The notes beneath the pieces were generated by a model, which was not told the origin of the DNA, searched no databases, and saw nothing but the letters and a program-made list of their open reading frames with translations. The translations under genes were made by a program, and so were the position numbers. From Paraburkholderia sabiae (GTDB lineage: Bacteria > Pseudomonadota > Gammaproteobacteria > Burkholderiales > Burkholderiaceae), in assembly GCF_030412785.1 (NCBI RefSeq), contig NZ_CP125295.1, forward strand, positions 1,984,001 to 2,048,000: 64,000 bases of DNA, read 5' to 3'. Below, one piece after another: positions 1-64,000 of this stretch (position 1 is the stretch's first letter; the number at the start of each line of letters is the position of its first letter).

Positions 1-1
1 G

Positions 2-898
2 GTCGCCGTGGGCTATTTCAATGCGGGCACGTCGCTCGGCTCGCTGTTTGCGCCGCCGCTCGTCGTGTTCCTGTCGCTGCGCTACGGCTGGCAGAGCGCA
101 TTCGCCGTGACGGGCGCGCTGGGTTTCGTGTGGGCCGCACTCTGGTACGTGTTCTATCGCGCGCCCGGCGACCACAAGCGCATCGGCGAGAAAGAGCGCG
201 CGACCATCATGGAAGGGCAGACGCCGCCCGCCGCTCACGCCCAGGACAAGCGCCGCATCCGTGAAGTGCTCGGCACGCGCCGTTTCTGGGCGATCGCACA
301 GGCGCGCTTTTTCGCGGAGCCGGCCTGGCAGACCTTCAGCTTCTGGATTCCTCTCTATCTCGCCACCGAGCGTCACATGGACCTCAAGCAGATCGCGCTG
401 TTCGCGTGGCTGCCGTTCCTCGCGGCGGACCTCGGCGGCCTGTTCGGCGGTTATCTGTCGCCGTTCCTGATGAAGCGGCTGCGCGTGCCGCTGATCTGGT
501 CGCGCATCGTGGGCGTCGTGCTGGGCGCAGTCATGATGATCGGCCCGGCGTGCATCGGGCTCGTCGCGTCGCCGTACGAAGCGATCGCGCTCTTCTGCGT
601 CGGTGGCTTCGCGCACCAGATGATTTCCGCGCTCGTCAACACGCTCGCCGCCGATGTCTTCGAACCCGGCGAAGTCGGCACGGCGGCCGGCTTTGCGGGT
701 ATGGCGGCGTGGATCGGCGGTCTTGGATTTTCGCTGATGGTCGGCGCGCTCGCGGACAAGATTGGCTACACGCCGCTGTTCGGCGCGCTCGGCGCCTTCG
801 ACCTGATCGGTGCGACGCTGCTCGTGATCCTCATGCGTGGCGTGACGCGCGACGCCCGTCTGCAACGCGCCGGAAGCGGCGCGGGCAGCGCGGCCTGA
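2..898 (+). CDS. MFS transporter, 3' part (N-terminus outside window)
   Basis: The frame is open from the first bases and ends in TGA, so the gene begins upstream of the window. The visible 298 or so residues are hydrophobic with a repeating membrane-segment pattern. Early on there is a G-T-S-L-G-S-L-F-A-P-P stretch like that of anion:cation symporter-type MFS proteins (ExuT/glucarate transporter relatives), and a short cytoplasmic loop rich in charged residues lies near residues 55-85. It is probably an inner-membrane sugar or sugar-acid:H+ symporter. A GH31 glycosidase starts 23 bp later and a porin follows, which suggests a co-transcribed uptake and cleavage set. The substrate cannot be read from sequence. 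Confidence 0.85.
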   Translation, partial: VAVGYFNAGTSLGSLFAPPLVVFLSLRYGWQSAFAVTGALGFVWAALWYVFYRAPGDHKRIGEKERATIMEGQTPPAAHAQDKRRIREVLGTRRFWAIAQARFFAEPAWQTFSFWIPLYLATERHMDLKQIALFAWLPFLAADLGGLFGGYLSPFLMKRLRVPLIWSRIVGVVLGAVMMIGPACIGLVASPYEAIALFCVGGFAHQMISALVNTLAADVFEPGEVGTAAGFAGMAAWIGGLGFSLMVGALADKIGYTPLFGALGAFDLIGATLLVILMRGVTRDARLQRAGSGAGSAA

Positions 899-921
899 AC
901 TGACTGACCTGGAAACACATC

Positions 922-3363
922 ATGGCTACGTTGAAGAATCGACCGCAGTTTTCCGTCTCCGACGCTGGCGCCGTGCAAGCGGGCGCGGGGCAAGCGGGTA
1001 ATCCCGTCGTACTGTCCGCCGACGACGGCGCACGCATCGAACTGTTCGTGCTCGCCGACGACATCATCCGCGTGCTGGTGCTGCCGAACGGCGAACTGCG
1101 CGGCCCGCGCACCTGGGCGATTGCGCCCGGTCTGGACGACGTGCCGCTCGAAGGTCGTGACCGGCGCGACCTGCAAGGATTCGAGCCCGTCGTGTACAGC
1201 GCGACGAGCGACGCGGACCGGCTCGTCGTCGAAACGTCGAAAGTGCGTCTGACGGTCACGCTCGATGGCGGCTTCTGTTCGTGGGACATCGCGCGCGACG
1301 GCGCGTGGCATCACGTGATGAGCGACCGCAAGACGCAGGCGTATAACTTCGGCTGGTGGGACGAGCGCGTCTATCACTACGTCGAGCGGCGGCGCGGCGA
1401 AATGTACGTGGGTCTCGGCGAGCGTGCGGGCACGCTGGATCGCGCGAACCAGAGCTACGAGATGCGCAACATCGACGCGATGGGCTACAGCGCGCGCCAC
1501 ACGGACCCGCTCTACAAACACATTCCGTTCTACGTGACGTGGCAGCCGCAGACGTCGCTGGGTTTCGGCCTGTTCTACGACACGCTCGCCGATTGCCGTT
1601 TCGACATGGGCCGCGAGCTGGACAACTATCACGGCCACTACCGGCATTTCGTCGCCGAGCATGGCGATCTCGATTACTACTTCATCGCGTCGGCGGATAC
1701 GCCGCTGCATGCGGTGCGCCGCTTCACGTGGCTCACGGGCCGGCCCGCGCTGATGCCGAAGTGGGGCCTCGGCTATTCCGGCTCGACGATGAGCTATACC
1801 GACGCGCCCGACGCGCAGCGCCGCATGGGCGAATTCATCGAACGTTGCCGTGAGCACGACGTTCTGTGCGATTCGTTCCATCTGTCGTCGGGCTATACGT
1901 CGATCGGACCGAAGCGCTACGTGTTCAACTGGAATCACGAGAAATTCCCGGACATCGAAGGTTTCGTGCACGGTTATTTGCGCGAGGGCGTGCGCTTGTG
2001 CCCGAACATCAAGCCGTGTCTTTTGCAGGATCACCCCGCGTTCGATGAAGCCGCGAAAGCCGGTCTGCTGATCCAGTCGCGCGACGGCGAGGCGACGTGG
2101 GTGCAGTTCTGGGACGAAGTCGGCGCGTATCTCGACTTCACGAACCCGAAGACGATCGACTGGTGGAAAGCGCGCGTGAAGGACAGTCTGCTGCGCTATG
2201 GCATGGCGTCGACGTGGAACGACAACAACGAGTTCGAAATCTGGACGCCCGACGCGATCGCGCAAGGCTTCGGCGAGCCGTTCCCCGCGCAGCAGGCGAA
2301 GGTGCTGCAAACGCAGCTGATGATGCGCGCCTCACGCGACGCACAACGCGAATATGCGCCGCAAACCCGGCCGTTCCTCGTGTCGCGTTCGGGCGGCGTC
2401 GGCATGCATCGCTACGTGCAGACGTGGTCGGGCGACAACTACACGTCGTGGGAAACGCTGCGCTACAACCTGAAAATGGGCCTCGGGCTCGCGATGTCGG
2501 GCGTGTCGAACAGCGGCCACGACATCGGCGGATTTTCAGGGCCGGCGCCCGAGCCGGAATTGCTGTTGCGTTGGGTCGCGTTCGGCATTTTCCTGCCGCG
2601 TTTCAGCATTCATTCGTGGAACGACGACGGCACCGTCAACGAACCGTGGATGTATCCCGAAGCGACCAGCACGATCGCTGGCCTCATCAAGCTGCGTTAC
2701 AGGCTGATTCCGTATCTGTATGAACTGCTGTGGCAATCGCATCGCTCGTACGAGCCGGTGCTGCGCCCAATGTTTGCCGAGTTTCCGAACGATCCGCGTT
2801 GCCTCGTCGATGGCGACGACATGATGCTCGGTTCGTCGCTGCTGGTCGCGCCCGTCGTCGAGCAAGGGCAGAGCGAGCGCGAAGTGTGGCTGCCGGCGGG
2901 CGCGCGCTGGGCGTCGTACTGGAGCGGCGAAGTGTTCGACGGCGGACAAGGCATCACGCAACCCGTGCCGTTCGAACAGCCGGTGATGTTGCTGCGCGAG
3001 GGCAGCGTGATTCCGTTGAACATCGCCGAGCAGCACTTCGCGCAACGCGCCGACGAGCGTGCGTTCATGGCCGTGCCGTGCAAGGGTGAAGGCACGGCGC
3101 AAGGCGGTTGCATCGAAGACGACGGCGAAACGGAAGCCTGGCGCGACGGCGCGCAGGGACGCTGGAACGTCGTCATTGCCAGCGACGCGAACACGCTGCG
3201 CATTTCGATCGAACGCGAAGGGCAGATGCCGTTTGAGCAGAACGAGGTGCAGCTGAGCGTGCCCGCGTCCGACACGCGCGCGGCGACGTGCACGAACGGC
3301 GCAGTGACGGGCGATACGGTGGTGGACGGCTGGCGCCGTCTCACGCTGCGCCTCGCGAACTGA
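922..3363 (+). CDS. Glycoside hydrolase family 31 (alpha-glucosidase/alpha-xylosidase type)
   Basis: This 813-residue protein has the GH31 plan: an N-terminal beta-sandwich, a (beta/alpha)8 barrel and C-terminal beta domains. The nucleophile region reads STWNDNNEFEIW, putting the nucleophile at Asp434. The acid/base is probably Asp505 in WSGDNYTSWE, followed by the family motif SGHDIGGF. GH31 enzymes release alpha-linked glucose, xylose or sulfoquinovose from non-reducing ends by a retaining mechanism. No signal peptide is visible, so it should act in the cytoplasm on a substrate brought in by the MFS transporter 23 bp upstream. The length is greater than that of typical sulfoquinovosidases (about 680 residues). 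ATG 922 is the natural start. The exact substrate is unknown. Confidence 0.9.
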   Translation: MATLKNRPQFSVSDAGAVQAGAGQAGNPVVLSADDGARIELFVLADDIIRVLVLPNGELRGPRTWAIAPGLDDVPLEGRDRRDLQGFEPVVYSATSDADRLVVETSKVRLTVTLDGGFCSWDIARDGAWHHVMSDRKTQAYNFGWWDERVYHYVERRRGEMYVGLGERAGTLDRANQSYEMRNIDAMGYSARHTDPLYKHIPFYVTWQPQTSLGFGLFYDTLADCRFDMGRELDNYHGHYRHFVAEHGDLDYYFIASADTPLHAVRRFTWLTGRPALMPKWGLGYSGSTMSYTDAPDAQRRMGEFIERCREHDVLCDSFHLSSGYTSIGPKRYVFNWNHEKFPDIEGFVHGYLREGVRLCPNIKPCLLQDHPAFDEAAKAGLLIQSRDGEATWVQFWDEVGAYLDFTNPKTIDWWKARVKDSLLRYGMASTWNDNNEFEIWTPDAIAQGFGEPFPAQQAKVLQTQLMMRASRDAQREYAPQTRPFLVSRSGGVGMHRYVQTWSGDNYTSWETLRYNLKMGLGLAMSGVSNSGHDIGGFSGPAPEPELLLRWVAFGIFLPRFSIHSWNDDGTVNEPWMYPEATSTIAGLIKLRYRLIPYLYELLWQSHRSYEPVLRPMFAEFPNDPRCLVDGDDMMLGSSLLVAPVVEQGQSEREVWLPAGARWASYWSGEVFDGGQGITQPVPFEQPVMLLREGSVIPLNIAEQHFAQRADERAFMAVPCKGEGTAQGGCIEDDGETEAWRDGAQGRWNVVIASDANTLRISIEREGQMPFEQNEVQLSVPASDTRAATCTNGAVTGDTVVDGWRRLTLRLAN

Positions 3364-3430
3364 TCCAGGACATCGACACACACCACAAGGGCGGCCGACA
3401 GGCCGCATCACAAGCAGGAGACTCACAAAA

Positions 3431-4618
3431 ATGAAGACTTCGACATGCACGCGCATGCGTGCAGTGGCCCTCTCATGCCTGCCGTTTGCAGGCGCGGTTC
3501 TCTCGACGGGCGCAATGGCGCAAAGCAGCGTCACGCTGTACGGCGTCGTCGATAACGCGTTCGCCTACTCGAGCAATCAGCGCGGACATTCGAACTTCTA
3601 CATGAGCCAGGGCAACCTGCAGGCGAGCAAGTTCGGCCTGCTGGGCGCGGAGGAACTCGGCGGCGGCACGAAGGCGATTTTCCGGCTGGAAAGCGGCTTC
3701 AATTCGCTGACGGGTGCGCAGAGCAGCGCGGGTTTGATCTTCAACCGGCAAGCTTACGTCGGCTTGAGCAACGACAAGTACGGCACGGTGACGCTCGGCC
3801 GCCAGTACACGCCGTACTTCAACATGGTCGGCGCGCTCGGGCCGACGGGCGTGTTGACGGGTGCAACGGGCGCGCATCCGGGCGATCTCGATGCGCTGGA
3901 TACGACGCTGCGCTTCAACAACTCGATCACCTACGCGTCGCCGACTATCGCGGGCTTGTCGTTCGCCGCGCAGTATGGCCTCGGCGGTGTGCCGGGCAGC
4001 GTGACGAGCGGCAGCACGTTCAGCGCGGCGCTTCGCTACGATTACCAGGCGTTCTCGGCGGCGGCGGGCTACGTGAAGCTGAAGGACATCACGACGAGCC
4101 AGTCGCTCGGCAGCTTCGCGATCAATTCGCCCGTGAACAACGGCTACGCGAGCGCGAGCAGCACGCAGATGATCGCGGCCGCCGCCCGCTATAACTTCAC
4201 CCCCGATCTGATGGTCGGCGTGAACTACTCGAACGTGCAGTACGCGCCGGGTTCGCATTCGCTGTTCGCGAGCGAGGCGGTCTTCAACACGTACGGCGCG
4301 ATCGCCACGTATCGCTTCACGCCGTCAGTGATTGCCGGCATCGGCTATAGCTACACGCGTGCAAGCAAGGCGAACGGTATCGACGATCCGGCGCAGTATC
4401 ACCAGATTTCGCTCGAACAAACCTACAGCCTGTCGAAGCGCACGACGTTCTATGCGCTCGAGGCGTATCAACTGGCGCGCGGCAAGTCGCTGATTGCGTC
4501 GGGTTCGGGCACGACGATCGCGGATGCGGTGGCTGTCGTCGGCGATTCGCAGAACACGACGCCGTCGTCGGGGCCGTCGCAGTTCGTCGGGATGGTGGGC
4601 ATCCGTCACGCGTTCTGA
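3431..4618 (+). CDS. Gram-negative porin (Burkholderia/OmpC-like family)
   Basis: This 395-residue protein has a signal peptide that probably ends at AMA-QSSVTLYG, followed by the typical mature start SSVTLYGVVD. The body has alternating amphipathic beta strands, and the chain ends in the outer-membrane assembly signature GIRHAF with a terminal Phe. It should form a trimeric 16-stranded outer-membrane channel. A purine-rich ribosome site (agcaggag) precedes ATG 3431. It lies 67 bp after the GH31 gene and is followed by a rho-independent terminator, so it is probably the last gene of the MFS-GH31-porin unit and may admit that oligosaccharide. Confidence 0.95.
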   Translation: MKTSTCTRMRAVALSCLPFAGAVLSTGAMAQSSVTLYGVVDNAFAYSSNQRGHSNFYMSQGNLQASKFGLLGAEELGGGTKAIFRLESGFNSLTGAQSSAGLIFNRQAYVGLSNDKYGTVTLGRQYTPYFNMVGALGPTGVLTGATGAHPGDLDALDTTLRFNNSITYASPTIAGLSFAAQYGLGGVPGSVTSGSTFSAALRYDYQAFSAAAGYVKLKDITTSQSLGSFAINSPVNNGYASASSTQMIAAAARYNFTPDLMVGVNYSNVQYAPGSHSLFASEAVFNTYGAIATYRFTPSVIAGIGYSYTRASKANGIDDPAQYHQISLEQTYSLSKRTTFYALEAYQLARGKSLIASGSGTTIADAVAVVGDSQNTTPSSGPSQFVGMVGIRHAF

Positions 4619-4646
4619 TCTGAACGCGGTTAGATCTTTAGCGGTG

Positions 4647-4686
4647 ACGCCGGGCGTCGCGTGACGGCGATGGCCGGCGTTTTTTA
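4647..4686 (+). terminator. Rho-independent terminator after porin
   Basis: Stem ACGCCGG (4647-4653) pairs with CCGGCGT (4674-4680) and is followed directly by a T run. It ends the porin transcript and separates it from the convergent VOC gene. Confidence 0.75.
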
Positions 4687-4716
4687 TCTGCTGCGCTGGA
4701 ATGAGAATAAGCGAAA

Positions 4717-5109
4717 TCAGCCCGGCATCCGATACACAGCGCAAAGCTTGTTGCCGTCCGGGTCGCGCAAGTAGGCGAGATACACGCCGCTGGAAGCCGG
4801 GCCGCGCACGCCGGGCGGATCTTCCACCGATTGCCCGCCATTCGCGATGCCGGCTGTGTGCCAGCGATCGACCTGTTCCGCCGACTGGCAGGAAAACCCG
4901 ATTGTCCCGCCATTGGCAACCGACGCGTCCTGACCGTCGATCGGTTGCGTGACGAAAAATGCGCCGGTGCCCGTCCGATAGACATAACGACGACGGCGTT
5001 CGTTGTCGTCGTTGCGACCTTCGCCCGCGCCGAGTACGCCCAGCACGGCGTCATAGAACTGCTTCGCTTTTTCGAGGTCGTTGGAACCGACTACTACGTG
5101 ATTGAACAT
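4717..5109 (-). CDS. VOC (glyoxalase/bleomycin-resistance fold) protein
   Basis: This 130-residue protein begins MFNHVVVGSNDLEKAKQFYD, the usual opening beta-alpha unit of a VOC-fold protein, and ends with the family-typical YLRDPDGNKLCAVYR. VOC proteins pair two beta-alpha-beta-beta-beta units around a metal site and include glyoxalases, dioxygenases and resistance proteins. A putative metal His near the start (H4) and later polar residues are present, but the reaction cannot be assigned. It lies downstream of the EamA transporter gene on the same strand, with an 81-bp gap. Confidence 0.85.
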   Translation of the reverse strand: MFNHVVVGSNDLEKAKQFYDAVLGVLGAGEGRNDDNERRRRYVYRTGTGAFFVTQPIDGQDASVANGGTIGFSCQSAEQVDRWHTAGIANGGQSVEDPPGVRGPASSGVYLAYLRDPDGNKLCAVYRMPG

Positions 5110-5190
5110 TGCGTGCTTCTTCCTTCGTTGACTTGATCATGCGGGCCACAAGCATAAGCGCGACAGCCGGCTCGTCGCAATTGCGCGCTG

Positions 5191-6123
5191 TCAGGCGTCG
5201 TTCGTGACGGCTGCATGCACTTCGAGCTTGGCGCCGGCGTGCTTCTGCCAAGGCGCGGTCGCGAGCAGGGAGGCGAGCACCATCAGACCGCCGCCGATCC
5301 AGGCGGACATCGCCAGATGTTCCCCGAGCCATGCGTACGCGAAGAGCGCGCCGAAGGCCGGTTCGCTTCCCATCAACAGCGCGACGCGCGTCGGGCTGCT
5401 GCGCTTCACGGCGAAGTTTTGCGCGAAGAACGCGAACAGCGTGCACGCGATCACGAGGTAGCCGATGCTCATCCAGAAAACGCCATGTCCGACGAGCGTC
5501 GGCAGCGCGCGCCATTGGTCGGGCGCCGCAATCAGCGCAACGACGACGCTGCCGAACGTCACCGTGCCCGCCTGAATCGCCGTCACCGACAGCGGCGCGA
5601 GCGCCGGATCGCGCATCACACGTTTGGTCACGCATACCATCAACGCGCGGAGCAGCGCTGCGAGCAGGATCAGCGCGTCGCCGGTCGTCGGAACGGAAAC
5701 GCCACCGCTCACCAGCGCAGCGCCCGCCAGCGACATGCCGACAGCGAGCCACTCGACGGGCAACGGTGCTCTGCGCAGCAGCGCCCATTCGACGAGCGGC
5801 GTCAGCACGACACACAAGCTGATGAGAAACGCGGCATTCGATGCTCGGGTCATCGAGATCCCGAACGTCTCGGCCAGAAAAATGCCGAGCAACAAGACGC
5901 TCGCGCCCAACGCGCCGAGTAACGAGGACGCCTTGACATGCCGCAGCGATCGCAAGGCCGGCGACAGCACGATGAACGTCAGGCCGAAGCGCAGCGCGAG
6001 CAGCCCCAGCACGGGATAGAACGCGAGCGCGACTTTCACGACCCCATAGCTCGTGCCCCAGACCATCGCGACTGCGAGCAGCATCAGGTCGGATATCCAG
6101 AGCAGGTTTCTTTGTTTCGACAC
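5191..6123 (-). CDS. EamA/DMT-family membrane transporter
   Basis: This 310-residue protein has about ten hydrophobic segments arranged as two EamA repeats. The first opens with MLLAVAMVWGTSYGVVKVAL, the usual DMT start, and the second repeat begins around residue 160. The family exports or imports amino acids and metabolites at the inner membrane; the substrate is unknown. The start is GTG at 6123 with a GAGG ribosome site about 8 bp upstream. It is divergent from the LysR gene at 6235 across a 111-bp spacer, which makes it the likely target of that regulator. Confidence 0.88.
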   Translation of the reverse strand: MSKQRNLLWISDLMLLAVAMVWGTSYGVVKVALAFYPVLGLLALRFGLTFIVLSPALRSLRHVKASSLLGALGASVLLLGIFLAETFGISMTRASNAAFLISLCVVLTPLVEWALLRRAPLPVEWLAVGMSLAGAALVSGGVSVPTTGDALILLAALLRALMVCVTKRVMRDPALAPLSVTAIQAGTVTFGSVVVALIAAPDQWRALPTLVGHGVFWMSIGYLVIACTLFAFFAQNFAVKRSSPTRVALLMGSEPAFGALFAYAWLGEHLAMSAWIGGGLMVLASLLATAPWQKHAGAKLEVHAAVTNDA

Positions 6124-6156
6124 AGCGGACCTCGGTTTCTCTTAGAACGGTCCCGA

Positions 6157-6185
6157 TTGTCGAGTATTGCGCTGAAAACTATAAT
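6157..6185 (+). promoter_or_regulatory. Sigma-70-type promoter for the LysR gene
   Basis: TTGTCG (6157-6162) is separated by 17 bp from a perfect TATAAT (6180-6185), and the LysR start codon follows 49 bp later. The site lies in the divergent spacer shared with the EamA transporter gene. Confidence 0.6.
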
Positions 6186-6234
6186 CCGGTCTCGCGGAAC
6201 ATCTTTTATGTCGTGAATGCACAAATGAAGCGCC

Positions 6235-7161
6235 ATGAATCCCACTGAGCTTTTCGCGCTGCTGCCCGACATGGCGACCTTTGCGCGCGTCGTCGACTCG
6301 GGCAATTTCTCCGAAGCCGCGCGCCAGCTGGGCAGTACGCCGTCGACGGTCAGCCGCCAGATCAAGCGCCTCGAAGAAGCGCTCGGCACGCGCTTGCTGG
6401 AGCGCTCGACGCGGAGCATCCGCGTGACGGATTCGGGCGCGCAGGTCTACGGCTATTGCCGCGACATCGTCGGCGCGGCGTCGGGTGCGGTGGACGTCGC
6501 CGGGCAAGTGGTCGGCGAGCCGCGCGGCAAGGTCAGCGTCAGTGCGCCGATCGCCTTCGCCCGATCCGTAATCCATCCGCTGATCCCGGAATTTCTGCGC
6601 AGCTGGCCCGACGTGGACGTGCAACTGGTTTTCGCGGACCGCGAAGTCGATCCGTTGCGCGATGACGTCGATATCGTGATCCGGCTGACCCGTTCGCCTC
6701 CGCTGGGCCTGGCTGCGCGGCGGCTGGGCACCGCGAAATGGCTGCTTTGCGCGTCACGCGCTTATCTCGACGCACACGGAACGCCCGTCGAACCGCGCGA
6801 TCTCGCCCGGCACGAATGTCTGTATCTGGGCGAAACGGTCGACGACAACCGATGGCATTTCCGGCGCGGCACGCAGACTCAATCGCTGGAAGTGCGGGGA
6901 CGTTATACCGCCAACGATGTGAGTGCCCGTCTCGATGCCGCGTTGCTGGGCTTCGGGATAGCCAGCTTGCCCGACTTCGCCGCAGCCCAGACGCTGGCGC
7001 AAGGCGATCTGGTGCAGGTTCTCGCGGACTGGGAGTTCGAGGCGCGTTCCTATATGGGCCCCGTGTGGCTGCTGTATCCGCCTAATCGCTTTCTGCCTTC
7101 CAGAGTGCGGGCGCTGATCGATTACCTCGCGAGTCGCCTGCGCGACGGCACGGACGAGTGA
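6235..7161 (+). CDS. LysR-family transcriptional regulator
   Basis: This 308-residue protein has an N-terminal winged helix-turn-helix (residues 8-67, with GNFSEAARQLGSTPSTVSRQ as the recognition region). A periplasmic-binding-protein-like effector domain with LYPPNRFLPSRVRALIDYL near its end follows, and this pattern is common in the DsdC/YafC-type branch. LysR proteins usually control a divergent gene, which here is the EamA transporter (GTG 6123). A strong promoter lies 49 bp upstream of the start. The effector is unknown. Confidence 0.92.
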   Translation: MNPTELFALLPDMATFARVVDSGNFSEAARQLGSTPSTVSRQIKRLEEALGTRLLERSTRSIRVTDSGAQVYGYCRDIVGAASGAVDVAGQVVGEPRGKVSVSAPIAFARSVIHPLIPEFLRSWPDVDVQLVFADREVDPLRDDVDIVIRLTRSPPLGLAARRLGTAKWLLCASRAYLDAHGTPVEPRDLARHECLYLGETVDDNRWHFRRGTQTQSLEVRGRYTANDVSARLDAALLGFGIASLPDFAAAQTLAQGDLVQVLADWEFEARSYMGPVWLLYPPNRFLPSRVRALIDYLASRLRDGTDE

Positions 7162-7171
7162 CGTCCTGGCC

Positions 7172-7204
7172 GAGTGGCCAATGAGTGGCCAATGAGTGGC
7201 AAAT
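7172..7204. repeat. Three tandem 11-bp repeats
   Basis: GAGTGGCCAAT occurs at 7172-7182 and 7183-7193 and, with one change, as GAGTGGCAAAT at 7194-7204. The array ends 27 bp before a LexA-type box. Its function is unknown; the period equals one DNA turn. Confidence 0.8.
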
Positions 7205-7231
7205 CATCCTCCGCAGGAATTGCACAAAACC

Positions 7232-7247
7232 CTGTATGAATATACAG
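7232..7247 (+). promoter_or_regulatory. LexA (SOS) box
   Basis: CTGTATGAATATACAG fits the CTGT-N8-ACAG proteobacterial LexA operator with an AT-rich centre. It lies 33 bp before the first gene of a cassette that ends in a Y-family DNA polymerase, which is a classical SOS target. Confidence 0.8.
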
Positions 7248-7279
7248 TATCGATGTGCGATTGAAGAGGAACGTGCGTC

Positions 7280-7498
7280 ATGGATATGCGTGTGCATCAA
7301 CCCGTGGGTCATCCGATGCCGGAGATCGCGGCGTTTGTCGCGAACCTGAAGTCGGCGTTCGGCGAACGGGAAATCGACGAGGCCATCCGGCGTGGCAAGG
7401 CGGGCGAGCCGACGTTCTATGCATACGAGAACGGCCGGTCGGTGGGCACGGCAGGTTCGCCCGTGGCAGCAAACGAAGCACAGGAGAATGGGCAATGA
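7280..7498 (+). CDS. Small hypothetical protein of SOS cassette
   Basis: This 72-residue protein has no signal peptide and no recognised family. The centre (MPEIAAFVANLKSAFGEREI) looks helical, followed by DEAIRRGKAGEPTFYAYENG. The start ATG has a GAAGAGGA ribosome site. It is the first gene behind the LexA-type box at 7232-7247, and its stop overlaps the start of the next gene (ATGA at 7495-7498), which indicates translational coupling. Its function is unknown; SOS induction is inferred from the operator. Confidence 0.7.
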   Translation: MDMRVHQPVGHPMPEIAAFVANLKSAFGEREIDEAIRRGKAGEPTFYAYENGRSVGTAGSPVAANEAQENGQ

Positions 7499-7800
7499 AG
7501 GCAGGTCGTCTGTGGGTCGGGCTCGTCTTGCTCGCTATGACTTCTGCGGCGCACGCGGAGAAATACGTGGAAATCTGGAATCCGCCTGAAGCACGCGGTC
7601 ACGCGGCGGGCTCGCCGGCCCAGAAACCGGTGCGTCCGCATGCACAAAAGCCTTCGGCGCCACGGCTCGCGAGGAAAGTGACGGAACCGGGCAATGCGCC
7701 GGCGGTGCAGGGCGCGTCGTCGGTGGTATCGACGAAGCGGCCGGGCAACCGGAGTATTCCGCGCAAGATCGGTCCTGACGGCAATGTGTTTCGCGTCTGA
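7495..7800 (+). CDS. Small exported hypothetical protein
   Basis: This 101-residue protein starts with a likely Sec signal peptide (MKAGRLWVGLVLLAMTSAAHA, cleaved before EKYVEIWNPPEA). The mature part is basic, proline- and alanine-rich and ends in RKIGPDGNVFRV. I do not recognise the family. The start overlaps the previous stop by 4 bp, so it sits in the LexA-boxed cassette. An exported protein between an SOS box and a DNA polymerase gene is unexpected. Confidence 0.7.
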   Translation: MKAGRLWVGLVLLAMTSAAHAEKYVEIWNPPEARGHAAGSPAQKPVRPHAQKPSAPRLARKVTEPGNAPAVQGASSVVSTKRPGNRSIPRKIGPDGNVFRV

Positions 7801-7940
7801 CGGAGGCGGGCAGGCGGCTGTCGCTTGATCCGGGTTGCACGGGCAACTTGTTAAACTGCTTGTTCTCGCTTGCCCAAGCGTACATGCCACGTTTGGCGCG
7901 CTTGCAGCGCAATCCTCCATCGCAAACCGCATCGCGCATC

Positions 7941-9095
7941 ATGAGTGTCACCGTCCGCCGAATCGCGCATCTCGACATGGACGCGTTCTACGCATCCGTC
8001 GAACTCCTGCGCTATCCGGAACTGCGCGGCAAGGCGGTGGTGATCGGCGGCGGACGCAATGCGGCGCCCGAAACACTGGCTGACGGCACGCGCCGTTTTG
8101 CCCGGCTGAAGGACTACGCGGGACGAGGCGTCGTTACCACTTCGACTTACGAGGCGCGCGCATTCGGCGTGTTCTCCGCAATGGGCATGATGAAGGCCGC
8201 GCAACTCGCGCCGGACGCGATCCTGCTGCCCACCGACTTCGATTCATACCGCCACTACTCGCGGCTCTTCAAGGCCGAAGTCGCGAAGTTCACGACGCGT
8301 ATCGAAGATCGCGGCATCGACGAAATCTATATCGATCTCACCGACTTGCCCGGCGGTGCCGCCGACATCGGTGCGCGCATCAAGCAGGCGGTGCGCGCGG
8401 CGACGGGCCTGACGTGTTCGATCTGCGTCGCGCCGAACAAGCTGCTCGCGAAAATCGGCTCGGAGCTGGACAAGCCCGACGGCCTGACCATTCTGACGCC
8501 CGACGACATTCCATCGCGCATCTGGCCGCTGGCCGCACGCACGATCAACGGCATCGGGCCGAAGGCCAGCGAGCGGTTGGCGACGCTCGGCATCAACACG
8601 GTCGGCGATCTGGCGCATGCCGCGCCGGATCTGCTGCAGTCCAATTTCGGGCTCAAGTACGCGACGTGGCTGACGCACGTTGCGCAGGGCGTCGACGAGC
8701 GTCCTGTGGTGGTCGAATCGGAGCCGAAGTCGATGAGCCGCGAGACCACATTCGAACGCGATCTGCATCCGCGACATGACCGGCCGGCGTTATCGGAATC
8801 GTTCACGCGGCTGTGCGTGCGCGTCGCGGAAGATTTGCAGCGCAAGGGCTACGTCGGGCACACGATCGGCATCAAGCTGCGTTTCGACGATTTTTCCACT
8901 GTGACGCGCGATCTGACCTTGCCCGTCGCGACATCCGATGGCGCCGCGATCCGGCGTGCAGCAACCGAATGTCTGAAACGCGTCGCGCTGAGCCGCAAGC
9001 TGCGGCTGTTGGGCGTGCGTGTGAGCGGGTTGTCGCTGGCAAGCGAGCAGGCGCCGCCGCTGCCTGTCCAGGCTGAACTGCCGTTCACGGCGTGA
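7941..9095 (+). CDS. dinB: DNA polymerase IV (Y-family, translesion)
   Basis: This 384-residue protein starts at ATG 7941 with MSVTVRRIAHLDMDAFYASVE, the palm motif carrying Asp12. The second catalytic pair is Asp127-Glu128 in DRGIDEIYIDLTD. A helix-hairpin-helix thumb (TINGIGPKASERLATLGI) and a little-finger domain follow, and the chain ends QAELPFTA, a plausible beta-clamp-binding tail. It synthesises across damaged template at low fidelity. An in-frame ATG at 7848 would add 31 residues without homology, so I prefer 7941. It lies 140 bp after the small exported gene; SOS control through the box at 7232 is likely. Confidence 0.93.
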   Translation: MSVTVRRIAHLDMDAFYASVELLRYPELRGKAVVIGGGRNAAPETLADGTRRFARLKDYAGRGVVTTSTYEARAFGVFSAMGMMKAAQLAPDAILLPTDFDSYRHYSRLFKAEVAKFTTRIEDRGIDEIYIDLTDLPGGAADIGARIKQAVRAATGLTCSICVAPNKLLAKIGSELDKPDGLTILTPDDIPSRIWPLAARTINGIGPKASERLATLGINTVGDLAHAAPDLLQSNFGLKYATWLTHVAQGVDERPVVVESEPKSMSRETTFERDLHPRHDRPALSESFTRLCVRVAEDLQRKGYVGHTIGIKLRFDDFSTVTRDLTLPVATSDGAAIRRAATECLKRVALSRKLRLLGVRVSGLSLASEQAPPLPVQAELPFTA

Positions 9096-9123
9096 GCCCG
9101 GCGGACGATGGACGTCCGCGACC

Positions 9124-9465
9124 TCAACTGCGCCGAACCCGCACGCCGTTCAGCCGACCCATCGAAACACACCACCGCACGATACGCGCCGCGATCGAAC
9201 CTTTGAGCGGACCCGCATCGATCCGCGCAATCGCCGCGCGTTCGCCCGTCACGATGACTTCGACGTACGCCTCGTACGGCAGCACATGACAGTCGCCTTC
9301 GCGGAGCACGATCGACACCATGGGCGCGTCGCCGAGCAGCCAGTCGAGCGAGCCGTCGCGGTAGCTCACTCGCAGCGCGCCGTTCAGCACGGTAATCGCG
9401 CTGCCGCGCTTGAACCAGTTCGCGCGGATCTGTCCGGGGGCGTATCGTTGGTCGAGGGGTTTCAT
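9124..9465 (-). CDS. DUF2917-like small protein
   Basis: This 113-residue protein contains a beta-rich, cupin-like middle (GSAITVLNGALRVSYRDGSLDWLLGD, interrupted by short turns), then HVLPYEAYVEVIV, resembling the DUF2917 family of proteobacterial proteins of unknown role. ATG 9465 is taken as start; an upstream in-frame ATG at 9519 would add 18 basic residues. It is divergent from the MocR-type regulator gene, with the dyad at 9575 between them, so the two could be linked. Confidence 0.55.
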   Translation of the reverse strand: MKPLDQRYAPGQIRANWFKRGSAITVLNGALRVSYRDGSLDWLLGDAPMVSIVLREGDCHVLPYEAYVEVIVTGERAAIARIDAGPLKGSIAARIVRWCVSMGRLNGVRVRRS

Positions 9466-9574
9466 CGCAAGCTCGCAGTTCAAGTGTCTAAACGCGGCCC
9501 GAAAAAATCGACGGGCCATGAGTCAACAGCGTAAAGACGGCTTGCGGAACACAACAGACTCACGGCTTTAGAAT

Positions 9575-9588
9575 CTGTACCGATACAG
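9575..9588 (+). promoter_or_regulatory. Dyad operator before the MocR gene
   Basis: CTGTACCGATACAG is an inverted repeat (CTGTA-N4-TACAG). A related half-site CTGTATC lies at 9630-9636, and GGAACA/TGTTCC arms flank the stretch at 9588-9612. It is a plausible autoregulatory site for the regulator starting at 9650 or 9674. Confidence 0.45.
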
Positions 9589-9673
9589 GAACATCTTTTT
9601 GCGTCCTGTTCCGGTCTGAATTACCGCTGTCTGTATCTGGCGATCTGTCGTGGCAGCAGGCACGATCCATCGG

Positions 9674-11170
9674 ATGACTCTGTTGAACGACGAACCTCTT
9701 CTTACGCACGACGACACGGATTGCCGGGCGAATCCTCAATCCGGCGCGCCGCTTTACGAACGCCTCGCGGAACACTATCGCCGCGTGATCGCGTCGGGGA
9801 CGCTCGCGCCCGGCGACCGGATGCCATCGGTCCGCGCGCTGATGAGCCAGCATCGTGTGAGTCTGTCGACGGCGATTCAGGTGTTCCGGCGTCTCGAAGA
9901 CGGCGGCTGGCTGCAGGCGCGGCCGCGCGCCGGCTACTTCGTGCGACGTCCGAGCGCGTCGAAGCTGGCGACCGTCGCCGAGCCCGACATTCCGGCGCTT
10001 CCCGAGCCCGCGCGCTATGTCGGCTTGCACGAACGCATCTCGCGCGTGATCGAGCGGGCGCAGGCGTTTCCGGATGCGCTCAATCTCGGCGGCGCGACGG
10101 CCGACGCCGTGCTGTATCCGACGGAGCGGCTGCAGGCGCTCGCGTCGCGCATCCTGCGTCACAAGCCGACGTTGCTGACGGAAGTCGGTGAAGACGGCGG
10201 CGCGGCGGAATTGCGGCAGGCCGTCGCGAAGCGCGCGCTGTCGGCGGGCGTGACCGTCGCCCCCGACGACGTGCTCGTGACGAGCGGCGGTGTCGAAGCC
10301 GTGAACCTCGCGTTGCGCGCGGTCGCGCAGCCGGGCGACACGATCGCCGTCGAGTCGCCGGCATTTTTCGGGCTGTTGCAGATACTCGAAAGCCTCGGTT
10401 TGCGCGCGCTCGAAATTCCGACCAGCCCGACGACGGGCCTGTCGCTCGAAGCGCTCGATATCGCATTGACCGCTTGCCCGGACCTCAAGGCGCTCGTCGT
10501 CGTGCCGAATCTGCAGAATCCGCTCGGCTGCGTGATGCCGGACGCCCGCAAGGCAGAACTCGTCGAACTGTGTGCGCGTCGTGGCATCGCATTGATCGAG
10601 GACGAGCCGTATCGCGAGCTGATCGAATCGGCGCAACCCGCGCGGCCGCTGAAGTCGTGGGATCGCGACGGCGGCGTGATCTACTGCGCGTCGCTGAACA
10701 AGGTGCTCGCGCCGGGTATGCGGCTGGGGTGGATGTCGTCGGGGCGCTGGCACGCGCGCGTGCGGCTGCTGAAGTTCGCGCAGACGCGTCACAACGAATC
10801 GCTGGCGCAATTCGTGGCCGCCGAATTCATCGGCTCGGGTGCGTACGACCGGCATCTGCATCGCCTGCGCGAGAAGTTGCGGGTGCAGCGCGAAGCGAGC
10901 GCCGATGCCATCGGCCGCTATTTTCCGGCGGGCACGCGCCTGAATCTGCCTCCGGGCGGCTTGCTGTTATGGGTCGCGCTGCCGGACGGCAAATCGTCGG
11001 AAGCGCTGTTCGAAGCGGCCTTGCCGCACGGCATCCGCATTGCGCCGGGTTCGATCTTCTCGAATTCGGAGCGGTTTCGCTCATACATCCGGCTCAGTTG
11101 CCCGGCTCCATTCGACGAGCGGATGGACGCCGCCCTGCGTCAACTCGGCCGTCTGACCGCCGACATCTGA
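9674..11170 (+). CDS. MocR-type regulator (GntR HTH + class I aminotransferase domain)
   Basis: With ATG 9674 the protein has 498 residues; an in-frame GTG at 9650 would add eight. Residues 20-90 form a GntR winged helix (PLYERLAEHYRRVIASG ... RMPSVRALM). A linker and a fold-type-I PLP aminotransferase domain follow, with the Schiff-base lysine at Lys343 in SLNKVLAPGMRLGW. MocR proteins use PLP as a sensing cofactor and control genes of vitamin B6, GABA, taurine or amino-acid metabolism. No obvious PLP-related target is adjacent. The neighbours are the DUF2917-like gene (divergent) and pstS. Confidence 0.92.
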   Translation: MTLLNDEPLLTHDDTDCRANPQSGAPLYERLAEHYRRVIASGTLAPGDRMPSVRALMSQHRVSLSTAIQVFRRLEDGGWLQARPRAGYFVRRPSASKLATVAEPDIPALPEPARYVGLHERISRVIERAQAFPDALNLGGATADAVLYPTERLQALASRILRHKPTLLTEVGEDGGAAELRQAVAKRALSAGVTVAPDDVLVTSGGVEAVNLALRAVAQPGDTIAVESPAFFGLLQILESLGLRALEIPTSPTTGLSLEALDIALTACPDLKALVVVPNLQNPLGCVMPDARKAELVELCARRGIALIEDEPYRELIESAQPARPLKSWDRDGGVIYCASLNKVLAPGMRLGWMSSGRWHARVRLLKFAQTRHNESLAQFVAAEFIGSGAYDRHLHRLREKLRVQREASADAIGRYFPAGTRLNLPPGGLLLWVALPDGKSSEALFEAALPHGIRIAPGSIFSNSERFRSYIRLSCPAPFDERMDAALRQLGRLTADI

Positions 11171-11215
11171 ACGCGAGATTTCGTCTGTCCAGGCAGTCGG
11201 CGCGCATCGCTTCAT

Positions 11216-11233
11216 TCGTCACTGCGTTGTCAC
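11216..11233 (+). promoter_or_regulatory. Pho-box-like site before pstS
   Basis: TCGTCAC-TGCG-TTGTCAC has two 7-bp repeats 11 bp apart, matching the layout of PhoB boxes (CTGTCAT-N4-CTGTCAT); the second half matches 6 of 7. A -10-like TCTAAT lies at 11242-11247. This suggests phosphate-starvation control. Confidence 0.5.
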
Positions 11234-11346
11234 GAAGCGCGTCTAATTTCGAAACGCACCCCATACAAAACTTTCAGCAGCGATCTTGCATGGGAACAGA
11301 GCCAGGCTCCCACGGAGCCGCTTTGCCCGACAAAAGGAGGTGAACC

Positions 11347-12378
11347 ATGAAACTCGCATCGTTCGCGGCGGCCGGCCTGATCGGCGCGCTGTCGCTTTCC
11401 TTCGCGCACGCGGCCGACATCACGGGCGCAGGCAGCACCTTCGCGGCGCCGATCTACACGAAATGGGCCGCCGCCTATCAGAAGACAGGCGGCGGCCGCA
11501 TCAACTATCAGGGCATCGGCTCGTCGGGCGGCATCAAGCAGGTGCTCGCGAAAACCGTCGATTTCGCCGGCTCCGACGCGCCACTGAAAGACGACGAACT
11601 CGCGAAAGACGGCCTGTTCCAGTTCCCGACTGTGGTCGGCGGCGTGGTACCGGTGGTCAATCTGCCCGGCATGAAGCCGGGTTCGCTGGTGCTGTCGGGC
11701 CCCGTGCTCGGCGATATCTACCTCGGCAAGATCAAGAAGTGGAACGACCCGGCGATTGCCGCGCTCAATTCGGGCGCGAAGCTGCCCGACACGGATATCG
11801 CCGTCGTGCGTCGCGCCGACGGCTCGGGCACGAGCTTCATCTGGACGCACTATCTCGCGCAGGTGAATCCGGAGTGGAAGAGCAAGGTGGGCGAAGGCAC
11901 GACCGTCAGCTGGCCGACGGGCACGGGCGGCAAGGGCAACGACGGCGTCGCGGCCTTCGTGCAGCGGTTGCCGGGCGCAATCGGCTATGTCGAGTGGGCG
12001 TACGCGAAGCAGAACAAGATGACGTACACGTCGCTGAAGAACTCGGCAGGCGCCGTCGTCGAACCGAAGACGGAAACCTTCAAGGCGGCCGCCGCGGGCG
12101 CCGAATGGTCGAAGTCGTTCTATCAGATCCTCACCAACGAGCCGGGCAAGGACGCGTGGCCCGTCGTGGGCGCGACCTTCGTGCTGGTGCATTCGGCGCA
12201 GGAGAAGCCGGATCGCGGCAAGGAAACCCTCAAGTTCTTCGACTGGGCGTTCAAGAACGGCAACCAGACGGCGCAGGAACTCGACTACATCACGCTGCCG
12301 GATGCCGTGGTGTCGGAGATTCGCACGCAGTGGAAGGCCAAGGTCAAGGACGCATCGGGCAAGCCGATCGCCGACTGA
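11347..12378 (+). CDS. pstS: Phosphate ABC transporter substrate-binding protein PstS
   Basis: This 343-residue protein has a Sec signal (cleavage near [10 protein letters not shown]). PstS motifs follow: [14 protein letters not shown], the phosphate-loop residues around [18 protein letters not shown], and [10 protein letters not shown]. PstS binds inorganic phosphate in the periplasm and hands it to PstCAB. The ribosome site is AGGAGG just before ATG. No pstC, pstA, pstB or phoU follows within the window, so this is a solitary copy. A Pho-box-like repeat lies 113 bp upstream. Confidence 0.95.
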
Positions 12379-12426
12379 GCCGACTGAGCCCATCGATCGG
12401 ATTGATCAGATAAAACGGATAAAAAT

Positions 12427-12452
12427 CGGCCGGCGCGCCAGAACGCCGGCCG
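12427..12452. terminator. Hairpin terminator after pstS
   Basis: CGGCCGGCG (12427-12435) pairs with CGCCGGCCG (12444-12452). The plus-strand side has only a weak T tract; an A run just upstream would give a T run on the minus strand. It separates pstS from the small gene at 12590. Confidence 0.6.
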
Positions 12453-12589
12453 TCATTGAACAGTAACGGGGCATCGCGATAATGCGAATCCTGGCCTGAG
12501 AGCAATCGGGACGGGCGTGAAGCGCGGCGTCGGCTATCTGCGGCGAAGCGCTACCGCCAGCCATTCCGGTTGAAGCCAGAGACGTATCA

Positions 12590-12802
12590 ATGACCATTCC
12601 CATGCTGACCACACACCGAGGCTATCGCCTGCAAGCCAGCGCTGCTGTTCGCGACGACGGCATGCACGCGGCCGACCTGATCATCGAAAAGCCGGGTCTC
12701 CCACCTCGCACTTTCAACGAACTCGATTTCTTCTACGACGGCGAACAGGCGCTCAAGTACGCGACCGCCTGGGGCCGCATCTGGGTCGACATGAAGGGTT
12801 GA
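12590..12802 (+). CDS. Small conserved-looking hypothetical protein
   Basis: This 70-residue cytoplasmic protein (MTIPMLTTHRGYRLQASA...) ends WGRIWVDMKG. It looks like a single small alpha/beta domain with paired acidic and aromatic residues (NELDFFYDGEQALKY). Small proteins of this size and composition are frequent in Burkholderia, but I cannot name a function. It is a separate unit between the pstS terminator and the chemoreceptor gene. Confidence 0.6.
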   Translation: MTIPMLTTHRGYRLQASAAVRDDGMHAADLIIEKPGLPPRTFNELDFFYDGEQALKYATAWGRIWVDMKG

Positions 12803-13030
12803 GCCGCGACGCGGCTCGGAGCATCTCGCGCCCGACGCAGTGCGACCGGGTAAACCCTCGACTCCTGAAATCGTTTACAGCGGGAAATTTCTTCCCAAAT
12901 ATTGGGGGCGGGTTCAGCAGACCACGAACTGAGCCGTAAGAGGCGAAGGCAGACGTCGGCTCCAACGGGCATCGCGCGCGCTCGAATCACTGCGCCGCGC
13001 GAGGCCCGCGCACTCTTCCTTGCTCCGTTC

Positions 13031-14581
13031 ATGAAACTCACATTCAAGCTTCCCCTCGCTTTTGCCGCAGCCCTCTTTCTGATGTTCGCAGGTGCGATGT
13101 ACGGCCTGTACGCGATGCATCGTTCGATCGACGAATACAACGACCTCGTGCGCGTCCACGTCGCGAACGAGCGCATGGCGTCGAACATCCTCGTCAACTT
13201 CAAGCTTCAGGTTCAGGAGTGGAAGGACATCCTGCTGCGCGGCAAGGATCCCGCGAAGTTCGACAAGGGCTGGGCCGCGTTCGAGAAGCAGGAAAGCCTC
13301 GTCGATACGCAGACGAAGGCGCTGCTCGCGTCGCTCGAAGAAGGCGGCACGCGCGGGCTCGTCGAGCAGTTCGCGACGGCGCATGTGCAGATGGGCGGCG
13401 GCTATCGCAAGGGGCTCGAAGCGTTCAAGGAGGCCGGTTTCGAGCCGACTGCGGGCGACAAGGCGGTAGCCGGCGTCGACCGTGAACCCGCGCGCCTGCT
13501 CGGCGAGGCCGTCGACCAGATCGCGACGAAAACGGCGGCGATGTCCGCGCAAGCCGCCGACGACGCGCGCCGCGCGGGCGCAATCAGCGTCGTGCTGATG
13601 ATGGTCGCGTTCGTCGCCGGTCTGGGCGGCGCGTTCCTGTTCAGCCGCTCGATCACGTCGCCGCTGACGCGCGCCGTCGATGTCGCGCGCAGCGTCGCGC
13701 AGGGCGATCTGACGACGCGCATCGAGGAACACGGCAACGACGAAATCGGTGCGTTGCTCAACGCGCTCGCCGAGATGCAGACGAGTCTCTCGAACGTGGT
13801 GAGCCACGTGCGCCGCAACGCGGACGGCGTCGCGACGGCCAGTTCGCAGATCGCGGCGGGGAATATGAGCCTGTCGGCGCGCACCGAGGAACAGGCGGCG
13901 TCGCTCGAAGAAACGGCCGCGAGCATGGAAGAGCTGACGGGCACCGTGCGGCAGAACGCGGGCAACGCGAGCCACGCGACGACGCTCGCCGAAAAAGCAT
14001 CGGACACGGCCGTGCATGGCGGCGACGTGATGCGGCGCGTGGTCGACACGATGGCGGGCATTTCGGAAAGCTCGTCGAAAGTCGGCGAGATCATCGCGGT
14101 GATCGAAGGCATCGCGTTCCAGACCAACATCCTCGCGCTGAACGCGGCCGTCGAGGCAGCGCGCGCGGGCGAAGAGGGACGCGGCTTCGCTGTCGTCGCC
14201 GGCGAAGTGCGTGCGCTCGCGCAGCGAAGCGCGACGGCAGCGAAGGAAGTGAAGGCGCTGATCGAGCAATCGTCGACGCGCGTGGCCGCGGGCTCGGATC
14301 TCGTGCGCGACGCGGGCGGGATCATCGGCGAGATTGTCGGCTCGGTGCAACAGGTGACGGCGATCATCGCCGAGATTTCGGCGGCGTCGAACGAGCAGAG
14401 CACGGGCATTGAGCAGGTCAATCTCGCCGTCACGCAGATGGACGAAGTCACCCAGCAAAACGCTGCGCTCGTCGAAGAAGCATCGGCGGCGGCGCAATCG
14501 ATGGCGGAACAGGCGCGCTCGCTGCGCGAAGCCGTCGCCGTGTTCACCACGGCCGACGCCGATCATTCGCACGCGCGATAA
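13031..14581 (+). CDS. Methyl-accepting chemotaxis protein
   Basis: This 516-residue receptor starts at ATG 13031 ([20 protein letters not shown]); the frame is open further upstream but without membrane-protein character. It has TM1 at residues 6-28, a periplasmic four-helix-type sensor to about 190, TM2 near 192-212, a HAMP region, and a long cytoplasmic coiled coil. The coil contains the invariant hairpin tip [20 protein letters not shown]. It signals through CheW/CheA. There is no C-terminal NWETF-type CheR pentapeptide; the end is ADADHSHAR. The ligand is unknown and no che genes are nearby. Confidence 0.95.
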
Positions 14582-14890
14582 GTTCATACGATTAGCAGGA
14601 CGAAGCGCTAATAATTGCCGAATGTGAGGCGTCGCACACAGTCAATTTTGCGACACTCGACCATTGCGTTTATGCCCTTTAAGATGACGCGTGACGCAAC
14701 ACGTCTATTTGCTGGCCGATTTTGCATCGGGCCGGCGGTCCGATACGTATGACGAACGAGGCGCGCAGGACAGACCTGCATGATGGACGCCTCGCTACCT
14801 TTACGCACCCCGCCGCCGCGCGCCCGGTTTCTTCGAATACACAGACGGCTTAGCCGGGAAGGGCTGCCCGGCGCATGAGAGGGACGTGGC
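14582..14890. other. Intergenic region, 309 bp
   Basis: No convincing gene. It contains an ATTAGC/GCTAAT inverted repeat (14591-14596, 14607-14612) just after the chemoreceptor stop. The element at 14617-14637 is discussed separately. A ribosome site GAGAGGGA precedes the next gene. Confidence 0.6.
14617..14637. repeat. Copy 1 of an interspersed 21-bp element
   Basis: GCCGAATGTG-AGGC-GTCGCAC shares 10 + 7 identical bases with the same 4-bp spacer at 28995-29015. It may be a regulator site; the function is unknown. Confidence 0.45.
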
Positions 14891-15889
14891 ATGTTGAACA
14901 AGTTGATCGACATCGCGAGACACATCCGACGCAGCGAGCGCTTCAAACATTCGATCAGCACACCGGGCCGCATCACGCTGCACGCACAGCAACGTCTGAA
15001 TCGCGGCTATTTCGCGATCGAAATTCGCGCGCACTCGGGTTTCTTCTCGGTCATGCAGATGGTGCTGTTCATCCTCATGTATTGCGAGGAGAAGCGCCTC
15101 ACGCCGCTCATCTCCGCACGCGGCGGAATTTACGGCGATCCGGAAGGCCGGGTCGACTGGTTCGGCGAATACTTCGATACCGTCGGCGTGCCCGCCTCGC
15201 CGGCGTCGAACATGCGGCTGCGTACGTCGGTTGTCCACGATCTCGGCGGACTCGGATTTCGCCGCCGTTATGAGCCGAGGCTCGAACTGCGCCACGCGAG
15301 CGCGCTGTTCCGCGCGCACTATCAGCCGACTGCGCCGATCCGCTCGGAAGTCGAGACGATCCGCCGACGGATCGGCATTGGTGCGGCGACGCTCGGCGTG
15401 CATTTTCGCGGCACCGACAAGAAGCTCGAAGCGCATACGATCGGTTGGGAAGATTTCTGCCGGCTTGTCGAGCGCACGCTCGCCGAAGAACCGCAACTGA
15501 CGAACATCTTCGTGTCGAGCGACGAACAGGCGTTTCTCGATTACTTCGTGAAGTGGGACTTCCCCGTGCCCGTCAGCGTCGCGCCCGCCAGGCTGCTGGC
15601 GACGGGCGGCACGCCCGTGCATTTCAGCGGACATCCGGGGCTGGCGATCGGCCGCGAGGCGCTCGTCGCCAGTCTGCTGCTCGCGAACTGTGGGTATCTT
15701 CTGAAGACGCCGTCGTATCTGTCCGCGTGGTCGAAAATATTCAATCCGTCGCTGCCCGTCAAACTGGCCGTGCCGCCGCGCGAAGGCGCGTTCTGGTTCC
15801 CGGACAGCCAGATCTGGACCGAGCAGCAACAGCGTCGTCACGATGCAGTCGAACCGGGCCTGCGGATGCCCGACCAGAAAACCGCCTGA
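14891..15889 (+). CDS. Fucosyltransferase-like glycosyltransferase (GT23/NodZ-like fold)
   Basis: This 332-residue cytosolic protein carries GVHFRGTDKK (residues about 175-184). It resembles the conserved RGTDK/R motif of alpha-1,6- and O-fucosyltransferase-fold enzymes (NodZ, FUT8, POFUT), which contact GDP-fucose. IFVSSDEQAFLDYF follows, matching their second motif, and then SLLLANCGYLLKTPSYLSAW, the third-motif position. The predicted role is sugar transfer onto a surface glycan, but the donor and acceptor are not readable. The gene stands alone, with no polysaccharide genes beside it. Confidence 0.6.
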   Translation: MLNKLIDIARHIRRSERFKHSISTPGRITLHAQQRLNRGYFAIEIRAHSGFFSVMQMVLFILMYCEEKRLTPLISARGGIYGDPEGRVDWFGEYFDTVGVPASPASNMRLRTSVVHDLGGLGFRRRYEPRLELRHASALFRAHYQPTAPIRSEVETIRRRIGIGAATLGVHFRGTDKKLEAHTIGWEDFCRLVERTLAEEPQLTNIFVSSDEQAFLDYFVKWDFPVPVSVAPARLLATGGTPVHFSGHPGLAIGREALVASLLLANCGYLLKTPSYLSAWSKIFNPSLPVKLAVPPREGAFWFPDSQIWTEQQQRRHDAVEPGLRMPDQKTA

Positions 15890-16079
15890 AACCGGCTCTC
15901 ATAAGTGGCCCTGACAAGCGGCGCAAGCCGCTTCGCTGCACCGCACGGCACGGCGCGAAATGCGGTCTGGCCCACAACGGCGCTTAAAAGCTGGCCTTTG
16001 GCTGCATCCGTGAGCGGTCGGTGTGCCCGCGCTCGCGTAGAATCATCACAAAATACCAGCACGGCAATCGGGGAAGGGC

Positions 16080-17228
16080 GTGAAGATTCACAGCCACTAC
16101 GACAATCTGAAAGTCTCGCGGGACGCTCCTCAAGAGGTGATCCGCGCGGCCTACAAGACCTTGAGTCAGAAATATCATCCTGACCGGCGGATCGACGATC
16201 CCGATGCCGAGCGGGTGATGAAGATCATCAATGCGTCCTATGCGGTGCTGAGCGATCCCGTGCAACGCAAGGAGCATGACGACTGGCTCGCGCGCAAGGA
16301 GCGTGAAGCGGCAGCAGCGGCTGCGCCGCCTCGGCCGCGTCCTGCGACATCGTCGCAGCAAAGGAACCAGCAGCATAGTCAACAGACCACGCGCCAGGCG
16401 GCCACGCAGACGAAGCGCGAGGCTCCGCCGCGTCCGCAGCCGCGTTCGAGCGCGTGGACCTCACAGGCGCGCGTCGATCCGCGCGCCGCACAGAACAAGC
16501 CGCGCGCGGCGTCGGGATTTTCGCTGCGCAAGGTGTCGCTGCGCAGCTGGATCGCGATCGGTGTCTGCGCGTTCTTCGGTTATGTCGCGATCTCGGAGTC
16601 GATGACGCCGTGGCCGTTCACGCGCAATACGTCGACGTCGTACGGCTCGCCGTACGGTTCGCCCTACGCGCGCGAGCACGGGGACGCCGACAGTGCGACA
16701 TCGGCGGAAGGCAAGCGGCGCTCGCTCGCGGCGATGTCGTCGGCACAGGCGGCGACGTCGCCGTGGACGAGCGATGTTTCCGTCGCCGGCAGCGATGCGT
16801 CGTCTGCCCGGCCGACGTTCGCACGACCCGCGCTCGGGCCGAACGGCCAGCCGTGGCCGTCGACGGCGGCGTACCTCGAAGGCATGCCCGTCGGCGCGGA
16901 TGGCGGGCATTCGTCCGTCACGATCGACAACTCGTCCAACCGTTTCGACGTGTTCGCGAAGCTCGTCTTCAATGCGTCCGTGTTCGACCAGCCGGTGCGG
17001 CACTTTTTCATTCCGGCGGGCAAGAGCTTCACGCTGGCGGGCGTCGCGCCGGGCAGCTACGACGTCCGCTATCAGAACCTCGACGACGGCGGCCTGTACA
17101 AGTCGCAGAATTTCGCCGTCACGGAGCAGGACAGCGGCAACGGCGTCGACGCGACGAACGTGAGCATCACGTTGTACGCGGTGCCCGGCACCGTGCAGCC
17201 GACCACGATCAGCCGCGGCGACTTCTAG
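16080..17228 (+). CDS. Membrane-anchored J-domain protein
   Basis: This 382-residue protein starts with GTG behind GGGGAAGGG. Residues 4-70 are a J-domain with the HPD motif (QKYHPDRRIDDPDAE), which stimulates Hsp70 ATPase. A Gln/Arg/Pro-rich linker follows to about 145. There is one TM helix (WIAIGVCAFFGYVAIS, about 157-172), a Ser/Gly-rich stretch with YGSPYGSPY, and a beta-rich C-terminal domain (about 275-370). The J-domain would face the cytoplasm and the tail the periplasm. The Hsp70 partner may be DnaK or one of the divergent Hsp70s at 31-36 kb, but this is inference. Confidence 0.85.
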   Translation: MKIHSHYDNLKVSRDAPQEVIRAAYKTLSQKYHPDRRIDDPDAERVMKIINASYAVLSDPVQRKEHDDWLARKEREAAAAAAPPRPRPATSSQQRNQQHSQQTTRQAATQTKREAPPRPQPRSSAWTSQARVDPRAAQNKPRAASGFSLRKVSLRSWIAIGVCAFFGYVAISESMTPWPFTRNTSTSYGSPYGSPYAREHGDADSATSAEGKRRSLAAMSSAQAATSPWTSDVSVAGSDASSARPTFARPALGPNGQPWPSTAAYLEGMPVGADGGHSSVTIDNSSNRFDVFAKLVFNASVFDQPVRHFFIPAGKSFTLAGVAPGSYDVRYQNLDDGGLYKSQNFAVTEQDSGNGVDATNVSITLYAVPGTVQPTTISRGDF

Positions 17229-17267
17229 TCACTTCCCGTCATCCGCACGCCGCCGTGCGGTGTGAGT

Positions 17268-18230
17268 TCACTGCAGCGTTTCGCCCGCACCTCGCAGCAC
17301 CACGCTCTGCTTTCCGTCGATGCTGACGGGCACGTCGCCGTGCACCGTCGCGCGCCGCACGACGCGATGCGCGTCGCCGTAGTCGTTGATCGCGTAGTGC
17401 TGCGTCGCGCGGTTGTCCCAGATCGCGACGTCGCCTTGCGTCCAGTTCCAGCGCACGGTGTTTTCGAGCCGCGTGACGTGATCGTGGAAAACCTGCAGCA
17501 GATGCGCCGATTCGGTCGTCGACAATCCCTTCAGACGCTGCACGAAATGACCGAGCACGAGCGAGCGTTCGCCCGTTTCGGGATGCACGCGCACGACGGG
17601 ATGCTCGGTCTCGTAAACCGTCGACGTGAACACCTCGCGATAGCGCTTCAACTGCTCGCCGTCGGCATTGACGTGTGACGACGCGTAGTCGTACGCATTC
17701 GTGTGCAGCGCCCACAGCGTGTCGGCCAGACGCCGCAACGGCTCGGGAAGATGCGCGTAGGCGGCGGCCGTGTTGGCCCAGACCGTGTCGCCGCCATACG
17801 GCGGAATCACCACGGCGCGCAGGATCGAAATCTTCGGATAGGCATCGACGAACGTGACGTCCGTATGCCACGAGTTCGCGCGCGCGCCGTGCTGCGAATC
17901 GAGTTCGAGCAGATGACGGCTGCCGTCGACGGACGGCACGGTGGGATGCGCGACCGTCTCGCCGAAGCGCCGCGCGAAGGCTTCCTGTGCGTCGTCGTCG
18001 AGATGCTGCTGGCCACGAAAGAACAGCACCTTGTGTTCGAGCAGCGCGGCGTGGATCGCATCGAACGTCGGCGTGTCGATCGAACCGGACAGCTTGACGC
18101 CGCGAATCTCCGCGCCGATGCGTCCGGCGACGCGGCGCACGTCGAGCGAAGCAGGCGCTGCATGCGCGGCGATGGCGTTTGCGTTCGCGTTTGCGTTCGA
18201 TGAGGCGAGGGCCGTTTGCGTATTCGACAT
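17268..18230 (-). CDS. TauD/TfdA-family 2-oxoglutarate Fe(II) dioxygenase
   Basis: This 320-residue protein begins at ATG 18230 behind GGAGACGTC. The Fe-binding facial triad is His122-x-Asp124 (NSWHTDVTF) with distal His278 (RATQHYAIND). The 2-oxoglutarate arginine is likely in DAHRVVRRATV. Such enzymes hydroxylate taurine, alkylsulfates or aryloxyalkanoates and release sulfite or phenol. Residues 12-18 are a NANANAN run encoded by a short GC-rich direct repeat. No transporter is adjacent, so the substrate is undefined. Confidence 0.9.
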   Translation of the reverse strand: MSNTQTALASSNANANANAIAAHAAPASLDVRRVAGRIGAEIRGVKLSGSIDTPTFDAIHAALLEHKVLFFRGQQHLDDDAQEAFARRFGETVAHPTVPSVDGSRHLLELDSQHGARANSWHTDVTFVDAYPKISILRAVVIPPYGGDTVWANTAAAYAHLPEPLRRLADTLWALHTNAYDYASSHVNADGEQLKRYREVFTSTVYETEHPVVRVHPETGERSLVLGHFVQRLKGLSTTESAHLLQVFHDHVTRLENTVRWNWTQGDVAIWDNRATQHYAINDYGDAHRVVRRATVHGDVPVSIDGKQSVVLRGAGETLQ

Positions 18231-18449
18231 CTGACGTCTCCATGTATAGGGGAGCGTCCATTCAAGCAGCCCGCCCGCGCAAAGAGAACTGACGATTCGT
18301 GCGAACGTGTTCACGCGCGTCGCGCTATCGATAGCGGGATTCGTGCTATGGCCTGCGCATCGCGGACGCACATGCGCAAAGCGCTTTCCCGTCTCGGCGA
18401 TTGAGCCTTCGACGGGAAAGCGCGTGAGTTGAAGAAGCACACGGGTGCA

Positions 18450-18905
18450 TTACTGCGGCGCCATCTGCGCGAGCTTCAATCGCTCGCGTGAACGCGGGCT
18501 TTCGTAGATCGTGCGCGCGCCGGGCATGTACCAGGCCGAATGCAGCGTGCGGATGAACAGCGCTTCGCTTTCCGCCATATGTCCATCCGCCTGCGCGCCT
18601 TCCTCGCACAGCGCGATGATCTCGCGGCGCAGGCGCCAGTCCTTGATGTCCTGCGCGAGACTGAAGATCACGGCAGGGTCCAGCCTGCAGGTATCGCCCC
18701 AGTTCAGATAGGCCGTCGTCGTGAGGTCTTCGCACATCTGCTGCATGACGGCGAGCAACTGTGCGCGGCTGATGTTGAGGCGTTCTTCCATGCCGTAACG
18801 CTCGAGTGCTTCCAGTTCGTCGATACCCACGTGTCCGTCCGACAGCAGGCAGGCGGCCACGAGCCGCGCTGCCGCTTCGGGACTGTCGCTTCGATAGTGA
18901 CGCAT
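18450..18905 (-). CDS. TerB-like (tellurite-resistance domain) protein
   Basis: This 151-residue all-helical protein contains two acidic repeats typical of TerB-like metal-binding folds: LLSDGHVGIDELEAL and GAQADGHMAESEALFI. Family members are stress-associated and may sense Ca2+ or other metals. It lies 54 bp downstream of the DUF3563 gene on the same strand, so both could be transcribed from the box-promoter at 19248-19280. No tellurite-resistance operon is present here. Confidence 0.75.
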   Translation of the reverse strand: MRHYRSDSPEAAARLVAACLLSDGHVGIDELEALERYGMEERLNISRAQLLAVMQQMCEDLTTTAYLNWGDTCRLDPAVIFSLAQDIKDWRLRREIIALCEEGAQADGHMAESEALFIRTLHSAWYMPGARTIYESPRSRERLKLAQMAPQ

Positions 18906-18959
18906 TGCAGATCTCCTTTCCTTTGCATCGGTTCGCTTGCTTTCGTTCGACGGCGCGCG

Positions 18960-19145
18960 TTACGCGATCCAGTCGCGCGGCATCACGCTCGAATGCACGT
19001 GGAACGGATAGTCGGGCTCGTCGGTCATGCGCATGCGGCGTTCGAGATCGGCCAGATCCGTCGACGACGCGAGCCAGGCTTCGCGTTCGCTTTCGCGGGA
19101 GTGGGTGAGCAGCGTGCCAAAACGACGTGCGATTTCGCTAAACAT
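18960..19145 (-). CDS. DUF3563 family small protein
   Basis: This 61-residue protein (MFSEIARRFGTLLTHSRESE...) contains ASSTDLADLERRMRM, the signature of DUF3563, a short Burkholderiales family of unknown function. ATG 19145 is preceded by GGAGAA. It is the first gene downstream of the minus-strand regulatory box at 19263-19280. An upstream extension of the frame lacks homology. Confidence 0.8.
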   Translation of the reverse strand: MFSEIARRFGTLLTHSRESEREAWLASSTDLADLERRMRMTDEPDYPFHVHSSVMPRDWIA

Positions 19146-19247
19146 GATGTTCTCCTTCAGTAGTGCGATGAGAGGGTTGCGATGCGCGGGCTCGGTTTGA
19201 AGTGCCTTGAGTCGCCTGAGATCAGGAACGCTGCATCGACGGAATGC

Positions 19248-19280
19248 ATCGTAGGCGGGCTGAATTAGCGGGAAATGAGA
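19248..19280 (-). promoter_or_regulatory. Response-regulator-type box F with -10
   Basis: On the minus strand the site reads TCTCATT-TCCC-GCTAATT (19280 down to 19263), then 9 bp, then TACGAT (19253-19248). The layout is the same as in boxes A-E. It would drive the DUF3563 and TerB-like genes. Confidence 0.6.
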
Positions 19281-19347
19281 GCGATGCGTGCGCTGTTTTT
19301 CGTGCTGTTTTTCTTGCTGTATGTCGACGCGATACATCGCGCCAGGC

Positions 19348-19380
19348 GCTAATTCTTTGCTCACTGTCGACGCACAGAAT
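19348..19380 (+). promoter_or_regulatory. Response-regulator-type box A with -10
   Basis: GCTAATT-CTTT-GCTCACT (19348-19365), then 9 bp, then CAGAAT (19375-19380). It lies 52 bp before the secreted Pro-rich gene and is divergent from box F. Confidence 0.6.
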
Positions 19381-19432
19381 GCGAATCAACCGATGCGTCA
19401 ATGACACGGCATCGGATGTCAAGGAGAACAAC

Positions 19433-19708
19433 ATGAAAGGGATTCGCCACGTTGCAGTTGCCGCTGTGCTCGGCATGGGACTCGTGAGTGCCGCGCAGGC
19501 GCATGTGTTCGTCGGCGTCGGCATTGCGCCCGTCGTCGCACCTGTGGTGCCGCTGGTGCCTGGGGTGCCTCTGGGCCCTGTCGTGCCCGTGTATGCGCCA
19601 CCGCCGCCTGTCTACTACGCGCCGCCTGTGTATGCGCCGCCCGTCGTGGTGGGTTACTGGGGCCATCCGCATTGGGGCTATCGCGGCTATTACGGCTACT
19701 GGCGCTGA
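19433..19708 (+). CDS. Secreted Pro/Val/Tyr-rich small protein
   Basis: This 91-residue protein has a clear signal peptide (to about AQA-HVFVGV). The mature part is low complexity: VAPVVPLVPG repeats, then PPPPVYYAPPVYAPP, then aromatic Gly-rich HWGYRGYYGYWR. Similar short secreted proteins occur widely in Burkholderia and are thought to sit in the envelope, but no function is established. The start has AAGGAGAAC upstream. Box A precedes it and the lipoprotein gene follows 51 bp later. Confidence 0.75.
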   Translation: MKGIRHVAVAAVLGMGLVSAAQAHVFVGVGIAPVVAPVVPLVPGVPLGPVVPVYAPPPPVYYAPPVYAPPVVVGYWGHPHWGYRGYYGYWR

Positions 19709-19759
19709 GCGCGACATGCGCCTGATTGCCCACGAACATCATCGACGGGAGCACCCATC

Positions 19760-20029
19760 ATGAACTCGAAACACCTTGCAACGATCGCCGCCGCAGCCTG
19801 CGTACTTTCTTTCGTTTCAGGCTGCGCGGTCGCTCAGGAGGGCTACTTCCTGAGCCGTCATCCGATCATCGCCGCAGCCGACTTCGACGCGCAGCAGGCG
19901 ATCGAACAGATGCGCGCCGCGCAGCGCGCCAACGGCTACGACATGGGCGGACATGCGGGACGCGCGATCCAGTTGCTGCAGGACGCGCGCTATGAAATGC
20001 AGGCCGCCGCCACGGCGGCGACCCATTGA
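19760..20029 (+). CDS. Small putative lipoprotein
   Basis: This 89-residue protein has a signal peptide ending in a lipobox-like SFVSGC (Cys21), so it is probably lipidated. The mature part is helical and Ala/Gln-rich (FDAQQAIEQMRAAQRANGYD, then GRAIQLLQDARYEMQAAA). It lies 51 bp after the Pro-rich gene and is probably in the same transcript from box A. Its function is unknown. Confidence 0.75.
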   Translation: MNSKHLATIAAAACVLSFVSGCAVAQEGYFLSRHPIIAAADFDAQQAIEQMRAAQRANGYDMGGHAGRAIQLLQDARYEMQAAATAATH

Positions 20030-20057
20030 TGTACAGCAGGAGCGTGCCGGAACGGCC

Positions 20058-20090
20058 GCTAATTTATTGCTAATTGTCGGGCTCTACGAT
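20058..20090 (+). promoter_or_regulatory. Response-regulator-type box B with -10
   Basis: GCTAATT-TATT-GCTAATT (20058-20075) is a perfect 7-bp direct repeat at 11-bp period, followed by 9 bp and TACGAT (20085-20090). It lies 46 bp before the DUF4148 gene. Confidence 0.65.
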
Positions 20091-20136
20091 GAGCTTCATC
20101 GCAGGCTCACCTGATGAACTTCTGGAGGGAAACATC

Positions 20137-20445
20137 ATGAAAACGCTGATTCAAACCGCTGCCATCGCCATGGCACTCGCATTGCCTGTTGCTGCTTTCG
20201 CGCAATCGGACGCACCTGTCACACGCGCCGAGGTTCAGGCGCAGCTCAGGCAACTCGAAAGCGCGGGCTATAACCCGGCGGGCGACAAGGCCCACTATCC
20301 GGCGGGCATCGAAGCCGCGCAGGCACGCATCAACGCACAACACGCGGACGAATACGGCGGCGTGGCGGACGGCACGTCGCAAGCGGGCGGGGCTTTTCAT
20401 CCGCAATATGACGTCGGGATGAAGTCGATTTATGTCGGACATTGA
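20137..20445 (+). CDS. DUF4148 secreted small protein
   Basis: This 102-residue protein has a signal peptide (cleavage AFA-QSDAPV). The DUF4148 motif follows: VTRAEVQAQLRQLESAGY, then NPAGDKAHYPAGIEAAQARI. This family is abundant in Burkholderia, periplasmic, and of unknown role. The start at 20137 is behind GGAGGGA. It is preceded by the best example of the regulatory box (B), and the histidine kinase gene lies 209 bp downstream. Confidence 0.85.
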   Translation: MKTLIQTAAIAMALALPVAAFAQSDAPVTRAEVQAQLRQLESAGYNPAGDKAHYPAGIEAAQARINAQHADEYGGVADGTSQAGGAFHPQYDVGMKSIYVGH

Positions 20446-20484
20446 AGGCTGGCGGAACACCGTTATCCGCACCATCGAAACCTC

Positions 20485-20510
20485 GGGCGCGCAGAGCAAT
20501 CTGCGCGTCC
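20485..20510 (+). terminator. Hairpin between DUF4148 and kinase genes
   Basis: An 11-bp stem (20485-20495 with 20500-20510, one G-U pair) closes a GCAA tetraloop. Only a weak T-rich stretch (GGTTGTTTT) follows, so it may be a weak terminator or an mRNA-stabilising hairpin. Confidence 0.4.
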
Positions 20511-20558
20511 GTATGGTTGTTTTCACCACCAGGAGAGCTTGCCGTGCGGTGTAGAATC

Positions 20559-20594
20559 GGCTCGCCGAAAGGCTCGCCATATGGCTCGCCGAAA
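20559..20594. repeat. Three tandem 12-bp units
   Basis: GGCTCGCCGAAA, GGCTCGCCATAT and GGCTCGCCGAAA run consecutively, with degenerate units after. They lie 60 bp before the kinase start, in its probable leader. Function unknown. Confidence 0.7.
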
Positions 20595-20654
20595 GGCCCA
20601 GAAACAGGCTCGCAGGCCGCACAAAACCCTCCACGGACGGCACACATCGCAACC

Positions 20655-21983
20655 ATGTCCATGCCCAAGATCCGCTCGCTCAGAAATCAACTCGTGCTCG
20701 CCTTGTGTGTGCTGGTGAGCGTCGTCGGCGTAGTGCAGGGCATCAGCTCCTGGCAACTGGCCAAGGCGGGCATGAGCGCGCTGCTCGATCTGCGTCTCGA
20801 ACAGGCGGCGTCGCGGCTCTACAAGAGCGGGCTCGCCGAGTCGTTGCCCGCGATTCCCGCGCGCGGCTCGCAGCCGGAACGCGACATCTACCTCACGGTC
20901 TGGAAGGATGGCATCGATACGCCGTACCGCTCGACCGATCCTTCGCTCGCGCTGCCGCGCGACGCCGATTCTGGCTTCACGACGGAGAAGGTCGGCGGCG
21001 AGAACTGGCGCATCTACACGCTGCGCGAGCAATCGATGACGATTCAGGTCGCGCAGCGCTCGTCCGTGCGGCACGAACTCGCGCAAGCGCGCTCGCTGAA
21101 CACGTTGTGGCCGATGATCGTGCTGGTGCCGATGGTCTGGATCGCCGTGCTGCTCGTCGTGCGGCGCGCGCTGCGCCGTCTGACGCGCCTCGGCGCGCAG
21201 GTCAAGGCGATCGACATGACGCATTTCGAGCAGTTGTCCACCTCGGGTGTGCCGACGGAGATCCGTCCGTTCATCACGTCGATCAACACGATGATCCAGC
21301 GTCTCGAACAGTCGATCGAGAGCGAACGCAAGTTCATTTCCGACGCCGCGCATGAACTGCGCACGCCGCTCACCGCGCTGCAATTGCAGGCGGACAATCT
21401 GCAGCCGCATATCGCGCCCGGCAATCAGGAGCGCTTTCGCGAGCTGCAGAGCGGCATCCGGCGCAGCGGCCGGATGATCGCGCAGTTGCTGAAGCTCGCG
21501 CGCGCCGATGCAGCCTTGAAGGCGGACACGCTGACGCGCGTCGACGTATCGACCGTTGTCGTCGATGCCGTCGCGGAAGTGCTGCCTATTGCGATGCAGC
21601 GCGGCATCGATATCGGCGCCAACGAAATGACGAGCGCCCATGTGCGCGCGAACGAAGCCGATATCGGCATTGCGCTGCGCAACCTCGTGAGCAACGCGAT
21701 CCGCTACTCGCCCGACGGCGGCAAGGTCGATCTGAGCGTCAACGTGCGCGACGGCATGGTGTGGATGGAAGTCGTCGATACGGGGCCCGGCATCGACGAA
21801 GCGCAACTGCCACGCGTGTTCGACCGCTTCTTCCGGGCGAATACGCAGATCGAAGGCAGCGGGCTGGGGCTGTCGATCGTGCAGGCCATCGTGAACAAGT
21901 ACGGCGGCGCGGCGCATCTGCGCAATCGCACGGACGGACAGTCGGGCATCGTCGCAGCGATCGGTTTTCCGGCAGTGCCTTAA
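20655..21983 (+). CDS. Sensor histidine kinase (QseC/PmrB-like)
   Basis: This 442-residue protein starts at ATG 20655. It has TM1 at residues 11-30, a periplasmic sensor of about 120 residues, TM2 at 152-170 and a HAMP-like linker. The phospho-acceptor is His233 in SDAAHELRTPLTAL. The ATPase domain shows the N box (ALRNLVSNAIRYSP), the G1 box (VDTGPGID) and GSGLGLSIVQAI. It should phosphorylate the OmpR-type regulator encoded 223 bp downstream. Kinase-before-regulator order is the reverse of usual qseBC or pmrAB, and a terminator lies between the two genes. The frame is open upstream, but that part is repeat-derived and non-homologous. Confidence 0.93.
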   Translation: MSMPKIRSLRNQLVLALCVLVSVVGVVQGISSWQLAKAGMSALLDLRLEQAASRLYKSGLAESLPAIPARGSQPERDIYLTVWKDGIDTPYRSTDPSLALPRDADSGFTTEKVGGENWRIYTLREQSMTIQVAQRSSVRHELAQARSLNTLWPMIVLVPMVWIAVLLVVRRALRRLTRLGAQVKAIDMTHFEQLSTSGVPTEIRPFITSINTMIQRLEQSIESERKFISDAAHELRTPLTALQLQADNLQPHIAPGNQERFRELQSGIRRSGRMIAQLLKLARADAALKADTLTRVDVSTVVVDAVAEVLPIAMQRGIDIGANEMTSAHVRANEADIGIALRNLVSNAIRYSPDGGKVDLSVNVRDGMVWMEVVDTGPGIDEAQLPRVFDRFFRANTQIEGSGLGLSIVQAIVNKYGGAAHLRNRTDGQSGIVAAIGFPAVP

Positions 21984-22002
21984 AACGGGAGCAGGCCAGA
22001 AC

Positions 22003-22035
22003 GCTCATTCTTCGCTAAGTCTGCGCGCCTAGCAT
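22003..22035 (+). promoter_or_regulatory. Response-regulator-type box C with -10
   Basis: GCTCATT-CTTC-GCTAAGT (22003-22020), then 9 bp, then TAGCAT (22030-22035). It would start a transcript at about 22042 that meets a strong terminator at 22129, ahead of the response-regulator gene. Confidence 0.6.
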
Positions 22036-22041
22036 AAGAAC

Positions 22042-22129
22042 TGTTGGAGCAGGCCCCTCTGGTTCTGGCACGGCGATCGGTGCACGCCAGAATCCTTCGG
22101 CCGACTGCGCAAGCGGTCGGCCTTTTTTT
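22042..22129 (+). ncRNA. Candidate small RNA or attenuated leader
   Basis: The predicted transcript of about 88 nt runs from box C's start point to the T run of a strong terminator. Beyond the terminator there are 77 bp to the regulator gene. No convincing ORF with a ribosome site lies inside. It could be a free sRNA or a leader that limits read-through into the regulator gene. The 5' end is inferred from -10 spacing only. Confidence 0.45.
22099..22129 (+). terminator. Strong rho-independent terminator
   Basis: A 10-bp stem GGCCGACTGC/GCGGTCGGCC (one G-U pair) with a GCAA tetraloop is followed by seven T residues. It lies between the kinase and regulator genes. Confidence 0.85.
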
Positions 22130-22206
22130 CGTCTTCATGTTGCGCGTCGTGAGCTTCGCCCACTCGGTTATCATGCGATCTGGCTGGTGCGCGAGGAAAC
22201 GACATC

Positions 22207-22881
22207 ATGCGAGTGCTACTGGTTGAAGACGATCTGCAGATTGGCCAAAGTCTGATGCGCGCGCTGCAGGACGCGGACTACAGCGTCGACTGGGTACGCG
22301 ACGGCAACGCAGGCAGCGCGGCCATCGCTGCCGCCGAATACACGGTCGTGCTGCTCGATCTCGGCTTGCCCGGCATGGGCGGCATCGAATTGCTGAAGAC
22401 GGCGCGCGGCGCGGGCAATACGGTGCCCGTGCTGATCCTCACGGCACGCGACGATCTCGAAGCCCGCGTGCAAGGCCTCGACGTCGGCGCCGACGATTAC
22501 GTGCTCAAACCCTTCGACGTCCCCGAACTGATGGCGCGCATGCGCGCCGTGCTGCGCCGCAAGGCGGGGTACGCGTCGTCGCGTCTCGGCGACGATGCGC
22601 TGAACCTTGATCTCGACAAGCGCACGCTGTGCTGCAACGGCGTGTCGTCGGTGCTGTCGGCGCGCGAGTTCGCGCTGATGCTCGCGTTTCTCGAGCGGCC
22701 CGGCACGATCCTGTCGCGCGATCAGCTCGAAGACAAACTGTACGGCTGGGGCAAGGAAGTCGAGAGCAATGCCGTCGACGTGCTCATTCATTCCGTACGC
22801 AAGAAATTCGGGCAAGCCGTGATCCGCAACGTGCGCGGTCTCGGCTGGACTGTGATGCTCGGCGATACGCCCAAAACCTGA
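22207..22881 (+). CDS. OmpR/PmrA-family response regulator (QseB-like)
   Basis: This 224-residue protein has receiver domain 1-120 with acidic pocket Glu7/Asp8, phospho-acceptor Asp51 (VLLDLGLPGMGG), Thr79 and Lys101 (YVLKPFD). A winged-helix DNA-binding domain follows (LSAREFALMLAFLE; VESNAVDVLIHSVRKKFG; RGLGWTVML). The close PmrA/QseB-type sequence fits binding to 7-bp direct repeats spaced by 11 bp, which are found at six sites in this window. Its partner should be the kinase at 20655. Box D lies 10 bp after its stop. Confidence 0.93.
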   Translation: MRVLLVEDDLQIGQSLMRALQDADYSVDWVRDGNAGSAAIAAAEYTVVLLDLGLPGMGGIELLKTARGAGNTVPVLILTARDDLEARVQGLDVGADDYVLKPFDVPELMARMRAVLRRKAGYASSRLGDDALNLDLDKRTLCCNGVSSVLSAREFALMLAFLERPGTILSRDQLEDKLYGWGKEVESNAVDVLIHSVRKKFGQAVIRNVRGLGWTVMLGDTPKT

Positions 22882-22890
22882 GCGCATCGC

Positions 22891-22923
22891 GCTCATTGTC
22901 CGCTCACTCTCTGTCGACACAAT
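22891..22923 (+). promoter_or_regulatory. Response-regulator-type box D with -10
   Basis: GCTCATT-GTCC-GCTCACT (22891-22908), then 9 bp, then CACAAT (22918-22923). It lies 51 bp before the 84-residue gene. Confidence 0.6.
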
Positions 22924-22974
22924 CTTCTCGTCCGCACAGCAATCACGCTGTGCGCGCAGAGCGAGGAGAACGCG

Positions 22975-23229
22975 ATGAGAGGGATTCCAGACGTTCGTGT
23001 CGTTGTCGAACGCAACGACGCACAAGCGGCTTTCGATATGTTCGATCCGTGCACGCGCACTCGGATTACCTTGCATATCGACGGCAGAATGCAAAGCGCG
23101 GGCTCACGTGCGCCGGTGTACTCCAAGCGTGCTTATCGCATGCGGCCGTCGACGTGCGGCATCGGGTTATGCGTGCGTTATCCGCGCTGTGCCGGCTGGA
23201 GCGATGGCTTCGGTTCGACGCAACAGTGA
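22975..23229 (+). CDS. Small hypothetical protein
   Basis: This 84-residue protein has no signal peptide. The first half may form a small beta/alpha unit (IPDVRVVVERNDAQAAFDMF); the tail has three Cys (CGIGLCVRYPRCAGW). The ribosome site GAGGAGAA precedes ATG. It is the first gene behind box D and lies 9 bp before the alpha/beta-hydrolase gene, so the two are probably co-transcribed. The family is unrecognised. Confidence 0.6.
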   Translation: MRGIPDVRVVVERNDAQAAFDMFDPCTRTRITLHIDGRMQSAGSRAPVYSKRAYRMRPSTCGIGLCVRYPRCAGWSDGFGSTQQ

Positions 23230-23238
23230 GGCGCGGCC

Positions 23239-24231
23239 ATGTCGAACCATTCCACTATCGAAGGCGCGAACGATCGCATGTCGGCAAGCTGGCAGGCGCG
23301 CATCGCCGTCGGCGCGCTGCCATTCTTCGCCGGGCATCGCCGGTCCGCGTGCGTTGCCGCGGTGCCCGATGTCGCGCAAGTGCGTGCACGCGCGGAGCGG
23401 CTGTCGCTGCCGGGTGCGTGGCTCGCCGCGCTGCTCAATCCGCGCTCGCGCCGAACGCGCGACGCCGATCTCGACGGCCTGTGGACCTGGCCTTCGCCGC
23501 GAAACGGTCCGATCGCGAACGCAATTCTGTATCTGCATGGCGGCGGCTATTACTTCGGCTCGTCGTCGACGCATCGCGCGGTGACGACGGCGCTCGCCTG
23601 TCATAGCGGCGCACCCGTGTTCGCGCCGGATTACCGGCTCGCGCCCGAGCATCCGTTTCCCGCCGCGCTCGAAGACGCGTTGCACGCCTACCGGACGATG
23701 ATCGCGCGCGGCATCGCGGCGGATTCGATCGTCGTCGCGGGCGATTCGGCGGGCGGCGGGCTTGCGCTTGCGATGCTGCTCGCGCTGCGCGATGCGGGTG
23801 AAACGCTGCCTGCGGGCGCGGTGCTGTTCTCGCCGTGGGCCGATCTGACGACGACCTGGCGCGCCGCGCGCGGCACCGGACCGGCGACACGGCTCGCGAT
23901 GCAGCGCGCCGCGCGCATGTACATCGACGATGCGAGTGCGTGGGATCCGTACGTGTCGCCTGCGCGCGGCGAGTTGCACGATCTGCCGCCCATCCACATC
24001 CAGATCAGCGACAGCGAGCCGATGTACGAGGACGTTCGCGCGCTGGCGGCGCGTCTCGATCGCGCGCGCGTGACGGTGCAAGTCGCGCAATGGCACGCGA
24101 TGCCGCACGCGCTGGCGTGCTTCGCGCCGTTTCTGCCCGAAGCGAATCAGACGCTGCGGCAGGCGGCGATGTTCGTGCGGCGCTGTTATGCGACACGCAA
24201 GCGTCACGCGGCGGCGGTTGCAATTGCATGA
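23239..24231 (+). CDS. Alpha/beta hydrolase (HSL/family IV esterase)
   Basis: This 330-residue protein has the oxyanion-hole motif LHGGGYYFGS (about 99-108) and nucleophile Ser170 in AGDSAGGG. The likely acid is around Asp258 (QISDSEPMYED), and the catalytic His is probably in AMPHALACF (His290). It fits the hormone-sensitive-lipase branch of carboxylesterases, with no signal peptide. It is probably in the operon driven by box D. The natural ester is unknown. Confidence 0.88.
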   Translation: MSNHSTIEGANDRMSASWQARIAVGALPFFAGHRRSACVAAVPDVAQVRARAERLSLPGAWLAALLNPRSRRTRDADLDGLWTWPSPRNGPIANAILYLHGGGYYFGSSSTHRAVTTALACHSGAPVFAPDYRLAPEHPFPAALEDALHAYRTMIARGIAADSIVVAGDSAGGGLALAMLLALRDAGETLPAGAVLFSPWADLTTTWRAARGTGPATRLAMQRAARMYIDDASAWDPYVSPARGELHDLPPIHIQISDSEPMYEDVRALAARLDRARVTVQVAQWHAMPHALACFAPFLPEANQTLRQAAMFVRRCYATRKRHAAAVAIA

Positions 24232-24263
24232 CCCAGCGCTGACGGCCGACCTCTGGGAACGTG

Positions 24264-25508
24264 TCATGCACGCGCAGGTTCGGCGCTCGCGTGAACGGTG
24301 TCGTCGATCGGGAAGTGCAGCAGAGCGGCGAACAGTCCGGCGAGCGCCGTCGCCGCCCAGATCGGCGTGTACGAGCCCGTCGCGTCGAACACATAGCCGC
24401 CGAGCCATGCGCCCAGAAACGAGCCCAGCTGATGGCTGAGAAACACCACGCCGAACAGCGTGCCGAGATGCCGCGTGCCGAACACCTTGGCGATCAGGCC
24501 GCTCGTGAGCGGCACGGTGCCGAGCCACGTCAGGCCCATCACGGCGGCGAACAGCACGACCGACTCCGTCGACTTCGGCAGCAGGAAGAAGGCGGCAATC
24601 GTCGCGCCGCGTATCAGATACAGCCAGCCGAGCACATGCTGCTGACGGAAGCGCCCGCCGAGCCAGCCGCACGCCCAGCTGCCCGCCATGTTGAAGAGGC
24701 CGATCAGCGCGAGCGCGGTGGCGCCGAGTCCCATCGGCATGTGGCACAGCGTCAGATAGCCGGGCAGGTGCGTCGCGATGAACGCAAGCTGGAAGCCGCA
24801 GGTGAAGAAGCCGAGCGTCAGCAGCCGGTAGCCGCGATGCTGCGTCGCGTACGCGAGCGTTTCGCGCAGCGATGCAGTCACGGGCGATGCGGCTGCTTGC
24901 GGTGCGGACGTGTCGTGACGGCGGTCGAGCAGGATGCCGAACGGCGCTGCGACGAGCATCAGGAACGCGAGCGCGAACAGCGAAGTCGAAACGCCCGACG
25001 TTTCGCGCACCACTTGCGCGAACGGTACCAGAAGCACCTGTCCGAGCGAGCCGCCCGCGCTCGCGATGCCCATCGCCATGCTGCGCTGCGCGGGCGTCGC
25101 GACGCGTCCAACGGCTGTCAGCACGACGCCGAAGGTCGTGCAGCTCACGCCGATGCCGACCAGCAGCCCGAGGCCGGCGATCAGCGCGATACCGGACGGC
25201 GCGCTTGCCGCGAGCGCGAGGCCTGCCGCGAATGTGGTCGCGCCGAACGCGACGACGGGCGCGGCGCCGTAGCGGTCGGCGGCCGCGCCCGCGAACGGCT
25301 GCGCGAAGCCCCACACGAGATTGTGCAGCGCGATGGCAAACGCGACCAGCGTGACGGGCAGGCCGCGATCGTATGAAAACGGTCCGATGAACAGGCCGAA
25401 GGTCTGACGGATGCCCATGGCCGCGCTCAGGATCAGCGCGGCGGCGACGATCACGTAGAGCGTCGGGTTCTTCAGGGGTGCTGCGTAAGCGGATCGGGTC
25501 GTCGACAT
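24264..25508 (-). CDS. MFS transporter (12 TM)
   Basis: This 414-residue protein begins MSTTRSAYAAPLKNPTLYVI. TM1 contains ALILSAAMGIRQTFGLF, typical of monocarboxylate/oxalate-type MFS proteins (YbfB/OxlT relatives), and about twelve hydrophobic helices can be counted. The frame continues upstream of ATG 25508 without homology. The LysR gene lies 82 bp upstream on the same strand, so it may regulate this transporter. The substrate is unknown. Confidence 0.88.
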   Translation of the reverse strand: MSTTRSAYAAPLKNPTLYVIVAAALILSAAMGIRQTFGLFIGPFSYDRGLPVTLVAFAIALHNLVWGFAQPFAGAAADRYGAAPVVAFGATTFAAGLALAASAPSGIALIAGLGLLVGIGVSCTTFGVVLTAVGRVATPAQRSMAMGIASAGGSLGQVLLVPFAQVVRETSGVSTSLFALAFLMLVAAPFGILLDRRHDTSAPQAAASPVTASLRETLAYATQHRGYRLLTLGFFTCGFQLAFIATHLPGYLTLCHMPMGLGATALALIGLFNMAGSWACGWLGGRFRQQHVLGWLYLIRGATIAAFFLLPKSTESVVLFAAVMGLTWLGTVPLTSGLIAKVFGTRHLGTLFGVVFLSHQLGSFLGAWLGGYVFDATGSYTPIWAATALAGLFAALLHFPIDDTVHASAEPARA

Positions 25509-25590
25509 GTTTCGTTTCCTCCTTGCCGAATCGTCGCAATAGCGGGGCGGCCGGACAAACGAAAAGATTTCGGCGACAGGTGAAGAAAAT

Positions 25591-26529
25591 TCACTCGTGA
25601 GCGGGAAGGGCTTCGTGCCGTGTGACGTCTTCGAACGCGAGCGCTTCGTGCAGCAGCCAGCGTCTGAACGCCTGCAACTCGGGCCGCTCGTCTGCGCCAT
25701 CCGTGCCTTCTGCGCCGACGAGCCAGTACGAGGTTTTCGCATCGACGCTCAGCGCGCTCGCTTCGACGAGTGTGCCCGCATCGAGTTCGCGGTCGACGAG
25801 CGGTCGTCTGCCGATGGCGACGCCCATGCCCGTCGTCGCCGCTTCGAGCGCGAGCTGGATCGTGTCGAAGCGCAGGCCGCCCGTTGCGTCGAGATCGCCG
25901 ATGCCCGCGCCGTCGAGCCACGCCTGCCAGTCGTCGCTGGCGGTATCGACGTGAATCAGCGCCGCGCGCCGCAAGTCGACGTTGCCATGCGCGTCGAGCA
26001 AGGTCTCGCGATACGCGGGGCTGCACACGGGTACGAGCTTCTCGCCGAACAGCCGGTTCCAGTCGCTGCCGGGCACGGGGCCGCGACTCAGACGGATGCC
26101 GAAATCGAAGCCGTCGATGGGAAAGCCGACCTGGCGGCGCGACGTATCGACGGATACGTCGATGTTCGGCCAGCGCGCGCGAAAGTCGTGCAGGCGCGGC
26201 ACGAGCCAGCGCACGGCGAGCGTCGGTGCGCAGCTCACGGAGATCGTCCGATGCGTGCGGCCATCGGGCAGCCGCTGCGTGCCGAGCAGAATCAGCGAGA
26301 ACGCTTCGGCGATGTACGGGAAATACAGTTCGCCCGCGGGCGTCAGCGACAGCTTGCGCGGCTCGCGTGTGAACAGCGCGACACCGAGCGTCTCTTCGAG
26401 CGCGACGATGCCGTGACTCACCGCGCTCGGCGTGACGTTGAGTTCGGCGGCGGCGAGCTTGAAACTGCCGAGCCGCGCGGCTGCCTCGAAGAAACGCAGC
26501 GAGTTCAGCGGAGGCAGGCGAGCGGGCAT
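25591..26529 (-). CDS. LysR-family regulator (GcvA-like)
   Basis: This 312-residue protein starts with MPARLPPLNSLRFFEAAARL, followed by SFKLAAAELNVTPSAVSHGI, the GcvA-type helix-turn-helix, and a substrate-binding-like effector domain to the end. The usual target is an adjacent gene, here the MFS transporter 82 bp downstream in the same orientation. It is preceded by the FmdB-like gene. An upstream ATG would add 81 low-quality residues and is rejected. Confidence 0.9.
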   Translation of the reverse strand: MPARLPPLNSLRFFEAAARLGSFKLAAAELNVTPSAVSHGIVALEETLGVALFTREPRKLSLTPAGELYFPYIAEAFSLILLGTQRLPDGRTHRTISVSCAPTLAVRWLVPRLHDFRARWPNIDVSVDTSRRQVGFPIDGFDFGIRLSRGPVPGSDWNRLFGEKLVPVCSPAYRETLLDAHGNVDLRRAALIHVDTASDDWQAWLDGAGIGDLDATGGLRFDTIQLALEAATTGMGVAIGRRPLVDRELDAGTLVEASALSVDAKTSYWLVGAEGTDGADERPELQAFRRWLLHEALAFEDVTRHEALPAHE

Positions 26530-26575
26530 GGTGCGGACTTCGGGCGTGAGTAAGCGATGGAAGTGGTGCGCGCGC

Positions 26576-26812
26576 TCATGGACAGCACGAACAGCCACGA
26601 TGCCGCATGCCGTATCCGCCTTCGCTGTCGGAAGCGCCACTGGATCCACTACCTGAAGCTGAAGCGCCGCCGAGCAACGCAGGCGCGCCGACCCGCACGC
26701 GTTCCGCGGACGTGCCGCAGCGAGGACAGGCGGCGGGCTCGTCGCGTTCGGCGATGCGCCGCACGGTTTCAAACGCGCCGCAGTCGGCGCACTCGTAGTC
26801 GTACACAGGCAT
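26576..26812 (-). CDS. FmdB-family zinc-ribbon protein
   Basis: This 78-residue protein starts MPVYDYECADCGAFETV and has a second Cys pair at CPRCG, forming one zinc ribbon. A Gly/Ser-rich tail ending in a Cys pair (GCSCCP) follows. FmdB-type proteins are named from a putative formamidase regulator, but their real role is unclear. It lies 46 bp upstream of the LysR start and 37 bp downstream of the HNH gene, all on one strand. Confidence 0.82.
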   Translation of the reverse strand: MPVYDYECADCGAFETVRRIAERDEPAACPRCGTSAERVRVGAPALLGGASASGSGSSGASDSEGGYGMRHRGCSCCP

Positions 26813-26849
26813 AACTTGTTCCGTCGTTATCGCACGATGCGATCGGGTG

Positions 26850-27170
26850 TCAGCGCTTGCGCCGGCTGCTGCGCGTGCGTTCATGAAACCCGACCGGCTT
26901 CGTGCGTACCCAGTTCACGAAAGCTCTGACTTGCTCATTGTCGAGGAGACGATCGACCGAGGCATACGTCGTCGCCAGCTCGCGCTCGGAAAACAGCGCG
27001 TGCAACTGCCGATGACAGATCCGGTGCAGCGCGACCGTTTCACGGCCGCCTTCCGCTTTCGGAATCAGGTGATGCTCGTCGCGCTGGTCGGGTGGAATCG
27101 CGCGGCCGCACAGCGGACAGACTTCATCCTGCGGCGGCCGATACCACGATTCCACTTCGCGCTTTGCCAT
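26850..27170 (-). CDS. HNH endonuclease-domain protein
   Basis: This 106-residue protein has CPLCGR (zinc pair), then DEHHLIPKAEGG (the HNH core with tandem His), then ALHRICHRQLHALF. Together these match a compact HNH nuclease with a zinc knuckle. ATG 27170 is behind AGGAG. Such small HNH proteins may be DNA nucleases of unknown role. It is first of a minus-strand row (HNH, FmdB, LysR, MFS) and divergent from the SLATT gene. Confidence 0.82.
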   Translation of the reverse strand: MAKREVESWYRPPQDEVCPLCGRAIPPDQRDEHHLIPKAEGGRETVALHRICHRQLHALFSERELATTYASVDRLLDNEQVRAFVNWVRTKPVGFHERTRSSRRKR

Positions 27171-27361
27171 CGATGCTCCTGCGATTCCATCATCCTACCA
27201 ATTTTCGCCGCGGATTCCGGCGCGGTTCGCCACGTTAGCCAATCGGCCAGGACTTTGCGCATCGGCCGTTCCCGATGCCCTTTGGCCTATTACTTACGCT
27301 GCCCGTTAGCGTCACGCCGCGATGCTATGCTGGCCACTTCCCGTCGACGAAAGGCAATGGC

Positions 27362-27937
27362 ATGACGATGGTCGATCCGCATGCGCAGGCGCGCGCCGAT
27401 GACACTCCGGAAGCACACAGCGAATACAGGCCGCCCGTCACTGAAAACGAGCTGCTGCTGAAGTGGATCCGCCGCGCGCGCGAATCGCAGAAGAGCCATT
27501 ACGACATGGCCGATCTGCTCGCCGCGCGCAACCGCGGGTTCGGCATCGGCGTGACGGCGCTGTCCGCGGTGGTCGGCACGACGGTGTTTCTGTCGCTGGT
27601 AGTATCGGCGGATTCGGCTTTGGGGCGGCTCGTGGTCGGCCTGGTGAGCATTGCGGCGGCTGTGTCGGCGGCGTTGCAGACGTTTCTGCGCTATGCGGAG
27701 CGCGCCGAAGCGCATCGCGCGGCTGGGGCACGCTATGGCGCGGTGCGGCGTCGGCTGGAAGCGATCTATGCGGGCGATCCGGGCGCTCGCGACGGACGCT
27801 ATATCAGCGAAGTGCGCGAGATTCTCGACCGTCTCGCGGAAGATTCGCCGAGCGTGCCGCCGCGCATGTTCCAGCGCACGCAGGAGACGTTGCGCGTCGC
27901 GGCGCTGCAAGGCCGCGACGGAAACCGCTGGGAATGA
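27362..27937 (+). CDS. SLATT-domain two-TM protein
   Basis: This 191-residue protein starts at ATG 27362; a second ATG lies two codons later. A cytoplasmic helix (ENELLLKWIRRARESQKSHY) precedes two adjacent TM helices (GIGVTALSAVVGTTVFLSLVV and LVVGLVSIAAAVSAALQTFL). A long amphipathic C-terminal helix region follows (ERAEAHRAAGARYGAVRRRLEAIY). This is the layout of SLATT proteins, predicted pore-forming effectors of nucleotide-signalled conflict systems. No SMODS nucleotidyltransferase or SLOG partner is adjacent, so its role here is open. Confidence 0.7.
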   Translation: MTMVDPHAQARADDTPEAHSEYRPPVTENELLLKWIRRARESQKSHYDMADLLAARNRGFGIGVTALSAVVGTTVFLSLVVSADSALGRLVVGLVSIAAAVSAALQTFLRYAERAEAHRAAGARYGAVRRRLEAIYAGDPGARDGRYISEVREILDRLAEDSPSVPPRMFQRTQETLRVAALQGRDGNRWE

Positions 27938-27971
27938 AGCACGTTTGATGGCGTGACAGTGCTGCCGATGC

Positions 27972-28922
27972 TCAGGCTCTAAGCTGTGCGCCGGACGCGT
28001 CGCCGCGTGCGGCGACGTGCGGCATCGGCGACGGAAGCCCGGACGGTTCGGCTGCATTGGCGAACTGGCGACAGACCTCTGCGGCACTGCCGCACGCGTG
28101 CAGCCGCTCGCGGAAATGCTGGTCGCAAAACCGCTGCGCGACATCGGCGAGCAGATTCAGGTGCATCGTGTTCGCGCCTTCGGGCACGAAGAGCGCAATG
28201 ACGTCGGTGACAGGCTTCGCGTCGGGCGCGTCGAAATCGAGCGGGACGCGCGGGCGCACATAGAGAACCACCGCGTTGAACAGGCCCGCAATCTGGCTAT
28301 GCGGAACGGCGACGCCTTGTCCCAGACCCGTCGAGCCGAGCGCCTCGCGCGTGTTCAGCCCTTCGATCACCTGAGCAGCCGGCACGCCATAGCGACGTTC
28401 GCAAAACGTGCCGAGCTGCGCGAAGAGTGCATCGCGATCCACGATGTCCGCGTCGAGCAGCACGTTGTCGGCGCTCAGCAGACGGTCGAGCGTGTCTGTC
28501 TCGTCGTCGCTGGTCTTGACGGAAGTTTTCGCGGGCCGCAACGCGCTCGCGGCCTGCGCCCACGACGTGGCGCGCAGCAGATCGCGCCAGCCGTCCGTCG
28601 GTGTATCGGGAATCTCGAACAGATGACCGAACTGCGCGGCAGGCGCGATACGCGTCACCTGCTGGATCGCGCCGTTCACGGCGTCTTTCGGCAGATACAG
28701 CGACAGCTGCACGCGATCGGTATGCGGCAGCGTCGCGATGCGGATGGTCCACGGCTGGCCCGCGCAATCGCGGGTGAGCGCGCGGCGCAATGGCGTGACG
28801 TGCTGCGCGTCGAGCGTCACGCGCATCATCACGCTGCGGCTCGCCGCGTGAGCCCGCGTGGCCGGTGCGTGATGTTGATGGATGCCGAAAATGGCGCGCA
28901 GAATCGCTCGAGTCTTCGTCAT
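27972..28922 (-). CDS. EIIA-Ntr-like PTS domain protein with N-terminal extension
   Basis: This 316-residue protein starts at ATG 28922 behind GGAGAAAGGGC. Residues 30-105 form an ACT-like alpha/beta region. Residues 145-295 are a PTS EIIA type-2 domain with the phospho-accepting His208 in GVAVPHSQI and the preceding NTREALGSTGLGQG. EIIA-Ntr proteins relay phosphate from NPr and regulate K+ transport, PHB and nitrogen functions. Neither rpoN nor ptsO is adjacent. The duplex architecture (about twice PtsN length) points to a regulatory paralogue. Confidence 0.8.
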   Translation of the reverse strand: MTKTRAILRAIFGIHQHHAPATRAHAASRSVMMRVTLDAQHVTPLRRALTRDCAGQPWTIRIATLPHTDRVQLSLYLPKDAVNGAIQQVTRIAPAAQFGHLFEIPDTPTDGWRDLLRATSWAQAASALRPAKTSVKTSDDETDTLDRLLSADNVLLDADIVDRDALFAQLGTFCERRYGVPAAQVIEGLNTREALGSTGLGQGVAVPHSQIAGLFNAVVLYVRPRVPLDFDAPDAKPVTDVIALFVPEGANTMHLNLLADVAQRFCDQHFRERLHACGSAAEVCRQFANAAEPSGLPSPMPHVAARGDASGAQLRA

Positions 28923-28994
28923 GCCCTTTCTCCAGACTGACATTAGGACTAGCGTAGCGCGATTCGCATTAAAACCGAATAAAAAAGCACTTTC

Positions 28995-29015
28995 GCCGAA
29001 TGTGGGCTGTCGCAC
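28995..29015. repeat. Copy 2 of an interspersed 21-bp element
   Basis: GCCGAATGTG-GGCT-GTCGCAC is 17/21 identical, with equal spacing, to 14617-14637. It lies in the divergent spacer between the EIIA-like and GST genes. Confidence 0.45.
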
Positions 29016-29131
29016 GCGGCACGACGCGGGAAAGGTGTTAAAGAACGCATGCTGCAGCGCCGCGTTCGCGCGCTGAAGGACACCCGTTGAAGGACATCGA
29101 CACGATTCGCTCATCGCAGGAGACTCCGTTC

Positions 29132-29824
29132 ATGCTGACGCTCTACTCGTACCCCGATCTGTTCGGCGTCGCCGACAACAACGCGTTCGGTCTGAAGGTC
29201 TACGCGTTCATGCGGCTGTGCGGGCTCGATTTCGAGCACCGGCATATTCTCGACACGTCGCACGCGCCGCGCGGCCAGTTGCCGTATCTGTCCGACGACG
29301 GCGAAACGGTCGGCGACAGCGACGCGATCATCGCGTATCTGAAGAACAAGTACGATCTGCGGATCGACGGCGCGCTGTCGCAAGGGCAACTGAATCTCGA
29401 CTTTCTGGTGCGCCGCACACTCGACGATCTCTACTGGCCGATGAGCTATTCGCGCTGGCGCGACGAACGCTATTGGCCGGCGTTTCGCGATGCCGTGCTG
29501 CGCGAGCACACGGACGTCACCACGAGCGATCTCGAAGGCGCGCGCGAGTACAACCGGCAGCGCTATCACTATCAGGGCATCGGACGTTACGAGCCGGACC
29601 AGGTGTACGCGCGCGGGATCGGCGATCTGCGCGTCGTTGCCGATCTGCTCGGCGACAGCGGCTTCGTGTTCGGCCCGGAACCGGCGACCATCGATGCCGC
29701 CATCTACGGCTTTGTCGCGAACATTTACTTCTACGAGATCGACACGCCGCTGAAGGCGTTCGTGTTGTCGCGGCCCGAACTGGTCCGCCATTGCCTCGCG
29801 GTGCACGAGCGGATCGCGGCTTGA
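29132..29824 (+). CDS. Glutathione S-transferase-fold protein (metaxin-like N-domain)
   Basis: This 230-residue protein starts at ATG 29132 behind CAGGAGA (an earlier TTG at 29087 is less likely). The N-terminal thioredoxin-like domain (MLTLYSYPDLFGVADNNAFG ... RGQLPYLSDDGETVGDSDAI) includes the SD pair that binds the gamma-glutamyl part. An all-helical C-terminal domain follows, ending in ATIDAAIYGFVANIYF. The active-site Cys/Ser position is atypical, as in metaxin-related GSTs. Substrate unknown. Confidence 0.82.
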   Translation: MLTLYSYPDLFGVADNNAFGLKVYAFMRLCGLDFEHRHILDTSHAPRGQLPYLSDDGETVGDSDAIIAYLKNKYDLRIDGALSQGQLNLDFLVRRTLDDLYWPMSYSRWRDERYWPAFRDAVLREHTDVTTSDLEGAREYNRQRYHYQGIGRYEPDQVYARGIGDLRVVADLLGDSGFVFGPEPATIDAAIYGFVANIYFYEIDTPLKAFVLSRPELVRHCLAVHERIAA

Positions 29825-29982
29825 GAAAGACGGTGCAAGGAACTCCCGCGCGGCATTGGCTGTCATCGGATAGGATCGCCTTTCGCACGTAAGGCGATTG
29901 ACGCACCGCTTTCGACATCACCTGCGGAAAAAACGCGGGCATCACCAGCGAACTCGATAACGAATCAAGCAAGGGAGAAACA

Positions 29983-30579
29983 ATGACAATGTACCGCCGC
30001 CGATTCATCGCGATGACCACGGCCACGCTCGCCTCGGGCGGGCTGGCGCTTGCAGGCTGCACGACGACGGGGCCGTCGTCGGATGCGTCGCCCGAAGCGA
30101 ACGCGGGCAAGCGCCAGTCGATCGACGCCGACGTCAACGCGACGCTCACGCGCCTCTTCAACGCGATCGGCGGTTCGCGCGAACTCGCCGACAAGGCGCG
30201 CGGCATTCTCGTGTTTCCGTCGGTGATCTCGGCGGGCTTCTGGTTCGGCGGACAGTACGGGCAGGGCGCATTGCGCGTCGGCGGGCAGACGTCGGGCTAT
30301 TACAGCATCACGGCGGCGTCGTTCGGCTTGCAGATCGGCGCGCAGTCGAAGGCGATCATCATGCTGTTCATGACGGACGAAGCGCTCAGCAGCTTCACGC
30401 GCAGCCAGGGCTGGTCGGCGGGCGTCGATGCGACGGTGGCGCTCGTGAAGGTCGGCGCGAACGGCAACGTCGACACGTCGACGGCAATGAGTCCCGTCGA
30501 AGCGTTCGTGCTGACGAACGGCGGGCTGATGGCGGGCGTGTCGCTGGAAGGCTCGAAGATTTCCCGTCTGATCATCTGA
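29983..30579 (+). CDS. SYLF/YSC84-domain lipoprotein
   Basis: This 198-residue protein has an Arg-rich signal (MTMYRRRFIAMTTATLASGG) ending in lipobox LALAGC, so it is probably lipidated. The SYLF lipid-binding domain follows: ADKARGILVFPSVISAGFWF, GYYSITAASFGLQIGAQSKA, and AFVLTNGGLMAGVSLEGSKI. The domain binds phosphoinositides in eukaryotes; bacterial relatives are envelope proteins of unclear function. It immediately precedes box E and the universal stress gene. Confidence 0.85.
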   Translation: MTMYRRRFIAMTTATLASGGLALAGCTTTGPSSDASPEANAGKRQSIDADVNATLTRLFNAIGGSRELADKARGILVFPSVISAGFWFGGQYGQGALRVGGQTSGYYSITAASFGLQIGAQSKAIIMLFMTDEALSSFTRSQGWSAGVDATVALVKVGANGNVDTSTAMSPVEAFVLTNGGLMAGVSLEGSKISRLII

Positions 30580-30598
30580 TTCCAGCGCAATAAAGCTT

Positions 30599-30631
30599 GC
30601 TCATTTGCCGCTAAGTCTCGCGTCGCATCAT
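30599..30631 (+). promoter_or_regulatory. Response-regulator-type box E with -10
   Basis: GCTCATT-TGCC-GCTAAGT (30599-30616), then 9 bp, then CATCAT (30626-30631). It lies 38 bp before the universal stress gene and about 8 kb from the two-component genes. Confidence 0.6.
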
Positions 30632-30669
30632 GCACTGCATGACATGACGCAACGACGGAGGCACTCGAA

Positions 30670-31197
30670 ATGATCAAGCACATTCTGGTCGCGGTTGGCG
30701 CACACAGGGACGACTCGGTACTCAAGACGGCCATCGACAAGGCGCGCCAAACGGGCGCACGGCTCACTGCCGTGTATGTCGTCGACACGATGCCCTGGTG
30801 GGCGCTGGCAGGCGTCGAATACGGCTGTCTCGACACGCTGCAGATGGTCGAGGAACTCGAACGCACGGTGGAGCGCCGCTGCAACGAGACCTTCGAACTC
30901 GACGCGTGGGACATCGATACGCGTGCGATGACGGTTGCGCTGAAAGGCGGCGTGGGCCGCACGATCGCGCGCATCGCCGACGAACTCGACGCGGATCTGG
31001 TCGTCGTCGGCGCGGGACGCGGTCCGAAGTGGCGCTTCTGGGAAGAGCGGATGAGCGATGTGATCGCGCGTTGCACGCGGCGCTCGGTGCTGATCGCGAC
31101 GTCGACGGTTGCACGTGAAGACAAGGCGGCAAGCGGCGACGCGCATCGCCACGCGCAAGGCCGCACGGGCGCGTCGGTTCACGCGCCGACGCTTTAA
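30670..31197 (+). CDS. Universal stress protein (UspA family)
   Basis: This 175-residue protein has a Rossmann-like UspA fold: MIKHILVAVGAHRDDSVLKT at the start, then ADLVVVGAGRGPKWRFWEER, RRSVLIATS, and a His/Ala-rich tail. The ATP-binding GxxGx9G pattern is imperfect (VVGAGRG with a changed spacing). USPs bind ATP and support survival under stress. ATG 30670 follows GGAGGC. It is preceded by box E, suggesting control by the two-component system at 20.7-22.9 kb. Confidence 0.88.
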   Translation: MIKHILVAVGAHRDDSVLKTAIDKARQTGARLTAVYVVDTMPWWALAGVEYGCLDTLQMVEELERTVERRCNETFELDAWDIDTRAMTVALKGGVGRTIARIADELDADLVVVGAGRGPKWRFWEERMSDVIARCTRRSVLIATSTVAREDKAASGDAHRHAQGRTGASVHAPTL

Positions 31198-31211
31198 ACC
31201 CGCTCCAAACC

Positions 31212-34037
31212 TTACACGCCGCCGATCAGCTTCAGCCCCGCCGGCAACGACTCGCCGAACACGCGACCGCTGTCGGCGTCATCGAGCGCGACGGTTTCGC
31301 GGACCATCTGAATCCACGCGGGCGCTGCGCCGAGCGTTTCGAGCCGGCGAATCACGGTGTCGCGAGCGTCGTCGGGCAGGTCGCGCGAACGGTCGCCCGT
31401 CATGCGCGACAACTGCACGGCGGCGAACGCGGCGGGCTCGACTTTTTTCCAGTCGAGCGCGAGCACGGCGTCGAGCCATTCCACCGCGACTTCGGGCGGC
31501 ACGACGCCATGGGCGCTGCCATAGAATGGCAGACGCGCGCCGATCCGCCCGATCGCCCACCACGTCTGATGATTCTCAGAAGGCTTGCGCAAGCGCTCCA
31601 GCAACTGCTGAGCGAGCGCGATTTTGCGCTCAACAGAAATGCGCTCCAGCGACGCCTGCACGCGAATCATGTCCGCGTAACCGACCTTCGCGGGATCGAA
31701 CGGCAGCTTCTGCTTCTTGATGCTCGCCGCCTGCAGAAACTCCATCGCGTCGAGCAACTGCAACTGCGCGTCCTCGTTCAGCCCGCCCGCCGCGCGACGC
31801 CACAGCGTCCACCATTCGGACCACACCTGGCTTTCGTGAATGTACTGGATGCCGTCGTCGAAGATCGACCACATCTGCTCGACGCGCCATTCGTCGAGCG
31901 GATAACCGAAACCCGGCCGCAGGCAATAGCCCGTCAGATTGAGCCACAGGCGTTCGTGATCGGCCGAACGGCGACGGCGTTTCGCGCGGTCCCACAACGC
32001 GCCGAACAGTTCGCGCAGCAGCGCGACGTCCCAATTGTCGCGCTGCCCGAGCGTGTGTTCGAGTTGCGCGCGCAGCCGCTTCACTTCGTTCGGCCCGACA
32101 TTCGACGAACGCGCGCCGAACGAGCGCTCGATCAGTTCGATCGCGTGATCGAGTTGCGGGTGGCGTTTCGCCTGAGTGTCGTCAGCGTCCGAAGCCGACG
32201 CTTCGTCGCGGCGCAGTTCGAATTGCAGCAGCCAGCGTTGCGAAGGATCGTCGGTCGCGATGCAGTTCACTTCGAGCGTGCCGACTTCCGTGATCGACGT
32301 GGTGAGCCGAACGGCGCGCTCGTCGGCATCTGACGCGTGCTGACGCTGCACGACGGTCGCGATGGGCGGCAGACGCACGAAATCGCCTTGCGACAGATCG
32401 GTGAGTTCGCCGGGCGCGAAGCGCGTATCGGCGACCGTCGACATCAGGTGAAAACGCACCGGCTGTCCGAGCCGCAGCGCAAACACGCGCTCGTCGAGAT
32501 GGACTTCATGCGCTTCTTCCGTGCCGCGCGGCAGCAGGCAGATGCCCTGATCGCCGTCGAGCACGAGGAAATAGCTGCGCGCCGAACCGCCGCCGATACG
32601 CGGCGCGTTGCCCGCGCGCGCAAGACCATACGCGACGGCGCCGCGCGCGACGGCGACATCGGGATGATCGTTCTGCAGCACATGCAGCGGCTTGCCGCGC
32701 CAGCCGCCGAGCGTATCGGCGAGCCGTTGCGTTAGCGCCTGCGCGCGGAACACGCCGCCGTTGAGCAGCAGCGTGTCGGGCACGGGCAGAATTTCTTCGC
32801 TGCCGCTTGCTTCCGTCGTGCCGAGCGCTTCGCGCGACTGCGCAGCGAGCCGCTTCAGAAACGCCGCGACGTGCCGCGTGACGGCGGCATCGCTCGCATA
32901 CGGCAGGCCGAATTCGACGATCGCTGCGCGCGAGCGGCGCGGCAGATCGTCGGCGGAAACCTGCGGAAAGAAGCCATCGACGACGACCTGTTCGATCTCG
33001 TTGCGCGTCAGATGCGTGGTGCGCGCGCCGCCGATCAAGCGCGAACCCGCGCCGAGCAACGTGATCGCCACGGACTCGGGCGCGTTCGCGTCGAGCAACT
33101 GTTCCTTCGCGACGCGGCAACGTTCGACGAGTTGCGACAGGCTCGCCGCCGACAGCCGCGCCTGGCCGTCCTGCGATGCAGCCAGCCGAGTCTCGGCGAG
33201 GCGCGCGAGCGCGAGGTCCATGTTGTCGCCGCCGAGCATCAGATGATTGCCGACGCCGATACGCGTCAACTGCGGCTCGCCGCTTGTATCGAGTTGAACC
33301 TTGATCAGCGTGAGATCGGTCGTGCCGCCGCCGACGTCGCAGATCAGCACGAGCTTCGTGTCGGCGAGTTCCGCGCCGAGGCTCGCGCGATGATGGAACA
33401 GCCAGTCGTAGAACGCGGCCTGCGGCTCTTCGAGCAGCCGCAATTCGGTCAGCTTCGCGAGCCGCGCGGCTTCGAGCGTCAACGCGCGCGCGCCTTCGTC
33501 GAACGACGCGGGCACCGTGAGCACGACGTTCTGCTGTTCGAGCGGCGCATCGGGAAAGCGCGCGTTCCAGGCGGCGCGCACGTGCGCGAGGTAGCTCGCG
33601 CTCGCGGCGACGGGCGAGACTTTGGCAACGTCGTCGGGCGCACCCCACGGCAGGATCGGCGCAAGCCGGTCGACGGACGAATGCGACAGCCAGCTTTTCG
33701 CGCTCGTCACGAGGCGTCCCGGCACCTGCGCGCCGAGCGTGCGCGCAAGCTGGCCGATCACGGGCGTTGCTTCGGGGGATTTCTGGTCGGCGTGCGACCA
33801 GGGCAACAAAAGATCGCCCGGATTCAGCTCGCCCGCAGCCGGGTGGTAGCGCACGGACGGCAGCAGCGGCCGCGCGCCGATTTCGCCGGGCGCGACCAGC
33901 TGTTCGACATCGAACACGCGGATATCGTCCGAGCCGTTTTCGACATACGCGACGACCGTATTGCTCGTGCCGAGGTCGATGCCGACCGTGTAGCGGCTCG
34001 CTGGCCGCCGTGGTTCGCCTTTCAGCTTGCCCTTCAT
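31212..34037 (-). CDS. Divergent Hsp70-family chaperone, long form (DUF3731-type C-terminus)
   Basis: This 941-residue protein has an actin-like ATPase domain with phosphate-1 YTVGIDLGTSNTVVAYV and phosphate-2 LICDVGGGTTDLTLIKV, and an adenosine motif near LLLNGGVF. The C-terminal third (about 650-940) is a helical region like the DUF3731 tail of this subfamily, in place of the usual DnaK substrate lid. It lies 14 bp after the second Hsp70 on the same strand. This long Hsp70 regularly accompanies a shorter Hsp70 plus DUF2760, and their joint role is not known. Confidence 0.9.
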   Translation of the reverse strand: MKGKLKGEPRRPASRYTVGIDLGTSNTVVAYVENGSDDIRVFDVEQLVAPGEIGARPLLPSVRYHPAAGELNPGDLLLPWSHADQKSPEATPVIGQLARTLGAQVPGRLVTSAKSWLSHSSVDRLAPILPWGAPDDVAKVSPVAASASYLAHVRAAWNARFPDAPLEQQNVVLTVPASFDEGARALTLEAARLAKLTELRLLEEPQAAFYDWLFHHRASLGAELADTKLVLICDVGGGTTDLTLIKVQLDTSGEPQLTRIGVGNHLMLGGDNMDLALARLAETRLAASQDGQARLSAASLSQLVERCRVAKEQLLDANAPESVAITLLGAGSRLIGGARTTHLTRNEIEQVVVDGFFPQVSADDLPRRSRAAIVEFGLPYASDAAVTRHVAAFLKRLAAQSREALGTTEASGSEEILPVPDTLLLNGGVFRAQALTQRLADTLGGWRGKPLHVLQNDHPDVAVARGAVAYGLARAGNAPRIGGGSARSYFLVLDGDQGICLLPRGTEEAHEVHLDERVFALRLGQPVRFHLMSTVADTRFAPGELTDLSQGDFVRLPPIATVVQRQHASDADERAVRLTTSITEVGTLEVNCIATDDPSQRWLLQFELRRDEASASDADDTQAKRHPQLDHAIELIERSFGARSSNVGPNEVKRLRAQLEHTLGQRDNWDVALLRELFGALWDRAKRRRRSADHERLWLNLTGYCLRPGFGYPLDEWRVEQMWSIFDDGIQYIHESQVWSEWWTLWRRAAGGLNEDAQLQLLDAMEFLQAASIKKQKLPFDPAKVGYADMIRVQASLERISVERKIALAQQLLERLRKPSENHQTWWAIGRIGARLPFYGSAHGVVPPEVAVEWLDAVLALDWKKVEPAAFAAVQLSRMTGDRSRDLPDDARDTVIRRLETLGAAPAWIQMVRETVALDDADSGRVFGESLPAGLKLIGGV

Positions 34038-34051
34038 CGAAGCCTTGCGGG

Positions 34052-35908
34052 TCAGCCTTGCGCGCTGCCGCGCACGTCGAACTCGACTTTCCAGCGCTCG
34101 TTCGTGCCGCGCGGAATCGCTTCGAGTTCGAGCGTGCCCGCTTCCGTCACGCGCGCGTGCAGCTTGACGGGCACGACTTCGCCGACGGTGCGGCCTTCGG
34201 CGGGCAGCGTCGCCTGGATTTCTTCGAGTTCCTGCAGTTCGTCGGGCGACCAGTAATCGAGCATCGTGCCGACCTGATCGAGCCGTCGCACCGACGAACC
34301 GAAGAAACGGAAATGCACCGGCTCACCGACGACAAGGCCGAACTCCTGTTCCGGCAGCGGCGCATCGGTGCCTTCTTCCATGCCGAACGGCGCGACGCAC
34401 AGCGCGGAAATGGGCGGCTCCATGCCGGGCACGGCGGGCATCGCCGATTCGATCGCCACGTAGTACGCGCGCGCCGTGCCGCCGCGAATCCGCACGCCGC
34501 GGCCGCGCTTCACGTAGCCGTAGTAAGCGGCGCCGCGCGCGACCGCGAGGTCGAGGTCCGCGCCTTCGAGCAGACGCGCCGGTTCGCCGCCATCGGTTGC
34601 GAGCCAGCTATTGAGCGTCGACATGATGCGCTCGACGAGCAGCGGCGACTTGAACACGCCTCCGTTGAACAGCACGGCTGTCGGATGCAGGAACGTCGTG
34701 TTCGCCTGGAGCGGCTGGCCGGACCCCTGCATGCCTTGCAGTTCGGCGAGCGCCGCGACCTGACGGCCGAGAAACGCGGCCAGATGGCGCGTGATGCCCG
34801 CGTCCTGCGCATACGGCAGACCGAGTTGCGTGAGACCGGCGCGCGTGCGGACGACGGGGCGCGCGGCTGCGTCGACTTGCGGGAAAAAACCTTCGAGAAT
34901 GGTCTGCGTAAGTTCGGCGCGCGTCAGTTCAGTGCGGATCGAGCCGCCGATCAGCTTCGAGCCACGGCTCGGCACGACGAGCGGCACGGTATCCGTCGAC
35001 GGATCGGACAGCAGCGTTTCCTTCGCGCCGCGGCAGGCGTAGGTGAGGGCGCGCAACTGCCACGGATCGGCCTGCGTGCCTTGCGACGCCAGCTTGCGCG
35101 CGACGACGTGCGCGAGCGCGAGGTCCATGTTGTCGCCGCCGAGCAGAATGTGTTCGCCGACCGCGACGCGATGCAGTTCGAGATTGCCTTCGCGCTCGAT
35201 CACCGCGATCAGCGAGAGGTCGGTCGTGCCGCCGCCCACGTCGACGACGAGAATGATGTCGCCGAGCTTGACCTGCTTGCGCCAGCCGCCCGTGCTCTTC
35301 TGGATCCAGCTATACAGCGCGGCCTGCGGTTCTTCGAGCAGCGTCATCTGACCGTAGCCGGCGGCGTTCGCGGCTTCCGCCGTGAGTTCGCGCGCGGCGG
35401 GATCGAACGACGCGGGAATCGTCACCGTGATTTCCTGCTGATCGAACGGCGCGTCGGGATGCGCGTGGTTCCACGCTTCGCGCAGGTGCGTCAGATAGCG
35501 CACCGAGCTTTCGAGCGGCGACACGCGCGTGACTTCGGGCGGCGCGTCGCTCGGCAGAATGGCCGCGCGACGGTCGACGCCGGGATGGCACAGCCAGCTT
35601 TTCGCGCTCGACACAAGCCGGATCGGCGTGCCCGCGCCCCGCGTGCGCGCCATTTCGCCGACGACGAACGTGCGTTCGCCCGTCCACGGCAGCGCGAGAT
35701 CGCCTGCCGTCAGCTCGCTTTCGTGCGGCAGATAGAGAAACGACGGCAGCAGATCGAGGTCTTCGAGCGCGCCGGGCGCTGTCAGTTGCGTAACGGGCAT
35801 CACCTGCTGCTCGGTTTTCTCGCCGTCGCTCGCAGTGAGGTCGACGTAGGACAGCGCGCAGTGCGTCGTGCCCAGATCGATGCCGATCGAATAGCGCGCG
35901 TCGCTCAT
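34052..35908 (-). CDS. Hsp70-family protein, short form
   Basis: This 618-residue protein opens MSDARYSIGIDLGTTHCALSYV (phosphate-1) and carries DIILVVDVGGGTTDLSLIAV (phosphate-2) and VLFNGGVFKSPLL. The substrate domain is shortened and divergent and ends FDVRGSAQG, so it is unlikely to be a housekeeping DnaK. Its start overlaps the stop of the DUF2760 gene by 4 bp, and the long Hsp70 follows after 14 bp, indicating one operon of three genes. Confidence 0.92.
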   Translation of the reverse strand: MSDARYSIGIDLGTTHCALSYVDLTASDGEKTEQQVMPVTQLTAPGALEDLDLLPSFLYLPHESELTAGDLALPWTGERTFVVGEMARTRGAGTPIRLVSSAKSWLCHPGVDRRAAILPSDAPPEVTRVSPLESSVRYLTHLREAWNHAHPDAPFDQQEITVTIPASFDPAARELTAEAANAAGYGQMTLLEEPQAALYSWIQKSTGGWRKQVKLGDIILVVDVGGGTTDLSLIAVIEREGNLELHRVAVGEHILLGGDNMDLALAHVVARKLASQGTQADPWQLRALTYACRGAKETLLSDPSTDTVPLVVPSRGSKLIGGSIRTELTRAELTQTILEGFFPQVDAAARPVVRTRAGLTQLGLPYAQDAGITRHLAAFLGRQVAALAELQGMQGSGQPLQANTTFLHPTAVLFNGGVFKSPLLVERIMSTLNSWLATDGGEPARLLEGADLDLAVARGAAYYGYVKRGRGVRIRGGTARAYYVAIESAMPAVPGMEPPISALCVAPFGMEEGTDAPLPEQEFGLVVGEPVHFRFFGSSVRRLDQVGTMLDYWSPDELQELEEIQATLPAEGRTVGEVVPVKLHARVTEAGTLELEAIPRGTNERWKVEFDVRGSAQG

Positions 35909-36507
35909 AGCTCCACCTCCGCAGGCGCGAGCACGGTGGCGTCGTGGCTCGGCGTGAGCTTCGGCAGACGCACCTCGGCGACGCGCCAGCCGCGATGGCT
36001 GATGCTGCCCGAAAACGGCGCCTTGCCGACGACGTTGCCCGTCAGACGGATGGCCGTCGCGTCGAAACCTTCGTTGATCGTGACGCGGCTGCCTTCGGCT
36101 TCGTCGCGCACCGGCTTGATCGTGAAGTGCTCGCGCAGCGTTGTACGGCAGCCTTCATGGACGAGGCGCGCGGCCGCGCCGATGTCGGCGTCCGAATACT
36201 TCGCGATGTCTTCTTCGACGAAATCGATGAAACGTGCATCGCGCTGAAGCAGGCCGAGCAGTTGCAGCGCGGCTTCGGGCGTGGCTTCCTTGATGACGAC
36301 GGGCGCGGGTGCCGGCGCGGGCTTAGCTACAGGTGCGGCGGCGGGCGCCGGTGCTGGAGCGGGTGCCGGCGAAGGCGCCGGAGAGGGCGCGGCCCCGCTG
36401 CGCAGGCGCAGCACGCTCGCGGCGAAGTCGCGATCGCCCAGAATGCTGAAAAACGTGCCGAAGGCAAGCGACAGCCTGCCCAGCAACGAAACGTTCGGTT
36501 CGGTCAT
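35905..36507 (-). CDS. DUF2760 protein, first gene of Hsp70 operon
   Basis: This 200-residue protein starts at ATG 36507 (MTEPNVSLLGRLSLAFGTFF). Residues 45-80 are a Pro/Ala linker (PAPSPAPAPAPAPAAAP), and the C-terminal DUF2760 domain follows (LQLLGLLQRDARFIDFVEED through LTPSHDATVLAPAEVEL). It overlaps the short Hsp70 gene by 4 bp (ATGA). DUF2760 is known mainly from this conserved Hsp70 neighbourhood; it may be a co-chaperone or substrate adaptor, which is inference. Confidence 0.85.
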   Translation of the reverse strand: MTEPNVSLLGRLSLAFGTFFSILGDRDFAASVLRLRSGAAPSPAPSPAPAPAPAPAAAPVAKPAPAPAPVVIKEATPEAALQLLGLLQRDARFIDFVEEDIAKYSDADIGAAARLVHEGCRTTLREHFTIKPVRDEAEGSRVTINEGFDATAIRLTGNVVGKAPFSGSISHRGWRVAEVRLPKLTPSHDATVLAPAEVEL

Positions 36508-36862
36508 GAAAGATCGCTCCTGATTCTTTGGATACTGCCGCGCCGCGCGTGTATCGCGCGGCCGCGTGGGATTCTGCCGTTCGGGACGGATGCGCCTGGC
36601 GCTCCCAAATGGGGTTGCCAGCGGGGCTGCCGTCATCCGTCAAAACCCGTATTTTGCCTTGTTGTGAGCCATCGCCGGTTCAGAGTCTGGTTCTGAGTCT
36701 GATTCCTGCGCAAGATTGGCGGCCGGATTTTACGTCCTCAAGTAAGAATCAGCGGCATGGCGCTGTCATTTTTTTCGGCGAGGATAATGGTTCTCCCGCG
36801 TGCGAACGATGCGCGCCGGGTTTGCCACGCTGCACCTTCAACCGATTGTCCGGAGGAAAGCC
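36508..36862. other. Divergent intergenic region, 355 bp
   Basis: No gene is visible. It must hold promoters for the Hsp70 operon (minus) and the DUF3597 gene (plus). A CCCCATTT resembling a heat-shock sigma -10 is present on the minus strand at 36614-36607, but no matching -35 lies at the right distance. Confidence 0.5.
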
Positions 36863-37270
36863 ATGAGCATTTTCAGCACCATCCTCAGCAAGATCTTCCC
36901 GTCGAGCCATCCTGCCGTGCAGGCCGCGGCGCAGCCCGATGCGGCGCCAGCCGCGGATGCCGCGCCGGCGGAAGCGCCGGCTGACGCCGCGCCTGCCGCT
37001 GCATCGGCGGAGCCCGTCGATGTCGAGGCGATTCTGACGTCGCTTGCCGACCAGAATTCCGAGAAGCTGAACTGGCGCACGTCGATCGTCGATCTGATGA
37101 AACTGCTGGGGCTCGACAGCAGCCTCGCCGCGCGCAAGCAGCTCGCGGAGGAACTGCACTACAGCGGCGACACCAGCGATTCCGCGTCGATGAACATCTG
37201 GCTGCACAAGCAGGTGATGACGAAACTGGCCGAGAACGGCGGCAAGGTGCCGGACGATCTGAAGAACTGA
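36863..37270 (+). CDS. DUF3597 protein
   Basis: This 135-residue protein starts at ATG 36863 behind GGAGGAAAG. The N-terminal MSIFSTILSKIFPSSHP is followed by an Ala/Pro linker (to about 55) and a helical DUF3597 domain: ILTSLADQNSEKLNWRTSIV, then DLMKLLGLDSSLAARKQLAE and ELHYSGDTSDSASMNIWLHK. The family has a LysM-like/helical fold solved structurally but no assigned role. It is divergent from the Hsp70 operon. Confidence 0.85.
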   Translation: MSIFSTILSKIFPSSHPAVQAAAQPDAAPAADAAPAEAPADAAPAAASAEPVDVEAILTSLADQNSEKLNWRTSIVDLMKLLGLDSSLAARKQLAEELHYSGDTSDSASMNIWLHKQVMTKLAENGGKVPDDLKN

Positions 37271-37340
37271 GGCGTCGGTTCTTTCCTTGCGGCAGCACGC
37301 GTAGAGCCGTGGGTATGCGACTTGCGACGGCGCGAGCACC

Positions 37341-38240
37341 ATGAAACTCGCCACGTTCAATATCAACGGCATCCGCTCGCGTCTGCCCGCCTTGCTTGCC
37401 TGGCTCGAGCGGGAAGCGCCCGATGTCGTGTGCCTTCAGGAGTTGAAGGCGCCCGACTCGGGCTTCCCGGAAGCCGACATCAACCGCGCCGGCTATGGCG
37501 CGATCCGGCATGGACAGGTGTCGTGGAACGGCGTCGCGATTCTCGCCAAAGACGCGCAGCCGGTCGAAACCCGGCGCGGTCTGCCCGGCGATCCCGACGA
37601 TACGCATAGCCGTTACATCGAGGCCGCCGTCAATGGCGTGCTGGTCGGCTGCCTGTATCTGCCGAACGGCAATCCGCAGCCGGGTCCGAAGTTCGACTAC
37701 AAGCTCGCGTGGTTCGAGCGGCTGATCGCCTATGCGAAACAACTGCTCGACAGCGGTCATCCCGTCGTGCTGGCGGGCGATTACAACGTCGTGCCTACCG
37801 ATTTCGATATCTACAATCCGCGCTCGTGGCTCAAGGACGCGTTGCTGCAACCAGAAAGCCGTGCGTGCTATGCGCGGCTGCTCGAACAAGGCTGGACGGA
37901 TGCGTTGCGCACGCGCTTTCCCGACGAGCAGGTCTACACGTTCTGGGATTATTTCCGGCAGCACTGGGAGCGCAATTCGGGTTTGCGTATCGACCATCTG
38001 CTGTTGAACAAGCCCGTCGCGGCCATGATGCGCGACGCGGGCGTCGACCGATGGGTGAGAGGCGAGCCGCATGCAAGCGATCATGCGCCGGCCTGGGTCG
38101 TGCTCGATCTCGAAGGCGCCGCGGATAGCACGAAGAAAACTGCAGTGAAGAAAACTGCGTTGGGGAGCACGGCGGCTGCAAAAAAGAGCACTGCGCGATC
38201 GACGCAGGCCACGCCTTCAAAGAAGAAAACCGGAAAATAA
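37341..38240 (+). CDS. xth: Exodeoxyribonuclease III / AP endonuclease
   Basis: This 299-residue protein has an endonuclease/exonuclease/phosphatase fold: KLATFNINGIRSRLPALLAW, the catalytic Glu in CLQELKAPDSGF, the active-site AGDYNVVPTDFD, LRIDHLLLN, and a final SDHAPAWVVLDL. It cleaves at abasic sites and removes 3' blocks. The core ends at about residue 258. The remaining 40 or so residues are a Lys/Ala/Thr-rich tail (KKTAVKKTALGSTAAAKKST ...) like histone H1, possibly aiding DNA binding. It stands alone, 70 bp after the DUF3597 gene. Confidence 0.93.
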   Translation: MKLATFNINGIRSRLPALLAWLEREAPDVVCLQELKAPDSGFPEADINRAGYGAIRHGQVSWNGVAILAKDAQPVETRRGLPGDPDDTHSRYIEAAVNGVLVGCLYLPNGNPQPGPKFDYKLAWFERLIAYAKQLLDSGHPVVLAGDYNVVPTDFDIYNPRSWLKDALLQPESRACYARLLEQGWTDALRTRFPDEQVYTFWDYFRQHWERNSGLRIDHLLLNKPVAAMMRDAGVDRWVRGEPHASDHAPAWVVLDLEGAADSTKKTAVKKTALGSTAAAKKSTARSTQATPSKKKTGK

Positions 38241-38271
38241 CTTCACGTCCGGTCCAACGCCTCAGCAACGC

Positions 38272-39213
38272 TCATTCGTGAAACATCGGCAACACGTCGG
38301 AGGCCAGTTCTTCCATCACCTCGCGCACGGGCCGCTCCGAACCCAGATTCAGCGTCACATGATGCGTGCCCGTTTCGCGCATCTCGTCGAACAGCGCGAG
38401 CAACGCATGCCGTCCCGCGCGATAACCGAGCGATAGCGGCGTCGCCGGCTCGTGCGGATCGTCGCTCAGATCGAGCCGCATCGCGACGCCGAACGCGCGA
38501 AACGCAGGCGTCGGCAGACGATCGACGGCTGCGCGCCACATGCTGTGTCGCGAGCGTTGCGTTTCCGGTTCGCGGTGATAGGTCATCCAGCCGATCGAAT
38601 GCCGTGCGATCCAGTCGACGCTCTGACCGCCCGACCCGACAGCGAGCATCGGCACAGGCGAGGGTGGCTGTGGCAGCAGCATGAATTCCGGTGCACCTTC
38701 GGGCCGCCGGTCCGGTATCACTTGCGGCACTTCACCCAGTGCAGCCGCAACCGTCTCCCAATGCATGCGATACAGTTCGCGCCGCTCTTCTGCATCGCGT
38801 CCGAACGCGGCGTACTCGGGTGGCCGGTCGCCCGAACCGAGGCCCAGGATGAAGCGGCCATTCGACAGCGTCTGCACAGAACCCGCACCCTTCGCAATAT
38901 GCATTGGATGTCGCAGCGTCAGCACGATCGCGCCGCTCGCGAGTGCAATCTGGTGCGTATGCGATGCAAGCGCACCGAGCAGCACCCAGGGGTCGAGATG
39001 CCCGACGGGGTCCGGATAGTCGGCACTATTCAGCGGCACGTCGCGCACCCACAGCGCGCGAAAGCCGAGCGTATCGGCGAGTGCGGCGAGCGCGACCTGC
39101 TCGCGAAAGTCCGCGACGATCGTGCCCGCACGCAGCAGCGGCAGTGTCAGCCCGATCGACAGACGCCCTTCAGAAAATACCCGGCGACGGATGGTGAAGT
39201 CGGCAGTGGTCAT
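38272..39213 (-). CDS. LLM-class flavin-dependent oxidoreductase
   Basis: This 313-residue protein is a luciferase-like TIM barrel: FRALWVRDVPLNSADYPDPV, PWVLLGALASHTHQIALASG, NGRFILGLGSGDRPPEYAAF, and PMLAVGSGGQSVDWIARHSI. It belongs to the F420/FMN-dependent monooxygenase-type group; the cofactor in a proteobacterium would be FMN. The reaction is unknown. It is convergent with exonuclease III (31-bp gap). Confidence 0.87.
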   Translation of the reverse strand: MTTADFTIRRRVFSEGRLSIGLTLPLLRAGTIVADFREQVALAALADTLGFRALWVRDVPLNSADYPDPVGHLDPWVLLGALASHTHQIALASGAIVLTLRHPMHIAKGAGSVQTLSNGRFILGLGSGDRPPEYAAFGRDAEERRELYRMHWETVAAALGEVPQVIPDRRPEGAPEFMLLPQPPSPVPMLAVGSGGQSVDWIARHSIGWMTYHREPETQRSRHSMWRAAVDRLPTPAFRAFGVAMRLDLSDDPHEPATPLSLGYRAGRHALLALFDEMRETGTHHVTLNLGSERPVREVMEELASDVLPMFHE

Positions 39214-39509
39214 CGGCGGTGCGCCGCGTTACGCGATGCCATGCGCAGGCGGCAATTGGGAGGAAACCGATCCTAGCATCGCACGGCGAATCCCACCGAC
39301 GAGTGGGCGAAGTAACCCTGAAACCCGCATGGACAAAGGCTTGCGCGCGTGCCAGCAGGATTTTCCCATTGTTCGAAATTTGGGAACTGTGATTTCAGTC
39401 TATGAGCATAGAAATTCGATAGGTCTCGTCTACACTGACTCTCAATCGACGCCGCACCAAAACATCGGTTGCGACGCTTCCCTGATTCGACATTCTCTGG
39501 AGTTTCATC

Positions 39510-39791
39510 ATGAAGACCCGTCTTATCGCAGCCTTGCTCGTCGCCGTGTCCGCCGCTGTTGCCGCTCCCGCCTTCGCTTCGGGTTATGGCCCGGCACCTT
39601 TCTATCGTCCGTCCGTCGGCGCCCCCGCATCGCAACGCGGCGTCAGCGCGCAGACGGTTGCCGCCGAGCACAACGCTGCGACTGCTAATGCAAACGATGC
39701 CGTCGGTGGCGTGATCGGAGCATCGTCGGAGTCGGGCGGCCGTCAACCGGCGCAAGACGCTCGCGACGTCAACGTGTTCAAGGGTCATTGA
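39510..39791 (+). CDS. Small secreted protein (DUF4148-like)
   Basis: This 93-residue protein has a signal peptide (cleavage near AFA-SGYGPA). A mature part rich in Ala/Asn/Gly follows: PASQRGVSAQTVAAEHNAAT, then GVIGASSESGGRQPAQDARD. The general look matches short Burkholderia exported proteins; the DUF4148 match is weak. No regulatory box of the A-F type lies upstream. Confidence 0.7.
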   Translation: MKTRLIAALLVAVSAAVAAPAFASGYGPAPFYRPSVGAPASQRGVSAQTVAAEHNAATANANDAVGGVIGASSESGGRQPAQDARDVNVFKGH

Positions 39792-39851
39792 TCCCTGCGC
39801 GCGGCAGGCCGATTTTTTGCCGCGCGAATGAATGTGGCAGGAGTTGAACCC

Positions 39852-40160
39852 ATGAGAGCATTTTTCGAAGGACTGGTGTTGCTGGTGGCAGTAGTCGTGT
39901 ACTTTCTGCCCGCCATCGTCGCCGACGCACGTGAGCGCGAAGACGCGTTCGCACTGACCATCTTCAACGTGCTGTTCGGCTGGACGGTGATCGGCTGGAT
40001 TGCGGCGTTCGTGTGGGCGCGGCATCGCGTGAGCGACAAGCGCCTTGCGAATCTGGCGACGAACACGCGTCGATCGCTGGGACGCGTGACGATTGCGAAG
40101 ATCGTTGCACGCTCGCGCCGGGTGCGCGCGGCGCGGCGTCAGTCGACACTATCCGCGTAA
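39852..40160 (+). CDS. Superinfection-immunity-like two-TM protein
   Basis: This 102-residue protein starts at ATG 39852. TM1 (GLVLLVAVVVYFLPAIVAD) and TM2 (IFNVLFGWTVIGWIAAFVWA) flank a short charged loop with REREDAFALT. PAIVA and FNVLFGWTxxGW match the T4 Imm-like superinfection-immunity family, which is also common on bacterial chromosomes with no phage. A basic tail follows TM2. It lies 60 bp after the secreted gene and ends before a terminator. Confidence 0.75.
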   Translation: MRAFFEGLVLLVAVVVYFLPAIVADAREREDAFALTIFNVLFGWTVIGWIAAFVWARHRVSDKRLANLATNTRRSLGRVTIAKIVARSRRVRAARRQSTLSA

Positions 40161-40186
40161 GAAAGGGTTGATTCGTTTCGATGAAG

Positions 40187-40217
40187 CCGCCGGTCTGTAA
40201 AAGGCCGGCGGTTTTGT
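40187..40217 (+). terminator. Rho-independent terminator
   Basis: CCGCCGG (40187-40193) pairs with CCGGCGG (40205-40211), followed by TTTTGTT. It ends the 39.5-40.2 kb unit ahead of the convergent NUDIX gene. Confidence 0.75.
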
Positions 40218-40284
40218 TCTGGATTTCGGTTTATACGGACGACGAAGCAATCAAGGCGAAAGTGCGGCGAGGTCTGAAACCGGA

Positions 40285-40758
40285 TTACCACAACGCCGTC
40301 GTCCATCCTCGAAGGCGCACGTCGTGCAACGCTTCGCGCAGATTCTGCACGAACGCATCGGCGCGCTGATAACGGCTCTGCACACGCGGATCGTAGGTGC
40401 GCGTCAATGCGAGCACATCGACGATACCTCGCGTCGATACGCTCGTGTCGAGATCGGAAATATCGGTGACTTTGGCCCACGTGCAGCGCGTGATTTCGTT
40501 GCTGGCGATGGGCGTTTGCTGTTCGTCGACGTGAGCCGCGAACACGTGATGGCAGGTCCGCGTGCCCGCGAATTCGAACAGATACTGCATGCCGATCGCC
40601 TGAAGACGCGTTTCTTCCATCAGCTCGCGCACGGCGGCGGCTTCGAAGGTCTCGCCGGCGTCGGGTTTGCCGCCCGGCAACGACCAGCGCGAATTCGCCT
40701 TGCCGACCAGCAGAATGCGCGTGCCCATCCGGCACACGACAGTCGCACGTTGCTTCAC
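40285..40758 (-). CDS. NUDIX hydrolase
   Basis: This 157-residue protein starts with GTG at 40758 behind GGAAGAGA; the long frame upstream lacks NUDIX homology. The NUDIX box reads GGKPDAGETFEAAAVRELME followed by ET (Gx5Ex7REUxEExGU pattern, conservative). It would hydrolyse a nucleoside-diphosphate-linked compound; the substrate is unknown. It is convergent with the superinfection-immunity-like gene. Confidence 0.88.
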   Translation of the reverse strand: MKQRATVVCRMGTRILLVGKANSRWSLPGGKPDAGETFEAAAVRELMEETRLQAIGMQYLFEFAGTRTCHHVFAAHVDEQQTPIASNEITRCTWAKVTDISDLDTSVSTRGIVDVLALTRTYDPRVQSRYQRADAFVQNLREALHDVRLRGWTTALW

Positions 40759-41065
40759 AGTGTCTCTTCCATGTAGGGACGCGAAGGCAGGGTGAGCACG
40801 CCGCATGCCGCACGATCCAGTAGCGCTCTCAGTCGCCATACACCCATATTGTCCGCCGATGTTGGGTACGCGGCGTGACATCTTGATGACAGCGCACACG
40901 AAAATTGACCCAACGTTGTCATCTGCATCGGAGAACCTTGAACGCGACCACGCGCCGCCACGCATCACGTCATGCATTGGATGTGTTTCATGCGTCGTGA
41001 ATGCGAATACGGCGGCGTGCCTGCAACGGCCGGTCGAAGCGACCGGCGAGCGTCGAGGTGAATCG
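40759..41065. other. Divergent intergenic region, 307 bp
   Basis: No gene is supported. GTTGGGT (40861-40867) and ACCCAAC (40908-40914) form a wide inverted repeat, and CATC-TT-GATG lies between them. These may be regulatory sites for the protease/nuclease gene. Confidence 0.45.
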
Positions 41066-43372
41066 ATGAATCCACTGTCCACGCAGCACAATTTTCAGAG
41101 CCTGTCGTTGAAGGATCTGCTCGAAGCACGCGATCTGTATCACTGGCATCTGACGAACAAGGCGAATGTCGTCGGCACGGCTGTCGGCCTGTATCTGATT
41201 CGCAGCGACGAACCGTGGCCCGATCAGAAGCCGCGCGCGAACGGTCGCGCACGGACAAGCGCGGAAGGCAAGGGCATTCGCACGTTCGGTAACTCGGAAG
41301 TGCGTCCGTATTCATGGCCCGCCGTGATCGTGCTGGTGCGCGACTGGGTCGACGCAACCGAGTTCGGTCATGGCAAGGTCGATCCCGATCACATGGTGCC
41401 GCGCACGCTTTATATGCCCGATGGGCGCGCCGTGCCCGTCTGCGTGGTCGCTGTCGAACCGACGGAAGCGGCCACGCACGCGCCCGCGGATGCACGCTGG
41501 CCTTCAACGTATATCGGCGGCGGCTGTCCGTTGATCGCGGATACGCAGGGCATCGAGCGGACGGCGAGCGTCGGCTGTCTCGTGACGGACGGCCATACGA
41601 CTTACGCGCTCACGAACCGGCATGTCTGCGGTGAACCCGGTTCGCCCGTGAAGGCGCTGTTGCGCGGCGCAGTCGAGGAAGTCGGCATCGCGTCGGATCG
41701 GCAACTGACGCGCGAGCCGTTCACGTCGGTGTTCCCCGAGTTCGCAGGCAGCCGCAGCTATCTCACGCTCGATGTCGGGCTCGTCGAAGTGCACGACGCG
41801 AACGACTGGTCGAGCCAGCCGTTCGGCATCGAAGGCAGCATCGAGCCTGTCGCCGACATCAACGAACTGAGCCTCAGCCTGCAACTGATCGATCAGCCCG
41901 TTACAGCGTTCGGCAGTGCATCGGGTGCGCTCGACGGCATGATTAAAGCGCTCTTCTACCGGCACAAGTCGCAGGCGGGCTACGACTATATTTCGCAGTT
42001 TCTGATCGCGCCCGCGAATGGCTCTGCGCAGACGCAGCCCGGCGATTCGGGCACGCTGTGGTATCTCGTGGCGCCCGCGAATGCACAAAGCGATGACGAA
42101 GAGAATCACGCAACGTCGTCACGTAACGGCAAAAAGACCGATAAACAGACTGGCGAGCGCCGTCTCTATCCGCTCGCAGTCGAATGGGGCGGCCAGGCGC
42201 TCGCGAGCGACGACGGCCAACGTCTGAACTATGCGCTCGCAACGGGTCTGAGCACGGCCTGCCAGCTGCTCGACGTGGACCTCGTGCGTGCACAGAACGT
42301 CGGCGCGAATCCGTACTGGGGACAAACGGGGCACTACAGCATCGCGACAGCGGCGATCGAGTCCGTCAAACAAGGCCCTTTGCGCGATTTCCTCGAAGCG
42401 AACGTCGAGCGCATCAGCTTCCGTCCGAACGAACTGACGCCGGAGCAGATTCGCGAGAAGCTCGCGCGCGGCGATTTCGTCGAACTCGCCGACGTGCCCG
42501 ATCTCGTGTGGAAAAAGACGCCGAGCCGCGTGCCGGGCGGCCGCGACTATGCGCAGAACGCCGGGCCCGAGCATCCGAATCACTACGCGGATATCGATCA
42601 GCCCGACGGCGACGGCAAGACGCTGCGCGACGTGACGCTCGACAACATCGCCAATATGAGCGTCGCCGTATGGTCGAAGTGGTACGCGGACGAAGGCGTG
42701 ACGGATGCGCGCTCCGAAGGGCTGTTGCCGTTCCGCGTGTGGCAGATTTTCGACGAGATGGTCACGCAGCTGAAAAAGCGCAACGACACGAAATTCCTCT
42801 GTGCAGCAGGCGTGCTCGCGCATTACGTCGGCGACGCGTGTCAGCCCTTGCATGGTTCGTATCATGCGGACGGCTACAAGGATGCGCCCGACGCGACGCC
42901 GAAGAAATGGCCGGGCAAGGGCGTGCATTCGACCTACGAAGACAAGATGGTCGACCGTCACTCGGATGAACTGTTGCCGCAGATCGGACCGCAGGCGAAA
43001 GCGTTCGACGGCGAGATTCCGAAGATCGGCGATGGCCGCGACGCCGCGTTCGCGACGGTCACGCTGATGGCCGAAGCTGCGAAGATTCTGCCGCCGTCTA
43101 CGCTGATCGACGAGTACATCCGTCTGGGCGGCGGCAGTTCGGCGCGCGTCGTCGACGGTCTGTGGGCTGCGTTCGGCGAAGACACGGCGAAGCTGATGGG
43201 CGCTGGCGCGCGTTATCTCGCGGCGATGTGGGAAGCCGCGTACGCCGTCGCCGATACGTCGCTGCCCGCAGGCGAGCGCGAAATCAGCGAACACGCGCTC
43301 GCGAAGGTGTATCAGGACAAGACGTTTCTGCCTTCACTGACGCTCGACAAGATCGGGCCGGTGATCGGTTAA
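41066..43372 (+). CDS. Trypsin-like protease fused to S1/P1-nuclease-like domain
   Basis: This 768-residue protein starts at ATG 41066 behind GAGGTG; 87 upstream in-frame residues look non-coding. Residues about 100-340 look like a chymotrypsin-fold protease: His186 (LTNRHVCGE), Asp236 (LTLDVGLVEV) and Ser328 (QPGDSGTLWY). Residues about 520-750 resemble the zinc-dependent S1/P1 nuclease or phospholipase C fold. VLAHYVGDACQPLHGSYHAD carries His586, Asp590 and His596, and further His/Asp residues follow (VHSTYEDKMVDRHSDELLP). There is no signal peptide or TM segment. I know of no characterised protein with this pairing. It has its own promoter region and lies next to hipBA, in convergent orientation. 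Confidence 0.75.
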   Translation: MNPLSTQHNFQSLSLKDLLEARDLYHWHLTNKANVVGTAVGLYLIRSDEPWPDQKPRANGRARTSAEGKGIRTFGNSEVRPYSWPAVIVLVRDWVDATEFGHGKVDPDHMVPRTLYMPDGRAVPVCVVAVEPTEAATHAPADARWPSTYIGGGCPLIADTQGIERTASVGCLVTDGHTTYALTNRHVCGEPGSPVKALLRGAVEEVGIASDRQLTREPFTSVFPEFAGSRSYLTLDVGLVEVHDANDWSSQPFGIEGSIEPVADINELSLSLQLIDQPVTAFGSASGALDGMIKALFYRHKSQAGYDYISQFLIAPANGSAQTQPGDSGTLWYLVAPANAQSDDEENHATSSRNGKKTDKQTGERRLYPLAVEWGGQALASDDGQRLNYALATGLSTACQLLDVDLVRAQNVGANPYWGQTGHYSIATAAIESVKQGPLRDFLEANVERISFRPNELTPEQIREKLARGDFVELADVPDLVWKKTPSRVPGGRDYAQNAGPEHPNHYADIDQPDGDGKTLRDVTLDNIANMSVAVWSKWYADEGVTDARSEGLLPFRVWQIFDEMVTQLKKRNDTKFLCAAGVLAHYVGDACQPLHGSYHADGYKDAPDATPKKWPGKGVHSTYEDKMVDRHSDELLPQIGPQAKAFDGEIPKIGDGRDAAFATVTLMAEAAKILPPSTLIDEYIRLGGGSSARVVDGLWAAFGEDTAKLMGAGARYLAAMWEAAYAVADTSLPAGEREISEHALAKVYQDKTFLPSLTLDKIGPVIG

Positions 43373-43401
43373 TGAGCGGCTGATAAAGCGATCGTAGAAG
43401 G

Positions 43402-44742
43402 CTAGGCCGACGCGAGCTTTTTGCTTTGCCTCGTCATGCCTTCGAAAATCGCCGATGCGAGATCTTGCGGAAAGTCTCCGGGTAGCTGCGCGGCCACGGT
43501 GTCGATGACGTGCTGCGTGGCGCCCGTCACGGAGGCGATCAGTTCGTCGACGGTATCGCGTGGCAAGCCGACCTGTTGACCTTGTGCGAGCCAATGCCGT
43601 CGCAGTATCTGACCGATCAGATAATGATTGCTCGTGCCGCGCACGGCCATCGCCATCTTCGCTTTCTGCATCGGCACGCGGTTCGCGCCGCGCCCGATGA
43701 TGGGATGCGCGGACAGCACATCGTAAAGCGGCGTCGCGCGATAGCGGTTGCCGGGTAAATGCGCGATGCTGAAGTTCTTCGCGTGGCCATCCGTTGCAGC
43801 GAGGAGCCAGAAGATCAGTTGCGCTCTGAAGAAGCGCGCGCTGTCTTCGGCGGCATCGACGGAACCGGCCAGAACGTGCATCACGGCATCGATTCCGGGC
43901 CCGCCGTCGGCCTGATATTTCGCAATGGGCGGCGTGCCTGTGGCCTGACACATGTCCTCTTGCGGCAGACGCACGATCCACATCGCGTCGCTCGACAGCC
44001 TGCGATCGAAGCGTTCGACGACGAGCGCTTTTTGATCGCCGAAATGCCCGATCTCGCACGCGGCGATGGGCAGTCCGTACGCCGCGACGATCCGCGAACA
44101 GAGCCATTCGTTTTCCACCGACGTGCGCATGTCGGCCTGCATATTGCCGACGAGGCCGAGCGGAAGCTTGAGGATATGCGTGGTCGGCGTGCTGCCCGCG
44201 GGCAGCACCCAGCGGCCCTTGTGCCGCAGCAGCGCGGTTTTCTCCTGCGCGCCCGCGATGGACAGCCGCAGATCGGCGGCCTGATCGCGCTGGCCGAGCG
44301 GGGCCGCCGATGTCGTGTCGCGCAGCAGGCGCCCGATGTCGCTCGCCGTCAGCGTGTCGCCGCCGATGCGGTACAGGTCGGTCGGCGCCTCGCCCGGCGG
44401 CAGCAGCTGGATCGCGCCGACGCAGTCGCGTCCGAGCGCGGCGAGCAGGTCGAACGGCGCCGTGCCGCCCGTCTTGTAGCGCTGCGCCATTCTGCGGCGA
44501 ATCGGCTCGCTGTCCGGCAGCAGATTGTCGAAGAACGCGGACACGACGGCTCCACGGTACGGCTGGTTGCCCGGCGTGAAGGGCAGCGACAGCGACAGCG
44601 GACGCCCCTGTTCGTCGCCGATCCAGCCGTCGAAGTAAACGAGAAGCTCGCCGCCGCTGGACTTTTCCCAGTAGCCGACGGCGATACCGTTCATCCACAG
44701 GTCGAGACGTTGAGTCTGTGAGCGGCGCCCCATGCCTACCAT
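43402..44742 (-). CDS. hipA: HipA-type toxin kinase
   Basis: This 446-residue protein has HipA features: an N-terminal subdomain, the Gly-rich autophosphorylation loop LSIAGAQEKTALL (Ser161), ATP lysine region THILKLP, catalytic Asp318 in LAATDGHAKNFS and metal Asp341 in PLYDVLS. HipA phosphorylates glutamyl-tRNA synthetase or related targets and causes growth arrest. Its start overlaps the end of hipB by 7 bp. The final EGMTRQSKKLASA tail is short. Confidence 0.93.
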   Translation of the reverse strand: MVGMGRRSQTQRLDLWMNGIAVGYWEKSSGGELLVYFDGWIGDEQGRPLSLSLPFTPGNQPYRGAVVSAFFDNLLPDSEPIRRRMAQRYKTGGTAPFDLLAALGRDCVGAIQLLPPGEAPTDLYRIGGDTLTASDIGRLLRDTTSAAPLGQRDQAADLRLSIAGAQEKTALLRHKGRWVLPAGSTPTTHILKLPLGLVGNMQADMRTSVENEWLCSRIVAAYGLPIAACEIGHFGDQKALVVERFDRRLSSDAMWIVRLPQEDMCQATGTPPIAKYQADGGPGIDAVMHVLAGSVDAAEDSARFFRAQLIFWLLAATDGHAKNFSIAHLPGNRYRATPLYDVLSAHPIIGRGANRVPMQKAKMAMAVRGTSNHYLIGQILRRHWLAQGQQVGLPRDTVDELIASVTGATQHVIDTVAAQLPGDFPQDLASAIFEGMTRQSKKLASA

Positions 44743-45170
44743 TGCTCCCGCTTTCTGGGCGCGCTGGCCGCGCGCTTGCGCGCCGTTGCGGCACGTCCGT
44801 CTGTCTTCGGCGCGGATCTACGCGTGCTCTTCGCGGCAGCAACGGGTTGCGCGCGCCTCGTCGTCTTGATGGCGGACGCTTTGCGCGCATTGGCGGCTGG
44901 TGCGGTGGCGCGATTCGATGGCGCGATCTTCGCAGCGGGCGCCGCATTCGTCGGCTCATCCTGGCTTAGCGTGATGCCGGCGTTCAGCAGCCGCAAGACC
45001 GTGAAGAGCCGCTCGACGCCCGCGGCGGCCGGGTTGGCCTCGAACTGCGCATAGCTTTGCTGCGTGATGCCGAGCCGCTCGGCGAGCATCGCCTGCGTGA
45101 GTCCAGCGGCTTTGCGAAAGCCGCGCAGAACGGGCCGCAACTGGCCAAGCGTCTTGACGGAATAATCCAC
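44736..45170 (-). CDS. hipB: HipB-type antitoxin, XRE HTH with basic tail
   Basis: This 144-residue protein starts with GTG at 45170 behind GAGG. The HTH spans about residues 8-60 (LGQLRPVLRGFRKAAGLTQA, MLAERLGITQQSYAQFE). A long Ala/Lys/Arg-rich tail follows (residues 75-144), much longer than in E. coli HipB (88 residues). It should repress its own operon through three dyads at 45254-45325 and neutralise HipA. An upstream frame extension is not translated in my view. Confidence 0.9.
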   Translation of the reverse strand: MDYSVKTLGQLRPVLRGFRKAAGLTQAMLAERLGITQQSYAQFEANPAAAGVERLFTVLRLLNAGITLSQDEPTNAAPAAKIAPSNRATAPAANARKASAIKTTRRAQPVAAAKSTRRSAPKTDGRAATARKRAASAPRKREQW

Positions 45171-45253
45171 GGCGGGCCTCGAGAGACGGGTTGAACGCGG
45201 GACAGGGCTGGTCTTGCAGGGCAGCGTTTGCGCTGCCGTCCGTCGGAACAGGA

Positions 45254-45271
45254 TACAGTTCAAAGGCTGTA
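45254..45271. promoter_or_regulatory. hip operator 1
   Basis: TACAG-TTCAAAGG-CTGTA, a dyad with an 8-bp spacer, built like the E. coli hip operator TATCC-N8-GGATA. Confidence 0.7.
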
Positions 45272-45280
45272 TTGGCAATA

Positions 45281-45298
45281 TACAGTCTTTAGGCTGTA
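45281..45298. promoter_or_regulatory. hip operator 2
   Basis: TACAG-TCTTTAGG-CTGTA, 27 bp from operator 1. A minus-strand -10-like TATATT (45282-45277) overlaps its edge. Confidence 0.7.
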
Positions 45299-45307
45299 AA
45301 AAGAAAA

Positions 45308-45325
45308 TACAGGGTAAAGGCTGTA
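45308..45325. promoter_or_regulatory. hip operator 3
   Basis: TACAG-GGTAAAGG-CTGTA, again 27 bp from operator 2. All three spacers end in AGG on the plus strand. Confidence 0.7.
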
Positions 45326-45523
45326 CGTGAGCTTGCGGCGACGCATCGGATCGCACAAGTTTTGCGAACGATTCGCAAACTGCCCGCGCGTCGCGCGCTG
45401 CGTTGCGCTGCAGCGCGGCGCCTTCCGTCAACACGGGTACGTGAAGTGCTACCGAACGCTCATTCGGCCGCACGATCAGGCGACGGCGATCCGAACAATA
45501 TTCACAACAAGGGAGGCAAGGCC

Positions 45524-46981
45524 ATGAGCGATCATCAATCTTCGAATGCACCCGATCCCACACGCCGCAAGATCCTGGCGGCGCTTGCGGGGAGTGTCGC
45601 GTTGTCGGCTTGTGGCGGAGGAGGCGGATCGTCGGGCAGCACGGGGGCGACGAGCGGCCTTCCGCCCGATCGCGCGAATCTCCCACGGCCTGCGTTGCCG
45701 AATCCCGCTACGTCGGGCATCGATCACATCGTGCTCGTCACGATGGAGAACCGTTCGTTCGATCATATGTTCGGCTGGGTGCCGAATGCCGAGCATCAGC
45801 AGAACCGCCAGTTCACCGATGCCTTCGGTCAGGCGCAAACGTCGTTCGGGTTGACGTCGAATGCCGCGTACGGCTTTCAGGCTTGCTCGTTCTCCGATCC
45901 GAACCATGCGTATGACGCAGGGCGCGTCCATCTCGCGAACGGCGCGATGAACGGTTTTCTGCTGACGCCGGGCACGAGCGTCATGCGCGGCGACGTGCTG
46001 CCCATCGGCTATTTCGGCGCACCCGATCTCGACTTCTATCGCGAGGCCGTTACGCAATACACGGTTTGCGACTACTACATGAGCGGCATTCTCTCGGCCA
46101 CGTTTCCGAACCGCCTGTATCTGCACAGCGGCGAAACCGACCGCCTCGACGACAGCGTCGATACGTCGTCGCTGCCGACCATCTGGGACCGGCTCGACGA
46201 CAAGAACATCTCGTCGACGTACTACTTCCACGACGTGCCGTTCACGGCGCTCTACGGCACGCGCTACGTCGGCCGCTCGAAGCTGTTTGCCGACTTTCTC
46301 TCCGATGCCGCCGGCGGCAATCTGCCCTCGTTCTGCATGGTCGATCCGAGCTTCGCGGGAGAAGCGCAGGGCACGTCGAACGACGATCACCCGCACGCCG
46401 ACGTGCGCAACGGCCAGGTGCTGCTCGGCAAGATCTACGACGCGCTGCGCACCGGTCCGAAATGGAGCACGACGCTGATGATTCTCGTGTATGACGAATG
46501 GGGCGGCTTCATGGAGCACGCGGTGCCGCCCGTCAAGCCGGTGTCGACGGCGGAGCATACGGTCGGCAACGATGGCCGCCTGGGCTTCCGCGTGCCGTGC
46601 ATGCTGATCGGGCCGCGCGTGCGCGCGAACAACGTGTCGCGCTATCCGTTCGATCCCAGCTCGATTCATCAGCTGCTTGCGTGGCGCTTCGGTCTCGATC
46701 CGCTCGGCGTGCGTGCGAGCGACGCGAGTACTTTCAACATGGCCTACGCGCTCGACTTCAGCGATGCCGCACGAACCGACGCGCCCGCTATTGCGGTGAC
46801 GCAAGGCACGTTCGGCGTGGCTTGTTCGACGGCGGGTGTGATTCCTGGACTCGGCGGCGTCGATCACAGTCAGCAGGTTCCATCTACGGCAGCTTCGGAA
46901 CCGACGGTCAATGCTCCCGGCGGACGCTTTGCCGATCTTCGCGCGAAAGCAACGGCACTGGGCTTCCCAGGCGGGATGTAA
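45524..46981 (+). CDS. Exported phosphoesterase (phospholipase C/acid phosphatase family)
   Basis: This 485-residue protein starts at ATG 45524 behind GGGAGG. A Tat-like signal (PTRRKILAALAGSVALSACG) also holds a lipobox-like SAC. The phosphoesterase motif IDHIVLVTMENRSFDHMFGW is followed by SGILSATFPNRLYLHSG, NDDHPHADVRNGQ and ILVYDEWGGFMEHAVPP, whose acidic and His residues should bind metal. It probably cleaves phospholipid head groups or phosphomonoesters outside the inner membrane. It is divergent from hipB. Phosphocholine specificity is not shown. Confidence 0.9.
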   Translation: MSDHQSSNAPDPTRRKILAALAGSVALSACGGGGGSSGSTGATSGLPPDRANLPRPALPNPATSGIDHIVLVTMENRSFDHMFGWVPNAEHQQNRQFTDAFGQAQTSFGLTSNAAYGFQACSFSDPNHAYDAGRVHLANGAMNGFLLTPGTSVMRGDVLPIGYFGAPDLDFYREAVTQYTVCDYYMSGILSATFPNRLYLHSGETDRLDDSVDTSSLPTIWDRLDDKNISSTYYFHDVPFTALYGTRYVGRSKLFADFLSDAAGGNLPSFCMVDPSFAGEAQGTSNDDHPHADVRNGQVLLGKIYDALRTGPKWSTTLMILVYDEWGGFMEHAVPPVKPVSTAEHTVGNDGRLGFRVPCMLIGPRVRANNVSRYPFDPSSIHQLLAWRFGLDPLGVRASDASTFNMAYALDFSDAARTDAPAIAVTQGTFGVACSTAGVIPGLGGVDHSQQVPSTAASEPTVNAPGGRFADLRAKATALGFPGGM

Positions 46982-47010
46982 TTTCTGCGCGACCTGCGCA
47001 CGTCTTGATG

Positions 47011-47045
47011 AAAAAGCGGCTCCGCGACGCGTGTCGCGGAGCCGC
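47011..47045 (-). terminator. 13-bp hairpin terminator after patatin gene
   Basis: GCGGCTCCGCGAC (47016-47028) pairs perfectly with GTCGCGGAGCCGC (47033-47045), loop GCGT. On the minus strand a T run follows (A run at 47011-47015). It may also block read-through from the plus-strand phosphoesterase. Confidence 0.75.
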
Positions 47046-47086
47046 AATCGCTTACAGCAGACAGTTGCTTCGAACCAGAAGTCCGA

Positions 47087-48340
47087 TCAGGCAGCTTCCT
47101 TCCGACGCTTGCCGATTTCCGTTTCGACAGGCATCTTGTCGGACTGCGGCACAGTACCGGCAGGGCGGTGCACGTCGTGCGTGACGAAGCCCAGTTCGCG
47201 GCTCGGCACATCGAACCAGTCGCGATGCGAGAACGAATCGCGGATATCGTCGAGGCCGCTTTGCCAGTGTTCGAGCATCGTGTCCATGCTGAACTCGTAG
47301 TCCTTGTAATGCCCTTCGTACGGCTTGTTCTTGTAGATCAGATGCACGACGTTGATCGCGCTGCCGTCCGCGGCCTCTTCGGCGAGCCGGAACAGCGGGT
47401 CCGCTTTCAACACCGACGTCGGCACATGCTCGAGCAGCTCCTTGATGAAGCGTGCATGCTTTTGCCGCTCGGCAAGCATGTTCGTGATCGCGCGCGTGCG
47501 GCTCGAATACTGGATGTCTTTCGCGCGCTCCGAAATGTCGAGGAAGTCGCCCGGCGCATTGCCGCGCGCGCTCCACAAATCCACCTGAAAAACGAGGGTG
47601 TCTTTGTGATCGGAATCGCGCAGTACTTCTGTGAGCGGCGTATTCGACACGAGGCCGCCGTCCCAGTAGTACTCGCCTTCGATTTCGACTGCGGGAAAGC
47701 CCGGCGGCAACGCACCCGACGCCATGAAATGCTCCGGCACGAGGCGCATCTTGCGATTGTCGAAGTACGTGAGATTGCCCGTGCTCACGTTTACCGCGCC
47801 CACGGACACGCGAATCGCGCCGTCATTGATGCGGTCGAAATCGGCGTATTGCAGCAGCGTTGCCTTGAGCGCGGCCGTGTCGTAGTAGCTGACGCGACTC
47901 GGGTCGAGCTTGCCGAGTCCTGCCATCGGCAGCGGAAAACGCGGCGCGAAAAAGCCGGGCTGGCCTTCCGTCAACGCGCGGCCCGCGGCCCACATGCTCG
48001 CCCACTTGCGCGAGAGATCTTGCATGCCGAGGCCGGGCAGCGTCCACGCGCTCACGCTGCCGACCCAGTCGAGCGGATGACAGATTGCGTTCCAGAAACC
48101 GCGCAGTGCCTTCACGCGGTTTTCCGGCGCATTGCCCGCGATGATCGCCGTATTCAGCGCGCCGATCGACACGCCCGCGATCCAGTCGGGTTCGACCTTC
48201 GCTTCCGCAAGGCCTTCGACGACGCCCGCCTGATAAGAGCCGAGCGCGCCGCCGCCTTGCAGCACGAGAGCGATCTCGTCATAGCGCGGCAACACAAAAG
48301 GCTCGGGTTGGGCGCTGATTTTCTTTGTGTCGCTGCGCAT
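47087..48340 (-). CDS. Patatin-like phospholipase (DUF3734-type)
   Basis: This 417-residue protein has oxyanion motif LVLQGGGALGSYQAG, nucleophile Ser58 (AGVSIGAL) and catalytic Asp227 (YYWDGGLVSNTPL), forming a Ser-Asp dyad. The C-terminal helical region resembles DUF3734 (LIYKNKPYEGHYKDYEFSMD). It is placed 10 bp downstream of bdhA in the adc-bdhA-patatin operon, a common Burkholderiales PHB/3-hydroxybutyrate gene set. It may act on lipids at PHB granules, which is inference. Confidence 0.9.
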   Translation of the reverse strand: MRSDTKKISAQPEPFVLPRYDEIALVLQGGGALGSYQAGVVEGLAEAKVEPDWIAGVSIGALNTAIIAGNAPENRVKALRGFWNAICHPLDWVGSVSAWTLPGLGMQDLSRKWASMWAAGRALTEGQPGFFAPRFPLPMAGLGKLDPSRVSYYDTAALKATLLQYADFDRINDGAIRVSVGAVNVSTGNLTYFDNRKMRLVPEHFMASGALPPGFPAVEIEGEYYWDGGLVSNTPLTEVLRDSDHKDTLVFQVDLWSARGNAPGDFLDISERAKDIQYSSRTRAITNMLAERQKHARFIKELLEHVPTSVLKADPLFRLAEEAADGSAINVVHLIYKNKPYEGHYKDYEFSMDTMLEHWQSGLDDIRDSFSHRDWFDVPSRELGFVTHDVHRPAGTVPQSDKMPVETEIGKRRKEAA

Positions 48341-48350
48341 GCGTCGCTCC

Positions 48351-49133
48351 TTATTTCATCGACCAGCCGTGGCTGACGATCACCGATTGACCCGTCAGTG
48401 CCGACGATTCGAACCCCGCGAGGAAGGCGACCGTGTTGGCGACGTCTTCGACCGTCGTGAATTCGCCGTCGACGGTTTCCTTCAGCATCACGTTCTTCAC
48501 GACTTCTTCTTCGCTGATCCCGAGCGCCTTGGCCTGTTCGGGAATCTGTTTGTCGACGAGCGGCGTGCGCACGAAACCCGGGCACACAACGTTCGCGCGC
48601 ACGCCGCGCGGACCGCCTTCCTTCGCCACCACGCGAGCCAAACCGAGCAGGCCGTGCTTCGCGGTGACGTAAGCGGATTTCAGCTTCGACGCTTCATGCG
48701 AATGCACCGAGCCCATGTACACGATCGAACCGCCGCGCTGGCTGTCGTACATGTGCTTGATGGCTGCCTTGGTCGTGAGAAACGCGCCGTCGAGGTGAAT
48801 GGCGAGCATCTTCTTCCAGTCGGCGAATGCGTACTCTTCGATCGGCGCGACGATCTGAATGCCCGCGTTCGACACGAGCACGTCGATGCTGCCGAGTTCT
48901 TTCACGGCGCGTTCGACGCCTGCATTGACGGCTTCTTCATTCGTGACGTCCATCGAAACGGCGATCGCCTTGCCGCCTGCTTCGACGATGCTCGACGCGA
49001 CTTTCTGCGCGTTGTCCAGATTCAGGTCGGCAATGACGACGGCCGCGCCGAGGCTTGCCAGCTTGCGAGCACATTGTTCGCCGATACCGCTTGCTGCGCC
49101 CGTCACGAGCGCGACCTTGTTTTGCAATGACAT
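48351..49133 (-). CDS. bdhA: 3-hydroxybutyrate dehydrogenase
   Basis: This 260-residue SDR enzyme has the NAD motif [13 protein letters not shown] at 89-91, and catalytic Ser142, Tyr155 and Lys159 (AYVTAKHG). It shows the bdhA-typical [20 protein letters not shown] and ends [10 protein letters not shown]. It converts 3-hydroxybutyrate to acetoacetate with NAD+, a step of PHB use. ATG 49133 is behind AAAGGGAA. It is the middle gene of an operon with acetoacetate decarboxylase and patatin. Confidence 0.93.
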
Positions 49134-49173
49134 GTCTGTTCCCTTTGATAGTTGGAGAGTCTTAGCGAGGCGC

Positions 49174-49983
49174 TTAGACCGCGAGTTCGAGTGCGTCGTC
49201 GTTCGACTTCTTCGCCGTTTGCGGTTCGGCATGCGCAGGCGCGAGATAGTCGAATGCGACTTCGCCGATATCCAGCGTGAGATTCGCGATCACGTGACGT
49301 GCGCCGACGACGCGCTTCACAGGCAAATCGGCGATCGGTGCGAGTGCGTGCGGATGCAGTTCGAGTGCAGCAGGGCCACTCCATGCGCCGAGCACCGACA
49401 CGTCGCGCAAATAGAAACGCACGAGTTCGCAGATGCGCGCCGAGCCGTCGACGTGCGGAATCACCTTGAGCAGATAGTTCGGCGTGTCGGCGAGTTTCGC
49501 GCGTTCGGCTTCGATATCGAGTGCGCGATGCTTGTAGCCCATCGTGCCCGTGGCAATGCGTTGCGTGCCGTAATCGAGCGTGCCGAGCAGCGTGTCATTG
49601 CCGTCGACGCCGAGCTTCGGACGCGCGAGCTTCTTCGGAAAGCCCCAGATTTCGCGGCCGCCCGCAATCGGACCTTCGTCGTCGAGGTACATCGAGTGCG
49701 TGTAGTTCGCGAGACGTCCTTCCATGTCGCGCACCGAGATCACCTGGCCGCTTTCCGTGTAATCGCCGAAGCCCGACGAGTCCGGCATGCGAATGAACTC
49801 GTAATGCACGAGCGCGATTTCCGGCTTCAACGGCTCCGGCACGATGGCGCGCAGCGCATCCAGATCCGTTTCATACGAAATGATGAAGTACTCGCGATTG
49901 AGAAAACGGAACGGCGGGCGAGGGTAGGCGGGATTGTGAACGGGCATCGCAAAGGCGGATTGCCGGATCGATTTGATGTCCAT
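49174..49983 (-). CDS. adc: Acetoacetate decarboxylase
   Basis: This 269-residue protein starts [20 protein letters not shown]. The Schiff-base lysine is probably Lys117 in [14 protein letters not shown], matching the KK pair of the family, and PYEPLVPEPL-like [22 protein letters not shown] is well conserved. It converts acetoacetate to acetone and CO2. It is the first gene of the operon, followed by bdhA after 40 bp. Confidence 0.92.
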
Positions 49984-50371
49984 GAACTTCCTCTTAGGCA
50001 TTGGGCGTTGTTGGAGCACGGCGAATCTTAGAGCAAAATTTTTTTCCCGATCACATTAATTTTTCCAATACACCGTTGGTCTGCGCGCAACAGTGATCAG
50101 GGCTTTCAGTCTGATTCAACAAACAGTGAATCATTGTGAAAATCGGCATGACGCATTTCTGTGAGCGACATGTCGAAGACGCGGAATGAAATACGGGTGA
50201 CATGCAATCGATGTTTCCGCCGCCATGTTTAACGACGTCAGACGATTTGCGCGATCGTCGATCGGATGAGATTGATTGGTGAGCTAATCAATTCGCTCGC
50301 GCGTGGCGGATGGTTGGGTGCGCATCGCGGCGCACCGGACGGACTCGCGAGCAAAAAGTGTTATTGATTTG
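49984..50371. other. Intergenic region upstream of adc
   Basis: AT-rich near the adc start, with ACAGTGATCAGG and ACAGTGAATCA stretches. It probably holds the adc operon promoter on the minus strand. No gene is supported in this stretch. Confidence 0.5.
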
Positions 50372-50426
50372 TTGCAGCGCGACATCGCCAGGGTATATAC
50401 TAGGGTTATTACCTAGGGTGTAACCC
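50372..50426 (+). promoter_or_regulatory. Promoter and operator of the 42-residue gene
   Basis: TTGCAG (50372-50377), 18 bp, then TATACT (50396-50401). It overlaps an inverted repeat GGGTTA/TAACCC (50403-50408, 50421-50426) centred on CCTAGG, and two CTAGGG copies 13 bp apart. A site for a repressor is likely. Confidence 0.55.
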
Positions 50427-50442
50427 GCACAAGGAGTCCGCC

Positions 50443-50571
50443 ATGCAACAAGCTACGACCGCCGCCGTCCCGTCCACGAGCTGGCTTTCGCGTCTGCGCG
50501 AGCTCGCCATCCGCGCCGTCGACCTGCATCTGCAGCACTGCGCCGTTCTGGCTGAAGCGTATCGCCGCTAA
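50443..50571 (+). CDS. 42-residue small protein
   Basis: The protein starts MQQATTAAVPSTSW and continues with an amphipathic Arg/Leu helix (LSRLRELAIRAVDLHLQHCA), ending AEAYRR. A good ribosome site (AAGGAGT) lies at the right distance, a promoter with operator repeats lies upstream, and a strong terminator follows 12 bp after the stop. This makes it a complete, self-standing gene despite its size. No family is recognised; a DNA- or membrane-associated helix is possible. Confidence 0.65.
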   Translation: MQQATTAAVPSTSWLSRLRELAIRAVDLHLQHCAVLAEAYRR

Positions 50572-50582
50572 GCATTTCGCAT

Positions 50583-50617
50583 AAAAAGGGAGTACGGATT
50601 CGTACTCCCTTTTTTTA
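50583..50617. terminator. Bidirectional rho-independent terminator
   Basis: GGGAGTACG (50588-50596), loop GATT, CGTACTCCC (50601-50609), followed by eight T residues. A run of A before the stem gives a T run on the minus strand too, serving the convergent LysE gene. Confidence 0.88.
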
Positions 50618-50651
50618 TCGACGCTCGTTGCGCCTCATCATCGCGCGGTTG

Positions 50652-51290
50652 TCAGATACCCGCCTTGTTCGCCGCGAAGATCAGCCGCAGCCCAAGCGCC
50701 GCGATCGCGCCCGCCGCAATCCTGTCGATCCACGTCTTCGCGCGCAGATAGACTTCGCGCGGCCGACGGCTCGAGAAACACAGCGCAACGATCGTGTACC
50801 AGCCGAACTCGACCGCGAAAACCAGCGGCGGCAGCACGAAGTAGCACCACACGGGCGGATGCTGTGGCAACAGTGCCGCAAAGATACTGCCGTACCAGAT
50901 CGCCGTCTTCGGATTGCTGAGCTGCGTTGTCAGGCCGACCAGGAATGACTTCTTCGCGCTGCGGCCGTGTGCGTCGCCCGAATTGTCCATCGCGATCGGG
51001 TGCGCGGCGCCGCGCCAGATCTTCGACGCCATATAGATCAGATACAGGCCGCCCGCCACTTTCAGGCCGATATACAGCCATTCGACGGCCACCAGCAGCG
51101 TATAAAGCCCGGCGAGCGCAATGCCGCCGAAGAAAATCCCGCCGATACCCATACCCAGCGCCGTCGACAATCCATCGCCGCGAGACAGGCTGATCGAGTT
51201 TCGCGCGACGAGCACGAAGCTCGGGCCGGGAATCATCGCGCCGAGCAACAACGCGACGAGAATGGCGAATACAGCGGCGGATGCGGACAT
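50652..51290 (-). CDS. LysE/RhtB-family amino-acid exporter
   Basis: This 212-residue protein has about six TM segments. It starts MSASAAVFAILVALLLGAMI followed by PGPSFVLVARNS, the family's GPxxxxVxxxs motif, and shows GLTTQLSNPKTAIWYGSIFA, the NPK signature of RhtB/LysE proteins. It exports an amino acid or derivative; which one is unknown. It is convergent with the 42-residue gene and ends at the shared terminator. Confidence 0.9.
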   Translation of the reverse strand: MSASAAVFAILVALLLGAMIPGPSFVLVARNSISLSRGDGLSTALGMGIGGIFFGGIALAGLYTLLVAVEWLYIGLKVAGGLYLIYMASKIWRGAAHPIAMDNSGDAHGRSAKKSFLVGLTTQLSNPKTAIWYGSIFAALLPQHPPVWCYFVLPPLVFAVEFGWYTIVALCFSSRRPREVYLRAKTWIDRIAAGAIAALGLRLIFAANKAGI

Positions 51291-51408
51291 CGAACGGTCT
51301 CCTTGATGACAACTTTCGACGCAAAGTGCGTCGGAACGGACGCGCGTCTGCCGCAAGAATAGAGGCAACAGAAAAGCCCTGCAACGCGCGCGCCGTCGAA
51401 CTCGCGTA

Positions 51409-52188
51409 TCAGCCTGGTGCGAGCGACTGCGACAGCGCGATCAGATTGACAGGCACAAGGCGGATCAACCCGCCGCGCGGACTGTCGATATCCGCGATCA
51501 GCGCGAACGACAGCCCGATCACGATCGGCAGGACCAGCAGCACGGCATTGCGTTTGATTTGCCCGCGCGTGCCGTAGCCAATCATCACGTTGCAGAACAG
51601 GCCGATCGCCAGCATCAGCGACCACGCCGCGACGGGAATGTGATTCCACCACGAGGCCTGCGTATAGCCCTGCGTATTGATCACGTCGTTCATGCCCGAC
51701 ACGGCAAGCGCGATCACGGGCGTCTGCCGCTCGACGGCGACGTTGCGCACGGCCGTCCAGAGTTCCGTTTCGAGCTGGTTCGTCGCCGCATTGACCCGCG
51801 CGATGCTGTCGTCGTCCAGAGCCTGATAGTAGTGGATGCGCTGATCGAGATAACGGCGCAGCAAGGTCTGCACGCGTTGCGCATCGGTATCGGGCAGCAG
51901 TCCGGCGCGCAGATACTCCGTGCCGATCGCGTTGGCTTCTTCTTCCTCGTAGTTCTTGCGCTGGTCGTACCGGCTGACCGCCATCGAAAACGTAAAGCCG
52001 ATCATCAGCGCGAGCAGCGTGAGCGTCGCGGCCTGCACGACGTTGAATTCGTCGCGTGCTTCGTCGTGGGCTTCGTCTGAAATTTGCCGGTGCCTGCGCA
52101 TCAGCGCCGCGCCGGCGTAGGCGCCAATCGACATCGCGACGAACGCCACGATGAACAGGAACAGCGGGTGTCTGAGCGGCGAGGGCAT
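51409..52188 (-). CDS. DUF4239-like (bestrophin-like) membrane protein
   Basis: This 259-residue protein starts at ATG 52188 behind GGAGAC. There are two TM helices near the N-terminus (HPLFLFIVAFVAMSIGAYAG and LTLLALMIGFTFSMA, separated by a charged stretch). A long soluble helical part follows (NYEEEEANAIGTEYLRAGLL), then two C-terminal TM helices (IPVAAWSLMLAIGLF; VLLVLPIVIGLSFALI). The NYEEEANAIGT motif is typical of DUF4239-like proteins, whose function is not known. An anion channel role has been guessed from distant similarity. Confidence 0.72.
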   Translation of the reverse strand: MPSPLRHPLFLFIVAFVAMSIGAYAGAALMRRHRQISDEAHDEARDEFNVVQAATLTLLALMIGFTFSMAVSRYDQRKNYEEEEANAIGTEYLRAGLLPDTDAQRVQTLLRRYLDQRIHYYQALDDDSIARVNAATNQLETELWTAVRNVAVERQTPVIALAVSGMNDVINTQGYTQASWWNHIPVAAWSLMLAIGLFCNVMIGYGTRGQIKRNAVLLVLPIVIGLSFALIADIDSPRGGLIRLVPVNLIALSQSLAPG

Positions 52189-52343
52189 CTGCACGTCTCC
52201 GGTTCGATTGCGGTGGGGCAACAGGAAAGAGAACGGGAACGGCCTGAACGAGCGCGGCATGAACGCGCCACTGCGACGCCATTCTCCAATAGGCAATGGG
52301 TCGCTTGCAAGACGGCCACGGGACCGATTGATAAAGTAGCGCG

Positions 52344-53165
52344 ATGGACGAAAACGAACGAATCAGGCGCGCCGTGTCATGGCTGCGCGAAGCGGATGGC
52401 TTGCTGGTGACGGCGGGCGCGGGGATGGGCGTCGATTCAGGCTTGCCTGATTATCGCGGCGCGGAGGGATTCTGGCGCGCGTATCCCGCGTTGAAGCAGC
52501 ATCGCCTGACCTTTCAGGACATGGCGAATCCGCGCGTGATGGCGCTGCATCCGCGGCTGTGCTGGGGCTTCTATGGACATCGGCTCGATCTGTACCGGCG
52601 CACCGTGCCGCACGCGGGATTCGACATGCTGCGCCGATGGGCCCAAGACATGCCGCGTGGCATCGCTGCGTTCACCAGCAACGTCGATGGACAGTTCCAG
52701 GCAGCGGGTTTCGACGATGCATCGGTAGCCGAATGCCACGGTTCGATCCACATGCTGCAATGCTCGGAAGTCTGCCACGACGGCCTGTGGCGTGCGGACG
52801 ACGTGCAACCCGTCGTCGACGAATCGACCTGCGAACTCGTGAGCGAGCTGCCGCGCTGCCCCGAATGCGGTGCCGTCGCGCGGCCCAACATCCTGATGTT
52901 CGGCGACTACGACTGGATCGCATTGCGCACGGAACAGCAGGAAGCGCGTCTGCACGCATGGCTGCGGACCGTCGAGCAACTCGTCGTGATCGAAATCGGC
53001 GCGGGCAAGGCAATTCCGACCGTGCGGTATTTCAGCGAGCAAAACGGACCGCGCGTGATCCGCATCAATCCACGCGACTTCGGCATTGCGCCGCATCATG
53101 GCATCGGGCTCGCGCGCGGCGGGGTCGAGGGTCTCCGGCTGCTCGATCAGGCGATGCGGGGATAG
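52344..53165 (+). CDS. Sir2-family NAD-dependent deacylase
   Basis: This 273-residue protein has TAGAGMGVDSGLPDYRG (NAD loop), FTSNVDGQ (TQNxD-like, changed to TSNVD), catalytic His132 in ECHGSIH, and Cys140/Cys144 and Cys172/Cys175 for zinc (C-x3-C, C-x2-C spacing). It shows PNILMFGDYDW in place of the classical PxVVxFGE. It should remove acyl groups from lysine with NAD+. The altered motifs place it in a divergent sirtuin branch. It is divergent from the DUF4239-like gene. Confidence 0.88.
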   Translation: MDENERIRRAVSWLREADGLLVTAGAGMGVDSGLPDYRGAEGFWRAYPALKQHRLTFQDMANPRVMALHPRLCWGFYGHRLDLYRRTVPHAGFDMLRRWAQDMPRGIAAFTSNVDGQFQAAGFDDASVAECHGSIHMLQCSEVCHDGLWRADDVQPVVDESTCELVSELPRCPECGAVARPNILMFGDYDWIALRTEQQEARLHAWLRTVEQLVVIEIGAGKAIPTVRYFSEQNGPRVIRINPRDFGIAPHHGIGLARGGVEGLRLLDQAMRG

Positions 53166-53210
53166 CGGACGGCACGGCATGCACAGTGCCGCCCGAAGCC
53201 CCACGGCTGC

Positions 53211-53567
53211 TTAAACAGCATCCGGCTGCGCATTCCATGCAGGCTCGCGCTGACTGATACGCCGCAGGGCGACGCGTGTCTGCTGCCTGCGTACGATCGA
53301 ACGCGCGGCACGCGTGAGCGCCAGATCGAGTGCACCGCGCCAGTCTCTTGCAATCGACGTCACGACGACGGGCGTCGCATCCGGCGTCTGCACCTGCACC
53401 TGACAGCGTTTGTCGAGTCCGCCACGCGGACCGTTGATGTCGGACAGACTCACGGTTGCCTTCGAAATCAGCCAGTCCATGCGGCGAAACACGAAGCGGA
53501 TGCGTTGGCGCGCGAAGCTGCGCATGCGGACGGCTTCGCGGTCGCGGGACTTGAACAGGACTTGCAT
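53211..53567 (-). CDS. HPF/RaiA-like ribosome-associated protein
   Basis: This 118-residue protein is preceded by a very strong ribosome site (AAGGAGGTG). It starts MQVLFKSRDREAVRMRSFAR, with a beta-alpha-beta-beta-beta-alpha pattern as in RaiA, and CQVQVQTPDATPVVVTSIAR in the middle. HPF/RaiA proteins bind the 30S decoding region and silence ribosomes in starvation. Here the protein lacks the long-HPF C-terminal dimerisation domain. It is highly basic. A housekeeping HPF is usually near rpoN, so this may be a paralogue. Confidence 0.75.
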   Translation of the reverse strand: MQVLFKSRDREAVRMRSFARQRIRFVFRRMDWLISKATVSLSDINGPRGGLDKRCQVQVQTPDATPVVVTSIARDWRGALDLALTRAARSIVRRQQTRVALRRISQREPAWNAQPDAV

Positions 53568-53681
53568 GAGACACCTCCTTCGTGGGTACGGCTCAAGATT
53601 ACGGTGAGGAGGTATGCCGGAAAAAGCAGAAATAATGGAAGTTCAACTTCGGAAAAACCGAACCGTCTGTTTCAACAAAGA

Positions 53682-54566
53682 TCACCCGGGCGCCGCGCCC
53701 AATACCTTCTGCGTCAAAGGATGATGCCGCCCGCGCCGCGACACGATCGCGTGAATTTCCTCCTTCACGTCCGGCGAACGGCCGAGCCAGCGCAAACCGC
53801 GATGCATTGGATCGTTACGTTCCGCGCCGAACGCAGCGAGCGGAAATACGCCCATACCGCGTGAAGCGAATAGCGCCATCAACGCACTGTCTTCGAACTC
53901 GCCCGCAATGCGCGGCCGGATGCCTTCCGCTTCGAACCAGCGATCGAGCCGCGAGCGCAGCGACGAATGGCCCGTCGGCAGCAGCACAGGCAACGAGGCA
54001 AGGCTCTGCGGGAAATGATCGATATGCGTCTTGCGCACGAGCGTGGCCGGCCCGTACCAGTCGATCGGCGACGCGATCAGCCGTTCGCTCGACAGCCGCA
54101 AGTTCGAATTGTGCGGCGCGGGCTGGCTGGACAGCACGAGATCCAGATGGTGATGCGCGAGTTCCGCGAGCAGATCTTCCGCTTCGCCTTCGTGACAGAG
54201 CAGCCGTAACGAGGGCGTGTCCAGAATGTTCGCGAGAATCGCGTGAACGGCCAGCTTCGAAATGCCGTCCGTCAAACCGACTGCAAAACGCGCGACTTTT
54301 CCGCCCGCCGCTTCACGGACGTCGTCGTGCAGTGCGCGGCCCAGCTGAAAAATTTCCTCTGCGCGTGCATAGGCGGCCTGTCCCGCTTCCGTCATCGCGA
54401 CGCCGCGTCCTGACGGTTTCAGCAGCTGATGTCCCAGCGATTTTTCCAGTTCGCGCACCTGCGCACTGATGGTCTGCACCGCCATGTCGAGCCGTTCGGC
54501 GGCGCGCGCAAAGCCGCCTTCCTTCACGACAACCCAGAAATAGTGCAAGTGCCGGTAATTGAGCAT
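53682..54566 (-). CDS. LysR-family regulator, NhaR-like
   Basis: This 294-residue protein starts at ATG 54566 (MLNYRHLHYFWVVVKEGGFA). The NhaR-type HTH is RLDMAVQTISAQVRELEKSL, and an effector domain ends GRHHPLTQKVLGAAPG. NhaR responds to Na+/H+ in E. coli; many relatives regulate ion or membrane genes. It is divergent from the terC gene (142-bp spacer), which may be its target. Confidence 0.9.
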   Translation of the reverse strand: MLNYRHLHYFWVVVKEGGFARAAERLDMAVQTISAQVRELEKSLGHQLLKPSGRGVAMTEAGQAAYARAEEIFQLGRALHDDVREAAGGKVARFAVGLTDGISKLAVHAILANILDTPSLRLLCHEGEAEDLLAELAHHHLDLVLSSQPAPHNSNLRLSSERLIASPIDWYGPATLVRKTHIDHFPQSLASLPVLLPTGHSSLRSRLDRWFEAEGIRPRIAGEFEDSALMALFASRGMGVFPLAAFGAERNDPMHRGLRWLGRSPDVKEEIHAIVSRRGRHHPLTQKVLGAAPG

Positions 54567-54708
54567 GCGTGGTCTCACTTCGTAAAAACCGAACCAACCA
54601 TCAGATTAGCACTGGTTTTTCCGAATGCGTAGTCAGGCGATCATCCGTTCTACAGGCTGTGACCCAGTAATCGGCCGCTCAATTTCAACCGGACAAGAAC
54701 GCGCGCAC

Positions 54709-55509
54709 ATGGATTCCCTACTGACACTCGTCGCCGATCCCGCCGCATGGGCTGCACTCGTCACGCTCGTCGTGATGGAAGTGGTGCTCGGCATCGACAA
54801 CCTGATCTTCATTTCCATTCTGAGCAACAGGCTGCCCGAAGCGCAGCGCGCGCGGACCCAGCGCATCGGCATCATGCTGGCGCTGGTGATGCGGCTCGGT
54901 CTGCTCAGCACGGTCGCGTGGATTGCGCGTCTGACGGAGCCCGTATTTTCGGTGTTCGACCATGCGTTTTCGTGGCGCGACCTGATTCTGCTCGCGGGCG
55001 GTCTGTTCCTCGTGTGGAAGGCGACGCGTGAAATGCACCACCACGTGAGCCGCGACGCCGATGGGGTGTCGAACTCCGCGATGGGCGTCGGCGGTCTGAC
55101 GGTGACGGCGGCGATCGGCCAGATTCTCGTGCTCGACCTGGTGTTTTCCGTCGACAGCATCATCACCGCGGTCGGCATGACGGATCACCTGCCCATCATG
55201 TTCATTGCGGTGATCGCGGCTGTCACGGCGATGCTGTTCGCAGCGCGTCCGCTGTCGAAGTTCATCGAACGCAATCCGACCATCGTCACGCTGGCGCTGA
55301 GCTTCCTGCTGGTGATCGCGATGACGCTGATTGCGGAGGGTTTCGGCTCGCACGTGCCGAAGGGCTACATCTACGCGGCGATGGCTTTCGCGGGCTTCGT
55401 CGAAGGTATGAACATGCTGGCGCGCCGCCGGAAGGTCAGGCGCGAGCTGAAGGCGGCGGGTGCGTCTGCCGTCGGCACCGAAAAAGAAGGTTCGGCTTTC
55501 TCGAACTAA
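54709..55509 (+). CDS. TerC/Alx-family membrane protein
   Basis: This 266-residue protein starts at ATG 54709 ([14 protein letters not shown]). Eight or so hydrophobic helices can be counted, with the conserved [14 protein letters not shown] and the matching second-half [16 protein letters not shown], each with an acidic residue in a membrane helix that can bind metal. TerC/YgjT-type proteins export manganese or help insert metal into exported proteins. No yybP-ykoY riboswitch was recognised upstream. A zf-TFIIB gene follows 66 bp later. Confidence 0.88.
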
Positions 55510-55575
55510 AGGAAGCGTTTCGGGAGCGGCGACCCAAACCGCCGCTCCGTACTTGAACACGAAAGGAGTGATGCA

Positions 55576-55884
55576 ATGAAATGCCCCGTCTGCAAGACCC
55601 CGGATCTGTTGATGACCGAGCGTCAAGGCATCGAGATCGACTACTGTCCGACCTGCCGTGGCGTGTGGCTCGATCGCGGCGAACTCGACAAGCTGCTGAA
55701 CCAGATGCAGAACGACGCGGAGCCCGCATACCGGGGCGACCAGCCCGAGCACGAAGCGCGGCGCGATCAGTCGTGGGGACGTCAACACGATTCGTACGAC
55801 GACGATCGCCGCAAGCACTATGACCCACGGCGCGACCCGCGCCGCAAGAAGAAATCGCTGTTCGACATGTTCGATTTCGATTGA
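55576..55884 (+). CDS. zf-TFIIB zinc-ribbon protein
   Basis: This 102-residue protein has an N-terminal zinc ribbon: MKCPVCKTPDLLMTERQGI and IDYCPTCRGVWLDRGELDKL, the zf-TFIIB signature. A highly charged, Arg/Asp-rich tail follows (DDDRRKHYDPRRDPRRKKKS). The family is uncharacterised. It is probably co-transcribed with the TerC gene 66 bp upstream. Confidence 0.88.
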   Translation: MKCPVCKTPDLLMTERQGIEIDYCPTCRGVWLDRGELDKLLNQMQNDAEPAYRGDQPEHEARRDQSWGRQHDSYDDDRRKHYDPRRDPRRKKKSLFDMFDFD

Positions 55885-55920
55885 GTCGTATGCGGCATGA
55901 ATGACACCAATCCGCGGCTT

Positions 55921-55935
55921 TATAGTAATACTATA
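55921..55935. promoter_or_regulatory. 15-bp AT-rich palindrome
   Basis: TATAGTA-A-TACTATA is a perfect dyad centred at 55928, between the zf-TFIIB and ytfQ genes. Confidence 0.55.
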
Positions 55936-56120
55936 ATCAAAAGATCGATGGCCGCACCGAAACATCGGATCAGATGGTCCCGGAGCGCCCGAAGCGCCTA
56001 TTAGTTTTTCATATCTGCCTAAAACGTGGGAAAAGGCGGCGTCCGCGCCGCCTCTTCCTTCCCTATAGCCTTACGTTTGATGACGCGAACGTGGGGAAAA
56101 CGCTAATCGAAAGCGCGCGA

Positions 56121-56141
56121 AGCCAAACATATAGTTTGGCT
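56121..56141. promoter_or_regulatory. 21-bp palindrome AGCCAAAC/GTTTGGCT
   Basis: AGCCAAAC (56121-56128), spacer ATATA, GTTTGGCT (56134-56141); 8-bp perfect arms. A TATAAG follows at 56141-56146 and may be a -10. A sugar-responsive repressor operator is likely. Confidence 0.55.
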
Positions 56142-56383
56142 ATAAGTAAAAATCAGACGCGCCAGAAACTCCTCGGCAAAGGTCGGGGCGTGTGCGGCGC
56201 GCAAGGTGTCCGCCACGAGCGTGCACGCCTATGCCGGAGACTCTCCGGACTGCGTTTTCCAATGGATTGTCAGTTGCCTGTTTTGCAGCAAGAGTTGGCG
56301 CATGCGTTCGTTCGTCGCGTCCAGGCCGTTGTCGCGCACGCAGGAAAGCAGCGTCTGAGAAAACAACCACATCGGAGACACAC

Positions 56384-57352
56384 ATGAAAGTCGCCACGCG
56401 TCTGATCGCCGGAATGCTTGTTGGAGCGGCGCTCACCGTCGCAGCCAGCGTCAATAGTTTTGCGGGGGATAAGCAGATCACCTTGGGCTTTTCGCAGGTC
56501 GGCGCAGAAAGCGCCTGGCGCACTGCGAATACCGTGTCGGTGAAATCGTCGGCGAAAGATGCCGGCATCAACCTGAAGTTCTCGGACGCGCAGCAGAAGC
56601 AGGAAAACCAGATCAAGGCGATCCGCTCCTTCATCGCGCAGAAGGTCGACGTGATTGCGTTTTCGCCCGTCGTCGAGTCCGGCTGGGAACCCGTGCTGAC
56701 GGAAGCGAAGAACGCGAAAATCCCCGTGATTCTCACGGACCGTTCGATCGACGTGAAAGACAACTCGCTGTACGTGACGATGATCGGCTCGGACTTCCTT
56801 GAAGAAGGCCGCCGCGCAGGTCGCTGGCTCGAAGAGCGCTACAAGAACGAAGCAGGCCCGATCAATATCGCCGAACTGCAGGGCACGGTCGGCAGCGCAC
56901 CCGCGAACGACCGTCATGCCGGTTTGATGGAAGTGATCAAGAACGATCCGAAGTTCAAGATCATCGCATCGCAGAGCGGCGACTTCACGCTCGCGGGCGG
57001 CAAGCAGGTGATGGAGGCGTTTGCGAAGACCTACGGCAAGCAGATCAACGTGGTCTACGCGCATAACGACGACATGGCGCTCGGCGCGATCCAGGCAATG
57101 GAAGAAGCAGGCATCAAGCCCGGCAAGGACGTGAGCGTCGTATCGTTCGACGCGACCAAGGGCGGCTTCGAAGCGATGATCGCCGGCAAGATTAACGTCG
57201 ACGTCGAATGCAGCCCGCTGCTCGGCCCGCAACTGATGACGGCCGTCAAGGATGTCGTGGCAGGCAAGCAACTGCCGAAGCGCATCGTGACGAATGAAAC
57301 CGTGTTCCCGATGAACGTTGCCGCGCAGATTCTGCCGCAGCGCAAGTACTAA
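56384..57352 (+). CDS. ytfQ: Sugar ABC transporter binding protein (YtfQ-like)
   Basis: This 322-residue protein has a signal peptide (cleavage near SFA-GDKQITLGF). A type-I periplasmic binding fold follows, with the YtfQ signature VGAESAWRTANTVSVKSSA, IAFSPVVESGWEPVLTEAK, VYAHNDDMALGAIQAMEEAG and VSVVSFDATKGGFEAMIAGK. YtfQ in E. coli binds galactofuranose. It is first of four ABC genes, and a strong hairpin lies after it. Confidence 0.9.
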   Translation: MKVATRLIAGMLVGAALTVAASVNSFAGDKQITLGFSQVGAESAWRTANTVSVKSSAKDAGINLKFSDAQQKQENQIKAIRSFIAQKVDVIAFSPVVESGWEPVLTEAKNAKIPVILTDRSIDVKDNSLYVTMIGSDFLEEGRRAGRWLEERYKNEAGPINIAELQGTVGSAPANDRHAGLMEVIKNDPKFKIIASQSGDFTLAGGKQVMEAFAKTYGKQINVVYAHNDDMALGAIQAMEEAGIKPGKDVSVVSFDATKGGFEAMIAGKINVDVECSPLLGPQLMTAVKDVVAGKQLPKRIVTNETVFPMNVAAQILPQRKY

Positions 57353-57373
57353 GCCGCTGAGTCGTAGCGACCG

Positions 57374-57405
57374 TCCGGCGCGCCTTGTTAAAAGGGCGCG
57401 CCGGA
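57374..57405 (+). terminator. Intercistronic hairpin after ytfQ
   Basis: TCCGGCGCGCC (57374-57384) pairs with GGCGCGCCGGA (57395-57405), followed by TTTTCC. It probably reduces transcription into ytfR, giving more binding protein than ATPase. Confidence 0.65.
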
Positions 57406-57439
57406 TTTTCCATCACGTGATCGTCACGCTGCTTGTGTC

Positions 57440-58960
57440 ATGCATATGGCCGAACAACCGTTACTCGAAACCATCGGTATCAGCAAGACGTTTCCGGGCG
57501 TGAAGGCGCTGTCGGGCGTCGATTTCCGGCTATTTCCCGGAGAAATCCATTCGTTGATGGGCCAGAACGGCGCGGGTAAATCGACGCTCATCAATGTACT
57601 CACAGGCGTGCACGAACAGGACGCGGGCGAGATCCGTCTCGCCGGCGAGCCCGTGCGTTTCGCCACGCCACTCGAAGCGGAAGCCGCGGGCATCCAGACG
57701 CTTTACCAGGAAATCAATCTCTGCCCGAATCTGTCGGTGGCGGAGAACATTTTCGCGGGCCGTCAGCCGAAGCGGCGCGGTGCGATCGACTGGAAAGCGA
57801 TCCACGCACGCTCGCAGGATGCGCTCGCCGAACTGAACGTGTCGCTCGACGTCACCAAGTCGCTCGATGCGTATCCGATCGCCGTGCAGCAGATGGTTGC
57901 GATCGCGCGCGCGATGTCGGTGAAAGCGCGCGTGCTGATTCTCGACGAACCGACGTCGAGCCTCGACGACGGCGAAGTCGCGCGGCTCTTCGACGTGCTG
58001 CGCAATCTCAAGCAGGCGGGCATCGCGATCCTGTTCGTCACGCACTTTCTCGAACAGACGTACGCGATTTCCGACCGCATCACGGTGATGCGCAACGGCG
58101 TGCGCGAAGGCGAATATCTCGCGAAAGATCTGCCCGTCGAAGAACTCGTTGCGAAGATGGTCGGCCATAACCGGATGTCGGAGCGCCTCAAAGGCGGCGC
58201 GCCGGATACGCCGCAGCAGCACGCGGGCGCCGCGCCATTCCTGTCGATGCAGGGCGTCGCGCGGCGCGGCGTGATGAATCCCATCGATCTCGACGTGCAG
58301 CCCGGCCAGATACTCGGTCTCGCCGGTTTGCTCGGCTCGGGACGCACGGAGACGGCGCGCCTCGTGTTCGGCGTCGACAAGGCGGATACGGGCACGATCA
58401 GCGTCGACGGCAAGAGCACGAAGCTCAGTTCGCCGCACGATGCCGTGCGGCATGGCATCGGCTATTGCCCGGAAGATCGCAAGAAAGAGGGCATCGTCGC
58501 CGCGCTGTCGATCCGCGAGAACATCATCCTCGCGCTGCAGGCGCGGCGCGGCTGGCTGCGCATGATCAGCCGCAAAAAACAGCGTGAAATCGCCGATACG
58601 TATATCGAGCGCCTCGGCATCAAGGCGCACGACGCCGAGCAGCCGATCGGCCTGCTGTCGGGCGGCAACCAGCAGAAAGTGGTGCTCGCGCGCTGGCTCG
58701 CCACCGAGCCGAAGATGCTGATACTCGACGAACCGACGCGCGGCATCGACGTCGCCGCGAAGTTCGAAATCATGGACCGCGTGCTCGCGCTGTGCTCGAA
58801 AGGCCTCGCTATTCTGTTCATTTCGTCGGAAGTGAGCGAGGTGGTGCGCGTGAGCCATCGCATCGCGGTGCTGCGCGACCGGCGCAAGGTCGCGGACGTG
58901 ACGGGCAGTGCGGTATCGGAAGATCAGGTGTACCGGCTGATTGCGGGAGCTAATGAATGA
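57440..58960 (+). CDS. ytfR: Sugar ABC transporter ATPase (YtfR-like)
   Basis: This 506-residue protein has two fused ABC cassettes. The first has Walker A GQNGAGKST and LILDEPTSSLDDGE; the second has GLLGSGRTE, LLSGGNQQKVVLARWL and LILDEPTRGIDVAAKFE. It powers sugar import at the inner membrane. ATG 57440 or 57446 are both possible starts (MHMAEQPL). It overlaps the first permease gene by 4 bp (ATGA). Confidence 0.95.
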   Translation: MHMAEQPLLETIGISKTFPGVKALSGVDFRLFPGEIHSLMGQNGAGKSTLINVLTGVHEQDAGEIRLAGEPVRFATPLEAEAAGIQTLYQEINLCPNLSVAENIFAGRQPKRRGAIDWKAIHARSQDALAELNVSLDVTKSLDAYPIAVQQMVAIARAMSVKARVLILDEPTSSLDDGEVARLFDVLRNLKQAGIAILFVTHFLEQTYAISDRITVMRNGVREGEYLAKDLPVEELVAKMVGHNRMSERLKGGAPDTPQQHAGAAPFLSMQGVARRGVMNPIDLDVQPGQILGLAGLLGSGRTETARLVFGVDKADTGTISVDGKSTKLSSPHDAVRHGIGYCPEDRKKEGIVAALSIRENIILALQARRGWLRMISRKKQREIADTYIERLGIKAHDAEQPIGLLSGGNQQKVVLARWLATEPKMLILDEPTRGIDVAAKFEIMDRVLALCSKGLAILFISSEVSEVVRVSHRIAVLRDRRKVADVTGSAVSEDQVYRLIAGANE

Positions 58961-60006
58961 AAGCGGGAATGAAGCAGATTCAGGCGGTATTCAGGCATCA
59001 GCTGGTGTGGCCTGCGTTGACACTGATCGCGCTGTTCGTCATCGACGTCGTGCATCGCGCGAATTTTCTCTCGATCACCTTGCTCGACGGACACCTGTTC
59101 GGCGCGCCCATCGACATTCTCAATCGCGCCGCGCCGCTCGTGATCGTGTCGCTCGGCATGACGCTCGTGATCGCGACGCGCGGCATCGACATTTCCGTCG
59201 GCGCCATCGTCGCGATTGCGGGCGCGGCGGCCGCCGTCGTGCTTGCAGACGATCCTTCCCGCATCGGCGTAGCGCTCGGCGCAGCGCTCGCTGTGGGCGT
59301 GCTGGCGGGCATCTGGAACGGCATGCTGGTCGCGTTCGTCGGCATGCAGCCGATCATCGCGACGCTGATCCTGATGGTCGCGGGACGCGGTGTCGCGCAA
59401 CTGCTGACGGGCGGGCAGATCATTCCCATCGGCGCACCGGGCTATCTCGTGTTCGGCGGCGGCTATCTCGCCACAGTGCCGTGTTCCGTGTGGATCGCGC
59501 TCGGCGTGACGGCCGCGACGGCGCTGCTCGTCAATCGCACGGCGCTAGGTCTGTTCATTCGCGCGATCGGCGTGAATCCCGTTGCGACGCGCCTGGTCGG
59601 CTTGCGCGCGAGCGCGATCGTGTTCAGCGTCTACGTGTTTTCGGGTTTGACGGCCGCCATCGCAGGCATTCTGGCGAGTTCCAATGTGCGCAGCGCCGAC
59701 GGCAACAACGCGGGCCTGCTGCTCGAACTCGACGCGATCCTCGCCGTGACGCTCGGCGGCACGTCGCTGCTCGGTGGACGTTTCAGTCTCGCGGGCACCG
59801 TGCTCGGCGCGCTGATCATCCAGACGCTGACGTACACGACGTATTCGATCGGCGTGCCGCCCGAAGCGACGCTCGTCGTCAAGGCGATCGTCGTGCTCGT
59901 CGTCAGCGTGATCCAGTCGGCCACCGCGCGCGCGATGCTGATGCGTCACCTGCTGCGCGCGTTTGCATTCGCGAAGACGAAACCGCTTACCGGGACTCCA
60001 CAATGA
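58957..60006 (+). CDS. ytfT: Sugar ABC transporter permease (YtfT-like)
   Basis: This 349-residue permease shows the ribose-type signature VIVSLGMTLVIATRGIDISV and TLGGTSLLGGRFSLAGTVLG, with about nine or ten TM helices. It has 4-bp overlaps with ytfR and with the next permease. It forms the membrane channel together with the YjfF-like partner. Confidence 0.93.
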   Translation: MKAGMKQIQAVFRHQLVWPALTLIALFVIDVVHRANFLSITLLDGHLFGAPIDILNRAAPLVIVSLGMTLVIATRGIDISVGAIVAIAGAAAAVVLADDPSRIGVALGAALAVGVLAGIWNGMLVAFVGMQPIIATLILMVAGRGVAQLLTGGQIIPIGAPGYLVFGGGYLATVPCSVWIALGVTAATALLVNRTALGLFIRAIGVNPVATRLVGLRASAIVFSVYVFSGLTAAIAGILASSNVRSADGNNAGLLLELDAILAVTLGGTSLLGGRFSLAGTVLGALIIQTLTYTTYSIGVPPEATLVVKAIVVLVVSVIQSATARAMLMRHLLRAFAFAKTKPLTGTPQ

Positions 60007-61100
60007 ACAATATGCTCGGCCGGCTGCTCGATCCGCGCACGCTGCCTATCGTCGTCACTGTCGTGCTGTTTGCCGTGCTGTTCGGCTTCGGCTCGGTGAT
60101 GTACACGGGCTTTTTCTCGCTACAGGTTTTGCTGGGCCTGCTCGTCGACAACGCGTTCCTGCTGATCGTCGCGATCGGCATGACGTTCGTGATCGTGTCG
60201 GGTGGCATCGATCTGTCCGTCGGCTCCGTCGTCGCGCTGACGACGATTCTCTGCGCGATCTGCGCCGAGCGTCTGCACTGGCCCGTGTGGGTGATCGCGC
60301 CGCTGGTGCTCGCGTTCGGCACGCTGTACGGTGCAGCGATGGGCGCGCTGATTCACTTCTTCCGTTTGCAGCCGTTCATCGTCACGCTCGCGGGCATGTT
60401 CCTCGCGCGCGGCGCGTGCTTCCTGATCACCACGCAGTCGATCACGATCAACGAATCGACCTTTCACGCGATGGCGGGCTTCAGTGTGCCGATCGGCGGC
60501 GGCTCGCTGACGTCGGGCGCGCTGATCGCGCTGCTGACGCTGGCCGTGGCGATCTATGTCGCGCACTTCACGCGGTTCGGGCGCAACGTGTACGCACTCG
60601 GCGGCAACGAGCGCTCCGCGCTGCTGATGGGCTTGCCTGTGGCGCGTACGCGGATCGGCGTGTATGCGTTGAGCGGCTTTTGCTCGGCGCTCGGCGGCTT
60701 CGTGTTCACGCTGTACGTGCTGTCGGGCTATGGCTTGCAGGCGCAGGGCATGGAACTCGATGCGATCGCCGCGACCGTGATCGGCGGCACGCTGCTGACG
60801 GGCGGCGTCGGGTATGTGATCGGCTCGGTGTTCGGCGTCGGCATTCTCGGCACGATCCAGACGCTGATTACCTTCGACGGCACGCTCAGCTCGTGGTGGA
60901 CGCGCATCGTGATCGGCACGCTGCTGTGCGCGTTTTGTCTGCTGCAACGGATCATCGAGCGGCACGCGGCGCGGCGCAAATCGAACGGCACGGGGCTCGG
61001 CGCGAACGTGACGAAGCCCGCCGACAAGCCCGCGCCGACGCACGGCACGAGCACCATCGATCTAGCGAAGATGAGCCCGACGACGTTGAAGCAGTCGTGA
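60003..61100 (+). CDS. yjfF: Sugar ABC transporter permease (YjfF-like)
   Basis: This 365-residue protein has the matching permease motif LIVAIGMTFVIVSGGIDLSV and GGTLLTGGVGYVIGSVFGVG. About 35 C-terminal residues form a polar tail (SNGTGLGANVTKPADKPAPT). It starts in the last bases of ytfT (ATGA). It is the last gene of the operon; the AraC gene converges on its end 5 bp later. Confidence 0.92.
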   Translation: MNNMLGRLLDPRTLPIVVTVVLFAVLFGFGSVMYTGFFSLQVLLGLLVDNAFLLIVAIGMTFVIVSGGIDLSVGSVVALTTILCAICAERLHWPVWVIAPLVLAFGTLYGAAMGALIHFFRLQPFIVTLAGMFLARGACFLITTQSITINESTFHAMAGFSVPIGGGSLTSGALIALLTLAVAIYVAHFTRFGRNVYALGGNERSALLMGLPVARTRIGVYALSGFCSALGGFVFTLYVLSGYGLQAQGMELDAIAATVIGGTLLTGGVGYVIGSVFGVGILGTIQTLITFDGTLSSWWTRIVIGTLLCAFCLLQRIIERHAARRKSNGTGLGANVTKPADKPAPTHGTSTIDLAKMSPTTLKQS

Positions 61101-61105
61101 GTGTT

Positions 61106-62086
61106 TCAGTCGCTTAGTGGCACCGCTGTATCGTCGGTCGGGACTCGCCCGTTACGCCGCGCCGCACCCGGCGATACACCGACGATCCGCTTGAACGCAC
61201 GGCTAAACGCAGCATCCGAGTCGTAACCGAGGCGCGTCGCGAGTTCCGTCAGCGACGCGTCCGTTTCCTGCAAATGCGTGAGCGCGGCCTGCATTTTCCA
61301 GCGCACGGCATAGCGCATCGCCGGTTCGCCGACCAGTTGCGTGAATCGCGCGGAGAACGCCGAGCGCGACATGCCGACGCTATCGGCGAGCGTTGCTACC
61401 GTCCAGTTGCTCGACGGATCGCGATGAATCATTGCGATTGCGCGTCCAATCTGCCTGTCGCGCAACGCGCCGAGCCAGCCCGTTTGCGCAGCGGGTGCAT
61501 GCGCGATCCATGCGCGGATAGCCTGAATCACGAGAATATCCGCGAGCCGCGTGATCACCGTTTCGCCGCCCGCATTCAATTGCTGCGCTTCGGCCGCGAT
61601 GAAGCGCAGCGTGCTCTGAATCCACTCCATTTCCGGCGACTGCCACATATCGACGCGAATCAGCTTCGGCAGCAGACCGATCAGCCGTTGTGCTGCCGGA
61701 TGATCGAAACGCACGAGCGCGCAGATCATCGTGGTCGGCGCGCCGCCTTCGCCATGACGAAGGATCTCGTAGCGGTTGCTGACGGCTTCGCGCGGCAACT
61801 CGAACAGCTTTCCGGCGGGCACGTCCGGCGCGCTCATCAGCCGATGTCCTGCGCCGTGCGGCACGAGTGCGAGATCGCCGGCGCGCAGCGTGCAGCGCTC
61901 GGCGCCTTCCACTTCGAGCAGACATTCGCCGGACGTGACGACATGAAACATCATCGAGCGCTCGAACGGCGGCAGTTCGAGCGCCCACGGCGCGCTGAAC
62001 TCCGAGCGGCAATAGAAGGTGCCGCTCATGCGCAGAAAGTGCAGCGCTTCGCCGAGGGGATCGCCGGATGCGGGCAGTTCGTTCAT
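61106..62086 (-). CDS. AraC-family regulator with cupin sensor
   Basis: This 326-residue protein starts at ATG 62086. Residues 30-200 are a cupin-like AraC binding domain (FHVVTSGECLLEVEG, RAGDLALVPHGAGHRL). Residues 225-320 hold the double HTH: TVATLADSVGMSRSAFSARF and LTELATRLGYDSDAAFSRAF, then KRIVGVSPGAARR. It is divergent from the NmrA-like gene at 62252 across a 165-bp spacer, the usual target arrangement. Confidence 0.9.
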   Translation of the reverse strand: MNELPASGDPLGEALHFLRMSGTFYCRSEFSAPWALELPPFERSMMFHVVTSGECLLEVEGAERCTLRAGDLALVPHGAGHRLMSAPDVPAGKLFELPREAVSNRYEILRHGEGGAPTTMICALVRFDHPAAQRLIGLLPKLIRVDMWQSPEMEWIQSTLRFIAAEAQQLNAGGETVITRLADILVIQAIRAWIAHAPAAQTGWLGALRDRQIGRAIAMIHRDPSSNWTVATLADSVGMSRSAFSARFTQLVGEPAMRYAVRWKMQAALTHLQETDASLTELATRLGYDSDAAFSRAFKRIVGVSPGAARRNGRVPTDDTAVPLSD

Positions 62087-62251
62087 GAACTCAGTGTAGG
62101 CAGCGATAAGCGCATCGTCCAGCGGATCGTCCAATCGAATGGACGAATGAGCATGAATGGAGGATTTCGGATCATTGTCCGTCCACAAGCACGTGGCTAT
62201 TCTGGATTCACGGTCGCCGCACGACGCGGCGTGTAGAAGGAGAAATGATCC

Positions 62252-63103
62252 ATGAAAGCAGACACGATTCTCGTACTGGGCAGCACGGGCAAGACAGGCC
62301 GCCGCGTGGTGGAGCGGCTCGAGAAGCAGGGCGTGAACGTGAGACACGGCTCACGTTCCGGCACGCCGCCGTTCGACTGGGCCGAGCGCGCGACATGGGC
62401 GTCCGCGTTGAACGACGTGAAAGCCGTGTACATCACGTACTTTCCCGACCTTGCCGTCGAAGGTGCGGCTGACGACATTCATGCGTTCACGCAGCAGGCC
62501 GTACAAAGTGGTGTGCGACGCCTCGTGCTGTTGTCGGGACGCGGCGAAGCGGAAGCGCAGCGTTGCGAAGATATCGTGCGCAATGCGGGCGTCGAATGGA
62601 CGTTGCTGCGTGCAAGCTGGTTCGCGCAGAACTTCAGCGAGGCGCATTTTCTCGAACCCATTCTCGCGGGCGAACTGGCGTTGCCGGTCGGCGACATCGG
62701 CGAGCCTTTCGTCGATGCGGACGATATCGCCGATGTCGCCGTCGCCGCGCTAACGGAAGACGGTCACGTGGGCCAGCTCTACGAATTGACGGGACCGCGC
62801 TTGTTGCATTTCGCGGATGCCGTCGCCGAGATCGCGAAAGCCACCGAACGCCAGCTCCGCTTCACGTGCGTGACGATGCCGGAATACGTCGCTGCACTCG
62901 AAGCAGCGCAACTGCCGCCCGACGTGATCTGCCTGATCCGCTATCTGTTCACGGAAGTGCTCGATGGACGCAATGCGTCCGTGCAGGACGGCGTGTTTCG
63001 CGCGCTCGGACGACAACCGCGAGACTTCAGCGCTTACGCGCGGGCAACGGCTGCGACAGGCGTCTGGACACCCGCTGTCGACGACAGCGCGCCAAGCTTC
63101 TGA
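62252..63103 (+). CDS. NmrA/SDR-atypical NAD(P)-binding protein
   Basis: This 283-residue protein starts behind GAAGGAGAA. The Rossmann motif is LVLGSTGKTGRRVVERLEK. LLSGRGEAEAQRCEDIVRNA, ASWFAQNFSEAHFLEPILAG and a C-terminal helical part match NmrA-like and ergot-alkaloid-type reductase-fold proteins, which bind NADP as sensors or act as quinone-type reductases. It is probably controlled by the divergent AraC gene. Its 3' end overlaps the phasin-like gene by 70 bp. Confidence 0.88.
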   Translation: MKADTILVLGSTGKTGRRVVERLEKQGVNVRHGSRSGTPPFDWAERATWASALNDVKAVYITYFPDLAVEGAADDIHAFTQQAVQSGVRRLVLLSGRGEAEAQRCEDIVRNAGVEWTLLRASWFAQNFSEAHFLEPILAGELALPVGDIGEPFVDADDIADVAVAALTEDGHVGQLYELTGPRLLHFADAVAEIAKATERQLRFTCVTMPEYVAALEAAQLPPDVICLIRYLFTEVLDGRNASVQDGVFRALGRQPRDFSAYARATAATGVWTPAVDDSAPSF

Positions 63104-63585
63104 TTGAGCCAGTACGCGTACGACACCTCGATGTTCTCCTGAAGCGCGACGAGGTTCGTGGTCTGGTCGATCAGCAGTTGCCCGATCTGCGCGATGAGAT
63201 TGAACTCCTGCTCGACCAGCTTCGTCATCGTGTTCGCGCCGCGGATTTCGGCACGTTCGCGATTCCACGCGGCCCAGCCTTGCAGCCACGACTGCTGCTG
63301 CAGCGTCATTCGCTCGACGATGGCCTGCTGCATCTGGGCCAGTTCCCTCCAGGTCTGCATGTCCATGCCGAATGCAAACAGACGCGCCGTATCGATGCCG
63401 TTGGTCGCCGAACGCGCCGCCCAGCCGCTCAACAGCACGGGCATTTTCAGCGTGTCCTGAACGGCGGCGGCGCGCGCGGCAGGGGCCGTCTTCTGCACGG
63501 CGGCGGCAGCCGATACAACGGCCGTCGCGTGCGATGGGGCCGCTTCGTCCGCAAGCGCGGGTTGTGTAAGCGTCATTTCATTCAT
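63034..63585 (-). CDS. Phasin-like PHB-granule protein
   Basis: This 183-residue protein starts at ATG 63585. The Ala-rich N-terminal part is followed by amphipathic helices: MQTWRELAQMQQAIVERMTL, QQQSWLQGWAAWNRERAEI and LIDQTTNLVALQENIEVSYA. The composition and layout fit phasin-type granule-associated proteins, though the match is not decisive. It lies 26 bp downstream of the PHB depolymerase gene, which supports the assignment. It overlaps the NmrA-like gene in convergent orientation. Confidence 0.6.
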   Translation of the reverse strand: MNEMTLTQPALADEAAPSHATAVVSAAAAVQKTAPAARAAAVQDTLKMPVLLSGWAARSATNGIDTARLFAFGMDMQTWRELAQMQQAIVERMTLQQQSWLQGWAAWNRERAEIRGANTMTKLVEQEFNLIAQIGQLLIDQTTNLVALQENIEVSYAYWLNQKLGALSSTAGVQTPVAAVARA

Positions 63586-63611
63586 AGCGTGCTCGTCAGG
63601 TAAGAGGAAGG

Positions 63612-64000
63612 TCAGCCGCCCAGCCGGCTCAGCATGCCGTACAGCGCCTTGATCTGAATCGCGTCGCGCGAATAGTAGTCGGGCTGCTCGGGATCGTCGC
63701 TCGTATAGCCCCACCAGTCCCAGCAGCCATCGGGATTTTGCAGGCCGCCACCGTCCGCGCCCGTCGCCTGGGGATACAGCACGATGATGTCGTTGCTGTC
63801 GGCGAGTTCGTTGTAGCCCGTCGTCGTGATGTAGCGGTTGCCGTAGGGCGCCTGATTCGAAATGTCGGCGCGTCCGTACACGTAGTTCACGTAGCTGTAG
63901 CCCTGCTTGCAACCGTGCAGCACGACATGCACGCGGGCAGGCGCACCTTCTTCGACGGACCGCGGCACGTACGCGTAGCCGAATTCGCCCATGCTGGCGC
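63612..64000 (-). CDS. PHB depolymerase, C-terminal part (N-terminus outside window)
   Basis: The visible 129 or so residues run off the window edge. VHVVLHGCKQGYSYV and ELADSNDIIVLYPQATGADG are typical of the esterase PHB depolymerase family, and NPDGCWDWWGYTSDDPEQPD is highly characteristic. The lipase-box Ser is not within the part seen. It should hydrolyse poly-3-hydroxybutyrate. It is followed by the phasin-like gene. Confidence 0.85.
   Translation of the reverse strand, partial: ASMGEFGYAYVPRSVEEGAPARVHVVLHGCKQGYSYVNYVYGRADISNQAPYGNRYITTTGYNELADSNDIIVLYPQATGADGGGLQNPDGCWDWWGYTSDDPEQPDYYSRDAIQIKALYGMLSRLGG

Follow-up and report, generated by a model that had tools for sequence, protein, structure and literature searches.

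We consider it very probable that a histidine kinase and an OmpR-family response regulator, encoded close together in the analysed window (64,000 nucleotides of Paraburkholderia sabiae DNA), activate six local and about four distal promoters that share one box, among them the promoter of a predicted small RNA. As judged from the genomes compared, the box pattern beside the kinase-regulator pair is kept across many Paraburkholderia species. The two-component system would thereby gain a defined candidate binding code along with a list of targets and a small RNA, and the code makes DUF3563, DUF4148, DUF6622 and sp91, small proteins of unknown function, testable as one regulon. A search of the literature at the level of titles and abstract openings returned no description of the box, the regulon or the RNA located in the gap between the kinase and regulator genes; a search on DUF3563 found no paper, and one on PrsR2 led nowhere.

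Layout and spacing of the boxes

The sequence-only reading had placed six boxes in the window, each with two 7-mers at an 11-bp period followed by 9 bp and a -10-like hexamer (layout 7-4-7-9-6), and all six are present at the claimed positions. The first repeat is GCTMATT in five of them and TCTCATT in the minus-strand box, and the hexamers are CAGAAT, TACGAT, TAGCAT, CACAAT, CATCAT and TACGAT. With up to 2 mismatches, GCTMATTN4GCTMATT matches the window 7 times versus 0.70 expected, a count reached by 0 of 100 shuffles; the seventh match (7180-7197, minus strand) falls below 11 bits once the -10 is scored. Throughout the genome the exact pattern GCTMANTN4GCTMANT occurs 9 times, 5 of them locally, and the reversed pattern 5 times. 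The number of distant exact matches (4) is at chance level, although the one at C1:3137388 is a conserved promoter. The genome scan proposed in the sequence-only reading, when run with the exact 33-bp layout, gave 5 matches in 9.9 Mb, all local, and with up to 3 mismatches 45 matches versus 29 for the reversed layout, which indicates that the weak distant matches are mostly noise.

The spacing was analysed with boxes chosen by their repeats alone, ignoring the -10, in 37 loci (36 other genomes). This yielded 152 matches (9 in reversed sequence), 95 of them non-redundant, and NANNAT is found at spacing 9 in 74 of these 95, as opposed to 0-3 at every other spacing from 3 to 19. The earlier claim that a fixed spacing would hardly arise by chance is borne out by these boxes around orthologous regulators. 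A matrix built from the six window boxes gave 141 matches of at least 16 bits in the 37 ortholog loci versus 0 in reversed sequence. A chance origin of the six boxes is ruled out by the shuffles, the genome scan, the matrix search of the ortholog loci and the spacing test taken together.

The probable reader of the boxes

The kinase (20655-21983, plus strand, start codon chosen manually) contains HisKA and HATPase_c domains, with His233 as the phospho-acceptor by motif. The regulator (22207-22881, plus strand) exhibits the hallmarks of the OmpR/PhoB family, i.e. a receiver domain and a Trans_reg_C winged helix (PF00072 and PF00486, both above cut-off) and a phospho-acceptor Asp (Asp51, by position). 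The proposed membership in the PmrA/QseB family holds to the extent that these are the nearest curated models, with the cut-offs of both missed (PmrA, NF007928: 211.7 bits, cut-off 330; QseB, NF007663: 205.5 bits, cut-off 345); likewise, the nearest NCBIfam model of the kinase is QseC, at 220.1 bits versus an equivalog cut-off of 475. The closest solved relatives of the regulator (8jo2, 4s04) belong to PmrA/BasR of the PmrAB system, also of the OmpR family.

The exact box was found in 32 of the 37 genus genomes with a close ortholog of the regulator (only near-matches in the other five) versus 4 of 107 without one, and its reversed pattern in 0 of 144; the Fisher value of 2e-22 overstates independence, as the genomes are related, and the close-ortholog cut (E 1e-105) was chosen after the list had been seen. 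At the level of loci, boxes accompany 37/37 orthologs of 77-100% identity, 17/20 relatives of 62-68% (15/16 in genomes devoid of a close ortholog) and 2/20 QseB-like relatives of 52%. They also accompany 7/8 relatives of 67-74%, and a close ortholog resides in 7 of those 8 genomes, so that readers may overlap. Because of this co-occurrence and the rigid -10 spacing, the regulator at 22207 is the likely reader of the boxes, in agreement with the earlier assignment. Of 25 genera sampled from the family, 7 have relatives of this regulator (E 1e-80 or better).

It is highly improbable, in our view, that the main reader of the boxes is a paralog from the OmpR family, e.g. the separate 52% QseB-like protein that is widespread in the genus, with the neighbouring regulator as a bystander. 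Such candidates are abundant, since among the matches listed at least 141 of 144 genomes have a regulator relative at E 1e-60, very often the 52% identical one, and four genomes carry exact boxes without a close ortholog: G035 and G112, which encode 58% and 62% relatives, G074, with three boxes of at least 20 bits and a best relative of only E 1.3e-68, and G130, with two exact boxes and no relative at E 1e-60. However, 103 of the 107 genomes without a close ortholog are also devoid of the exact box, boxes are missing at 18 of the 20 loci with the 52% relative but present at 37 of 37 with orthologs, and the recognition helices differ (SNAVDVLIHSVRKKFG vs SNTVEVYIHALRKKLG). Quite improbable, too, is the idea that the boxes are repression operators, at which the regulator would cover the -35 region and block the polymerase. 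The box does overlap the -35 position, and placement alone does not give the sign of regulation; two weak counterpoints are that a search of 18900-24300 for consensus sigma-70 promoters gave 0 (only 0.9 in shuffles), so the promoters may need an activator, and that the one-turn phasing resembles the activator architecture I of PhoP in the portion of the account consulted (PMC3335776).

In the activation model that we favor, the kinase would phosphorylate the regulator at Asp51, and a head-to-tail dimer of the latter would bind the tandem GCTMATT repeats, which span roughly -39 to -22, across the -35 position; it would then bring RNA polymerase to the -10 hexamer that follows after 9 bp, in a manner similar to PhoP at architecture I promoters. 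The known system in Salmonella likewise uses one direct-repeat box at a fixed distance of about one helical turn from the -10, but as described in the available part of that report the distance is 12 nt from a hexamer repeat, while here it is 9 bp from a 7-mer, and the box sequence is another. The PmrA box of Klebsiella consists, according to the excerpted description (PMC3973317), of head-to-tail hexamers 5 bp apart (CTTAAT/CCTAAG); the geometry is shared, but the present box has CTMATT instead of CTTAAT, in full GCTMATTN4GCTMATT, and the target genes differ. AgrR of Cupriavidus metallidurans is also a response regulator, and the gene that it activates encodes PrsQ2, a small protein predicted to be periplasmic; the AgrR box, compared by description only, is an inverted repeat of ATTACA (6-4-6; PMC7380067), unlike the one found here. 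Going by their published descriptions, AgrR, GluR (PMC9452761) and IrlR2 (PMC13037405) are not the same system.

Local and distal candidate targets

Five of the local promoters would serve protein genes. Box F with its -10 (TCTCATTtcccGCTAATT-9-TACGAT; 19248-19280, minus strand) is the predicted promoter of the gene of a 61-aa DUF3563 protein (18960-19145, minus strand; PF12086), and a box is found upstream of 25 of the 26 DUF3563 homologs whose start falls in the fetched loci. The gene of a 151-aa TerB-like protein (18450-18905, minus strand; PF05099 at 19.9 bits, below the cut-off of 24.4) starts 54 bp past the DUF3563 stop; the two genes may be co-transcribed, and box F possibly serves both. 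Box A (19348-19380, plus strand; -10 CAGAAT) lies 52 bp upstream of the start of sp91 (19433-19708, plus strand), a small protein without a Pfam match whose N-terminus, read by eye, is signal-peptide-like; 18 of 19 sp91 homologs are preceded by a box. The same is true for all 16 homologs of the 102-aa DUF4148 protein (20137-20445, plus strand; PF13663), the putative target of box B (20058-20090, plus strand; -10 TACGAT). Box D (22891-22923, plus strand; -10 CACAAT) would be the promoter of orf84 (22975-23229, plus strand; no Pfam match) and probably also of the following alpha/beta-hydrolase gene (23239-24231, plus strand), an esterase with hormone-sensitive-lipase models as the nearest; orf84 homologs start in 9 loci, in 9/9 with a box at a distance of 49-50 bp. 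Finally, box E (30599-30631, plus strand; -10 CATCAT) lies 38 bp upstream of the start of a universal stress protein (Usp; 30670-31197, plus strand; PF00582), and boxes precede 11 of 15 Usp homologs, with 4 of 15 loci lacking them. In contrast, boxes were found upstream of 0 of 12 homologs of the neighbouring Ysc84 gene and 0 of 5 of sp89.

The prediction of a local regulon stands as regards these promoters and the sixth, that of the small RNA, but strict locality is rejected: the genes behind four distal promoters of the P. sabiae genome have homologs with boxes in other species. The candidates are an AMP-binding ligase, a glycine-zipper lipoprotein, a DUF6622 membrane protein and a 59-aa ORF followed by an alpha/beta-hydrolase. 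Comparison of genomes thus delineates a putative regulon of six local and about four distal promoters. Relatives of the regulator are associated with boxes upstream of the acid-chaperone family HdeA, which suggests the first condition to try; a role in envelope or acid stress may be envisaged.

The predicted small RNA in the gap between kinase and regulator

Box C (22003-22035, plus strand; -10 TAGCAT) appears to lead a small RNA rather than a protein gene. The predicted RNA (about 90 nt; 22042-22129, plus strand, 5' end deduced from the -10) ends in an intrinsic terminator (22099-22129, plus strand; 10-pair stem and seven T) and exhibits the features of a bacterial sRNA gene: a predicted promoter of its own, conserved structure, an intrinsic terminator and no conserved ORF (taking the three frames in turn, complete ORFs of at least 8 codons occur in 0, 0 and 4 of the 19 sequences). 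The gene is conserved in 18 of 144 genomes, with a box (21.8-32.8 bits) just upstream of 18/18 copies; the 15 related RNAs elsewhere have none (11 score at most 11.2 bits, and 4 others in the P. sabiae genome at most 7.0). In an alignment of 19 distinct sequences 98.9% of cells are paired versus 22-47% when slid, and 3 pairs are changed on both sides; further pair types show no excess over shuffles (137/500), the folding z-score is only -2.05, and a terminator scan returned 3 sites, as against 3.8 in shuffles. Because an exact core pattern was required of the 19 sequences, part of the invariance of CCCCTCTGRTTCTGGC, which takes in the 5' arm of stem 1, is a product of the selection; duplicate sequences and the decayed copies of G063 and G123 were omitted, and L103 was trimmed. 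A covariance-model search without the core-pattern filter recovered the same 18 gap copies, which are the strongest matches in the genus, and that of G063. A seed-at-start target search in three genomes gave 7 matches versus 7 in the reversed control, i.e. no enrichment, and a plasmid search with the RNA gave no match.

The simpler notion that box C drives the regulator gene by autoregulation, the hairpins being a mere attenuator in a long leader, seems unlikely. Box C does precede the regulator gene and has the same orientation, transcription could continue past the terminator, and in G010 and G143 a box occupies the gap without the RNA; on the other hand, the terminator ends 77 bp short of the regulator start, the RNA segment is conserved at 0.80-0.96 as opposed to 0.47-0.58 in the sequence directly after it, and similar RNAs are encoded elsewhere in the genus. 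Moreover, a separate conserved motif, TCRGYTATBAT (TCGGTTATCAT at 22164-22174, plus strand), is found in 28 of 36 loci no more than 260 bp ahead of the regulator and is absent from L111/L112 and six loci in which regulators of 77-80% identity closely follow the kinase; the regulator gene is probably transcribed from a promoter of its own.

The small RNA led by box C resembles ncS54 (RF02871), an sRNA of Burkholderia cenocepacia biofilms. It matches the full-length model (1-79) at 35.1 bits, with a genome-wide E of 1.1e-5 and below the gathering score of 43 bits, and shares the plan of one stem and a terminator, but is without the GGCCCTCGGAA loop seen in the main genomic ncS54 copy, a separate 83-bit match in the same genome. 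We see an even chance that the two-component system captured a diverged ncS54-family sRNA under the regulator's box, an RNA that has a conserved unpaired GGCCCCUCU segment in place but not the usual GGCCCTCGGAA loop and that was lost or decayed with the box in some lineages. If so, the captured sRNA would be a post-transcriptional arm of the system, through which it might act back on the regulator or on envelope mRNAs. A similar arrangement, likened by arrangement alone, is GlmY beside qseEGF in Proteus mirabilis, according to the portion of the report consulted (PMC8745638) also a regulator-controlled sRNA gene adjoining a two-component system; GlmY precedes the kinase gene, while the RNA described here lies between the genes of the kinase and an OmpR-type regulator.

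Box architecture and spacing

The sequence-only reading placed six boxes (A-F) in the window, each consisting of two GCTMATT-type 7-mers 4 bp apart, followed after 9 bp by a -10 hexamer (the 33-bp, 7-4-7-9-6 layout). Both visual inspection and a script recovered this layout with the reported hexamer in all six (19348, 20058, 22003, 22891 and 30599 on the plus strand; 19280 on the minus strand, beginning TCTCATT). Chance was rightly considered unlikely: with two mismatches the window contains 7 matches versus 0.70 expected in shuffles. A repeat pair without the -10 layout, ACTCATTN4ACTCATT, is found at 7180-7197 on the minus strand. The suggested genome-wide scan with the 33-bp layout set the box apart in its exact form (exactly five matches, all local) and less clearly with up to three mismatches (45 matches versus 29 in the reversed control). 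The 18-bp form (repeats only) has 9 exact matches in the 9.9-Mb genome, 5 of them local; the reversed control also gives 5, hence as a number the four distant matches are at chance level.

The claim of a fixed 9-bp spacing was borne out when boxes were chosen by their 14 repeat positions only, in the 37 loci of 36 other genomes with an ortholog of the regulator. This selection yielded 152 matches versus 9 in reversed sequence, and among the 95 left after removal of near-identical ones NANNAT stands at spacing 9 in 74, with 0-3 occurrences at every other spacing from 3 to 19. If the -10 hexamer is set at -12 to -7, the repeats span about -39 to -22 and cover the -35 position, a placement that resembles class-II activation. 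PhoP architecture I shows a similar placement, but with a spacing of 12 nt (PMC3335776, in part), and the hexamers bound by PmrA are arranged head to tail with 5 bp between them (PMC3973317, in part). In the literature covered, which included few subscription papers, we found no description of the box, the regulon or the small RNA candidate discussed below.

A likely reader of the box

The regulator (22207-22881, plus strand) is an OmpR-family protein with Asp51. Searches of 144 genomes of the genus identified a close ortholog (77-100% identity, E below 1e-105, a cut chosen after the list was seen) in 37. Of the 37, 32 contain the 33-bp box in exact form, versus 4 of the 107 others (Fisher value 2e-22, relatedness of the genomes ignored); the reversed pattern occurs in none of the 144. 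In one genome (G011) contig C3 carries the same two boxes at both ends (542-1288 and 3212967-3213713) with a constant offset, which probably reflects an overlap left in assembling a circular replicon; both boxes are counted twice in the exact-match list, with genome counts unchanged. A matrix built only from the six window boxes, scanned over the 37 loci of the 36 other ortholog genomes (G107 has two), reported 141 matches of at least 16 bits versus 0 in reversed sequence, with a box in every locus.

Relatives of the regulator at 62-68% identity have a box in 17 of 20 loci; for 16 of these loci the genome lacks the close ortholog, and a box occurs in 15 of those. At 67-74% identity the box is present in 7/8 loci, 7 of the 8 genomes also carrying the close ortholog, while a QseB-like relative (52%) has it in 2/20. 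Several genomes hold coexisting paralogs with similar boxes. Named loci with a relative of the histidine kinase (20655-21983, plus strand) come from Paraburkholderia, Caballeronia and strains labelled Burkholderia sp.; all 23 carry one box or more, with 1 match in total in the reversed sequences, and several lie on the same contigs as the sampled genomes. The Pseudomonas outlier (L093) has none.

Among genomes without a close ortholog, G074 has three boxes of at least 20 bits (L145: 3057, 4662 and 2957) and G130, with no regulator match at E 1e-60, has two (L155: 3022; L156: 3025). Another protein may read these boxes, or the regulator may be missing from the assembly. Some of them precede genes that carry boxes in other places too.

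A candidate small RNA behind box C

Box C (22003) falls in the gap that separates the kinase gene (stop at 21983) from the regulator gene (start at 22207), and appears to lead a candidate small RNA gene. The only clear Rfam match in 18000-32000 is to ncS54 (22051-22129, full length, 35.1 bits, below the 43-bit cut-off). The same gap contains a 10-pair stem followed by seven T (22099-22129); a scan of 5.4 kb found 3 terminator-like sites versus 3.8 in shuffles, so the weight of this terminator rests on conservation. The segment is present in 18 genomes including this one, and these copies are the 18 top matches of a covariance model over 144 genomes; match 19 (G063, 69.5 bits), also in this gap, is degraded. 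Directly upstream of each of the 18 is a box scoring 21.8-32.8 bits, and none precedes the degraded copy (2.1 bits), 11 related RNAs from other sites in the genus (at most 11.2 bits) or 4 others in this genome (at most 7.0 bits). Four genomes in which the RNA is absent or decayed (G070, G123, G063, G059) have no gap box of at least 12 bits; two (G010, G143) have one (24.0 bits) without the RNA. In these two (L111, 16627, minus strand; L112, 8577, plus strand) the box lies ~405 bp upstream of the regulator in a long gap.

Across 19 distinct RNA sequences 98.9% of paired cells hold, versus 22-47% when the pairing is slid. Both-side changes occur in 3 pairs, all within the terminator stem; stem 1 changes on one side only; further pair types are no more numerous than in shuffles, and the folding energy z-score is modest (-2.05). 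A comparison of 17 gap sequences puts conservation at 0.80-0.96 across the RNA, 0.66-0.76 for the box block and 0.27-0.58 immediately outside. In three genomes, a search for seed matches of the RNA at start codons yielded 7, as many as in the reversed control. In the split layout the regulator gene has its own conserved element, TCRGYTATBAT (28/36 loci), which is absent from six close-coupled 77-80% loci and from L111 and L112.

The ncS54 RNA was discovered in B. cenocepacia biofilms, where it is 3.1-fold up (PMC5688073, in part). Its family is multi-copy in the genus (1-11 matches per genome, above cut-off in 143/144), and this genome has a separate copy of 83 bits. For a small RNA adjoining and controlled by a two-component system, glmY-qseEGF is a precedent (PMC8745638, in part).

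Genes led by boxes

Among the fetched loci a box lies upstream of homologs of DUF3563 (25/26), the local ORFs sp91 (18/19) and orf84 (9/9), DUF4148 (16/16) and the universal stress protein (11/15), mostly at near-constant distances, and of none of the unrelated neighbours Ysc84 (0/12) and sp89 (0/5). The esterase sits behind orf84 and has its own box in only 1/10 homologs. The proposed local regulon would extend further: four weaker distant matches (1-2 mismatches) lead genes whose homologs, judged by eye from translations, have boxes in other species, namely an AMP-binding ligase, a glycine-zipper lipoprotein, a DUF6622 membrane protein and a 59-aa ORF before an alpha/beta-hydrolase. A fifth two-mismatch match lies at contig position 6062798 (C1). 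The signal sensed and the direction of regulation are what we infer.

At loci of diverged relatives the box-led genes also include those for HdeA, a zinc-ribbon protein and, in our reading, a TerC-like membrane protein, for which the fragment submitted had no Pfam match. HdeA-like genes with related boxes were seen near regulator relatives in L165, L167, L168, L169, L171, L172 and L248 (identified with Pfam in L167 and L248, by eye in the others). Two adjoining Hsp70-like (DnaK-type) genes, judged from ORF translations, lie in the window at 31212-34037 and 34052-35908 on the minus strand.
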